The translations under genes were made by a program, and so were the position numbers. Positions 1 through 64,000 of a DNA stretch of 64,000 nucleotides are shown one piece after another. This DNA comes from Streptomyces sp. NBC_00102 (lineage in GTDB: Bacteria > Actinomycetota > Actinomycetes > Streptomycetales > Streptomycetaceae). Every line of letters starts with the position of its first letter. Position 1 is the first letter of the stretch. The notes beneath the pieces are model-generated. The model did no database searches and was not told the DNA's origin. It saw only the letters and a list, made by a program, of their open reading frames with translations. The stretch covers positions 1 to 64,000 of the forward strand of contig NZ_JAPEMC010000005.1 in the NCBI RefSeq assembly GCF_026343115.1, in the 5' to 3' direction.

Positions 1-19
1 ACGGACACGAACACCGGAT

Positions 20-811
20 TCAGGACGACCTCTGCCCCGGGAGGGAGGCGCGCAGGGACGGCACGGAGGCGAGCAGCGTGCGGGTGTAGGGGTGGCTCGG
101 TGCACGCAGGATCGTCCCGGTGGGGGCGATCTCGACGATCCGGCCGTGCCGCATGACCGCCACGACGTCCGAGACGTGGCAGACCGCGGGCAGGTTGTGG
201 CCGATGAAGAGCATGGAGAGCCCGAGCCGGCGCTGGAGCTCCCGCACCGTGTTGAGGACGGAGGCCTGCACCGAGACGTCGAGCGCCGAGGTGACCTCGT
301 CGGCGATCAGCAGGCCGGGCTCTACGGACAGGGAGCGGGCCAGGGCGACCCGCTGGCGCTGGCCGCCGGACAACTGGCGCGGCAGGCGATCGGCGAGCCC
401 GGGATCCAGCCCGACCAGGCCGAGCAGCTCGGTGACGCGCTCGGCGCGAGCGGCCCGGTCGAGCCGGCGGAAGACCGTCGCGGCCTCGACGAGGGTCTGA
501 CGAGCCGTCATCCGCGGGTCGAGCGCGGTGTCCGGGTCCTGGCGGACGATCTGAACCAGGCGGCCGAGCCGCCGCCGGTCGTGGACGGTCCGGGTGCGGA
601 CCTCGCGGCCGTCGACCAGAACGCGGCCACTGTGCACGGGAACGAGACCGACGATCGCGCCGGCCAGGCTGGACTTCCCGGAGCCGGATTCCCCCACGAG
701 ACCGAGGGTGGTGCCGGAAGGGATCTCCAGTGAGACTCCGTCCACCGCGGCGGGGGCGTCGCGGGGGCCGGGGTGGCGGACGGTGAGGTCGATCACCTGA
801 AGAGTGGTCAT
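20..811 (-). CDS. Dipeptide/oligopeptide ABC transporter ATP-binding protein (DppF/OppF type)
   Basis: This 263-residue protein is a cytoplasmic ATPase that would power peptide or small-solute import. The Walker A loop GESGSGKS is at about residues 40-47, followed by the ABC signature LSGGQRQRV and a Walker B segment running into DEVTSALD. The usual Pro of the DEPTSALD form is Val here, which is tolerated in the family. The start ATG overlaps the stop of the preceding gene (ATGA), so it is the translationally coupled last gene of a four-gene operon (binding protein, permease, permease-ATPase fusion, second ATPase). It lacks the cysteine-rich Opp C-terminal tail that its fused partner carries, as expected for the F-type subunit. 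The substrate cannot be told from sequence; peptides and nickel are both known for the family. Confidence 0.9.
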   Translation of the reverse strand: MTTLQVIDLTVRHPGPRDAPAAVDGVSLEIPSGTTLGLVGESGSGKSSLAGAIVGLVPVHSGRVLVDGREVRTRTVHDRRRLGRLVQIVRQDPDTALDPRMTARQTLVEAATVFRRLDRAARAERVTELLGLVGLDPGLADRLPRQLSGGQRQRVALARSLSVEPGLLIADEVTSALDVSVQASVLNTVRELQRRLGLSMLFIGHNLPAVCHVSDVVAVMRHGRIVEIAPTGTILRAPSHPYTRTLLASVPSLRASLPGQRSS

Positions 812-2676
812 GGTGCGGGCACCGCCTCCGGGGCCGCCGCAGGAACCGGATGCCAGCAGGCGACCCGGTGGCCGGTCCCGAGGTCCTCCAGCGGAGGAGC
901 CTGCTCGGCACAGCGGTCCCGGCGGCGCGGACAGCGGGGCTCGAACGCGCACCCCGCCGCGGGCGCCAGCGGATCGGGCGGCACCCCCTCGACGGTCGGC
1001 AGCGGCCGGCCCCGGTCGGCGGTGAGGTCCGGTACCGAGGCGATCAGGGCCCGGGTGTAGGGATGCCGGGCCCCGTCGGCGAGGCGGTCGACGGGCAGGG
1101 CTTCGACGACGGTGCCCGCGTACATCACCAGGATCCGTTCGCAGAACTCGCCCACGAGCGCGACGTCGTGGCTGATGAACAGGATCGCCGCGTCGGTGTC
1201 CCGCCGGAGGTCGGCGAGCAGCCGGGTGATCTGGCGCTGCACGGTGACGTCGAGCGCCGTGGTCGGTTCGTCGGCGATGATCAGTCCCGGCCGCACCATC
1301 AGCCCGGAGGCGATCATCACCCGCTGGCGCTGGCCGCCGGAGAGCTGGTGAGGACGTGAGCGCAGCATCGCCGGGGGAAGGGCCACCCGGTTCAGGGCGT
1401 CGGCGGCCTCCGCGGCGGCCTGCGCACGGCTCGCACCCCGGTGGGCCCGGACGGCCTCGGTGAGCTGGGTGCCGATGCGCAGGGACGGGTTGAGCGCCGA
1501 GGCCGGGTTCTGGAAGATCATCGACAGGCCCGTCGCGAGGTGCCGGTCCCTCTCCTTCGGCGTCAGGGCGGAAAGGTCCTTCCCGAGCAGGCGCAGTGTG
1601 CGCCTCGACGCCCGGGCGCCGTACGGGAGCAGGTCGGCGACGGCGAGCGCGGTGAGCGACTTGCCGGAACCCGACTCGCCGACGAGGCCGACGATCTCGC
1701 CCGGCCGCAGGGACAGACTCACCCCGCGCACCGGCCGGATCGTGCCGTCGGGGGTGGGGAGTTCGACGGTGAGGTCCTCGACCTGTAGGACCAGCCCGTC
1801 CTCGGCGGGACCGCTCGGAGCGGGTACCGGTGCGGGGCCGCGCGGCACCCGTCCGCGCCGTGCGACCTTGCCGGCCAGGACCTCTCCGAGCAGCTGGAAG
1901 GTCAGGGCCGCGTAGAGGATGGCCAGACCCGGGGCGAGCGCCGGAACCGGCTCCGCGTAGATCCGGTCGAGCCCCTGGCTGAGCAGTTGCCCCCAGTCGT
2001 ACCCGGGCGGCTGGACGCCCAGGCCGAGGAAGCTCAGTCCCGAGAGCGCGACCAGCGCGGTGCCCGCCGCCGTGGTGACGCTCAGGAGCAGCGGCTCGGC
2101 GATGTTGGGCAGGACGTGCCGCCACAGCAGGCGGTGGCGGCGCAGGCCGAGGACCCGGGCCGCGGCCAGGTGGTCGGTGCCCGCGACACCCGCGGCGAGG
2201 GTCTGGGCGAGTCGGGCGAACCCGGGGACGGCGGCCGCCGCGAGGGCCAGTACCGCCCCGCCGGCGCCCGCGCCGAACACGACCGCGAGGAACATCGCGA
2301 CGAGGAGCCCCGGGAAGGCGAGCAGGAGGTTGATCAGTCCGCCGGTCAGCCGACGGGCGCGTCGCCCGAGGACGGCGGTGCACGCCCCGAGGAGGACTCC
2401 CGCGGTCGCCCCGAGCAGCACCGCCGCCAGCGCGAGCAGCAGCGAAGGGCGGGTGGCCGTCAGGATGCGGGCGAGCAGGTCCCGGCCGAGGCCGTCGGTG
2501 CCGAACGGATGCACCGCGGAGGGGCCCTGGAGCACGGCCGACGGGTCCGGGCGGTCGGCCGCCGCACCCCAGACCAGGGGGCCGGCCAGGGCGAGCGCGA
2601 CGAGCGACGCCAGCATGACCGCGGTTGCCCAGGCCATGGGAGAGCGGGGGAGTGCGGACGGGGGCCTCATGGTCAC
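808..2676 (-). CDS. Fused ABC permease-ATPase (DppC-DppD type) of the peptide importer
   Basis: The protein has 622 residues. Roughly residues 1-280 are a membrane permease: several hydrophobic helices and the EAA-loop region around GTDHLAAARVLGLRRHRL, which docks on the ATPase. From about residue 295 it continues into an ABC ATPase with Walker A GESGSGKS near residue 332, LSGGQRQRV near 442 and Walker B ending DEPTTALD. The C-terminus carries the cysteine-containing Opp/Dpp tail (CAFEPRCPRRRDRC). DppC and DppD are normally separate proteins, so this is a gene fusion; the reading frame is clean across the junction. It overlaps its neighbours by four bases on both sides. Inference: the fusion fixes one permease to one ATPase in the import complex with the DppB- and DppF-like proteins. 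Confidence 0.88.
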   Translation of the reverse strand: MTMRPPSALPRSPMAWATAVMLASLVALALAGPLVWGAAADRPDPSAVLQGPSAVHPFGTDGLGRDLLARILTATRPSLLLALAAVLLGATAGVLLGACTAVLGRRARRLTGGLINLLLAFPGLLVAMFLAVVFGAGAGGAVLALAAAAVPGFARLAQTLAAGVAGTDHLAAARVLGLRRHRLLWRHVLPNIAEPLLLSVTTAAGTALVALSGLSFLGLGVQPPGYDWGQLLSQGLDRIYAEPVPALAPGLAILYAALTFQLLGEVLAGKVARRGRVPRGPAPVPAPSGPAEDGLVLQVEDLTVELPTPDGTIRPVRGVSLSLRPGEIVGLVGESGSGKSLTALAVADLLPYGARASRRTLRLLGKDLSALTPKERDRHLATGLSMIFQNPASALNPSLRIGTQLTEAVRAHRGASRAQAAAEAADALNRVALPPAMLRSRPHQLSGGQRQRVMIASGLMVRPGLIIADEPTTALDVTVQRQITRLLADLRRDTDAAILFISHDVALVGEFCERILVMYAGTVVEALPVDRLADGARHPYTRALIASVPDLTADRGRPLPTVEGVPPDPLAPAAGCAFEPRCPRRRDRCAEQAPPLEDLGTGHRVACWHPVPAAAPEAVPAP

Positions 2677-3641
2677 ATCTCCCGGATCGCCGAGCGCGGA
2701 TCGAGCAGGGCAAGCAGTACGTCCACCAGGAGGCCGGCGAGCAGCACGGTGGTGCCGAGCACCAGAACCATGGCCTGCACCACCGGGTAGTCCTGGGCGA
2801 CCACGGACTGGGCCATGGCGGACCCGATGCCGGGCCAGGCGAAGACCTTCTCGACGAGCACGGTGCCGGCGATCAGCGCGGGCAGCAGACTTCCGGCGAC
2901 GGTGAGCGCGGCGGACACCATGTTCGGTGCCGCGTGCCGGAGGTAGCGGCGTGCCGGGGACAGCCGCTTGCTCCGGGCGGTGCGCAGATAGTCCTCGTTC
3001 AGCACCTTCAGCGCCTCCACCCGGACGATGCGCAGGAGTACGGCGGCGGGAGCGAGGGAGAGCGCGAGGACGGGCAGGACGAGCGACTCGGCGCCCGCCG
3101 CTCCGGCCACCGGGAGCAGTTGGAGGCCGACGGCCAGCAGCGCGGTGAGCCCGGCGGCCAGGACGAAGTCGGGCACTCCCGTCAGACCGGCGGTGACCGC
3201 GGTGAACACCAGCTCGGTGCGCGGGCGTCGGCCGTCACGGGTGCGGACGGCGGCCAGCAGGCCGCCGGGCAGGGCGACGGCGAGGGCGGCCAGGAAGGCG
3301 AGGACGGCGATCTCCAGGGTGGCGGGCAACCGGGTACGGACCAGCTCGGCGACCGGCGCGCCCGTGACCAGCGACGTACCGAGGTCGCCGTGCAGCAGGC
3401 CGTCGAGGTAGTGGCGGTACTGGGAGAGGAAGGGAGCGTCGAGCCCGAGGTCGTGTCTGCGCGCGGCCACGAGGCCGGGGGAGGCGTCGACGCCGAGAGC
3501 GGCCCGGACCGGATCGCCGGGGATGAGACGGATCATCGCGAAGGACGCGGTGACCACGACCCCCAGGGAGAGGAGCAGCCGGACACCGCGGCGGCCGAGG
3601 AACACGGTCCAGGGATGCCGCGACAGCTGGGATGCAGACAT
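2673..3641 (-). CDS. ABC transporter permease, DppB/OppB type
   Basis: The protein has 322 residues and is an inner-membrane permease of the BPD_transp_1 family. It starts with the typical DppB opening, a basic segment before the first helix and then MIRLIPGDPVRAALG, where the GDP motif is characteristic. Five or six further hydrophobic segments follow. The coupling loop carries LNEDYLRTARSKRLSP, and the C-terminal WPGIGSAMAQSVVAQDYPVVQ is also diagnostic. The ATG at 3641 was chosen because it lies just downstream of the binding-protein stop and gives the normal family length. It would form the translocation pore with the DppC half of the fusion protein. Confidence 0.9.
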   Translation of the reverse strand: MSASQLSRHPWTVFLGRRGVRLLLSLGVVVTASFAMIRLIPGDPVRAALGVDASPGLVAARRHDLGLDAPFLSQYRHYLDGLLHGDLGTSLVTGAPVAELVRTRLPATLEIAVLAFLAALAVALPGGLLAAVRTRDGRRPRTELVFTAVTAGLTGVPDFVLAAGLTALLAVGLQLLPVAGAAGAESLVLPVLALSLAPAAVLLRIVRVEALKVLNEDYLRTARSKRLSPARRYLRHAAPNMVSAALTVAGSLLPALIAGTVLVEKVFAWPGIGSAMAQSVVAQDYPVVQAMVLVLGTTVLLAGLLVDVLLALLDPRSAIREM

Positions 3642-3655
3642 GGTGGGGCCCCAGG

Positions 3656-5236
3656 TCACTGGTGGAGGCGGATGCTGGTGGGAACGAGCCCGCCGCCGAA
3701 GGTGGTGGCGAAGGTGGTGCGGTAGCCGTAGACACCGCTGCTGCCCCGGGCGATCGGCAGCGCGTCGGCCGAGCGGAAGAGAGCGGCGGCGGCCCGGTTC
3801 CACGTGCCGCACCCCGTCGTGTCCGGCTCCCGCAGGGCCCGGGAGACCAGGGCGTCGTACTCGGGATTCGCCACCCCCGCGAAGTTGAGGCCGCGGGCCG
3901 GGGTGGGGCCGGAGAAGAAGGAGACGAAGCCGACCGGCAGCGCGAAACCCGGAGTGCTGCCGACCACCACGTCGAAGTCGGCGCTCTGGTACATGGCGTT
4001 GACGAGGGCCGGCAGGCTCTCGGAGACCAGGTCGACCTCGGCGCCGAGAGCCGTCCACTCCCGGGCCATGAGCTCGGCCACGGAGACCAGGGTCGGGCCG
4101 AGGTCGGGACTGGTGATCAGGCGGAGCCGGAGCGGCCGGCCGTCCTTGGTGAGCGGGCCGTCGGCGGACCGGGTCCAGCCGGCCGCCCTCAGGGCCTCGG
4201 GGGCGTCGCGCGCGGGCAGATGGGCGTCGGCGAGGTCGGCGTGGCAGACGGCGCCCTCGGCGCCGAAGTCGGTGGCGGGGCTGCCGGTGCCGCCGACGGC
4301 GACGTTGGCGAGCCCCCGGCGGTCGAGGCCGGAGACCAGGGCGCGGCGCAGCGCCCGGTCGGAGAGCACCCGCCCGGGACGCTGGTTGAAGAAGGTCAGC
4401 CCGACCACGGTCGCCACGTCGGCGGTGGACAGGCCGCGTCCGGTGAGCCGGGCGCGGTCCGGCCCGCTCACACCGGCGATCTCGACGCCCCCGGTGAGCA
4501 GCAGGTTGGCCGCCGTGGACGCCTGGGGCACCACCGAGAGGACGAGGTGCGCGGGGAGGCCGGGTTCCTCGGTCGTCGCCCCGGAGGGCCCCCAGGAGTA
4601 GCCGTCGCGGACGGTGAACTCGTACGGTCCGCCGGGGGTGTAGCGGGTCAGTACGTAAGGACCGGTGCCCTGGGTGGTGCGGTCCAGCGAATCGGGCCGG
4701 TCGAGGCCGGCGGGGCAGACGATCGGCAGCAGGCCGACGGTGCGGGTGAGGAACGGGAAGGGCGCGGCGGCGGTCACTGACACCGTGCCGGTCCTGTCGT
4801 CGGCGCTCGCTTCGAACGGAACGTTCGGCAGGACGGTCTGGGCACCGGCGAGCTTGTGGGCCGGGTCGCCCGCGTAGGTGAGTGCCCGGACCACCGCCGA
4901 GGCGGTCAGCGTGGTCCCGTCGGAGCAGGTGACGTCCGGGCGGAGGGTGAAGGTGGCCGTGGTCGCCGTGGCCCGCCAGGAGGTGGCAAGACCGGAGACC
5001 AGGCCGCCGTCGGGGGCGAGGTTGACCAGGGAGTCGTAGGCGTAGTGGGCCTGGGGGGCGCCGAAGGCGGAGTACGGGTCGAAGCTCGGTGTTTCGCTGG
5101 TCCCGGCGATCCGGACGGTGCCGCGGATCTTCAGCGGGCCGGCGGTCGAGGAGGTGGCGGCTCGGCCGCAACCGCCCAGCGCGACGGTAGCGGCGAGGGC
5201 GGCCGCCAGAGCGACCGGCGGGGAGCGTCGGAGCAT
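3656..5236 (-). CDS. Peptide/solute-binding lipoprotein of the ABC importer (SBP_bac_5 family)
   Basis: The protein has 526 residues. A lipoprotein signal peptide ends in the lipobox LGGC with the modified Cys at position 23. After a short Ser/Thr-rich linker the mature part has family-5 binding protein features: an early SFDPYSAFG segment, VRALTYAGDPAHK, and the FNQRPGRVLSDRALRRALVSGLDR region that marks this fold. It is the first gene of the importer operon, 14 bases upstream of the DppB gene. The ATG at 5236 is preferred because it gives a standard signal peptide; an upstream in-frame start would add an unconvincing basic extension. The ribosome binding site is weak. It would capture substrate outside the membrane and deliver it to the permeases. 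Confidence 0.87.
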   Translation of the reverse strand: MLRRSPPVALAAALAATVALGGCGRAATSSTAGPLKIRGTVRIAGTSETPSFDPYSAFGAPQAHYAYDSLVNLAPDGGLVSGLATSWRATATTATFTLRPDVTCSDGTTLTASAVVRALTYAGDPAHKLAGAQTVLPNVPFEASADDRTGTVSVTAAAPFPFLTRTVGLLPIVCPAGLDRPDSLDRTTQGTGPYVLTRYTPGGPYEFTVRDGYSWGPSGATTEEPGLPAHLVLSVVPQASTAANLLLTGGVEIAGVSGPDRARLTGRGLSTADVATVVGLTFFNQRPGRVLSDRALRRALVSGLDRRGLANVAVGGTGSPATDFGAEGAVCHADLADAHLPARDAPEALRAAGWTRSADGPLTKDGRPLRLRLITSPDLGPTLVSVAELMAREWTALGAEVDLVSESLPALVNAMYQSADFDVVVGSTPGFALPVGFVSFFSGPTPARGLNFAGVANPEYDALVSRALREPDTTGCGTWNRAAAALFRSADALPIARGSSGVYGYRTTFATTFGGGLVPTSIRLHQ

Positions 5237-6028
5237 GGCGTCATGGTGCCACCGGTGTGTCGGTCCCGATGGTCCAACTGGCTTGTGCGGAAGGGGTGTT
5301 CGAATGTGCCAAGCCGCCTGGAAGCTGGGCGGGGAGCCGTCGCGGGCCATGGGGCGGCCGATCCTGGTTCACCCGTACGAGGGGCACCGGGGCGGGTTGT
5401 GCCCATCGACCGGGCGGGCGCGAGGGGTAGGGCGGATCGCGGGACGCGGGTCCCGCGGCGGGTGCGCGCGGGGGCGTCGGCCCTCCGCGGTACGGGGCGG
5501 TGGGGAACCGTCCCGCCCAAGGGCTGTCCCGTAATCCCCGGTGGGTGCGCGACGACAGCTACGGCACCTCGCCGCGTTGTCGGAACGTCCACATACATCC
5601 AGTATGCGGACGCTCCTCCGCCTTGCGATGCACCGCACCCGACGCCGCGCACTGATCCACCACGGATTACGGGACAGCCCTCAGGCCGTGGCGCCGGGCG
5701 TTTCGGAGCAGGGGCATCTATGGAGAAAGGTAATCGGATAATCGCATTGAATGGTGCTGGGGGCGGTGTGGTCCAAGGGTTACGCGCAAAAATCATGAAC
5801 ACTCGCACGAGTGAACAGAGGGGAGCTGATTGGTCCAGGCGGGTGTTATTCCACTACGGTGATCACGGGATCGGATGGTGAGTTCCGGCGTCCGGGAATC
5901 CGATTCGCCAGGTGAGTCCCGGATATTCGAGAGTGAATCCCGCCCGGCCACGCACTGCTCCGGTTTCGTTTTCGGCTTTGGTCGCGCCGGGTCCCTGTCA
6001 TACGTATGCGTGGAGAGGATGGAGAATC
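5237..6028. other. Non-coding region between the peptide importer and the DUF5132 gene
   Basis: I see no convincing gene here. It separates divergent genes, so it should carry promoters for both. It contains a MITE-like element (5520-5681). After that, about 5700-5870 is clearly less GC-rich than the surroundings, which fits promoter DNA, but I could not place -35/-10 boxes with confidence. Confidence 0.6.
5520..5681. mobile_element. MITE-like element with terminal inverted repeats
   Basis: The ends AGGGCTGTCCCGTAATCC and the reverse complement of the right end are identical over 18 bases. With a small gap the similarity continues for roughly 20 more bases. The element is 162 bp, too short for a transposase, and is flanked by CA on both sides, a possible 2-bp target duplication. 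The GGGCTGTCCCGTAA terminus is, from memory, common in streptomycete insertion sequences of the IS5 kind. It is probably a non-autonomous derivative. The short open frames inside it are not credible genes. Confidence 0.65.
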
Positions 6029-6370
6029 ATGCCGCCAGTAGTCCCGCCCTTCCTGATCGGCCTCATTGTCGCGCCGCTGGCCAAGCGCCTGCTCAAGCCA
6101 CTGGTGAGCGGAGTCGTCAAGACGTCCGTCGGGATCGCGATGGAGGTGAAGAAGGCGGCTCAGGAGGCCGGGGAGAACATCCACGACCTCGCCGCCGAGG
6201 TGGCCGCCGACGTCGTGGCCGCCCAGATCGCCGCCAGTGAGACCGAAGGGCACTCCGTCGTCGGCCAGCGTGCCGGCACCAAGGACGCGGCCGCCGACCG
6301 CGCCGAAGGGGACGCGAGGGCCCCGAAGATCCGTGCGACCGCCGGTTCCGCCGCCGGCAAGTCCCACTGA
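6029..6370 (+). CDS. Small DUF5132-like membrane protein
   Basis: The protein has 113 residues. One hydrophobic segment near the N-terminus (about residues 3-20, VVPPFLIGLIVAPLAKRLL) is followed by a long amphipathic, Ala/Glu-rich helix (KKAAQEAGENIHDLAAEVAADVV) and a charged, probably disordered tail. GGAG sits four bases before the ATG. The layout resembles DUF5132 and, more loosely, the DUF1490/PacL small partners of mycobacterial metal-exporting P-type ATPases. The next gene encodes an exporter with an HMA-like N-terminus, so the pair may work together at the membrane. That is inference; no metal-binding motif is visible in this protein. Confidence 0.7.
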   Translation: MPPVVPPFLIGLIVAPLAKRLLKPLVSGVVKTSVGIAMEVKKAAQEAGENIHDLAAEVAADVVAAQIAASETEGHSVVGQRAGTKDAAADRAEGDARAPKIRATAGSAAGKSH

Positions 6371-6464
6371 CGGCCCGTAAGAACAGGTGCCGCCGCCAGG
6401 CGTGCACGCCGATCGGTCTCGGCGCAGCACGCCCGGGCGGCGGCCATCCGCGAGCCGTTCGGCC

Positions 6465-6548
6465 GCAGAGATCCGCAGATGCGCCGATCCGCAGAGATCC
6501 GCAGAGATCTGCAGATTCGCAGAGATCCAGAGATCCCCAGAGATCCAC
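6465..6548 (+). repeat. Degenerate GCAGAGATCC tandem repeat
   Basis: The decamer GCAGAGATCC and close variants (GCGCCGATCC, GCAGAGATCT, AGAGATCCCC) recur about eight times in 84 bases in the leader between the DUF5132 gene and the ABC exporter gene. It lies outside any credible gene. It could be slippage-generated sequence or a cluster of protein-binding sites. Confidence 0.7.
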
Positions 6549-6631
6549 CCTCAGTGTTTCCCGTTCCGTCGCCGTGATCCGTCGTGTCCGAGACGGACTC
6601 CCGCGACCTCCGCAAACAGGTGAACGTACAC

Positions 6632-8950
6632 ATGCCATCGCTACTGGGTGCCGCAGCCGGATTCCGCTCCGTGGAGTCGGGTGCGAGCCCGCGCTCGGTC
6701 ATCCCGGGCCGTCAGCGCTGGGACGTCGAGCTGGTGCTCGGCCGCCCCCGGACGGCCGAGATCCTCGCCGCCGTGCTGCGCCGCATTCCCGGGATCACCG
6801 AGGCCCGGGCCAACCCGGTCACCGGCGGGGTGCTCGTCCGGCACGACGGGCGGCTGCACGCCGCGGACGTCGGCAGGATCATCCGCGGAGCAGCCACCCG
6901 GGTCGCGGAGAACGCGACCGGAGCGGGACGTCCGACCGGAGCGGGACGTCCGGCACCGGCGGCCGGCCCCACAGCCGCCTCGGCCCCGCGAGTGGACCTC
7001 GGCCCGGTCGTGCGCCCGGTGCTCGCCGTCGGCAGCGGTGTCGTGGCCGGGGCCACGCTGGTCAAGGGTTCCGCGAGAGGCAGGCAGTTGGTGGCGGCCG
7101 GCGGGGTCGCCGCGGCGACCGCGATCGTCCTGCGGAAGGCATGGCGCCAAGCGGTCGAGGCTGCCCAGCACACGACCGGGACAGGCGCGCAACGTCACCC
7201 GCTGCTGGAGATCGTCGGTCCGCACCGCCGCCGCCTCTACCGTGCCGCCGCCCTGTCCGTCGCCTGCCAGGCCGCGGAGATGGCGCTCGGTACCTTCCTC
7301 GGATGGACCGGCCTCGTCCTCATCAAGGGCGAGGCGGCCCCGCTGGCCGTCCTCGGCCTGACCACGGCCTCCGCCCAACTCCTCGGCCTGGCAGGTCTGG
7401 TGGCCGTCGCCTGCGCTGCGGTGGCCGGTCTCTCCTACGCCTCGAACCTCCAATGGCGCCGACTCGGCCAGGACATCGAGCACGACTGGCGGAGCCGCAC
7501 GTACCGGCACGTCCAGCACCTCGAACTGGGTCATCTGGAAGGCGAGCGGACCAGCCGGGTGGCCGGCACGCTCACCAACGACGTCGGCCAACTGGGCGCC
7601 TTCTTCGCCGGCCCGGCCAACGACGTGCTGCAACTCGGCACCAGCCTCGCCGTCCTGGTACCCGCGTTCCTACTGCTGGCACCGCAGATCGCCTGGATCG
7701 CGTTCCTGCCGATCCCGCTCATCGCCTGGCTCTCGCTGCGCCACCAGGGAGAGGCCGCGGCCACCTACGCCGCCACCGGCGAGCGCCGGGCCAGGCTGGG
7801 CAGCCAGGTGATCAACTCCCTGGAAGCCGGTGCGACGGTCAAGAGCTTCTGCACCGAGGACCACGAGGCGACACGCGTCGACGAGCTGAGCGAATCGGTT
7901 CAGGAGAGCAGCCGGCAGGCCGACCGGAGCACGATCCGCCACGTCGAGACCGTACGGGCCTGTACCACCGCGTCCATGGCCGGCACCCTTCTGATCGGCG
8001 GCCGGTCGGTGCTCAACGGCACCCTGCGCTTCGAGGTGTTCAGCCCGCTGATCGGACTGCCCCAGATGCTGATGATGCGGATGAGCCGCCTCGGCGGCAT
8101 CGCCGACCAGTACCAGCGCACCCTCGCGTCCTACGACCGGGTCCAGAGCCTGCGCGCCCTGCCCGTCGAGGTCGACAACGGCGACGGGACGCTCGAACTC
8201 GCCGAAGTACGGGGCGAGATCGTCCTCGACGGGGTCACCTTCGCCTACCCCGGCCGCCCGGCGACACTGGAGGATCTCTCCCTGACCATCCCGGCCGGGC
8301 AGGTGACCGCCCTGGTGGGAGCGACCGGCTCGGGCAAGACGACGATCGCCAAACTCCTGATGCGCTACCAGGACGCGGAGTCGGGCCGGGTGCTGCTCGA
8401 CGGCCAGGACGTCCGGGACCTGCGGCGGCACGACCTGCGGCACGCCGTCGGCTTCGTCGCGCAGGATCCGTTCCTCTTCGACGGCACCATCGCCGACAAC
8501 ATCCGCTACGGCACCTTCGAGGCCTCGCACGAGGACGTGGTCCGGGCCGCCGCCATGGCCGAGGCCCACGCCTTCGTCGCCACCCTGCCCGACGGCTACG
8601 ACACCCTCATCGGTGAACGCGGCACCACGCTCTCCGGCGGCCAGCGGCAGCGGATCGCCCTGGCGCGCGCGATCCTCAAGGACTCCCCGGTCGTCATCCT
8701 CGACGAGGCAACCTCCGCCGTGGACAACGAGACCGAGGCCGCCATCCAGCGCACGCTGCGCAGCTTCGCCGAGGACCGGACGATGGTCGTCATCGCTCAT
8801 CGCCTCTCCACGGTCCGCCACGCCGACCGGATCTACGTCATGGACAAGAGCGGCACCGTCGCCGAGCAAGGCACCCACGACGAACTCCTCGCCCAGCACG
8901 GGCTCTACGCATCCCTCTGGCAGCTCCAGGCCGGCGACATCGCCGCCTGA
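6632..8950 (+). CDS. ABC exporter (half-transporter) with HMA-like N-terminal domain
   Basis: The protein has 772 residues. Residues about 25-75 (WDVELVLGRPRTAEILAAVL, then GITEARANPVTGGVLVRHD) look like an HMA_2-type ferredoxin-like fold without the metal-binding CxxC. A Gly/Ala linker and one or two hydrophobic stretches follow (VRPVLAVGSGVVAGATLVKG), then a six-helix exporter domain and a nucleotide-binding domain. That domain has Walker A GATGSGKT at about 563, LSGGQRQR at about 667, Walker B VVILDEATSAVD near 687 and an H-loop in VIAHRLSTV. A GTG at 6584 in the same frame is an alternative start; the ATG at 6632 is preferred because AGGTGA lies eight bases before it. It works as a dimer. 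It precedes the NRPS gene and may export the peptide, or may pair with the DUF5132 protein in another role. Confidence 0.85.
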   Translation: MPSLLGAAAGFRSVESGASPRSVIPGRQRWDVELVLGRPRTAEILAAVLRRIPGITEARANPVTGGVLVRHDGRLHAADVGRIIRGAATRVAENATGAGRPTGAGRPAPAAGPTAASAPRVDLGPVVRPVLAVGSGVVAGATLVKGSARGRQLVAAGGVAAATAIVLRKAWRQAVEAAQHTTGTGAQRHPLLEIVGPHRRRLYRAAALSVACQAAEMALGTFLGWTGLVLIKGEAAPLAVLGLTTASAQLLGLAGLVAVACAAVAGLSYASNLQWRRLGQDIEHDWRSRTYRHVQHLELGHLEGERTSRVAGTLTNDVGQLGAFFAGPANDVLQLGTSLAVLVPAFLLLAPQIAWIAFLPIPLIAWLSLRHQGEAAATYAATGERRARLGSQVINSLEAGATVKSFCTEDHEATRVDELSESVQESSRQADRSTIRHVETVRACTTASMAGTLLIGGRSVLNGTLRFEVFSPLIGLPQMLMMRMSRLGGIADQYQRTLASYDRVQSLRALPVEVDNGDGTLELAEVRGEIVLDGVTFAYPGRPATLEDLSLTIPAGQVTALVGATGSGKTTIAKLLMRYQDAESGRVLLDGQDVRDLRRHDLRHAVGFVAQDPFLFDGTIADNIRYGTFEASHEDVVRAAAMAEAHAFVATLPDGYDTLIGERGTTLSGGQRQRIALARAILKDSPVVILDEATSAVDNETEAAIQRTLRSFAEDRTMVVIAHRLSTVRHADRIYVMDKSGTVAEQGTHDELLAQHGLYASLWQLQAGDIAA

Positions 8951-8970
8951 CCGCGGAAGCGGACCGCCCC

Positions 8971-9002
8971 CGCCGGCCACGTGACACACACCGTGGCCGG
9001 CG
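8971..9002 (+). terminator. Hairpin between the ABC exporter and NRPS genes
   Basis: There are perfect 11-bp arms (CGCCGGCCACG / CGTGGCCGGCG) with a 10-base loop, 20 bases after the exporter stop and 54 bases before the NRPS start. No U-tract follows, as is usual in actinomycetes. It may end exporter transcription or act as a partial terminator inside one transcript. Confidence 0.6.
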
Positions 9003-9056
9003 TGGGTCGGCACGCCCTGCGCGCTTCTGCCCACCCATACTTCTGGAGGTACCCCC

Positions 9057-33080
<24,024 letters not shown>

Positions 33081-33155
33081 GCCACCGGATGCGACGGACG
33101 CACCAGATCCGCCGGTGACACCACCCTTTCCCGATCCCCGCAGGAGGACCGAAAC

Positions 33156-33371
33156 ATGAGCAACCCCTTCGACGACCAGGACGGCACCTTCCTCGTCCTC
33201 GTCAACGACGAGAACCAGCACTCGCTCTGGCCGCAGTTCGCCGACGTACCCGAGGGCTGGACCGTCACCCACGGCCCCGACACCCACGCCGCCTGCCTGG
33301 CCCACGTCGAGCAGGAGTGGACCGACATGCGGCCCAGGAGCCTCGCCGACGCCATGGACACCCAGCGGTAG
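33156..33371 (+). CDS. mbtH: MbtH-like NRPS chaperone
   Basis: The protein has 71 residues and the MbtH family signature: NPFDDQDGTFLVLVNDENQHSLWP, then a conserved Trp in VPEGWTVTHG and WTDMRP near the C-terminus. MbtH proteins bind A domains and are needed for the folding or activity of many actinomycete synthetases. GGAGG lies ten bases before the ATG. It follows the NRPS gene by 75 bases and precedes the P450 gene by ten, so co-transcription is likely. Confidence 0.95.
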   Translation: MSNPFDDQDGTFLVLVNDENQHSLWPQFADVPEGWTVTHGPDTHAACLAHVEQEWTDMRPRSLADAMDTQR

Positions 33372-33381
33372 AGCGGACGAC

Positions 33382-34695
33382 ATGACCTCCACCGACACCC
33401 TGGGCGGGGCGCGCGACACCGCGGGCCCCGCCCGGCCCGAGGGCCTCGCCGTATGCCCCGTCCAGCCCGGCGATCCTGCCGCGGGTTCCGTCCGGCCCGA
33501 CGGCCTGGTCGCGGCCCTGCTCACTCCGGAAGCCCGGCGGGACCCGTACCCGCTGTACGCCCGCATGCGGCGCGAGGATCCGGTCCACCGCAGCCCGCAG
33601 GGCATCTGGTACCTCACCCGCCACGCCGACGTCGAGGCGGCCCTCGGCGACCTGCGGCTGTCCAACGACCGGGACAGGATGACCCGCGCCTACAGCTCGC
33701 TCGGCGGCGACCTCAAAGCCCTCAGCCGGCTCACCGAACGACTCGGCCGGGTGATGAGCAACACCGACCCGCCGGACCACGCCCGGCTGCGCAAGCTGGC
33801 CAACAAGGCGTTCACCGCCCGTCGCGTCGAAGCCCTGCGCGGGGGCGTACAACGGATCGTCGACCGGCTCATCGACGAGGCGGTCGCGGCCGGCCCGGCC
33901 ATGGAGCTCATCGAGGCGGTCGCCTCGCCCCTGCCGATGTCCGTCGTCTGCGAACTCTTCGGGATCCCCGACGAGGACCGACCTCAGGTCAAGAGCTGGT
34001 TCAGCCGATTCGGCCGGCTCAGCGAGGACATCGACAAGTCCGAGGAGGCGATCGACGGTTACGAGGAGTACCTCTCCGGGCTCATCCGCCGGCGCCGGCG
34101 CGAACCGGGCGACGACCTGATCAGTGCCCTGGTCGCCACCCAGACCAAGGACGACCGGCTCACCGACTCCGAACTGCTGTCCACCTGCTTCGTCCTGATC
34201 ACCGCCGGGGACGAGACCACCACCCAGCTGATCGCCAACGGCATGCTCGCCCTGCTGCGCAACCCGGACCAACTGGCCGCGCTGCGCGCGGATCCGGACC
34301 TGATCCGCGGCGCGGTCGAGGAACTGGCCCGCTACGACACGGTGACCCAGGCGATCGTCCGGGTGGTGGCGGAGGACCTGGAGATCGGCGGACGGACGCT
34401 GCGGGAGGGCGAGTTGGTGTACCTGTTCCTCGGCGCGACCAACCGCGACCCCGAACGCTTCGAGAACCCCGACCGGCTCGACCTGTCCCGCCCCGGCAAC
34501 CGCCACCTGAGCTTCGGCCACGGCCCGCACTTCTGCCTCGGCGGCCCGCTGGCCAAGCTCCAGGCGGAGGTGGCGATCGGCACGCTCGTGCGCCGGCTGC
34601 CCGGACTCCGCCTGGCCGACGGGGAGCCCCTGGAGTGGCGGGACAACCCGCTGCAACGGCGGTTGGCCGCCCTCCCGCTCATCCACCGACCGTGA
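33382..34695 (+). CDS. Cytochrome P450 of the NRPS operon
   Basis: The protein has 437 residues and is a soluble bacterial class P450. The I-helix has AGDETTT (residues 275-281), the ExxR helix lies in the EELARYD region, and the heme loop is FGHGPHFCLG with the ligand Cys at 385. The N-terminal 40 residues are extra, low in complexity and probably disordered; several internal in-frame starts exist, so the true N-terminus is uncertain. Position in the operon implies a tailoring step: hydroxylation, or oxidative cross-linking of the adjacent Phe5 and N-methyl-Tyr6 side chains. Which of these cannot be told from sequence. A ferredoxin partner is not encoded nearby. Confidence 0.92.
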   Translation: MTSTDTLGGARDTAGPARPEGLAVCPVQPGDPAAGSVRPDGLVAALLTPEARRDPYPLYARMRREDPVHRSPQGIWYLTRHADVEAALGDLRLSNDRDRMTRAYSSLGGDLKALSRLTERLGRVMSNTDPPDHARLRKLANKAFTARRVEALRGGVQRIVDRLIDEAVAAGPAMELIEAVASPLPMSVVCELFGIPDEDRPQVKSWFSRFGRLSEDIDKSEEAIDGYEEYLSGLIRRRRREPGDDLISALVATQTKDDRLTDSELLSTCFVLITAGDETTTQLIANGMLALLRNPDQLAALRADPDLIRGAVEELARYDTVTQAIVRVVAEDLEIGGRTLREGELVYLFLGATNRDPERFENPDRLDLSRPGNRHLSFGHGPHFCLGGPLAKLQAEVAIGTLVRRLPGLRLADGEPLEWRDNPLQRRLAALPLIHRP

Positions 34696-34721
34696 CCGAC
34701 GACGAAGGAGCAGTACCGACC

Positions 34722-35480
34722 ATGACCCGAGAATTCGAGGTCCGGCGGGAGCAGGACCTGCCCGTCGCGCCCGAGCAGGTCTGGGACGCGGTGGCCACCG
34801 GCGCCGGCAACCTCGGCTGGCTCTACCCGATGGAGATCGAGCCGCGTGTCGGCGGAAAGGCCACCCGGGGAGACGCCACCGTCGTGGCGTGGGAGCCGCC
34901 GCACCACCTCGCCGTCCGGGCCACCCAGGACGGCGGGTTCTCCAACACCCTCAGCTACCGCGTCGAACCGGCCGGCGACGGCAGGAGCCACCTGCGGATG
35001 GGAATCCACTGGGTGCACACGGGCGTCGTCGACGACGCCTGGAACTGGGACGCCAAGACCGACGTGGCCGAGAAGTACGTCGACTTCCACCAGCACGCCC
35101 TCGCCGAGTACCTCCGGCACTTCGCCGGCCGCCCCGCCGTCTACATCAGGGCGCAGCAACCCGGACCCACCGCCGATCCGTCCGACTTCGCCGCCCTGCG
35201 CCGACGCCTCGGCCTGGCCGAGGACGCGGCTGCAGGCGACCGGTTCACGCTTCTCGCCCCCGGCCCGGACCACGACCCCGTCGAGGTGGTCGTCGACTGG
35301 CTCAGCACCGACTTCCTCGGACTGCGGGGCCCGGACGCCCTGTACCGGTTCTTCAACGGCAGCACCTGGAACGTGCCGATCTGGCTCGGCCACCACCTGT
35401 TCGCCGAGCACACCGACGAGCAGCAGGCCACCAAGGCGTGGAACGTCTGGCTCAACGACACCCCCGCCCAGGAGTACTGA
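34722..35480 (+). CDS. SRPBCC (START/AHSA1-like) protein of the NRPS operon
   Basis: The protein has 252 residues. The first half has the helix-grip opening of SRPBCC proteins (VRREQDLPVAPEQVWDAVATGAG, split by later conserved Trp/Tyr positions). The second half repeats a similar layout more weakly. Such folds bind hydrophobic small molecules and include ketide cyclases, hydrolases and binding proteins. GAAGGAG precedes the ATG at 34722, 26 bases after the P450 stop. Its stop overlaps the next start (TGATG). It could bind or process the peptide or its starter acyl group, but no activity can be assigned. Confidence 0.8.
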   Translation: MTREFEVRREQDLPVAPEQVWDAVATGAGNLGWLYPMEIEPRVGGKATRGDATVVAWEPPHHLAVRATQDGGFSNTLSYRVEPAGDGRSHLRMGIHWVHTGVVDDAWNWDAKTDVAEKYVDFHQHALAEYLRHFAGRPAVYIRAQQPGPTADPSDFAALRRRLGLAEDAAAGDRFTLLAPGPDHDPVEVVVDWLSTDFLGLRGPDALYRFFNGSTWNVPIWLGHHLFAEHTDEQQATKAWNVWLNDTPAQEY

Positions 35481-35680
35481 TGGAAACCGCCACGCAGAGA
35501 CTGCTCTTCGCCGCCGAACTCGTCGAGGAGAACGGCGCCTACGCGCTCGTCGTCCAGGACGTGCGGACGGGGACCGTCCAGACCACCCCGGTCCCCAAAG
35601 CCATGGTCGACAAGCTCCCCACCTTCCTCTCGGCGCTCGCGGCCAAGTTCAGCCCGGTCCAGCAGCGCCGCCGTTGGTAG
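35480..35680 (+). CDS. 66-residue protein of unknown function, last gene of the NRPS operon
   Basis: The start codon overlaps the stop of the SRPBCC gene (TGATG), strong evidence for a translated, coupled gene. The protein is small and soluble, with an amphipathic start (TQRLLFAAELVEENGAYALV), a short strand-like centre and a basic C-terminus (QQRRRW). No family is recognised. The coupling suggests it works with the SRPBCC protein. About 170 bases of featureless sequence follow before the convergent flavin-reductase remnant. Confidence 0.7.
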   Translation: METATQRLLFAAELVEENGAYALVVQDVRTGTVQTTPVPKAMVDKLPTFLSALAAKFSPVQQRRRW

Positions 35681-35850
35681 CCAAGGGCGCCGCCGGGGGA
35701 TGCGCGCCGTGTCGGTTCAACCGCTGCCGCCAGTCCCCGGGTACTGCTCCGGCCGGGCCCGGTACGGGCTGCTCGGCCGGGTGGGAGGTGGACCGGGCGG
35801 GCTGAGGGCCCTCGGGGAACCGCTGGGGGTGGCCACCGAGCGGGCGTTCG

Positions 35851-36384
35851 TCAGCTGCGGTGCTCCGGGTTGGGCGCGTCGAAGCGGCAGCCGGCGTTCC
35901 ACTCGGGGCGCTGGTTGCCGTACGCGGGTACGCCACCGGCCCGCTTGAGGAGAGCGGCGAGGTGCATGAGGTTCCAGGCGGCGAAGGTCGTGTTCCGGTT
36001 GGTGAAGTCGTTCTCCGGACCGCCGGAGCCCGGATCGAGGTAGCTGGGTCCCGGACCGGCCTCTCCGATCCAGCCCGCGTCGGCCTGCGGGGGGATGGCA
36101 TAGCCGATGTGCTGGAGGCTGTACAGGATGTTCATGGCACAGTGCTTGAGACCGTCCTCGTTGCCGGTGATCAGACAGCCGCCGACCCGCCCGTAGTAGG
36201 CGGACTGGCCGGCGTCGTTGAGGGCGGCCGAGTTGGAGTAAAGCCGTTCGACGACGTGCTTCATCACGGAGCTGTTGTCACCGAGCCAGATCGGGCCGCA
36301 GAGCACCAGGATGTCGGCGGCCATCACCTTGGCGTACAGCTCCGGCCAGGCGTCGGCGGCGGCTCCGTGCTCGGTCAAGGGCAC
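35851..36384 (-). pseudogene. 5'-truncated NAD(P)H-dependent FMN reductase / flavodoxin-family remnant
   Basis: The frame encodes 177 residues from a GTG start. It matches the flavodoxin-fold reductase family from its second strand onward: WPELYAKVMAADILVLCGPIWLGDNSS, then GRVGGCLITGNEDG and an aromatic C-terminus. The first 50 or so residues of the family, including the first strand and the FMN phosphate-binding loop, are absent. No in-frame extension supplies them in the 158 bases before the sigma-factor gene. Either the gene is decayed or the neighbour's promoter has replaced its 5' end. An expressed, non-flavin form is possible but less likely. Confidence 0.6.
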
Positions 36385-36542
36385 GATCTGCGGGCGCGGT
36401 GGCTACGAACCACTGGTGAGGAGTACGTCCTGCCGCGAGTTCTGCCCTCCGACCGCGGAGGTGAATTTGTGGTGCAGGTGGCTCCGGACGGATGCCCCGA
36501 GTGCCCGGCCGCACGAGGGTCGAGCAGAGCTGAGGAGTTGCC

Positions 36543-37154
36543 GTGGGTCGTGACGGTGAGACTGGACCGGGCAGGCGCCCGGGTTCCGGCGGTGGCCGGT
36601 CTGAGGAGCAGGCGTGGCTCGACGGGCTGCTCACGCGCGCCGCCGACGGGGACGAGAAGGCATTCGTCGAGGTGTACGACGCCCTGGCGAAGCCGGTGAT
36701 GGGACTGGTCTGCCGGGTGCTGAGGGACGAGGCGCAGGCGGAGGAGGTGACCCAGGAAGTCATGGTGGAGGTGTGGCGCACCGCGTACCGTTTCCGTCCT
36801 GAGCGGGGAGCCGCCCGCAGCTGGGTGCTGACCCTCGCGCACCGGCGCGCGGTGGACCGGGTACGGTCCGTCGCGGCGGCGAGGGCCCGCGAGATGAGAG
36901 TCGGCGTCCGGGACCAGGACCTGCCGTTCGACGCGGTCGCCGAAGAGGTCGAGAAGCGGGAAGAACACCGGGTGCTCTTCCGCTGCCTCGGTGAACTCGC
37001 AGGTCAGCTGCGGTTGCCCCTGGTCCTCGCCTACTACGAAGGCCTGACGTACGCCGAAGTGGCGGACTCCCTGGCTTCCCCCCACGGGACGATCAAGTCG
37101 CGGATGCGCCACGGCCTGCACTCCCTGCGCGAGTGCCTGGGAACAAGATCATGA
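36543..37154 (+). CDS. ECF sigma factor, SigK-like
   Basis: The protein has 203 residues. Region 2 spans about residues 40-105 (VYDALAKPVMGLVCRVLRD, then EEVTQEVMVEVWRTAYRF). Region 4 is near the C-terminus, with the helix-turn-helix LTYAEVADSLASPHGTIKSRM. It starts at GTG 36543 with GAGGAG five bases upstream. The gene overlaps the following anti-sigma gene by ATGA, the normal arrangement for SigK/RskA pairs. It would direct RNA polymerase to stress or envelope promoters when released by its partner. Nothing in the sequence ties it to the flanking biosynthetic operons. Confidence 0.9.
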   Translation: MGRDGETGPGRRPGSGGGRSEEQAWLDGLLTRAADGDEKAFVEVYDALAKPVMGLVCRVLRDEAQAEEVTQEVMVEVWRTAYRFRPERGAARSWVLTLAHRRAVDRVRSVAAARAREMRVGVRDQDLPFDAVAEEVEKREEHRVLFRCLGELAGQLRLPLVLAYYEGLTYAEVADSLASPHGTIKSRMRHGLHSLRECLGTRS

Positions 37155-37927
37155 CTACGAGACCCGGCGACGACCCGCACCTCGATGTAGGTGCGTACGT
37201 GCTGCACGCCCTGCCGCCCGACGAGGAGGCCGCCTTCGAGAACCATCTGGCGGGCTGCCCGGCCTGCCGACGGGAGGTGGAGGAGCTGGCCGCCACGGCT
37301 GGCCTGCTGGGGGAGGCCGTCGAGGCCCGCGCACCGTCGCCGGAGGTGCGCCGCCGGGTGCTCCGGCAGATCTCCGGCACACAGCAGGACCGGCCCGCTC
37401 CCGTCGCGGTGGTGCATCGCTACCGGCGCCGCCTGCGGGCGATGGCCGTGTCGCTCGCGGCGTCGGCCGTGGCGGCGGCGGTGCTGGGCGGCGTCGCCTG
37501 GAGGCAGAGCTCGGAAGCCGACACCGCCCGCGCGCAAGCCGATACCGCCCGCGAGCAGGTCGCGGAGGCCCAGGACGGTGCCCAGGCCCTCGCCGGTGTC
37601 GTCGCGGCTCCCGATGCCACGATCAGAGCCGAGCAGCTCCCGCAGGGGGCGACGGCCAGTGTGATCACCTCGCGGTCGCAGAACCAGGCCGCCTTCGTCG
37701 CGTCCGGCCTGCGGCCCCTCACCGACGGCCGGGTCTACGAACTCTGGTACGCCGACGGCGAGCGGTTCCGGCCGGCCGGACTGCTGTCCGGCGACGGCGG
37801 CAGCCAGGCGCACGTCCTGCAGGGTCCGCTCAAGGGCGCCACGGCCGTGGGCATCACCGTGGAGCCCGCCGGTGGATCGCGGCAGCCGACCACTCCTCCC
37901 CTCGGCCTCGTCGGCATCTCTTCCTGA
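37151..37927 (+). CDS. Anti-sigma factor, RskA family
   Basis: The protein has 258 residues. A cytoplasmic anti-sigma domain with the zinc-finger-like HLAGCPAC motif lies near residues 35-42. One transmembrane helix follows (around AMAVSLAASAVAAAVLGGVAW), then a short coiled segment with Ala/Gln heptads and an extracytoplasmic RskA domain (VYELWYADGERFRPAGLLSG). ATG 37151 overlaps the sigma stop. It would hold the SigK-like factor at the membrane until proteolysis or a redox signal frees it. Confidence 0.9.
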   Translation: MTTRPGDDPHLDVGAYVLHALPPDEEAAFENHLAGCPACRREVEELAATAGLLGEAVEARAPSPEVRRRVLRQISGTQQDRPAPVAVVHRYRRRLRAMAVSLAASAVAAAVLGGVAWRQSSEADTARAQADTAREQVAEAQDGAQALAGVVAAPDATIRAEQLPQGATASVITSRSQNQAAFVASGLRPLTDGRVYELWYADGERFRPAGLLSGDGGSQAHVLQGPLKGATAVGITVEPAGGSRQPTTPPLGLVGISS

Positions 37928-37936
37928 CGTGCCTCG

Positions 37937-37969
37937 CGCCGCCGCCCCCGACACGCGGGGGCGGCGGCG
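37937..37969. terminator. Bidirectional terminator hairpin
   Basis: Perfect 14-bp GC arms (CGCCGCCGCCCCCG and its reverse complement) with a 5-base loop lie exactly between the convergent anti-sigma gene and the SbnA-like gene. Confidence 0.85.
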
Positions 37970-37984
37970 GTGTGCGGCTGGGCG

Positions 37985-39004
37985 TCAGCGGACCAGCCCG
38001 TCGGCCGTGTCGGGCTCGCGGGCGGAGGGCGGCCCACTGGACGCTTCCTGCGGGACGAGCGCCTCGTCGCCGTAGAGGGCCTGTACCCAGTTGGTCTGGT
38101 AGACCGTGTCGAGGTAGCGCTCGCCGAGGTCCGGTGCGATCGCCACCGTGGTGAGGTCCCGCTCTCCGTGCCGGGCGAGCCAGTCCGTCGCTCCCCTGAC
38201 CACGGTTCCGGTGGAGCCCCCGAAGAGAAAGCCGCGCCTGGCGAGAGCCCGGCAGGTACGTATGCTGTCGGCCTCCTCGACGCGTACCGCCTCGTCGACG
38301 TACGTCTCGTCGAGCAGCGGAGGGCGCATGCTCATGCCCAGCCCGGGGATCATACGGCGGCCCGGGGGCCCGCCGAAGATGGCCGAACCGACGCTGTCCA
38401 CGGCCACGATGTGCACCGGCCGGTGCGCGTCGCGGAACCAGCGCGCGCAGCCCATCAGCGTGCCCGTGGTACCGACCCCGACGAACAGGACGTCCAGTCG
38501 CGGAAAACGGTGGGCGATGGCCGGCGCGGTTCGGAAGTAGTGCGCCTTCCAGTTGTCGGCGTTGGTGTACTGGCTCAGCCACACGTGGCGGTCGTCCGCC
38601 GCGCACAGACTCCGTACGTGCGCGAGCCGGGCGCCCAGCAGGCCGCCGGAGGCGTGCTCGTCGGAGACGACGTGGACCTGGCTGCCGAGGGCTTCCATCA
38701 TCAGACGCGTGGTCAGGTTGCAGCGCGAGTCGGTCACGCAGATGAAGCGGTAGCCCTTGCCTGCCGCGATCATGCTCAGGGCGACGCCGAGATTGCCGGA
38801 GGACGATTCGACCAGGACGGATTCGGGCGTCAGGGTCCCGTTGCGTTCGGCGGATTCGACCATTTCGGTGGCGGCCTTCAGTTTGATCGAACCGGCGAAG
38901 TTGAACCCCTCGCACTTGAGGAAGAGCCGGTGGCCGACCATCGATGCGAGGTCGACGTAGAGGTCCTCCTCGTTGAAGGCCTCGGGGACGGAGATGACGG
39001 GCAC
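37985..39004 (-). CDS. sbnA: SbnA-like N-(2-amino-2-carboxyethyl)-L-glutamate synthase (PLP enzyme)
   Basis: The protein has 339 residues of the cysteine synthase fold. The PLP lysine is K41 in GSIKLK. ESSSGNLGVALS is the substrate-binding Asn loop, VGTTGTLMG is the phosphate-binding glycine loop, and FGGSTGTVV lies near the C-terminus. In the Sbn pathway this enzyme joins O-phospho-L-serine and L-glutamate to make ACEGA, the precursor of L-2,3-diaminopropionate. The assignment over plain cysteine synthase rests on the adjacent SbnB-like gene and the SbnA-like motif SIKLK in place of the usual SVKDR. It starts at GTG 39004 with GAGGAG upstream. It is the last gene of the five-gene Dap operon. 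Confidence 0.85.
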   Translation of the reverse strand: MPVISVPEAFNEEDLYVDLASMVGHRLFLKCEGFNFAGSIKLKAATEMVESAERNGTLTPESVLVESSSGNLGVALSMIAAGKGYRFICVTDSRCNLTTRLMMEALGSQVHVVSDEHASGGLLGARLAHVRSLCAADDRHVWLSQYTNADNWKAHYFRTAPAIAHRFPRLDVLFVGVGTTGTLMGCARWFRDAHRPVHIVAVDSVGSAIFGGPPGRRMIPGLGMSMRPPLLDETYVDEAVRVEEADSIRTCRALARRGFLFGGSTGTVVRGATDWLARHGERDLTTVAIAPDLGERYLDTVYQTNWVQALYGDEALVPQEASSGPPSAREPDTADGLVR

Positions 39005-39045
39005 GATGTCTCCTCGGTGGCTGCGGACGGTGGACGCCGGTGGCC

Positions 39046-40116
39046 TCAGCCGTACCGGCTCAGTTCGTGGAAGAAGTCGTCGACGGTCCGGAGTTCTCCG
39101 GCGCCGGCCACCTCGTCGTAGACGTACTTGCCGACCGCGAGGTCGAGCACGCCCAGGCCGAACGGGGAGAAGATCACCGGCCGGTCGGGCGGTACCGTCA
39201 CCCGCCCTGCCATCACGTCGTCGAGCGTGCCGAGCAGGAAGTCGCGGTTTCCGGTGAGCCGTTCGGTGAGATGGGGGGAGGTGGAAGCACGCAGGCAGTG
39301 CTCGACGTCGTCGACGACGTTGGTGGCACCGAGCAGGACCTGCGGTGCGAGGTCGCGCAACGACACGTGCAGCACCACCGGGTTGTGGCCGAACCAGGAC
39401 GGTTCGTCCACGTGGGGCCGGTCCGCCACGGTGGCGAAGACGATCAGATCGCTCTGGCGGACGAGCTCTTCGGCGCTCCGGTGCACGGTCACACGGCCGA
39501 CCGCTCCGGACTGTTCCAGGTAGGCCCGGAAGCCGGCCGCGCTGTCGGGGGACACGTCGTGCACCCCGATGGCGTCGAAGGACCAGCCGGTTCCTTCGAG
39601 ATAGGTGTGGATGTAGCGGGCGATCAGGCCGGTGCCGACGAATCCGAGCCGGGTGGGACGCGGCCGCCCACTGCTGAGCCGGTCGGCGGCGGACGCTGCG
39701 GACGCGGCGGTCCGGGCGGCGCTGATGATCGAGCTCTCCATGCAGGCGAAGGGATAGCCCGTGGCGTAGTCGTTGAGGATGAGCACGGCGGACGCCCGGG
39801 GAATGCCGGCTGTGACGTTGGTGGGGAAGCTGGAGATCCATTTGAGGCCGTCCACCGGGTTCTCGCCGCCCAGGGAGGCGGGCAGCGCGATGATCCGGGA
39901 CGTCGGCCGGTCGCGGAAGCGCAGGAAGGAGGACGGGGGGTTGACCGACTGAAGGGCGCCGTGCAGGCGATAGGTCTCCTCCACGACTTCCACCACGGTC
40001 TTCTCCCTTCCCCGGAGCACCTCCTCGACCTTGGCGCCCGGGATGACGGCGAAGGGCGGGACGGCCGGAGCGCTCGCGGGCGCGGCCGTGTCCGGAGCGG
40101 TGTTCACGGTGGTCAT
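39046..40116 (-). CDS. sbnB: SbnB-like N-((2S)-2-amino-2-carboxyethyl)-L-glutamate dehydrogenase
   Basis: The protein has 356 residues of the ornithine cyclodeaminase/mu-crystallin family. The substrate half carries DGLKWISSFPTN. A Rossmann nucleotide-binding motif follows (RLGFVGTGLIARYIH), then the conserved FSPFGLGVLDLAV near the end. SbnB oxidatively cleaves ACEGA with NAD to L-2,3-diaminopropionate, 2-oxoglutarate and ammonium or its equivalent. The start overlaps the stop of the dioxygenase gene (ATGA) and the gene is followed by the SbnA-like gene after 41 bases. Together the pair is the known route to L-Dap. Confidence 0.88.
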   Translation of the reverse strand: MTTVNTAPDTAAPASAPAVPPFAVIPGAKVEEVLRGREKTVVEVVEETYRLHGALQSVNPPSSFLRFRDRPTSRIIALPASLGGENPVDGLKWISSFPTNVTAGIPRASAVLILNDYATGYPFACMESSIISAARTAASAASAADRLSSGRPRPTRLGFVGTGLIARYIHTYLEGTGWSFDAIGVHDVSPDSAAGFRAYLEQSGAVGRVTVHRSAEELVRQSDLIVFATVADRPHVDEPSWFGHNPVVLHVSLRDLAPQVLLGATNVVDDVEHCLRASTSPHLTERLTGNRDFLLGTLDDVMAGRVTVPPDRPVIFSPFGLGVLDLAVGKYVYDEVAGAGELRTVDDFFHELSRYG

Positions 40117-41159
40117 GCGGCTGCCCTCCCGGGATTCGGTGCGAGCCGGGGGGAGCGGGCGGGGGAGAGGGAGACGGGGTCTCCCATCCCGACCACGACG
40201 GCCCGTGGGCCCTCGTACGCTTCCCGGCTGTGCGCGGTGCGGATGTTGTCGACGAGCGTCAGCTCACCGGTTCGCCAGGGCCGGCGCACGGTGTGTGCCG
40301 CGTACGCCTCGTTGATGAGCTCGACCACGTCGGGGGAGACGGGGTCGCCGTTGCCGTAGCGGGTGTTGAAGGGAAGGTTGTCGGAGCCGTACTCCGCGAC
40401 GAGGAATTCCCGCACCTCGGGGGCGAGGGTCCACTCGTTGAGGAAGGCGATCTGGTTGAACCAGCAGGGACGCCCCGAGAGCGGATGGCCCACCACGGCG
40501 CTCCGGTGCTGCCGGGTGTGCAGCGATCCGTCCGCCTGCCAGGAGCGGTCGATGCCGTGGTCGCGGCAGTACGCGTCGATGGCGTCGTGGTCGTCGGTAC
40601 CGAAGGACTGGTGCAGAGTGGCGCCGATCTCGCCGTTGTACGAGCGCGTCAGGAGCCAGCCCTGCCGCTCGAAGCGTGCGACCAACTCCGTGGGCAGTTC
40701 CGCCAGTACGGCGGTCGAGTCGGCGAGGGCCGTGGCGCCACCCTCGGAAGGCTCCTGGAGGCACGCGAAGAGGAGAAGGCCCGGGCACGGGGTGGTGTAA
40801 CTCAGCTCGTGGTGCATGCACATGGGCTGGTTGGGAGGCCAGGCCGAGGACGAGTGGAGGCCCTCTGCGTACGTGTCCCGGGGGGCGAAGGCCTCGCGTT
40901 CGGTCACGGGACGATCCGTCAAGCGGTGGAAGACCGGCTCGACATCCTCCGGAGTGCGCAGGCCGAGGCCGCGGACCGTGACCGCGCCGTGTTCGGCGAC
41001 CAGGCCGCGCAGCGTTCGCCGGTGACCGGCCGCCCAGGCAGCCGGATCCGGGGCGCCTTGCGCGTCGAGTACCGGTGGACCTTCGGGGAGCGCCGATACG
41101 GTGGCGGGGGCGGCCGGCGGGGCGTCGGCCGGGGTTCTGCGGAACAGTGCGGACAGCAT
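40113..41159 (-). CDS. Fe(II)/2-oxoglutarate-dependent dioxygenase (TauD/SyrP-like)
   Basis: The protein has 348 residues. The iron triad is visible: H116-x-E118 in MHHELSY and the distal His in DNIRTAHSREAYEGPR, whose Arg is the usual 2-oxoglutarate ligand. It resembles the SyrP/clavaminate-synthase-like branch that hydroxylates amino acids, often while tethered to a carrier protein. It sits inside the Dap operon, 35 bases after the A-T gene and overlapping the SbnB-like gene by four bases, so the substrate is probably Dap-S-carrier or the Dap product. Beta-hydroxylation of Dap itself would give an unstable carbinolamine, so another position, desaturation, or another substrate must be considered. 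Confidence 0.85.
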   Translation of the reverse strand: MLSALFRRTPADAPPAAPATVSALPEGPPVLDAQGAPDPAAWAAGHRRTLRGLVAEHGAVTVRGLGLRTPEDVEPVFHRLTDRPVTEREAFAPRDTYAEGLHSSSAWPPNQPMCMHHELSYTTPCPGLLLFACLQEPSEGGATALADSTAVLAELPTELVARFERQGWLLTRSYNGEIGATLHQSFGTDDHDAIDAYCRDHGIDRSWQADGSLHTRQHRSAVVGHPLSGRPCWFNQIAFLNEWTLAPEVREFLVAEYGSDNLPFNTRYGNGDPVSPDVVELINEAYAAHTVRRPWRTGELTLVDNIRTAHSREAYEGPRAVVVGMGDPVSLSPARSPRLAPNPGRAAA

Positions 41160-41194
41160 GGCGTACTCCTCGGACGTGTCGTTTCGCGGGAACT

Positions 41195-43711
41195 TCAGGT
41201 CTGCGTCGTGCGGACGGGCGAGCCGGGTGCCGGCGGTGGCTGCGCGAGGCCGGTCGCGCCTTCGCCCCGGGCGTCCATCAGCTCTGCCAGGGCGGCGGGC
41301 GTCGGACGCGCGGTGAGATCGCGCAGGGAAACCGTCCGGCCCAGACCGGCCAGCAGGCGGACGGCCGAAAGGGAGGTGCCTCCCAGGTCGAAGAAGTCGT
41401 CCCGCCGCCCGATCTGCCCGGCCGGTCTGCCGAGCGCGGTCGCCCAGGCCGCGACGAGCCGTCGCTCGGTAGGGGTGCGCGGAGGACGGCAGGCGTCTTC
41501 GGCCGTGACGCGTTCTTCGGCGAGCGCCGTCAGCGCCTTCCGGTCGGTCTTCCCGGTGGCGGTGAGCGGGAGATCCTCCAGGTGGCGGAAGGAGCCGGGG
41601 ACCATGTAGGCGGGCAGCAGTTCTCCGAGCCCGCGGCGCAGGTACTCCTCGTCCGCGGCGGCCGGGCCGGTGCAGAAGGCGATGAGCCGGGCGTGGTTCT
41701 CCGGTCCCGCCACCACGACGGCGCCGTCACGGACGCCGGGTATGCGCGGCAGCGTGTTCTCGATCTCTCCGAGCTCTATGCGGAAGCCGCGAATCTTCAC
41801 CTGCGTGTCCCGGCGGCCCAGGAACTCCAGCTTCCCGTCGGGCAGCCAGCGCCCCGTGTCGCCGCTCCGGAAGAGGCGTCGGCCGGGGTCGTAGGGGTCG
41901 GTCGTGTAGGCGAGGCGGGTGCGCTCGGCGTCGTTGACGTAGCCGCGGCCGACGCAGACTCCGGAGAAGACGATCGCACCCGGGGCTCCCAGGGGAACCG
42001 GCACCAGCTGGTCGTCGACCACGAGGACGCGCACGTTGTTCACGGGGCGGCCGAGCGGAACCCGGCCGGTGACGGGGGCCTCGTGCATCACCTCGTGGTT
42101 GGTGTCGTCGGACGTCTCGGTCAGGCCGTAGGCGTTGACCAGAGGCACACCGGGTCCGGTGGCGAACCATCTTTCGGCGAGCTCGCTCTTGAGCGTCTCC
42201 CCGGTGACCGACACGCACCTCAGGCCGGACAGCGCCCGAGGGCAGCGCGCGAGCGCGGTGAGGACGACGTCCAGATACGAGGGCACCACCTGGAGGACGG
42301 TGACGCCTCCCTCGGAGACCGTGGCCAGGAATCGGCCGGTGTCGAGAACCGTCGCCCGGTCGACCAGCAGAGTGCGTCCGCCGGTCGCCAGCGCGGCGAG
42401 CAGCTGCCACAACGAGATGTCGAAGCACTGCGAAGCGGTCTGCGCCACGACGCTGTCCTCGTCGATGCGCAGGTCGTCGATCTTGGCGAAGAGGTGGTTG
42501 AGCAAGCCCTCGTGCTCGCACATGGCGCCCTTGGGTTCTCCGGTGGAGCCGGAGGTGAAGAACACGTAGGCGAGTTGGTCCGCCCCGACCTCGACGCCGG
42601 GGGAACTGTCGTCTCCCGGCCGGTCGGTGACGTCCGGCACGAGGAGCCTGTGGGTGCCGGGAAGCCGGGCGAGCGCGCGGTCCAGGTTCGTGCCACTGTC
42701 CGGGTCGGTGAGCACGTGGGTGCAAGCCGCGCGGCTGAGCACGGTGGTCATCCGTCCCGGAGGGCACTCGGGGTCGACCGGCAGATAGGCCCCGCCCGCC
42801 TTGAAGACGGCGAGCACGGCGGCCGCCCAGCCCAGGCCGCGCCCGGTCACCACGGCGACGACGTCCTCGGCGCGCAGCCCCTGGGCGAGGAGCGCGTGGG
42901 CCAGTCGGTTGGCCCGTACGTCGAGTTCCCGGTACGTCCACGACCGGTCACCGTGGACGATCGCCACGGTGTCCGGATGCCTCCTCGCCCGTTCTTCGAA
43001 CAGTTCGTGGAAGCGGCGGTCCGGGAGCGGGCGGTGCCGACCGGCGAGGGTGTCGAGCTGATGGCGGATCTCCTCCTCGGACACCAAGGTGGCTCGTTCG
43101 TGCGGGGCGTCGGGATCGGTGGCGATCCGTTCGAGAGCGGTGAGGTGGTAGCCGCTGATCCGGGCGGCGTGGTCCGCGTCCATCACGTCGGTCCGGTAGC
43201 GCAGGCGCAGAGCGGTCCTCCCGTCGTCCTCCCCTGCGGCGACGGAGAGGACGGTGCCGTCGTCGCGGCGAAGGGCAGGGGGCTCCCGGCCGGTCGGTTC
43301 GAACACCACTTCCGGGCGCGGGCTGGACGGAGGTGGGGGAGTGGCGGAGAGAGCAGCCGTCCGCGCCCATGCTGTGGCCGACACCAGGTCGCGCCAACTG
43401 CCTGAAGGGACCGCCATCTCCAGGATCAGAGGCGCGACGCCGGCCCGGGGCCGGAACCCGCTGCGTACGACGGGGTCGGCCGAGAGCACGGCCAGTACCT
43501 TCGCGTGCGCGGCCAGGAACACCGTGGTGAGCGGCACACCGAGTTCTCCGGCCCGCCGGCGCAGGAGCGCCTCCGTGCGCTCGGGCAGGAGAGCGGTCGC
43601 CTCCGCCGTGCCGGGCAGGGGGTTCGTGGCCCATCGCGGGACGGTGGTGCAACAGCCCTCGGCAGGGACAGCCGGTGCTGGGACGTGTCCGTCGGTCCTG
43701 ATCGTCGTCAT
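41195..43711 (-). CDS. NRPS-like protein: partial C, A and T domains; predicted Dap/Dab-activating
   Basis: The protein has 838 residues. The first 230 or so look like the C-terminal half of a condensation domain (PLTTVFLAAHAKVLAVLSAD; RLRYRTDVMDADHAARISGY). The half bearing HHxxxDG is missing. An adenylation domain follows, with FTSGSTGEPKG and FDISLWQL (D431, I432, W435). Pocket DIWQSTADD shares seven of nine residues with the published diaminobutyrate code DIWELTADD. A carrier domain ends the protein, with Ser780 in GGTSL. Given the Dap-forming neighbours, L-2,3-diaminopropionate is the expected substrate. It overlaps the upstream membrane synthetase gene by four bases (ATGA), so the two proteins should be made together. 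Confidence 0.88.
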   Translation of the reverse strand: MTTIRTDGHVPAPAVPAEGCCTTVPRWATNPLPGTAEATALLPERTEALLRRRAGELGVPLTTVFLAAHAKVLAVLSADPVVRSGFRPRAGVAPLILEMAVPSGSWRDLVSATAWARTAALSATPPPPSSPRPEVVFEPTGREPPALRRDDGTVLSVAAGEDDGRTALRLRYRTDVMDADHAARISGYHLTALERIATDPDAPHERATLVSEEEIRHQLDTLAGRHRPLPDRRFHELFEERARRHPDTVAIVHGDRSWTYRELDVRANRLAHALLAQGLRAEDVVAVVTGRGLGWAAAVLAVFKAGGAYLPVDPECPPGRMTTVLSRAACTHVLTDPDSGTNLDRALARLPGTHRLLVPDVTDRPGDDSSPGVEVGADQLAYVFFTSGSTGEPKGAMCEHEGLLNHLFAKIDDLRIDEDSVVAQTASQCFDISLWQLLAALATGGRTLLVDRATVLDTGRFLATVSEGGVTVLQVVPSYLDVVLTALARCPRALSGLRCVSVTGETLKSELAERWFATGPGVPLVNAYGLTETSDDTNHEVMHEAPVTGRVPLGRPVNNVRVLVVDDQLVPVPLGAPGAIVFSGVCVGRGYVNDAERTRLAYTTDPYDPGRRLFRSGDTGRWLPDGKLEFLGRRDTQVKIRGFRIELGEIENTLPRIPGVRDGAVVVAGPENHARLIAFCTGPAAADEEYLRRGLGELLPAYMVPGSFRHLEDLPLTATGKTDRKALTALAEERVTAEDACRPPRTPTERRLVAAWATALGRPAGQIGRRDDFFDLGGTSLSAVRLLAGLGRTVSLRDLTARPTPAALAELMDARGEGATGLAQPPPAPGSPVRTTQT

Positions 43712-46266
43712 CGTTGTTCGCCTCCAATGCCGTCGGACACCGGGCGAGCCGGATTCCCCGCCCAGCGGGCGTGTTCGGGAACGGTCTCGCCCTTCATCAG
43801 GAAGGAGTCCGCTTCCAGTTCGGCCCCGTCCGAGACCGTCACGCCGTAGTGCACGAGCGCTCCGACCCCGAGCGTGCACCCGGAGCCGAGCACACTGCGG
43901 TCGGACTTGAACGCGCCGTCCTCCTGCGAGTGGCACTGCACGACGCTGCCCGCGTTGAGCGTGCAGCCGTCCCCGATGGTGACCATGGCGCGCTCCGTCA
44001 GACCGCAACCGTCGTCGAAGACCCGGGAACCGATACGCACACCGAGCAGGCGCCACACGACGTTCTTGAAGGGGGTGCCGTTGAGGACCTGCAGATACGT
44101 CTCGGACGGGACCTTCCAGTACCGCTCCCGGTGCCAGAAGCGCCGGTCGTAGATCGAGCAGAACAGCGGACCCGGGGGGTGCAGGGCCGTCACGATCCGT
44201 TCGACCAGGACGAAGTAGAGGAAGGTGAAAGGCAGTACGACGGCGTTGGCCGCGGCGATCACCACCGTCCCCCACTGCGGATACAGGCTCGCCGCAGCCG
44301 CGTACATCGCGGTGACGAGGAAGAAGTACAGCCACCCGGTGAAGAGGTACGCCGCCATCGACACGGCGTTGTGCCGGGCCTTTGCCGTCAGGCGCCGACG
44401 CAGCCCGTCGCCCTCCGCCGATTCGTCGAAGGCGCTGTCACGCAGCACCGACCGGGGGATCTCGAAAGGGGGGGATCCGAGCAGTCCGACGTCGTGCCTG
44501 AGCGGGCCGTCCACCGGGACCATGACCTTCGTCGCCAGGAGACAGTTGTCACCGGTTCTGCCGCCCGGGGGATAAGCGATCCGGTTGCCCAGGAAGTTGT
44601 GTGCGCCGATCGAGGTGGCCGACAGTCGGAACGAGGTGCTGGAGTACTCCGCGTTCATCAGGGAGAGACCGTCCGCGACCATGGTGCCGGTGCCCACCCT
44701 GCTCAGGAAGGGGCTCTCGTGCTTGACCCGGGTGCCGAAGTTCGAACCGGTCTGCTCCACCCGGGAGAGGTCGTACCCGATCCTGCGGAGGTAGTGCGTG
44801 ATGAACGCGCTGTCGCCGAACAGTCTGGTCAGGGAGTTCCGGTTGGTGAGCAGCGCGGTCGCCCGGTGAGCTGCGTGGTGGAGTCCGAACAGCGGATAGG
44901 TCCGCCCGGGCTTCACGAGGGCGCCGAGCACGCGGGGGAGCGTGGCCATCACGACCAGGGCGGCGACCACGGCACCGGAGAAGGCGACGGCGGTGGCCGC
45001 CAGTACGTCGGCGTACAGCGTCCAGCTCGTCGCCGCGGTCTGCCCCCGGTCCAACAGGGTGGATCCCGCCAGGATCCGGGAGAGCAGGACGTCAAGGGCC
45101 CCCACCATCAGCGGCACGTACACCGTCAGCATCATGAGCAGCAGGCCGGCCCCGGCGGCGACCCGCCTGGCGGTGCCGCACCGGACGGGCCCCACCGTCC
45201 GGAATTCGGTGTCGGTGGCCCGGGCCGGCGAGCCGTGCCAGTGCTCGCCGTCCGGTACCGCCTGTCCGGTGTGCAGCGAGGACGCGTGGCCGAGCTGGGA
45301 TCCGTCACCGAGCGAGGTGCCGATGTCGAGCACCGTCGCCTCGCAGACGACCACGTCGCGCCCCATGACGACGGGTCCCGTCTCGATCATCCCGTCGCGT
45401 GCGCGGTAGCAGCTGACGAGTGAGTCCTTGCGGACCACCGTGCCGTCGCCGATCACCAGGAGATCCGAACAGACAGGCACGGTACGGGACAGGAACGTCA
45501 CTCCCCGACCGATGTGCGCGCCCAGGGCCCGCAGATAGAGCGGGTAGAGGGGGGAACCCACGAACAGAACCATCGGGCTCGACCTGATGAGCGCCTTGAC
45601 CAGCCAGAATCGGACGTACGCGAGACTCCAGACGGGAAACCGCCGGGGCGTCCACCTGCCCACCAGCAACCACTTGGCGACGACCGGCAGGGCACACAGG
45701 AGGACGAGCAGTACGGCTCCGAACACGACCGACCGCAGATAGGAGTCGGGCAGAGTGGCTCCCGCGGAGATCCAGTCGTAGCCGCGGGACGTGACGACGG
45801 CGAGGAGAAGGGCGTACCCGAGGAAGCCCAGCAGCTGGAGCGCGCCGCACACCGCCACACGACGGCGGGTCGTCCGGACCGCCGGTTCCGGGACCGGCGG
45901 ATCGGTCGGCTCCTCGGGCGAAGCGGCCGGGACCGGTCCTTCCCGCACGGGTGCTCGCGGTGCGGTCTCCGCGAGCGACAGGGCCAGGCCCCGGATGGTC
46001 GGACAGCGGTAGACGTCGCGCATCGACACCGGTGGCAGATGGGGACGCTTCCTGACACGGGCGCAGAAGTGCGCCATGACCAGGGAGTCGGCTCCCAAGT
46101 CGTTGAAGAAGTCACTGTCGGGGGTTACTTCCTCCACCTCGGCCACGTCCGCGAGCACTCCGGCGAGTTCCTTCTCCGTGCCGGAGAGCGCGGGGGCCGC
46201 GACCATCGGTCGGTCGTGGGTGACGGGAGGCCCGGTGCTCGTCGCGTCGAGTCGCTGTGCCGTCAT
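43708..46266 (-). CDS. Carrier protein fused to Pls-type NRPS terminal domain (membrane, three LbH units)
   Basis: The protein has 852 residues. A carrier domain comes first (Ser61 in DLGADSL). Then two transmembrane helices precede a left-handed beta-helix of the acyltransferase type (GVTFLSRTVPVCSDLLVIGD region). This pattern repeats twice more, giving six predicted helices in all; the third unit contains ERAMVTIGDGCTLNAGSVVQ. This is the layout of the C-terminal part of epsilon-poly-lysine synthetase (Pls) and of the NRPS terminal domain family. In Pls the tandem C1-C3 units join free amino acids onto a chain without a thioesterase. Here the A domain is on the next protein, so the synthetase is split. 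It starts at ATG 46266 with GAAGGAG upstream and is the first gene of the operon. Confidence 0.87.
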   Translation of the reverse strand: MTAQRLDATSTGPPVTHDRPMVAAPALSGTEKELAGVLADVAEVEEVTPDSDFFNDLGADSLVMAHFCARVRKRPHLPPVSMRDVYRCPTIRGLALSLAETAPRAPVREGPVPAASPEEPTDPPVPEPAVRTTRRRVAVCGALQLLGFLGYALLLAVVTSRGYDWISAGATLPDSYLRSVVFGAVLLVLLCALPVVAKWLLVGRWTPRRFPVWSLAYVRFWLVKALIRSSPMVLFVGSPLYPLYLRALGAHIGRGVTFLSRTVPVCSDLLVIGDGTVVRKDSLVSCYRARDGMIETGPVVMGRDVVVCEATVLDIGTSLGDGSQLGHASSLHTGQAVPDGEHWHGSPARATDTEFRTVGPVRCGTARRVAAGAGLLLMMLTVYVPLMVGALDVLLSRILAGSTLLDRGQTAATSWTLYADVLAATAVAFSGAVVAALVVMATLPRVLGALVKPGRTYPLFGLHHAAHRATALLTNRNSLTRLFGDSAFITHYLRRIGYDLSRVEQTGSNFGTRVKHESPFLSRVGTGTMVADGLSLMNAEYSSTSFRLSATSIGAHNFLGNRIAYPPGGRTGDNCLLATKVMVPVDGPLRHDVGLLGSPPFEIPRSVLRDSAFDESAEGDGLRRRLTAKARHNAVSMAAYLFTGWLYFFLVTAMYAAAASLYPQWGTVVIAAANAVVLPFTFLYFVLVERIVTALHPPGPLFCSIYDRRFWHRERYWKVPSETYLQVLNGTPFKNVVWRLLGVRIGSRVFDDGCGLTERAMVTIGDGCTLNAGSVVQCHSQEDGAFKSDRSVLGSGCTLGVGALVHYGVTVSDGAELEADSFLMKGETVPEHARWAGNPARPVSDGIGGEQR

Positions 46267-46505
46267 GAGCACTCCTTCAGTCGCTGCCGATCGAGCGTTC
46301 CGCTCTCACGTCAGGTATTCGTCGCCAGGAGGCCGAGGTATGAGCAGGCCGCCCGTTTTCTCTCGGTGAGTGCGTGTCCGTCCGGACCGATGATGCGGCG
46401 GTGCGGTACACGGTGATGCCTGAGCGCCGCGACGCCTCCGCCCCCTCCGGGGCGGTTCGGGCGCGGCCCTGTCCAGCGGCACGCTCCTGCGCGCATGCCG
46501 TGCTC

Positions 46506-46949
46506 TCAGACGGCGGCGAACGCCGCGTGCACGCACTTGCCCTCGGGGAGCGTCTGCGTGTAGACGCTGGCTCCCAGGTCCTCGGCGATGTGCAGGCCCA
46601 TGCCGCCGGTGCCTTCCGTACGGTCCGGGGCCCGCGGGACCGGCGGAACGCGGGAGTGGTCTGTCACCGAGATGTCCAGGGCACCGGACGCGGTGGTGAG
46701 AGTCAGGGTGCTGGGGCCGGGCGCGTGCCGGACGGCGTTCGTGACCAGTTCGGAGACGATCAGCAGGAAGTCGTCGCGGCGCTCCGGGGAGAGCGCCGGC
46801 CAGGCACCGTGCAGGAAGGCGGCCGTCGCGCGGCGCGCGAGCGAGGGGGCTCCGGGGCCGGAGGGCAGCGAGACCGTGAGCGGGCCCGTTGTTTTCGGCG
46901 TGGGCGTGGGCGTGGGCGTGGTCGTCGTGGTGATGGTGGTGGCAGTCAT
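46506..46949 (-). CDS. RsbW-like ATP-binding protein (HATPase_c, anti-sigma/regulatory type)
   Basis: The protein has 147 residues. After a Thr/Pro-rich start (encoded partly by a GTGGGC hexamer repeat) comes a single Bergerat-fold ATPase domain: N-box FLLIVSELVTNAVRHA, then ISVTDHSR and the glycine motif GTGGMGLHIAEDLG. Streptomycetes encode dozens of such orphan proteins; they act as serine kinases on anti-anti-sigma proteins or bind sigma factors. No partner gene is adjacent. The ATG at 46949 gives the usual family length; a longer upstream reading frame on this strand lacks any homology signal and runs through the terminator region. Confidence 0.82.
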   Translation of the reverse strand: MTATTITTTTTPTPTPTPKTTGPLTVSLPSGPGAPSLARRATAAFLHGAWPALSPERRDDFLLIVSELVTNAVRHAPGPSTLTLTTASGALDISVTDHSRVPPVPRAPDRTEGTGGMGLHIAEDLGASVYTQTLPEGKCVHAAFAAV

Positions 46950-47279
46950 GACGAAGTCCTGGGGATGGGGTGCCTCTGCCGAACCCGGTCCGGAAACCAG
47001 GCCTCGGCTCCACCGGACGCGGGGCCGACATGGCGAGCGAGGGTTCACAAGGGATTCGGATGCATCCGGTGCCTGGATGAGGAGAACAGGAAGAAACGGT
47101 GCACCCCGTGGCGGACCACGGTCACCGATCCCCCGTCCTGTCGCCGTTCGGCAGGAGAGGTGTCGGCCTTCGGACCCGATCGGTGAACGCCGGTCCATCC
47201 CGACCTGATGGCTCGTCCGACCGGGGCGGAGGACCCATCAGGTCGGGATGCGGCAGGAGGCTGTTCCCGGGGCGCTTTC
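46950..47279. other. Non-coding region between the RsbW-like and CebR-like genes
   Basis: Both flanking genes read leftward. The region holds the terminator of the repressor gene (47196-47250) and should hold the promoter of the RsbW-like gene, which I could not place. No gene seen. Confidence 0.55.
47196..47250 (-). terminator. Terminator hairpin downstream of the CebR-like gene
   Basis: Perfect 16-bp arms (CATCCCGACCTGATGG and its reverse complement) with a 23-base loop, 30 bases beyond the repressor stop codon. Confidence 0.8.
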
Positions 47280-48326
47280 TCAGCGCGGAGAGGTGACTTC
47301 GGGAGCGGTCACTTCGGGGGCGGACTCGCGAACCGTCAGCCGGGTCGGAAGGACGAGTGGATTCGGGTCCTGTCCGTCGATCGCGTTGACCAGCATCCGT
47401 GCCATCTCGTGCCCCAAGGCTCTGACCGGCTGGCGCACGGTGGTGAGCGGAGGGTTGGTGTGCCGAGCCCCGGCCAGGTCGTCGAATCCGATCACCCAGA
47501 CGTCCTCGGGCACCCGCCGTCCCCGACCGCGCAGTACCTCGAGCGCACCGATCGCCATCCCGTCCGATGCCGCGAATACCGCGTCCAACCGCGGATGCGC
47601 GTCCAGGAGCCGCTCCATCGCGTCCGCGCCGCCTTCCACCCGGAACCCGCCGGAGGAGACGCCCAGCAGGGGGACCCCGCCGAGCGTCAGCCCTTCGGTG
47701 AAGCCCTGTTCGCGCGCGACGGAGACCAGGCTGTCCACCTGGCCGGTGATCATGACCGGTCCGGTCCGCCCCGCGCGCACGAAGTGATCGGCAGCCAGCC
47801 TGGCTCCGCCCTTGTTGTCGGCATCCACGTACCACCGCGGCTCGCCCGTCAGGGGGAGGCCGCCGAAGACGACGGGCATTCCGGCCTCCTCGGCCAGTCG
47901 TCCCAGTGGGTCGTCGCCGCGCAGTGCCATCAGCATGATGCCGTCGGCACGGCGCGAGCGGACCGTCTGCCGCAGTCGAGCGCGGCCGCGCGGCGTGTTG
48001 GCCAGAACCAGGATCAGTTCGAGATCGGTCTCGTCCAGGGCCGCGCTCACCCCGACGACGACCTCGGCGAAGAACGGGTCGGCGAACAGGCCGGACTCGT
48101 CGCTCGAAGCGGCCAGCACCACCGCGCCGACCCTGTTGCCCGCCAACGCCCGCGCGGTCGGGTTGGGCACGTATCCCAGTTCGCGTACGGCCCGTTCGAC
48201 GGCCTCCCGCTTGGCCTGGCTGACGTGCGGAACCTTGTTGACCGCCCGGGAAGCCACGGTGCGCGACACGCCCGCTCGCGCGGCCACCTCGTCGAGGGTC
48301 GGCATGCGCCTGGGCGTCGGCTGCAT
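47280..48326 (-). CDS. cebR: LacI-family repressor, CebR-like (cellulose/cello-oligosaccharide utilization)
   Basis: The protein has 348 residues. The N-terminal helix-turn-helix is typical of LacI (TLDEVAARAGVSRTVASRAVN), followed by the hinge helix NPTARALAG and a periplasmic-binding-like sensor domain ending in the LPTRLTVRES strand. It is divergent from two GH6 cellulase genes, and the shared intergenic region holds boxes matching the CebR operator TGGGAGCGCTCCCA. CebR proteins release DNA on binding cellobiose or cellotriose. One box lies near its own promoter, suggesting autoregulation. The start at 48326 (GGAG eleven bases upstream) is preferred; an internal ATG at 48305 would remove only seven residues. 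Confidence 0.85.
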   Translation of the reverse strand: MQPTPRRMPTLDEVAARAGVSRTVASRAVNKVPHVSQAKREAVERAVRELGYVPNPTARALAGNRVGAVVLAASSDESGLFADPFFAEVVVGVSAALDETDLELILVLANTPRGRARLRQTVRSRRADGIMLMALRGDDPLGRLAEEAGMPVVFGGLPLTGEPRWYVDADNKGGARLAADHFVRAGRTGPVMITGQVDSLVSVAREQGFTEGLTLGGVPLLGVSSGGFRVEGGADAMERLLDAHPRLDAVFAASDGMAIGALEVLRGRGRRVPEDVWVIGFDDLAGARHTNPPLTTVRQPVRALGHEMARMLVNAIDGQDPNPLVLPTRLTVRESAPEVTAPEVTSPR

Positions 48327-48625
48327 CGGAACGGTCGCTCCTACGAATTCGCGGCGGTGATGAACACGGTGATGATCCCACGGGCCCGGTCGGCCGACCC
48401 CGGGTCCCGACACACGGTGGACGCCCGTAGCCCGAACGTCGAATGCGGACAGGGCTGTTGCTGTCGGACAACGCGCGTCCCGTCCGCCGCACGCCCGACC
48501 AGGTCCGGGTACCCGATGGCGGCCGTCCCTGCGCGCTGTCGTCCGAGGTTCGTCTTCGGGCGGTGGGGCTTTCCGTGCATGCTGACCGTACTCCCTTCGT
48601 CGCGGTGCCGGAGCGGTACGGACAT

Positions 48626-48649
48626 AAAACTGGTAGCGCTTCCAGTTTT
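48626..48649. promoter_or_regulatory. CebR-like operator 1 (repressor side)
   Basis: The core TGGTAGCGCTTCCA (48631-48644) sits inside a longer palindrome with AAAACTGG and CCAGTTTT arms. It is closest to the repressor gene, so autoregulation is likely. Confidence 0.75.
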
Positions 48650-48761
48650 GTGCACCCGGCTCTGCCAGCTGGGGAGTTGGGAAGTTGTGCGAGTTCTCTT
48701 GACTGGCCGCATCGTGGCCCAGACGATACTGGCCGTACCCCAAAGGCGCCGGATGCTCCTA

Positions 48762-48775
48762 TGGGAGCGCTTCCA
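48762..48775. promoter_or_regulatory. CebR-like operator 2
   Basis: TGGGAGCGCTTCCA, one base away from the CebR consensus. It lies one base before operator 3, upstream of the first GH6 gene. Confidence 0.8.
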
Positions 48776-48776
48776 G

Positions 48777-48790
48777 TGGGAGCGCTCCCA
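48777..48790. promoter_or_regulatory. CebR-like operator 3 (perfect palindrome)
   Basis: TGGGAGCGCTCCCA matches the known CebR box exactly. It is 15 bases from operator 2, so two dimers could sit side by side. Confidence 0.88.
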
Positions 48791-48927
48791 GGGTGGATGG
48801 TCCGTGGGGTCGTGCATCCCGCCCGGGCCGCGGTTCGCCCGGGCGTCGTACCACCGCACTTCCACCGAGCCGCACGCTCAGGACGAGAGCCGTGCGGTGT
48901 ATCCCCGTCAGGAACCGAGGTACTTCC

Positions 48928-49896
48928 ATGCGTCTCTTCTCCCGAGCGATGACGGCAGCGCTCGTTGCCCTGCCGTTGGCCCTCGTGGTCTCTACGCCCG
49001 CGCAGGCTGCTGACCCGACCACGCTGACGAGCGGCTTCTACGTAGACCCCAACTCCAGTCCGGCCCTGTGGGCCGCGGCCAACCCCGGTGACGGGCGAGC
49101 GCCCGCAATCCGCGACAGCGTCGCAGCGAAGCCGATGGCCCGCTGGTTCGGCAACTGGAGCGGCACCATAGGGACGGCTACCGGCGCCTACGTCGGCGCG
49201 GCCGACGCCGCGGACAAGCTGCCCGTCCTCGTGGCCTACAACATCCCCAACCGCGACATATGCGGAGGGCAGTCCGGCGGCGGGGCAGGCTCCGTCGCCG
49301 CCTACAACACGTGGATAGCCGCATTCGCGGACGGAATCGGCTCCAGGCCCGCCGTCGTCATCCTCGAACCGGACGCGCTCGGGGACACCAGTTGCATGAC
49401 GGCCGCCCAGATCGCCGAACGCAACTCCCTGCTCAACAATGCGATCACCCAATTCAACCAGAAGGCCCCCAACACCTGGGTCTACCTCGACGCCGGCAAC
49501 CCGGGCTGGCGCAGCGCCACATCGATGGCCGCGAGCCTGAACGCAGCAGGTCTCAGCCGCACCCGAGGCTTCTCGCTGAACGTCTCCAACCACTACACCA
49601 CCGCGGAGAACATCACTTACGCCAACGCGGTCAACGCCGCACTGAGTTCGTCCAACGGGTACAGCAAGCCGTTCGTCGTGGACACCAGCCGCAACGGCAA
49701 CGGCTCCACCAACGGTGAATGGTGCAACTCGGCGGGCCGCAGGATCGGAACGCCCACCCAGAAGGGCGGAGGTGCGGAGATGCTCCTGTGGATCAAGACC
49801 CCCGGTGAGTCCGACGGCAACTGCGGCGTCGGAGCCGGGTCCGTGGCGGGCCAGTTCCTCCCCGAGGTCGCCTACAAGATGATCTACGGCTACTGA
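48928..49896 (+). CDS. Secreted GH6 cellulase (endoglucanase-like)
   Basis: The protein has 322 residues. A Sec signal peptide ends with TPAQA (cleavage after residue 27). The mature protein starts FYVDPNSSPALWAA, a GH6 hallmark. Catalytic-region residues are D110 in RDICGGQSGGG and the acid D149 in VVILEPDALG, followed by YLDAGNPGW and FSLNVSNHY. The fold is complete, but there is no cellulose-binding module or linker. GH6 enzymes cut beta-1,4-glucan with inversion. The gene lies under the tandem CebR boxes and is followed by a strong terminator. Confidence 0.93.
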   Translation: MRLFSRAMTAALVALPLALVVSTPAQAADPTTLTSGFYVDPNSSPALWAAANPGDGRAPAIRDSVAAKPMARWFGNWSGTIGTATGAYVGAADAADKLPVLVAYNIPNRDICGGQSGGGAGSVAAYNTWIAAFADGIGSRPAVVILEPDALGDTSCMTAAQIAERNSLLNNAITQFNQKAPNTWVYLDAGNPGWRSATSMAASLNAAGLSRTRGFSLNVSNHYTTAENITYANAVNAALSSSNGYSKPFVVDTSRNGNGSTNGEWCNSAGRRIGTPTQKGGGAEMLLWIKTPGESDGNCGVGAGSVAGQFLPEVAYKMIYGY

Positions 49897-49900
49897 TCTC

Positions 49901-49942
49901 CCGGTCTCCGGGTGGCCCGCCGTCCGGGCCCCCGGAGACCGG
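49901..49942 (+). terminator. Terminator hairpin after the first GH6 gene
   Basis: Perfect 12-bp arms (CCGGTCTCCGGG / CCCGGAGACCGG) with an 18-base loop, starting four bases after the stop codon. Confidence 0.8.
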
Positions 49943-50014
49943 CCCAGCCGCAACCGCCGCCACCGGCGGCGGGCGAACGTTCCGCAGCCGTCAGATCTCG
50001 GACCAGGAGTCACC

Positions 50015-51295
50015 ATGCGTTCCCTTACGTTCCGGCGCCGCACAGCCGTCGTCACCGCGGCGCTCACCGCCTTCGCGGCGTTCGCCGCCACGGCTGCCCA
50101 GGCCGCACCCGCTCCCGCGCGGGGCACAGTCACCCCGGCCACGAAGTTCTACGTGGACCCGAACAGCAAGGCGGCCCGGCAGGCCATCGAGGACCTGAGG
50201 GGAGGAAAGATCGAAGACGGCCTGAACATGGTGAAGTTGGCGAGTTACCCGCAGGCCGCGTGGTTCACGGGGGGCACGCCCACCGAAGCCCGCACCGGCG
50301 TACGCAAGCTCGTCCGTGCCGCCGCGGTCACCCGCCGGGTACCGGTCCTGGTGGCGTACGACATCCCCGGCCGGGACTGCAGCCTCTACTCCAGCGGCGG
50401 GGCCGACTCCTCCGCCGCCTACCGCCGGTGGATCGACGCGTTCGCCCAGGGCATCGGCAGCGACCAGGCCGTGGTCATTCTGGAACCCGACAGCCTGGCC
50501 GCCCTTCCCAAGGACTGCGCCGGGGACATCGACCCGACCGGAGAGCTCACCACCCGCCGCACGGAAGACCTCGACTACGCGGTCCGCGCTCTGAAGAGCG
50601 GCGCGAACACCACGGTCTATCTGGACGCGGGCAACAGCCAGTGGCGATCCGTCGGAGACATCACACAGCGGCTCCTGGACGCCGGCGTCGAAGAGAGCGA
50701 CGGCTTCGTCCTGAACATATCCAACTACCAGCCCACGGATCAGACGTCGCGCTACGGGACCTGGATATCCAAGTGCCTGTGGTTCGCCACCGAGGGGCCG
50801 GAATGGTCACGTGGCCACGCCGACTGGTGCGCCGGCCAGTTCTACTCCCCGGCCGCTCCCAACGACGGAACCCCGGGCAACGCCGTCTCCTCCACCGACC
50901 CCTCCACCTGGCACTGGACCGACACCTGGTACGACCAGAACGTGGGCAGTCCCGCCGACGAGGATCTGGCGCACTTCACGATCGACACCAGCCGCAACGG
51001 AAAGGGGCCGTGGACCCCGCAGCCGGGTAAGTACAGTGGCGACCCGGAGACGTGGTGCAATCCGCCCGGACGTGGCATGGGCCCTCGCCCGACCGTCGAC
51101 ACCGGTGTCCCGCTCGTGGACGCCTACCTCTACGTGAAGACCATCGGTGAATCCGACGGCAGCTGCACCCGCAACACCGGCGGCACGATCGACCCCGAGT
51201 ACGGCGTCGTCGACCCTGCCGCCGGAGTCTGGTGGCCCGGACAAGCACATGAACTCGCGCGCAACGCGGAACCACGCCTGACGCTCAACCACTGA
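50015..51295 (+). CDS. Second secreted GH6 family glycoside hydrolase
   Basis: The protein has 426 residues with a Sec signal peptide (RRRTAVVTAALTAFAAFAAT, ending near AAQAA). The GH6 core is clear: FYVDPNSKAARQA, GRDCSLYSSGGADSS, VVILEPDSLAALP, YLDAGNSQW and LNISNYQ. It is about 100 residues longer than the first enzyme, mainly from an insertion containing WISKCLWFATEGPEW and WHWTDTWYDQNVG. Such insertions alter the active-site loops, so the two enzymes may differ in mode of attack. No binding module. RBS CAGGAG precedes ATG 50015. A terminator lies between the two cellulase genes, so this one may depend on readthrough or its own promoter. Confidence 0.92.
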   Translation: MRSLTFRRRTAVVTAALTAFAAFAATAAQAAPAPARGTVTPATKFYVDPNSKAARQAIEDLRGGKIEDGLNMVKLASYPQAAWFTGGTPTEARTGVRKLVRAAAVTRRVPVLVAYDIPGRDCSLYSSGGADSSAAYRRWIDAFAQGIGSDQAVVILEPDSLAALPKDCAGDIDPTGELTTRRTEDLDYAVRALKSGANTTVYLDAGNSQWRSVGDITQRLLDAGVEESDGFVLNISNYQPTDQTSRYGTWISKCLWFATEGPEWSRGHADWCAGQFYSPAAPNDGTPGNAVSSTDPSTWHWTDTWYDQNVGSPADEDLAHFTIDTSRNGKGPWTPQPGKYSGDPETWCNPPGRGMGPRPTVDTGVPLVDAYLYVKTIGESDGSCTRNTGGTIDPEYGVVDPAAGVWWPGQAHELARNAEPRLTLNH

Positions 51296-51493
51296 CCCGG
51301 ACTCCGACGAGTACGCCGCGGCTCCCGGACGCGGCCCGTACGACGGGGCGAGGGAGAACATGAAGAATGCCGGCACCGTCGGGATCACCGGGGCGGCCGT
51401 GGTCGGCAGGGACGGCGCGGCCGGGGCCAGGACGGGCCCGGCCGCGCCGGGCAGCGCACGGGCCAAGGGGGGTACCGGACCACGACACCCTTC

Positions 51494-51575
51494 CCCCGTG
51501 CTCTCACGACGAGGCGCGGGGACTGCCGGGACTTCCCCGTGCTCTCACGACGCGGCGCGGGGACTGCCGGGACGG
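51494..51575. repeat. Two tandem copies of a 41-bp sequence
   Basis: Copies 51494-51534 and 51535-51575 differ at three positions (one internal base and the last two). The second copy runs 31 bases into the 3' end of the IclR gene, so the duplication probably arose from the end of that gene. Confidence 0.85.
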
Positions 51576-52414
51576 GCTGCCCACGGTCCGTCCTCCTCGA
51601 GCCGGCGGGAGATCGCGCGGGCCGTGGCCCGTACGGCAGGGCCGTAGCCCGCCTCCGCGAGGCCGGTGCTGGGCGCTACGACCGACAGCGCCGCGACCAC
51701 TTCGCCGCCGCTTCGCACCGGAGCGGCCACGGTGTCCACCGGCCAGGGGAGGCTCTGCCGTCCGGACGCGTGGTCACCGCGCCGCACTTCGGCGAGGGCC
51801 CGACGCAGGTCGGCCGGGGTGCGGATGTCGTCGTGGCCCTGTCTGAGGCGGCCCTCTCCGGGCTCGTAGGTGGTGATGGCGTGGTCCTGGACGTCCTTCG
51901 GCGCGAAGGCGAGCAGCACCAGCCCGACGCCGGTGGTGGTGAGGGGGAGACGCCCTCCCACCCGGTAGTGCACGGGGCCGGCGTCCAGCGCCGAGAGCCT
52001 CTCGACGAGCACCGCCTCGCCCTGCTCGTACACGGCGAGCAGCACGTGCTGTCGCGTGACGTGGAAGAGGTCCTCCATGAACGGCATGGCCACGGAGCGC
52101 AGGCCGTGGCCGCGCGGCGCCAGGGAAGCGGTCTCCAGCAGGCGAAGCCCCACGACGTAGCGGCCGTCGTCCAGATGCTCCAGCGCGCCCGCGTGGACCA
52201 GTGACCGGGCGAGCCGCAGAGCACTGCTGCGGGGGATCTTGCTCCGCCGCGCGAGCCCGGCGAGCGTCTGCGCACGATGATCGGCGTCGAAGGTGCCGAG
52301 CAGGGCGAACGCCCGGTCGATGACGGGTTGCCCCTCGGCGGGCTTCCCGCCCCGACGGGGCCGAGTGCCGTCACCCGAACCCGGTGTTCCATTCATCGGC
52401 ATCACCCGTGCCAT
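51545..52414 (-). CDS. IclR-family transcriptional regulator
   Basis: The protein has 289 residues. A winged helix lies near the N-terminus (VIDRAFALLGTFDADHRAQTL, then KIPRSSALRLARSL). The IclR effector domain follows, with VHYRVGGRLPLTTTGVGLVLLAF. The start is at ATG 52414, with ATGs at 52402 and 52396 as alternatives. It is divergent from the amidohydrolase gene with 58 bases between the starts, the usual sign that it controls that gene. Effectors of this family are often aromatic or short-chain acids. Confidence 0.9.
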   Translation of the reverse strand: MARVMPMNGTPGSGDGTRPRRGGKPAEGQPVIDRAFALLGTFDADHRAQTLAGLARRSKIPRSSALRLARSLVHAGALEHLDDGRYVVGLRLLETASLAPRGHGLRSVAMPFMEDLFHVTRQHVLLAVYEQGEAVLVERLSALDAGPVHYRVGGRLPLTTTGVGLVLLAFAPKDVQDHAITTYEPGEGRLRQGHDDIRTPADLRRALAEVRRGDHASGRQSLPWPVDTVAAPVRSGGEVVAALSVVAPSTGLAEAGYGPAVRATARAISRRLEEDGPWAARPGSPRAAS

Positions 52415-52472
52415 CCTACGACGCCGTTCCTACGCTGACCAAGGTAAGGATCCGCATCCGAGGGAGCTCCGC

Positions 52473-53432
52473 ATGACCCCCACAGGCCTCATCGACGTCC
52501 ACGCGCACTTCGTCACCGACAGCTACGTCGCAGCGGCCCGGGCCGCGGGGATCGAGCATCCCGACGGCATGCCCGGCTGGCCTTCGTGGAGCGTCGAACA
52601 GCATCTCGACCTGATGGATCGGTCGGGAATCGAGAAGTCCTACCTGTCGGTCTCCTCTCCGGGAGTGCACTTCGGGGACGACGTCGCGGCGCGTGCCCTC
52701 GCGCGCGAAGTCAACGAGTTCTGCGCCGGGGTCCGCAGCGGGCGTCCGCGGCGATTCGGCCATTTCGCCTCCCTGCCGCTGCCCGACGTCGGGGGCGCGC
52801 TCGCGGAAGCCGCCCACGCCCTCGACGTACTCGGAGCGGACGGGGTGGCCGTGGAGACCAACCACCACGGCGTCTACCTCGGCGACCCGCGGTTCGAGCC
52901 GCTGTGGGAGGAACTCGGCCGTCGGGGCGCCCTCGTCTTCGTCCACCCCACGTCCCCGCCCCGCGCCGACGAACTGTCCCTGGGCCGGCCGCGGCCGATG
53001 CTGGAGTTCCTCTTCGACACCGCCCGTACGGCGAGCGACCTGCTCCTGCGCGGAGTGTTCACCCGCCACCCCCGGATCCGCTGGGTGCTGACCCACGGCG
53101 GAGGCGCGCTGCCGCTGCTCGCCGACCGCATCGACCTGTTCAGCTCCGTGTTCGGTGACGGCACCCAGGAATCGCCGGAAGCGCCCAGCGCGGTGGAGCA
53201 GCTCGGCCGCCTCTGGTACGACATGGCCGGGACACCCTTCCCGCGCCAGATCCCGGCCCTCGACGCCGCGTTCGGCACCGAGCGCCTTCTCTACGGCAGT
53301 GACTACTGCTGGACCCCCGCGGCGGGGGCGCTCGCCCAGGTCGCCTCCGTCGACTCGGCGGAGCGGCCTTCCGCCACCGACACCTGGCGGGACCTCACCA
53401 CGCGCAACGCGCGGCGCCTGTTCGACGTGTGA
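52473..53432 (+). CDS. Amidohydrolase-2 family enzyme (ACMSD / decarboxylase-like)
   Basis: The protein has 319 residues, a TIM-barrel metal-dependent hydrolase or decarboxylase. Metal ligands are visible in LIDVHAHF at the N-terminus, in VFVHPTSPP and in LTHGGGALPLLADR, with the final Asp in LLYGSDYCW. The family includes ACMSD and gamma-resorcylate decarboxylase, which remove carboxyl groups from aromatic or unsaturated acids. The exact substrate is not readable. GAGGGAG precedes ATG 52473. Its stop is 24 bases from the convergent LacI gene with no terminator seen between. Confidence 0.87.
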   Translation: MTPTGLIDVHAHFVTDSYVAAARAAGIEHPDGMPGWPSWSVEQHLDLMDRSGIEKSYLSVSSPGVHFGDDVAARALAREVNEFCAGVRSGRPRRFGHFASLPLPDVGGALAEAAHALDVLGADGVAVETNHHGVYLGDPRFEPLWEELGRRGALVFVHPTSPPRADELSLGRPRPMLEFLFDTARTASDLLLRGVFTRHPRIRWVLTHGGGALPLLADRIDLFSSVFGDGTQESPEAPSAVEQLGRLWYDMAGTPFPRQIPALDAAFGTERLLYGSDYCWTPAAGALAQVASVDSAERPSATDTWRDLTTRNARRLFDV

Positions 53433-53456
53433 CGTCGGCCCAAGGACGCTTCGCGC

Positions 53457-54527
53457 TCACCACACCCCGTCGCGGACCGCCGCTCCCTCGGTGCTCTCGC
53501 GCAGGACGAGGCGGTGTGCCACCACGCGGTCCTGCGGGTCCGCCGATCCGGGGCGGCCCGCCTCGTCCGGCCCGGCCCCCGGACGCGTCGCCTCGTCGAT
53601 GCGGCGCAGCAGCAGGTCCACCGCGACCCGGGCCACCGCCTCCTTGTCCGGGGCGACCGTGCTCAGGGACGGCACGCTGAACCGGCCGCCCTCCACGTCG
53701 TCGAAGCCGATGACGGCCACGTCCTCGGGCACCCGGGCACCGAAGGAGTGCAGGGCCCGCAACGCGCCCAGAGCGAGCTGGTCGTTGAGGCACAGCAATG
53801 CGTCCGGCCGGACCCCGTCGGCCAGTACCCGGTGCACCGCGGCGGCGCCGTGGCTCATGTGGAACGCGTCCACCGGCAGCAGGGAGGCGGGGTCGTGGGC
53901 GATGCCCGCCTCGGCGAGCGCGGCGAGGAAGCCCCGGGTGCGCGCCTGCGCGGTGCCGACCGCCCCGTCGTTCCGCCCGCCGACCGTGACGATGCGCCGG
54001 CGCCCCATGGCGAGCAGGTGACCGGTGGCCTCCCGGGCCGCGCGTTCGTTGTCGATGGCCACGTGGTCGGCCCCGTCGGTCAGCAGCTCGCCCAGCAGGA
54101 CGGTCGGCGGCGGCCCGGCGTGGGCGCTCAGGTCTTCCGGAGCCAGGGCCAGCGGGCTGAGGATGACTCCGTCCACGAAGGTGGAGCCGAAGCCGGCCAG
54201 CGCGGCCCGCTCCCGCTCACGGTCGCCGCCGGACTGGTGGATCAGCACGGTCAGGGAGCGCCCCTCGGCCTCCCGGACGACGTGCTGGGCCAGTTCGGCG
54301 AAGTACGGGACGTCGAGTTCCGGTACGACCAGGGCGATGATTCCCGTCCGCCCGCTGCGCAGATGCCGCCCGGCGAGATTGATGCGGTAACCGAGGTGGT
54401 CGATCGCCTCCTGCACCACCCGCCGGGTCCGCTCGGACACGTGGACGTAGTCGTTGAGCACGTTGGACACCGTCTTCTCCGACACCCCCGCGTGCCGTGC
54501 GACGTCCTTGATCCTCGGCCGTGCCAC
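53457..54527 (-). CDS. LacI-family repressor of the sugar ABC transporter/glycosidase locus
   Basis: The protein has 356 residues. The helix-turn-helix is RIKDVARHAGVSEKTVSNVL, the hinge INLAGRHLRSGRTG, and the sensor domain includes VIGFDDVEGGRFSVPSLSTV. GTG 54527 is chosen as the start because GGGAGG lies six bases before it; a TTG six bases further up would leave no spacing. It is divergent from the sugar transporter operon. The palindrome TACATCGATGTA occurs in the transporter promoter and again in the promoter of the sialidase-like gene 7 kb away, so it probably controls both. Confidence 0.9.
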   Translation of the reverse strand: MARPRIKDVARHAGVSEKTVSNVLNDYVHVSERTRRVVQEAIDHLGYRINLAGRHLRSGRTGIIALVVPELDVPYFAELAQHVVREAEGRSLTVLIHQSGGDRERERAALAGFGSTFVDGVILSPLALAPEDLSAHAGPPPTVLLGELLTDGADHVAIDNERAAREATGHLLAMGRRRIVTVGGRNDGAVGTAQARTRGFLAALAEAGIAHDPASLLPVDAFHMSHGAAAVHRVLADGVRPDALLCLNDQLALGALRALHSFGARVPEDVAVIGFDDVEGGRFSVPSLSTVAPDKEAVARVAVDLLLRRIDEATRPGAGPDEAGRPGSADPQDRVVAHRLVLRESTEGAAVRDGVW

Positions 54528-54645
54528 CCGCAACCTCCCAGCCCTAGGTACGCCCCGAGTCTATGGGGGCCTTCCGGGCAGTCCGGGGGCGGCTCCGTGA
54601 TGCCGGTCGGGGGACGCGTTCGATGCACAAGCGATGACGCAACTC

Positions 54646-54674
54646 TTTACAGCCAATGTACATCGATGTAAAAA
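54646..54674 (+). promoter_or_regulatory. Predicted promoter with LacI operator for the sugar transporter operon
   Basis: -35 TTTACA (54646-54651), 17-base spacer, -10 TAAAAA (54669-54674). The perfect palindrome TACATCGATGTA (54659-54670) lies in the spacer and touches the -10, so a bound repressor would block RNA polymerase. The leader to the ATG at 54797 is about 120 bases. Confidence 0.72.
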
Positions 54675-54796
54675 CAGGGCACCGCACTGGTGGACCCGGT
54701 GCGGATCACCCCGATGTGCGCGGGCGGCCGAAGGCTGCCGTGCCGATGGCGCCTGCCGTCGGCCGGGCACGTCGTCCGGCCGTCGAAAGGTCAGTG

Positions 54797-56170
54797 ATGA
54801 GCTCTGCACCCTCTGCCCGTAGGCCACTTGGCGCCTGGGGCTCCGGCGATTCGCCCGGTCTGGGCCGCCGCCGGCTGTTCCGCTACGGAGCCGCCGGGGC
54901 GACCGCGCTCCTGGCCGCGGGCCCGCTGGCCGGCTGCGCGTCGCCCGCCGGCTCCACCGGACCCGCCGCGCTGAAGGTGTGGGACCTGTTCCAGGGCGGC
55001 GACGGCATGCTGATGGACGAGATGATCGCGGCGGTCTCCCGGGGCGCCGACGGGTTCCACGTGGACCGGACGATCCTGGACTGGGGCCCGTCGTACTACA
55101 CGAAACTGGCCATGTCGGCGGCCGGCGGACGCGCTTCGGACGTGGCGGTGATGCACCTGTCACGCCTGGCCGGATACGCCCCCGGCGGCCTGCTCGACCC
55201 GATCGACCTGGACCTGATGGCCGAATTCGGCGTGAAGGAGAAGGACTTCGCCCCCGCGGTGTGGAAGCGCGCCCAGCACGAGGGCACGGCCTACGCGATT
55301 CCGCTGGACGTCCATCCGTTCATCGTCTTCTACGACAAGGACGTGGCCGGCGAGGCCGGTCTGCTCGACCCCGCCGGCCACCTCGCACCGATGGGCTCGC
55401 CCGAAGCGCTGCTGGACGCCGGGAAGAAGCTGGCGAAGGCCACCGGGCACTCCGGCATCCTCTTCGGCCACGTCACCGACACCGCCCAGAGCTGGCGGCA
55501 GTTCGCGGCGCTGTACGCCCAGACCGGCGCCTCCTTCACACTGCCCGACGGCGGGCCGCCGAAGATCGACATCGAGGCGGCGGTGAAGGTCGTGACCTTC
55601 ATGAAACAGCTCTTCGACGGCCGGACCAACCCCAACAACCTGGACTACAACGGCGCGATGGCCGCCTTCATGGACGGCCGCGGCGGCATGATCATGGCAG
55701 GGGAGTGGGAGCTGCCCACCTTCCGGAAGTCCGGCATCAAGAACCTCGGGGCCGCCCCCTTCCCGCAGATATTCGACCGGCCGGCCGTCTACGCCGACTC
55801 GCACAGCTTCGTCCTGCCGCACCAGGACGACCCCGACCCCGCCCGGCGCCGCCAGGCCCACCGGTACATCGCCGAGATCATCAAGCAGAGCCTGACCTGG
55901 GCGAGCGCCGGGCACATCCCCGCCTATCTGCCGGTCCAGGCCCGCCCCGAGTACGCGAAGCTCGACCCCCAGTCCTCGTACGCGGCCGCGGGCGAGATCG
56001 CCGTCCTCGACCCGCCGAACTGGTTCGCCGGAGCCGGTGGCAACTTCCAGAACCGCATGTGCCAGCCGCTCCAGTCGGCGCTGCTGGGCAACACCTCGGC
56101 CGAGAAGGCGGTACGGCAGATGGTCCGGGAAGCGGACACCCTGCTGCGCCAGCCCAACCCGGTCGCCTGA
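54797..56170 (+). CDS. Sugar ABC transporter substrate-binding lipoprotein
   Basis: The protein has 457 residues. The signal peptide has a twin-arginine-like RRRLF (residues 24-28) before a hydrophobic stretch and ends at lipobox LAGC (Cys47), so export by Tat with lipid anchoring is likely. The mature part is a family-1 sugar-binding protein: LKVWDLFQGGDGMLMDEM at the start, AIPLDVHPFIVFYDKD, and AAFMDGRGGMIMAGEWELP. AAAGG lies six bases before the ATG. First gene of the transporter operon; two permeases and a GH2 enzyme follow. No ATPase is encoded here, so a shared MsiK-type ATPase elsewhere is expected. Confidence 0.9.
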   Translation: MSSAPSARRPLGAWGSGDSPGLGRRRLFRYGAAGATALLAAGPLAGCASPAGSTGPAALKVWDLFQGGDGMLMDEMIAAVSRGADGFHVDRTILDWGPSYYTKLAMSAAGGRASDVAVMHLSRLAGYAPGGLLDPIDLDLMAEFGVKEKDFAPAVWKRAQHEGTAYAIPLDVHPFIVFYDKDVAGEAGLLDPAGHLAPMGSPEALLDAGKKLAKATGHSGILFGHVTDTAQSWRQFAALYAQTGASFTLPDGGPPKIDIEAAVKVVTFMKQLFDGRTNPNNLDYNGAMAAFMDGRGGMIMAGEWELPTFRKSGIKNLGAAPFPQIFDRPAVYADSHSFVLPHQDDPDPARRRQAHRYIAEIIKQSLTWASAGHIPAYLPVQARPEYAKLDPQSSYAAAGEIAVLDPPNWFAGAGGNFQNRMCQPLQSALLGNTSAEKAVRQMVREADTLLRQPNPVA

Positions 56171-56192
56171 CGACAGCCGAAGGAGCCGCATC

Positions 56193-57131
56193 GTGACCAC
56201 CACCGCACCCGCCGGAGCCACGGCGCCATCCCACCCGCACTCCTCCGAAACACCGCCCGCGCCCCGGCGCCGCCGCTCACTCACCGGCGGCGGAGGCGTG
56301 TTCGTCCTGCCCTTCCTGGCGTTCTTCGGACTCTTCCTGGTCTGGCCCATCGTCCAGGGCCTCTGGATGAGCCTCACCGACGCCTCGCTCACCCTGCACG
56401 ACCCCGAGTTCGTCGGACTCGCCAACTACGCCGAGGCGCTGGGCGACCCCGACGTCTGGAGCAGCCTCGGCAACACCGTCTTCTTCACCCTCATATCCTG
56501 CGTACCGCTCGTCCTGATGGCCCTGGCCATGGCCCTGCTCGTGCACAGCGGGCTGGTCGGCCAATGGGTGTGGCGCCTGGCCTACTTCGCCCCCTACCTG
56601 CTGCCCGTCACCGTGGTCACGCTCATCTGGACGTGGCTCTACCAGCCCGACATCGGCCTCGGGAACCAGCTGCTGACGTCCCTCGGCTTCGAACCCGTCG
56701 GCTGGCTCTCCGACGAGTCGGTGGCCATGTGGTCCGTGGCGGCCCTCACCGTCTGGTGGACGGTGGGCTTCAACTTCCTGCTCTACCTCGCGGCCCTGCA
56801 GTCCCTGCCCGTCACCTTCGACGAGGCGGCCGCGCTCGACGGGGCGGGTGCCTGGCGGCGACTGTGGTCCGTCACCCTGCCCCAGCTGCGCCACACCACC
56901 GTCATGGTCGCCATGCTCCAAGTGCTCGCCTCGCTCAAGGTGTTCGACCAAATCTACATCCTCACCAAGGGCGGCCCCAACGGCTCGACCCGCCCGATCC
57001 TCGAATACGTCTACGACGTCGGCTTCACCGGATACAGGCTCGGCTACGCCTCCGCGATCAGCTACGTCTTCTTCGCGCTCGTCATCGTCGTCTCCGTCGT
57101 GCAGCTCCGCTTCTTCCGTCAGGAGGGCTGA
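56193..57131 (+). CDS. Sugar ABC transporter permease (MalF/UgpA type)
   Basis: The protein has 312 residues with six predicted transmembrane helices after a polar 28-residue start. The EAA loop is LPVTFDEAAALDGAGAWRRL. The conserved FGLFLVWPIVQGLWMSLTD opening and VFDQIYILTKGGPNG are typical of CUT1-family permeases. It starts at GTG 56193 with AAGGAG upstream, 22 bases after the binding-protein stop. It pairs with the next gene to form the pore. Confidence 0.92.
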   Translation: MTTTAPAGATAPSHPHSSETPPAPRRRRSLTGGGGVFVLPFLAFFGLFLVWPIVQGLWMSLTDASLTLHDPEFVGLANYAEALGDPDVWSSLGNTVFFTLISCVPLVLMALAMALLVHSGLVGQWVWRLAYFAPYLLPVTVVTLIWTWLYQPDIGLGNQLLTSLGFEPVGWLSDESVAMWSVAALTVWWTVGFNFLLYLAALQSLPVTFDEAAALDGAGAWRRLWSVTLPQLRHTTVMVAMLQVLASLKVFDQIYILTKGGPNGSTRPILEYVYDVGFTGYRLGYASAISYVFFALVIVVSVVQLRFFRQEG

Positions 57132-57133
57132 CC

Positions 57134-58060
57134 ATGTCCGCCGTCTCCACCCCCGCCCGCCGGCCGCAACGACCGCAACGGCCGTACCGTCCGAACCGGC
57201 CGCGCCGCGAGGAGTCGGGGTCCCTCCTGCTGCTCGGCCACGGACGGCTGCCCCGCGTCCTCGCCGGGACGGCGCTGACCGTGCTCGCCGTCGTCTGGCT
57301 GCTCCCCTTCCTCTGGGCGGTCGCCACCTCGCTGCAGAGCGAGCAGGACGTGATGAAGTCGGGCCTCTCGCCGTTCAAGGGCGCCTTCACGCTCGACGCC
57401 TACCGGCGGATTCTGGACCGTGGAAACGTGCCCACCTGGGCCTTCAACAGCGTGCTGATCGCGGTACTGGTCACCGTGCTCACCGTCGCCGTCTCCACGC
57501 TCGCCGCGTACGGCTTCTCCCGCGGCACCTTCCGCGGCCGGCGCGCCTTCCTCGCCGTCACGGTCGCCGCGATCATGGTCCCGCCGCAACTGCTCATCGT
57601 CCCGCTCTTCGAGCAGATGACGACGTTCCACCTGGTCGACACCTACGCGGCGGTCATCCTGCCGCAGGTGGTCGCCCCGATGATGGTCTTCATCCTCAAG
57701 CGCTTCTTCGACGGCATCCCCCGCGAGCTCGAGGACGCGGCCCGCATCGACGGCGCCTCCGAACTCCGGGTGTTCTGGTCGATCGTCCTTCCGCTGTCCC
57801 GCCCGATCGTCTCCGCCGTCGCGATCTTCGTTTTCATCGGCGCCTGGAACAACTTCATGTGGCCCTTCGTCGTCACCAACGACCCCGACCTCATGACGCT
57901 TCCCGTCGGCCTCGCCACCGTCAAGGACGCCTACGGCATCCAGTACGCCGGGTCCATGGCGTCCGCCCTGCTGTCGGCGGCCCCGCTGATCGTGATGTTC
58001 CTCCTCTTCCAGCGGCGCATCGTCAACTCCGTGGCCACCACCGGCCTCGGCGGCGGCTGA
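57134..58060 (+). CDS. Sugar ABC transporter permease (MalG/UgpE type)
   Basis: The protein has 308 residues. An Arg/Pro-rich cytoplasmic start precedes six predicted helices. The EAA loop is IPRELEDAARIDGASELRVF, and FIGAWNNFMWPFVVTNDPD and LPVGLATVKDAYGIQY are family hallmarks. The ATG lies two bases after the previous stop, with AGGAGG overlapping the end of that gene, so translation is coupled. It completes the CUT1 pore with the MalF-type partner. Confidence 0.92.
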   Translation: MSAVSTPARRPQRPQRPYRPNRPRREESGSLLLLGHGRLPRVLAGTALTVLAVVWLLPFLWAVATSLQSEQDVMKSGLSPFKGAFTLDAYRRILDRGNVPTWAFNSVLIAVLVTVLTVAVSTLAAYGFSRGTFRGRRAFLAVTVAAIMVPPQLLIVPLFEQMTTFHLVDTYAAVILPQVVAPMMVFILKRFFDGIPRELEDAARIDGASELRVFWSIVLPLSRPIVSAVAIFVFIGAWNNFMWPFVVTNDPDLMTLPVGLATVKDAYGIQYAGSMASALLSAAPLIVMFLLFQRRIVNSVATTGLGGG

Positions 58061-58135
58061 CCCCAACTCCCTGTCCGCCTTCCTGTCCGCGTGCCGGCCT
58101 CCCGCCGGCCGCACCACCTTCCGACTGGAGTCCCT

Positions 58136-59959
58136 GTGCACCACCCCTCCGTTCCCCGTCCGGAGTACCCGCGACCGCAGTTCGTCCGCCGCGACTGGCT
58201 CAACCTCAACGGGACCTGGCAGTTCGAGACCGACCAGGGCGACAGCGGCCTCGAACGAGGGCTCCTCGGCCGCGACCTCACCGGCGAGATCCTCGTACCC
58301 TTCGCCCCCGAGTCCGAGCTCTCGGGCGTCGGTGACACCGACTTCCTGGAGGCCGTCTGGTACCGGCGGCGGTTCACCCCGCCCGCCGAATGGGCCGGCC
58401 GCCGCGTGCTGTTGCACTTCGGAGCCGTCGACCACGACACCACCGTCTGGGTGGACGGCACCGAAGTGGTGCGCCACCGGGGCGGATTCACTCCCTTCAC
58501 CGCAGATCTCGGCGAACTCGCCCAGGCCGGGCGGGAAGTGGAGATCACCGTCCGTGCCCGTGACCCGAAGGCCGGCCCGCAGGCCCGCGGCAAGCAGGCG
58601 ACCCAATACGCCAACCACGACTGCAACTACACCCGCACCACCGGAATCTGGCAGACCGTCTGGGCGGAGCCCGTCCCCGAGACCCACCTGCGCCGCCCCC
58701 GCATCACACCCGACCTGGCCGGCGCCGCCTTCTCCGTCGAACTGCCCCTGTCGGCCAACCGCCCCGGCCACCGGGTACGCGCCGTCGTCAGCGACGGAGC
58801 GGGCGAGGTCTGCCGCGCCGAGGTGCGCGCCGACCTGGACCTCGCACCCCGCCTGCACCTCGCCCTCCCGGAGGGACGGCGCCGCGAATGGAGCCCGGAG
58901 GACCCGTTCCTCTACGACCTTCGGCTCGAACTCCTCGACGCGGAGGACCGGGTGGTCGACGGCGTCGCGAGCTACGCGGGCCTGCGCGCCGTCTCCATCC
59001 GCGGCCGGGCCGTGCTCCTCAACGGCCGCCCCCGCTTCCAGCGTCTCGTCCTCGACCAGGGGTGGTACCCGGACGGCCTGATGACCGCTCCCTCCGACGA
59101 GGCGCTGATCCGCGACATCGAACTCGCGATGGAGGCAGGCTTCAACGGGGCCCGACTGCACCAGAAGGTCTTCGAGGAGCGCTTCCTCTACCACGCCGAC
59201 CGGCTCGGGTACCTCGTCTGGGGCGAGTTCGGCGACTGGGGCTGCGAGGTCGGCGGGTCCTCCGGCGACAACCAGCGACCCGACGCCTCCTACGTCGCCC
59301 AGTGGCTCGAAGCCGTGGAACGCGACTACTCCCACCCCTCGATCGTCGGCTGGTGCCCGCTGAACGAGACCTACCAGAAGCTCCACGACCGCATCACCCA
59401 ACTCGACGACGTGACCCGGGCGATGTTCCTCGCCACCAAGGCGATGGACACCTCGCGGCCCGTGATCGACTCCTCCGGCTACTCCCACCGAGTCCTGGAG
59501 ACCGACGTCTACGACTCCCACACCTACGAGCAGGACCCCGCCGCCTTCCGGCAGCTCGTTTCCGGACTCGCCAAGGGCGAGCCCTTCGTCAACACGTACG
59601 AGAACGGCGCCGACTACTCCCAGCCCTACCGGGGCCAGCCCTACTTCGTCAGCGAGTTCGGCGGGATCTGGTGGGACCCGGAGGCCGCCGCCGAGCAGTC
59701 CGGCAGCGACCGCACGGTCTCCTGGGGCTACGGCGACCGGGTGCGTACCGAGGAGGAGTTCCACGAACGCTTCGCCGGCCTCACCGGGGCACTGCTCGAC
59801 GACCCGGAGATGTTCGGCTACTGCTACACCCAGCTGACCGACGTGTTCCAGGAACAGAACGGCGTCTACCGTTTCGACCGCGGCACCAAGCTCGACATCG
59901 CCCGCGTCCGGGAAGCCCAGTTGCGGCCCGCCGCCTTCGAGGCGCCGGACGCCGGCTGA
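58136..59959 (+). CDS. Intracellular GH2 family glycoside hydrolase
   Basis: The protein has 607 residues without a signal peptide, so it acts on imported sugars. Domain order follows GH2: a sugar-binding jelly roll (WYRRRFTPPAEWAGRRVLLH, then VWVDGTEVVRHRGGFTPF), an immunoglobulin-like part, and a TIM barrel. The acid/base is E411 in CPLNETY and the nucleophile is E507 in VSEFGG. This group covers beta-galactosidases, beta-glucuronidases and beta-mannosidases; I cannot choose among them. It starts at GTG 58136 with CTGGAG upstream. Last gene of the operon, 75 bases after the permease, ended by a strong terminator. Confidence 0.9.
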   Translation: MHHPSVPRPEYPRPQFVRRDWLNLNGTWQFETDQGDSGLERGLLGRDLTGEILVPFAPESELSGVGDTDFLEAVWYRRRFTPPAEWAGRRVLLHFGAVDHDTTVWVDGTEVVRHRGGFTPFTADLGELAQAGREVEITVRARDPKAGPQARGKQATQYANHDCNYTRTTGIWQTVWAEPVPETHLRRPRITPDLAGAAFSVELPLSANRPGHRVRAVVSDGAGEVCRAEVRADLDLAPRLHLALPEGRRREWSPEDPFLYDLRLELLDAEDRVVDGVASYAGLRAVSIRGRAVLLNGRPRFQRLVLDQGWYPDGLMTAPSDEALIRDIELAMEAGFNGARLHQKVFEERFLYHADRLGYLVWGEFGDWGCEVGGSSGDNQRPDASYVAQWLEAVERDYSHPSIVGWCPLNETYQKLHDRITQLDDVTRAMFLATKAMDTSRPVIDSSGYSHRVLETDVYDSHTYEQDPAAFRQLVSGLAKGEPFVNTYENGADYSQPYRGQPYFVSEFGGIWWDPEAAAEQSGSDRTVSWGYGDRVRTEEEFHERFAGLTGALLDDPEMFGYCYTQLTDVFQEQNGVYRFDRGTKLDIARVREAQLRPAAFEAPDAG

Positions 59960-59971
59960 CGGGTGCGACGG

Positions 59972-60002
59972 CGGGTGCCCGGCCCACGGGGCCGGGCACC
60001 CG
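59972..60002. terminator. Bidirectional terminator hairpin
   Basis: Perfect 14-bp arms (CGGGTGCCCGGCCC and its reverse complement) with a 3-base loop, between the convergent GH2 and sialidase-like genes. Confidence 0.88.
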
Positions 60003-60008
60003 CTCGTC

Positions 60009-61784
60009 TCAGACCCGCTGAAGCAGCCAGAGCTGCGGCTGCTGACCGTTGCAGGTCCACTGCTGGACGTTCGCCCCCGCCGTGCGCGAGCCCTGGGCGA
60101 CGTCCAGGCACTGCCCGGCGGACTTCACCACGAGGCGGTAGTAGCCGCGCCCGGCGCTCTCCAGCCGCCAGTCCTGCGCCGCCAGTGCGTTGCAGTACCA
60201 CTGACGGACGTTCGCACCGGGGGCGGCGGAACCGTTCTCCACGTCCACGCAGTAACCGCTGTTCCCGGCGGTGAGCGTGAAATAGCCGCCACCGCGGGCT
60301 CGCACGAACCACTCCTGAGGGCCCAGGCCGTTGCAGGTCCACTGCTGGATGTTGCCGCCGGCGGCGCGCGAGTCACCGGCCACGTCCAGGCAGTTCCCGC
60401 TGTTGGCGTTCACCAGCCGGTACCGCGCCCCGTCCACGACCCCGGCCGCGTCGCCGCTGCCGGTGACCGGGCCGGTCGCCACGTACGGACGGCAGACGGA
60501 GCCGTCCCAGTCCGTCGCGATCTGCAGCACCGTGCGTCCATCGGCGGAGGGCAGCAGCGGTGAGCTGTAGTTCGGGCAGTACGTCGCGGTCGGCGCCGCG
60601 ACCCGTACCGGGGCCTCGATCTCGTACCACGGACCGGTGCCGTTCTCCGTGTTGGCCAGGATCGTGCGCCCGCTGTCCGCCGCGGGCGTGCCGTCACGGT
60701 TGAGGAGCTGCTGGCCGACCAGCAGGAGCCGGCCGTTCGGCCCGCCGCCGGGCGCGGGTGCCCAGGCGATGGTGGGCGCGGCACGGAAGTACTTGCCGTC
60801 CACGGTCTCCGGACGGAACCCCAGCGAGCCGGCCGAGCCCCAGTCCCAGCCGTCCGGGGAGGTGCGGTAGTGCACCACGCACTGGTACTGCCCGCCCGGA
60901 TTGCAGATCTCGTAACTCATCAGGTATGTGCCGTTCGGCAGCCGGCGCACCACGGGCATGCCGGGCCGGTCCGGTTCCCAGGCGCTGGCCACCGTGTCGC
61001 GGCGGTCCTGCCAGTGGACGCCGTCGTAACTGCGCGCGGCGGAGAGCTTCTGGTCGTGGGCCGGATCGGTCTCGTCCGCGTAGTGACAGACGAGCGCGCC
61101 GTCGGCGGCCACCGAGAACTCCGGCTCCCACAGCCCGCCGGTCCCGGTCGCGGTGGCACAGGAGGAGAGGTACGTCCAGGTGCGGCCCACGTCGGTGCTG
61201 CGCCAGACACGCAGGGCCATGCGCCGGTCCGGCTCGTCCTGCCCGGCCGAGGCGGCCCACAGCAACGTGCCCGCGGACAGCGATCCGACCTGCTGAGGAA
61301 GTTCGAACAGGGTCGAGCAGCACAGGCCCTGCCCGCTCGCCGACTCCGGGTCGGCGATCCTGCCCACCTGCCGGAAGGTGGCTCCGGCGTCGGTGCTCTC
61401 GTGGATGGCGCCGATGCCGTTGTTGCCGTCGAAGGTCACGACGCTCGCGAGCACCCGGCCGTTGGCGGCACCGCTGTGCTCCAGCCGGATGGCACGGGGA
61501 TAGAGGCCTGTACCGCTGCCGAGCGGTGTGCCGGTGGCCGCGAGCGAGGCCCCCTGGGGCCCGGCTCCGGACAGTGCGGAGGTGACGGGAGGCGCGGGCG
61601 CGGGAAGTACGGGTGCGGGCGCGGCCGACGCGCCCGCCGGTGCCGGCGTCAGGCTCAGCGCCGCGGCCGCGGCCACGGCTGCCAGGACGGCGCGCAGCGG
61701 CCGTCCGGCACGGTGACCGCCGGTCGAGGAGGCGGGGGTCGGGAGGGGAGTGGGGCGGAGCGGTCGGCGTAAGGAGAAGAGCAC
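60009..61784 (-). CDS. Secreted sialidase-fold glycoside hydrolase with C-terminal ricin-B lectin
   Basis: The protein has 591 residues. A long signal peptide ends near PAGASA. A six-bladed propeller follows, with Asp-box repeats (ESTDAGATF, STDVGRTW, SYDGVHW and similar), as in GH33 sialidases and GH93 exo-arabinanases. The last 140 or so residues are a ricin-B (CBM13) lectin with three QxW repeats: QQWTCNGLGPQEW, RQWYCNALAAQDW and QQWTCNGQQPQLW. It should bind a polysaccharide or glycan and release terminal sugars outside the cell. It starts at GTG 61784 with AAGGA upstream. A LacI-type operator overlaps its promoter. The true substrate is open; the GH2 enzyme may act on the released sugar. 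Confidence 0.85.
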   Translation of the reverse strand: MLFSLRRPLRPTPLPTPASSTGGHRAGRPLRAVLAAVAAAAALSLTPAPAGASAAPAPVLPAPAPPVTSALSGAGPQGASLAATGTPLGSGTGLYPRAIRLEHSGAANGRVLASVVTFDGNNGIGAIHESTDAGATFRQVGRIADPESASGQGLCCSTLFELPQQVGSLSAGTLLWAASAGQDEPDRRMALRVWRSTDVGRTWTYLSSCATATGTGGLWEPEFSVAADGALVCHYADETDPAHDQKLSAARSYDGVHWQDRRDTVASAWEPDRPGMPVVRRLPNGTYLMSYEICNPGGQYQCVVHYRTSPDGWDWGSAGSLGFRPETVDGKYFRAAPTIAWAPAPGGGPNGRLLLVGQQLLNRDGTPAADSGRTILANTENGTGPWYEIEAPVRVAAPTATYCPNYSSPLLPSADGRTVLQIATDWDGSVCRPYVATGPVTGSGDAAGVVDGARYRLVNANSGNCLDVAGDSRAAGGNIQQWTCNGLGPQEWFVRARGGGYFTLTAGNSGYCVDVENGSAAPGANVRQWYCNALAAQDWRLESAGRGYYRLVVKSAGQCLDVAQGSRTAGANVQQWTCNGQQPQLWLLQRV

Positions 61785-62311
61785 GGGTTTCCTTCCCTGA
61801 GGCGCGGTGGCGCGACAGGACGGCCTGCGGGTGCGGGCCGCGGCTGTCGTCCCTTCGGGTTCGGGTTCGCGCACGGGGAACGGGGGCGCCGTCGCAGCCG
61901 GCGGCGCACGTGCACGAGTGGCGTGCGGATGTGCTGACGTGCTGACAGCGACAGAGTAGAACGGTGTATACATCGATGTAAACGAGTGTGTCGGGATCGC
62001 TCCGAGTGGCATCGGGCATACAACGAGAGTTGTGGAATGGGGAGTTGAGGACAGATGGCTTTGCCGGTGCCCTGCTGACGCACCGACAGCCGGACAACCG
62101 CGTGGTCGTGGGTACCCTCATGCGTGGTCCGGTCCCGGACGCCGCCAACGCGCTCGCGCTCGGGCGCCTGCCGTTGGGTAGGCGGTCGGTCCGGTCAAGT
62201 GCGCCTGTCGAAGGCCCCGTTGGCTGATCCGAGCGGTCGCGTGGATGGTCGCAGGTCACATGGCGAGTAACCTGCCGGCCATCTGATCTTCTGCGTGAGA
62301 AGGGGGTTTTG
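61785..62311. other. Non-coding divergent region upstream of the sialidase-like and membrane-protein genes
   Basis: There are 527 bases with no convincing gene. The region contains the operator-overlapped promoter at 61953-61982. The long untranslated leader (about 165 bases) before the sialidase-like gene shows no structure I can name. The promoter for the rightward membrane-protein gene was not placed. Confidence 0.55.
61953..61982 (-). promoter_or_regulatory. Predicted promoter with LacI operator for the sialidase-like gene
   Basis: Read on the minus strand: -35 TTTACA (61982-61977), 18-base spacer, -10 TACTCT (61958-61953). The palindrome TACATCGATGTA (61969-61980), identical to the one before the sugar transporter, overlaps the -35 and spacer. 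Confidence 0.7.
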
Positions 62312-63097
62312 ATGGTGACGTCGTGGTGGGCGCTGGCCTTCGCCGTGATTCTCGCCGTGATGTCCGTGGATGCCTGGCGTCGGGTGATCCGGTCGTGGCA
62401 CACCCGATCGTTGCCCACGGCGCCCATGGCGCTGGTCGATCTCTTCGGACCGGCCGCAGGTCGCAGGCTCATGCGGGCCTCGTGGCTCAACGCCGTGTGC
62501 TGGAGCGGTCTCACCGTCATGTTGCTCGGCGGGGCCTGGCTCCCCTCCGAGGGGCGCGATGCCCCGACGAGCTCCGCGGCGTTGGTGATCACTCTCGTGG
62601 GACTGGGGATCTTCTTCCTCGGCCTCTTCACGCAACTGTCGATCGCCATCTTCGGGTGGCCACTTTCTCTGCTTCCGAGGGACACCAGCGCCGACGCCGG
62701 TGGCGAGGGAGGTGGCCGCACGGGCTGGGAAGACGCGGGGCACGGGAGTCGAAACGCCCAGGCGGACGCGACGGGGAGCGTCAACTCCGCGGACGGCCGT
62801 ACGGAGATCTCCGTACGACGTGACAAGGATGATTCCTTCGCACAGTTGCGACGCTACGACGTGTACGTGGACGGAGAACGTGTGGGCCGCATACGGCGGG
62901 GCGAGGAGTGTTCGGCGCAGATTTCGCCCGGCGCGCATACCGTCCAGGTGAAGATCTCATGGTGCTCCAGTCCGGTCTTCCCGGTCGACGTCACGCCCGG
63001 GGAACGGCGCAACCTCAGCTGCCGGGCCGTTCCCGGAGCCGAGGCCGATCCCGTCGGAGGTATCAGACGTCGAAGCGACGTCCTCGTGCTGCGCTGA
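62312..63097 (+). CDS. Membrane protein with C-terminal PEGA-like domain
   Basis: The protein has 261 residues. Three hydrophobic segments lie in the first 115 residues (near 3-20, 60-78 and 90-115). A polar Gly/Asp-rich linker leads to a beta-rich C-terminal domain (YDVYVDGERVGRIRRGE, then SPGAHTVQVKISW) that resembles PEGA or carboxypeptidase-regulatory-like surface folds. The function is unknown. AGGGGG lies before ATG 62312. It is not obviously linked to either neighbour. Confidence 0.75.
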   Translation: MVTSWWALAFAVILAVMSVDAWRRVIRSWHTRSLPTAPMALVDLFGPAAGRRLMRASWLNAVCWSGLTVMLLGGAWLPSEGRDAPTSSAALVITLVGLGIFFLGLFTQLSIAIFGWPLSLLPRDTSADAGGEGGGRTGWEDAGHGSRNAQADATGSVNSADGRTEISVRRDKDDSFAQLRRYDVYVDGERVGRIRRGEECSAQISPGAHTVQVKISWCSSPVFPVDVTPGERRNLSCRAVPGAEADPVGGIRRRSDVLVLR

Positions 63098-63371
63098 CGG
63101 GGGAGCCGACGACCGCGCCTCCTGCATCTGGTCGTTCGCATGGGCGGTCGAGCCGGGAGAGAACATCCCGGCGGCAGCTGCCCTACGGGCAGCACCTGGA
63201 TCGCGCAGGACCGTAGCGGGTCGACGAGCGAGGAAGCACTGGAAAGAGGTCGACACGTCCTGGTCGTGCGAGTAACCATGCGTGCGGCCCGTGGGCGAGA
63301 CGGCCTCCTGGCCGAAAGCCCTTCGAGCAGCCGCACGGCCCGGGGGACAACCTGGAGGGAAGGGTCTGGCT

Positions 63372-63617
63372 GTGGCAGAGGTCAGCGTCACCTACGACAA
63401 GTCCGTGGGCGCGGCGTACGTGTACTTCACCGAACCTGAGCTCTTCGTAAGGTCGGTGCACACGTATCCCTGCGACCCGGTGGCCGTCGACGGCATGATC
63501 AACCTCGACTTCGACGAGGACGGCCGCCTCATCGGCATCGAGATCCTGGCAGCCAGTTCGAAGATGCCCGAGTACCTCCTCAAGTCCGCGGAGCGGCTGG
63601 ATGCCGAAGGTGATTGA
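63372..63617 (+). CDS. DUF2283 family protein
   Basis: The protein has 81 residues. It has the DUF2283 pattern: VSVTYDKSVGAAYVYF, a middle segment, INLDFDEDGRLIGIEIL and a final helix. The role of the family is unknown; members are small and often occur near toxin-antitoxin or regulatory genes. GTG 63372 is chosen as the start because homologous sequence begins there and GGAGGGAAGGG precedes it. Confidence 0.82.
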   Translation: MAEVSVTYDKSVGAAYVYFTEPELFVRSVHTYPCDPVAVDGMINLDFDEDGRLIGIEILAASSKMPEYLLKSAERLDAEGD

Positions 63618-63630
63618 AGGAGCCTCGCCC

Positions 63631-63654
63631 GGGGCGGGTCCGCTAGCCCCGCCC
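63631..63654 (+). terminator. Short GC-rich hairpin after the DUF2283 gene
   Basis: Arms GGGGCGGG / CCCCGCCC with an 8-base loop, 13 bases after the stop codon. Confidence 0.55.
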
Positions 63655-63795
63655 GCGGAGTGGCCACGCCGTGTGTCGTGCGTACTCGCAACACGCGATG
63701 CGGACCGCTCCTGCGGGCCTCTCGGGCGGAGTGGGCTGGTGAGACCCCAGTCCGACCTCGCAGCCGTTCGTCATGGCCGATGGTGCAACAGCCTC

Positions 63796-64000
63796 TCAAC
63801 TCTCCTCGGCCAGGCCGCAGGCGAAGGGGAACGCCTCGAAGTATGCGCGTCGCTCAGGGTCTTGCTCGGCCCCGGCCAGATTGCCGAGCACGGTCAAGAA
63901 GTGGCTCTGCTGGTCCGGTGGCAGCTGCCCCAGCACCCAGCTCACCGACTCCGTCATCTTTACCGCAGAGTCGGGATCGATCTCGTCGTCCCCGCAGGTG
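63796..64000 (-). CDS. 3' end of an unknown gene (cut by the window edge)
   Basis: The last 67 codons of a leftward gene are visible. They are acidic (DDEIDPDSA, then GAEQDPERRAYFEAFP) and end CGLAEES before the stop at 63796. The 205-base stretch shows normal GC wobble bias and an open frame to the window edge. No family is recognised from this piece. Confidence 0.6.
   Translation of the reverse strand, partial: TCGDDEIDPDSAVKMTESVSWVLGQLPPDQQSHFLTVLGNLAGAEQDPERRAYFEAFPFACGLAEES

Follow-up and report, generated by a model that had tools for sequence, protein, structure and literature searches.

The genes between 46266 and 37985 of the window, by which we mean the whole stretch of 64,000 nucleotides analysed here, raise the question of what is made when a membrane protein of the polymer-synthetase kind is encoded together with a separate adenylation-carrier (A-T) protein, an oxygenase and two enzymes of the type that makes L-diaminopropionic acid (Dap). 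The original prediction read this minus-strand operon, which runs from the membrane protein gene through the A-T, oxygenase and SbnB genes to the SbnA gene, as a split Pls-type synthetase for an oxidised Dap polymer or oligomer. The relevant features are as follows.

36543 to 37154, plus strand: SigK-like sigma factor of the ECF type, encoded convergently to the operon, a possible regulator
37133 to 37927, plus strand: RskA-like anti-sigma factor overlapping the sigma factor gene, a possible regulator
37985 to 39004, minus strand: SbnA-like PLP enzyme, 339 aa from GTG, TIGR03945, PLP-lysine motif GSIK
39046 to 40116, minus strand: SbnB-like dehydrogenase, 356 aa, TIGR03944
40113 to 41159, minus strand: TauD/TfdA-type Fe(II)/2-oxoglutarate oxygenase, 348 aa, PF02668
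41195 to 43711, minus strand: A-T protein, 838 aa, with a C-terminal remnant of a C domain lacking HHxxxDG, an A domain with the code DIWQSTADDK and a carrier with the motif GGTSL
43708 to 46266, minus strand: membrane protein, 852 aa, with a carrier (33-95), TM pair, C1, TM pair, C2, TM pair and C3, of the Pls/PosA terminal family

A conserved five-gene unit

The five genes, their order, their common strand and their tight spacing are as originally predicted: (i) the membrane protein stop and A-T protein start overlap in ATGA (43711-43708), (ii) the A-T protein and oxygenase genes are 35 nt apart, (iii) the oxygenase and SbnB genes overlap in a second ATGA (40116-40113), and (iv) SbnB and SbnA are separated by 41 nt, provided that SbnA starts at GTG 39004, a start picked from the reading frame. 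Among 38 related loci encoding the membrane protein, the A-T protein and the oxygenase, 36 have the five genes in this order on a single strand, an arrangement beyond chance; one locus (L030) is without SbnA and SbnB although its contig runs on for 5 kb. With a split membrane protein and a nearby oxygenase in 44 of 150 Streptomyces genomes, the operon is a widespread unit.

The two distal genes encode Dap-type proteins, as proposed at the outset. The SbnB-like protein scores 409.5 bits against the equivalog model TIGR03944 (cut-off 326.9) and falls below the cut-offs of the cyclodeaminase models, and the SbnA-like protein scores 379.5 bits against TIGR03945 (cut-off 349.95) and 182.3 against the cysK model (cut-off 350.95), and on these cut-offs an ordinary cysteine synthase and cyclodeaminase were rejected. 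The motif GS[IVM]K is found in all 38 of 38 loci having an SbnA match. As far as the available text of PMC4668381 goes, a similar pair in Streptomyces albulus PD-1, the cysteine-synthase-like and cyclodeaminase-like NjxA and NjxB, provides Dap for the poly-Dap (PDAP) synthetase, made Dap from Ser and Orn rather than from phosphoserine and Glu, and is encoded at a distance from pdaps, whereas the Dap genes of the window lie in the operon.

A membrane domain and an A domain of different kinds

The membrane protein matches TIGR02353, the Pls/PosA terminal domain, over model positions 1-695 of 695 with 715.8 bits (cut-off 423.1), and its carrier matches PP-binding with 38.9 bits (cut-off 20.8) and has a Ser61 that is invariant in 31 aligned rows. 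In the predicted model (mean pLDDT 74.5) the carrier is followed three times by a helix pair (134-167/172-201, 365-403/415-448 and 620-665/667-695) and a beta-helix, the latter being C1-C3, and the closest PDB matches are hexapeptide acyltransferases. Both the proposed family and the proposed T-TM-C1-TM-C2-TM-C3 layout thus stand, the layout by virtue of the model, since a simple hydropathy count finds five clear hydrophobic stretches of six, the initial helix of the last pair being below threshold. Pls and PosA, in the part of PMC10522769 available, likewise have a carrier, three TM pairs and C1-C3 and belong to TIGR02353; unlike the window's protein, they are single proteins with an A domain of their own.

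By sequence comparison, the window's membrane domain is nearest to fused synthetases of the PDAP type. It is 52% identical to L081, 52% to L084 and 57% to L027, all three of which have the A code DFECLSVVTK with F at position 236, the residue of PDAP and PDAB synthetases in the accessible text of PMC10522769, and only 26-31% identical to eleven fused synthetases of the epsilon-poly-lysine type with the code DAESIGTVVK. A tree branch with a support of 100/100 agrees with this nearness. The membrane domain of the S. albulus PDAP synthetase is likewise of this kind and comprises C1-C3; the synthetase, in what is available of PMC4668381, unites A domain, carrier and membrane domain in one protein, whereas the window's system is split; no oxygenase is mentioned there, in contrast to the window.

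The A-T protein is the second half of the split. As predicted, it combines a partial C domain, an A domain (AMP-binding, 268.2 bits, cut-off 29.9) and a second carrier (PP-binding, 43.4 bits, above cut-off). The C-domain remnant matches PF00668 only at positions 392-453 of 456 with 20.9 bits, below the cut-off of 30.6, and no HHxxxDG was found towards the N terminus of the best A-T frame in any of the 38 operon loci, some of these frames being incomplete. GGTSL was found in 34 of the 38 loci, the remaining four not being resolved. That the A domain has its own gene sets the system apart from the cationic homopoly-amino-acid synthetases. The code DIWQSTADDK, an exact match to which the literature search did not return, was read by analogy: it agrees at 6 of 10 positions with DVWQMIGDDK, the published code of Dab-activating domains, there linked to the beta-OH form. 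This Dab code was all that a related search yielded, and the comparison was made with it. A short diamino acid would be compatible with the pocket as read from sequence.

Position 239 distinguishes this pocket from those of the fused synthetases: the window's A domain has W here, and each of the 14 aligned A-T-membrane fusions has E. Judged by its residues, the pocket is of the ordinary NRPS kind and not of the Pls/PosA/PDAP kind. The original idea of a split Pls-type synthetase consequently stands for the membrane protein and for the separate A-T gene and fails for the A domain, and the system is more than a PDAP synthetase divided between two genes.

Occurrence of the oxygenase tracks the split form: it is near 49 of 58 short-frame (split) members of the TIGR02353 family vs 1 of 59 long-frame members. 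The sole long-frame case, L090, is a single frame of 2327 residues comprising membrane domain, A-T and oxygenase, with the SbnB and SbnA genes next to it. For nine of the 58 split forms, no oxygenase lies within 12 kb, and of 68 sites with an oxygenase, 18 lack a nearby TIGR02353 match, some being located at the end of a contig or arranged differently; in L094 (genome G012) the membrane protein and A-T genes adjoin and the oxygenase is absent. Ten related membrane proteins on the same side of the tree have neither an A-T nor an oxygenase gene close by, so that the membrane domain may have other roles. A single origin of the split form was rejected: standalone membrane proteins and one fused PDAP-type protein are interspersed among the split forms, and the split label (27 rows, L090 and L094 included) requires 5 changes on the tree, at least 4 of them forced by supported branches, suggesting that the split form came about through gain and loss rather than in one clean event.

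Proposed pathway and alternatives

The operon has, as predicted, its own 2-oxoglutarate dioxygenase. The protein scores 139.1 bits against TauD PF02668 (cut-off 27), its metal triad H116, E118 and H310 and its 2-oxoglutarate-binding R319 are invariant in 31 rows, and its fold is best matched by At3g21360 and TauD. In 15 of 120 listed homologues the oxygenase domain is fused to the A-T protein, in two of them together with a TE domain; three of the fusions were inspected individually. These fusions and the conserved linkage speak for an oxygenase that would act on a carrier-bound amino acid. SyrP and AmbC/AmbD, which share the TauD/TfdA type with the window's oxygenase, are hydroxylases of carrier-bound amino acids, their substrates being Asp and Glu; no polymer synthetase is known beside them.

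Combining these data, we suggest that the operon encodes a split, oxygenase-equipped relative of the PDAP systems, a reading that we consider evenly poised between right and wrong. In this model, SbnA and SbnB would supply L-Dap and, should they act like their S. aureus counterparts, release 2-oxoglutarate as a by-product; Dap would be activated by the A domain and loaded onto the carrier of the A-T protein and probably, in trans, onto the membrane protein's carrier as well; carrier-bound Dap would be oxidised by the TauD-type enzyme; and the membrane protein, with its carrier beside three beta-helix domains, would form the amide bonds of a short cationic Dap oligomer or polymer with some or all units oxidised. 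What the sequences show, and support well, is the gene content, together with the protein families, the intact metal and carrier sites, the conserved linkage and the fusions; the substrates of the A domain and the oxygenase, where and how Dap is oxidised, the polymerisation and the sequence of events are inferred. As to the position and outcome of the oxidation, hydroxylation of Dap at the beta-carbon would, on chemical grounds, yield an aminal that is unstable without acylation of the nitrogen there. A parallel to the trans-loading is found in capreomycin biosynthesis, where the available text of PMC12400406 has one Dap-specific A domain (CmnA-A1/CmnI) serving two carriers, one in trans; that system, unlike the window's, is a multimodular NRPS assembly line containing C domains, and no membrane domain is described in this text. 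In sulfazecin biosynthesis (SulG/SulH/SulM), Dap genes and a Dap A domain are accompanied by a TE, and a two-step methoxylation follows later by SulO and SulP; the sulfotransferase and beta-lactam-forming TE of that pathway, as covered by the accessible part of PMC11298585, have no counterparts in the operon.

Since the A domain is unlike those of Pls, PosA and PDAP synthetases, the polymer logic of these enzymes may not carry over. Alternatively, the A-T protein and the oxygenase could generate carrier-bound oxidised Dap, much as in AMB or syringomycin tailoring, with a monomer or dimer released and the membrane protein making a single amide bond or moving the product. A thioesterase motif behind the A-T carrier in 16 of the 38 loci, one branch of homologues, would suit a released product that is a monomer or a short chain, and the two separate carriers, the A-T/oxygenase fusions and two oxygenase relatives named AmbD at source (P0181 and P0234) point the same way. 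However, the window's own A-T protein is without a thioesterase, and the membrane domain, whose nearest relatives are fused PDAP-type synthetases, remains part of the unit and in L090 even shares one frame with it. We regard this small-molecule pathway as unlikely.

Another reading is poly-Dap synthesis with the oxygenase confined to a starter or end unit, or given over to some other task, which would leave an ordinary PDAP chain bearing one oxidised cap. This would fit the nearness of the membrane domain to PDAP-type synthetases, and one of the two carriers could hold the special starter. The A domain, however, differs in type from those of the fused PDAP-type relatives, and fusion of the oxygenase to the sole A-T unit suggests the loaded monomer as its substrate; a capped chain is, to us, quite improbable.

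W239 and D331 occur in Ser pockets too, and the A code was read by analogy only, no more than 6 of its 10 residues agreeing with the published Dab code, but the loading of Dab, Ser or a beta-hydroxy amino acid, with free Dap as acceptor of a mixed peptide, is very improbable, given two acidic pocket residues that suit a second amine, SbnA and SbnB both in 36 of the 38 loci and no other amino-acid-making gene family recurrent in the flanks.

Returning to the oxidised Dap oligomer or polymer, its wider implication would be a natural polymer class not described in the papers found, in which carrier-bound monomers are oxidised by a dedicated 2-oxoglutarate oxygenase and then linked by a membrane beta-helix domain, in about three in ten Streptomyces species; its origin would lie in the pairing of an NRPS A-T unit with a PDAP-type membrane domain and the acquisition of an oxygenase. 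We offer this as a possibility, and a doubtful one. In the available text of PMC10522769, six known homopolymers of diamino substrates are counted besides the paper's own, the synthetases described are single proteins, and the Pls/PosA-type membrane domain is modelled, with experimental support called for. The five-gene unit was not found described in the literature searched. With its A-T protein encoded apart, its two carriers and the L090 fusion, the unit provides pieces for studying how a membrane beta-helix domain forms amide bonds.

Flanking genes

The unit seems self-contained in its five genes: apart from the SigK/RskA pair, no gene family recurs in at least five of the flanks of the 38 loci. 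Membership in the neighbouring giant NRPS cluster (9057-33080, P450 at 33382-34695) was rejected, the five genes being kept and P450 matches (30-50% identity) being found in only 4 of 38 loci in a neighbour test that used the P450 as query. An iron-regulated siderophore pathway was also rejected, with no iron-box-like site (at most 3 mismatches) in the window, a weak test in which a single consensus was tried. The S. coelicolor SCO6431 region, checked as a possible relative, was uninformative, and no gene detail was found in the literature on the S. venezuelae NAPAA cluster.

SigK homologues flank 16 of the 38 operon loci, some flanks being shortened by contig ends, and none of the 16 loci with the thioesterase motif. 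The five RskA relatives next after the closest two (52-54%; G025, G024, G095 twice, G087) are not near a membrane protein gene; the two closest among the 150 genomes (G129 and G112; 60-61%) lie within 8 kb of one, and the SigK/RskA pair are possible regulators of the operon.

Operon layout and protein identities

The coordinates bear out the original prediction of five genes in a fixed order on one strand, with tight spacing or ATGA overlaps:

46266-43708, minus: membrane protein, first gene of the operon
43711-41195, minus: A-T protein, second gene
41159-40113, minus: oxygenase, third gene
40116-39046, minus: SbnB, fourth gene
39004-37985, minus: SbnA, fifth gene

Adjacent genes either overlap at ATGA (two junctions) or are separated by gaps of 35 and 41 nt, which makes transcription of all five as a single unit likely. 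The genome (8.6 Mb) is assembled in 12 contigs, and the window covers the beginning of contig 5; the window's G+C content is 67-75% (2-kb steps), and the loci nearest to the operon carry Streptomyces names.

In profile searches, the proposed assignments to the Pls/PosA terminal family and to SbnA and SbnB held, with scores over the curated cut-offs of TIGR02353 and of the SbnA and SbnB models; Pfam PP-binding (both carriers), AMP-binding and TauD were also over cut-offs, and the genome encodes only one TIGR02353 protein above cut-off. The predicted model of the membrane protein, a carrier followed by three repeats of a helix pair and a beta-helix, matches the T-TM-C1-TM-C2-TM-C3 layout proposed earlier; among PDB entries it is matched best by hexapeptide acyltransferases, a simple hydropathy scan recovers five of the six helices, and the carrier serine is invariant (31 rows). 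The A-T protein opens with the C-terminal portion of a condensation domain, which, being too short and devoid of HHxxxDG, can hardly support condensation. The oxygenase keeps H116, E118, H310 and R319 unchanged throughout an alignment of 31 rows, as would be expected of an active Fe/2OG enzyme, and its predicted model (pLDDT 80.3) has At3g21360 and TauD as nearest folds.

Fusions, conservation and descent of the unit

The best evidence that the oxygenase, the A-T protein and the membrane domain would function in one pathway comes from gene fusions. In L090, a related locus in Streptomyces genome G105, one frame (2164-9144, minus) encodes 2327 residues comprising membrane domain, partial C, A, T and oxygenase with the A code of the window, and is followed by SbnB and SbnA genes. 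Moreover, 15 of 120 listed A-T homologues carry an oxygenase domain, two of them together with a thioesterase domain, and the homologues P0050, P0057 and P0112, read individually, are A-T-oxygenase fusions. A thioesterase motif lies C-terminal to the A-T carrier in 16 of the 38 loci described below and is absent from the window's A-T protein.

A scan of genome contigs collected 46 membrane protein loci: (i) 38 with A-T protein and oxygenase, (ii) one with a fused A-T-membrane protein (L027), and (iii) seven with standalone membrane proteins lacking A-T/oxygenase neighbours; among these seven, L043 encodes an SbnA relative at a distance of about 8 kb. The complete five-gene set, in window order and on one strand, is present in 36 of the 38 loci; the exceptions are L030, in which both Dap genes are missing, and L044, a Chloroflexota record with a different order and SbnB absent from the stretch. 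Across the 38 loci, identities to the window over aligned parts are 54-80% (membrane protein), 46-67% (A-T), 59-72% (oxygenase), 62-85% (SbnB) and 70-89% (SbnA). Related loci also occur in Actinomadura and in two bins from metagenomes that carry the names Acidimicrobiia and Ktedonobacteraceae.

Compared with the corresponding region of fused proteins, the membrane protein shows 52% identity to those of L081 and L084 and 57% to that of L027, all with the pocket code DFECLSVVTK; Phe at the second pocket position is reported for PDAP/PDAB synthetases in PMC10522769, which assigns the alanine kind of pocket to lysine. Identity to eleven fused proteins of the alanine kind (DAESIGTVVK) is 26-31%, and the DFECLSVVTK side and the DAESIGTVVK group are separated in the tree (support 100/100; rooted by midpoint only). 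Given this proximity of the membrane domain to the PDAP type, and given that the window's A domain, with W at position 239, is 32-35% identical to those of these fused proteins, the unit seems to combine a membrane domain of PDAP type with an A-T pair descended from ordinary NRPSs.

Ten standalone carrier-membrane proteins (loci L016, L019, L022, L034, L041, L042, L043, L091, L092 and L093; 53-59% identical) fall on the same tree side as the window's, with no A-T/oxygenase gene in the stretch examined. In the flanks of the 38 loci, the only gene families recurring in at least five loci were SigK-like and RskA-like, with genes predicted by a simple rule (G+C by position) and contig ends truncating some flanks, so that genes may be missed; SigK-like genes were counted in 13 loci by family recurrence and in 16 by direct search. 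The window's SigK/RskA-like pair (36543-37927, plus) is convergent with the operon. Orientation varies among the 16 loci, and none of the 16 loci with the thioesterase motif has a SigK-like gene nearby; the pair may serve one branch of these loci as a dedicated regulator.

Substrate and proposed mechanism

The DIWQSTADDK motifs are identical among A domains where legible, all ten positions being confirmed by alignment in the window and L090 only. The code has D, W, Q, D, D and K in common with DVWQMIGDDK, which PMC12283262 names as a code for Dab and links to the beta-OH form; the paper also describes two Dap codes as 80% like Dab codes. As Dap synthases are encoded in the operon, we consider Dap the likely substrate; Dab is a less likely possibility.

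We suggest that (i) SbnA and SbnB would produce Dap, (ii) the A domain would charge its own carrier and probably, by analogy with capreomycin, also that of the membrane protein in trans, (iii) the oxygenase would act on the carrier-bound monomer, and (iv) the membrane domain would link the units. The model for an A domain serving a second carrier is CmnA-A1, which loads the CmnI carrier in trans according to PMC12400406. The presence of two carriers would be understandable with tailoring on one and condensation on the other. A beta-carbon oxidation would be stable only with an acylated beta nitrogen, as in an isopeptide chain; otherwise the unit would break down to a carbonyl or enamine.

Distribution, known systems and neighbouring genes

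An oxygenase relative (E <= 1e-60) is present in 148 of 295 Streptomyces genomes and a TIGR02353 match in 81 of 150 (taken as G000-G149, which every listed handle fits, 49 match-free genomes being absent from the list). Sorted by open-frame length, a rough sorter with a few matches broken or at contig ends, the 117 listed TIGR02353 matches comprise 58 split (<1150 residues) and 59 fused forms. Among the matches listed, 49/58 split and 1/59 fused forms have an oxygenase (identity of at least about 50%) on the same strand at a distance of up to 12 kb. This pair, rather than all five genes, is counted in 44 of the 150 genomes; a TIGR02353 match is nearby at 50 of their 68 oxygenase places and absent at 18. 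Oxygenase relatives of 52-58% identity without an adjacent TIGR02353 gene (G026, G080, G085:C123, G017, G049:C1:289665, G127 and others), several with a stop within the matched stretch, possibly belong to a decaying or different cluster.

As described in PMC4668381, PDAP synthetase is a single protein, the producer's Dap genes are not near its gene, and the Dap enzymes use serine and ornithine in vitro, whereas in the window the synthetase is split and the Dap genes lie in the operon. PMC11479980 discusses, among proteins observed with potato tubers, an SbnB relative of S. scabies whose gene lies near an NRPS gene and sbnA. A split Pls-type synthetase with Dap pathway and oxygenase was not found in the literature covered (titles, abstract openings and passages, with subscription journals mostly outside). 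The operon is real, widespread and coherent; as far as these searches reach it is undescribed, a variant of the Pls/PDAP kind with a predicted product and a predicted oxidation. An oxygenase homologue occurs in S. noursei (P0188, 64% identity), to which S. albulus is close; NjxA/NjxB of the PDAP producer may, by this kinship, belong to such an operon.

Elsewhere in the window, motif reading of a giant NRPS (9057-33080, plus; 8007 aa) gives seven carrier and six HHxxxDG motifs, together with a stretch resembling a methyltransferase and an end resembling a thioesterase; one motif finds six A domains, for which codes were read, and inspection of the translation by eye shows a seventh. It is followed by a P450-like gene (33382-34695). 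Beyond the operon lie two adjacent genes (48793-49896 and 50015-51295, plus) that appear, from their translations, to encode secreted glucanase-like proteins.
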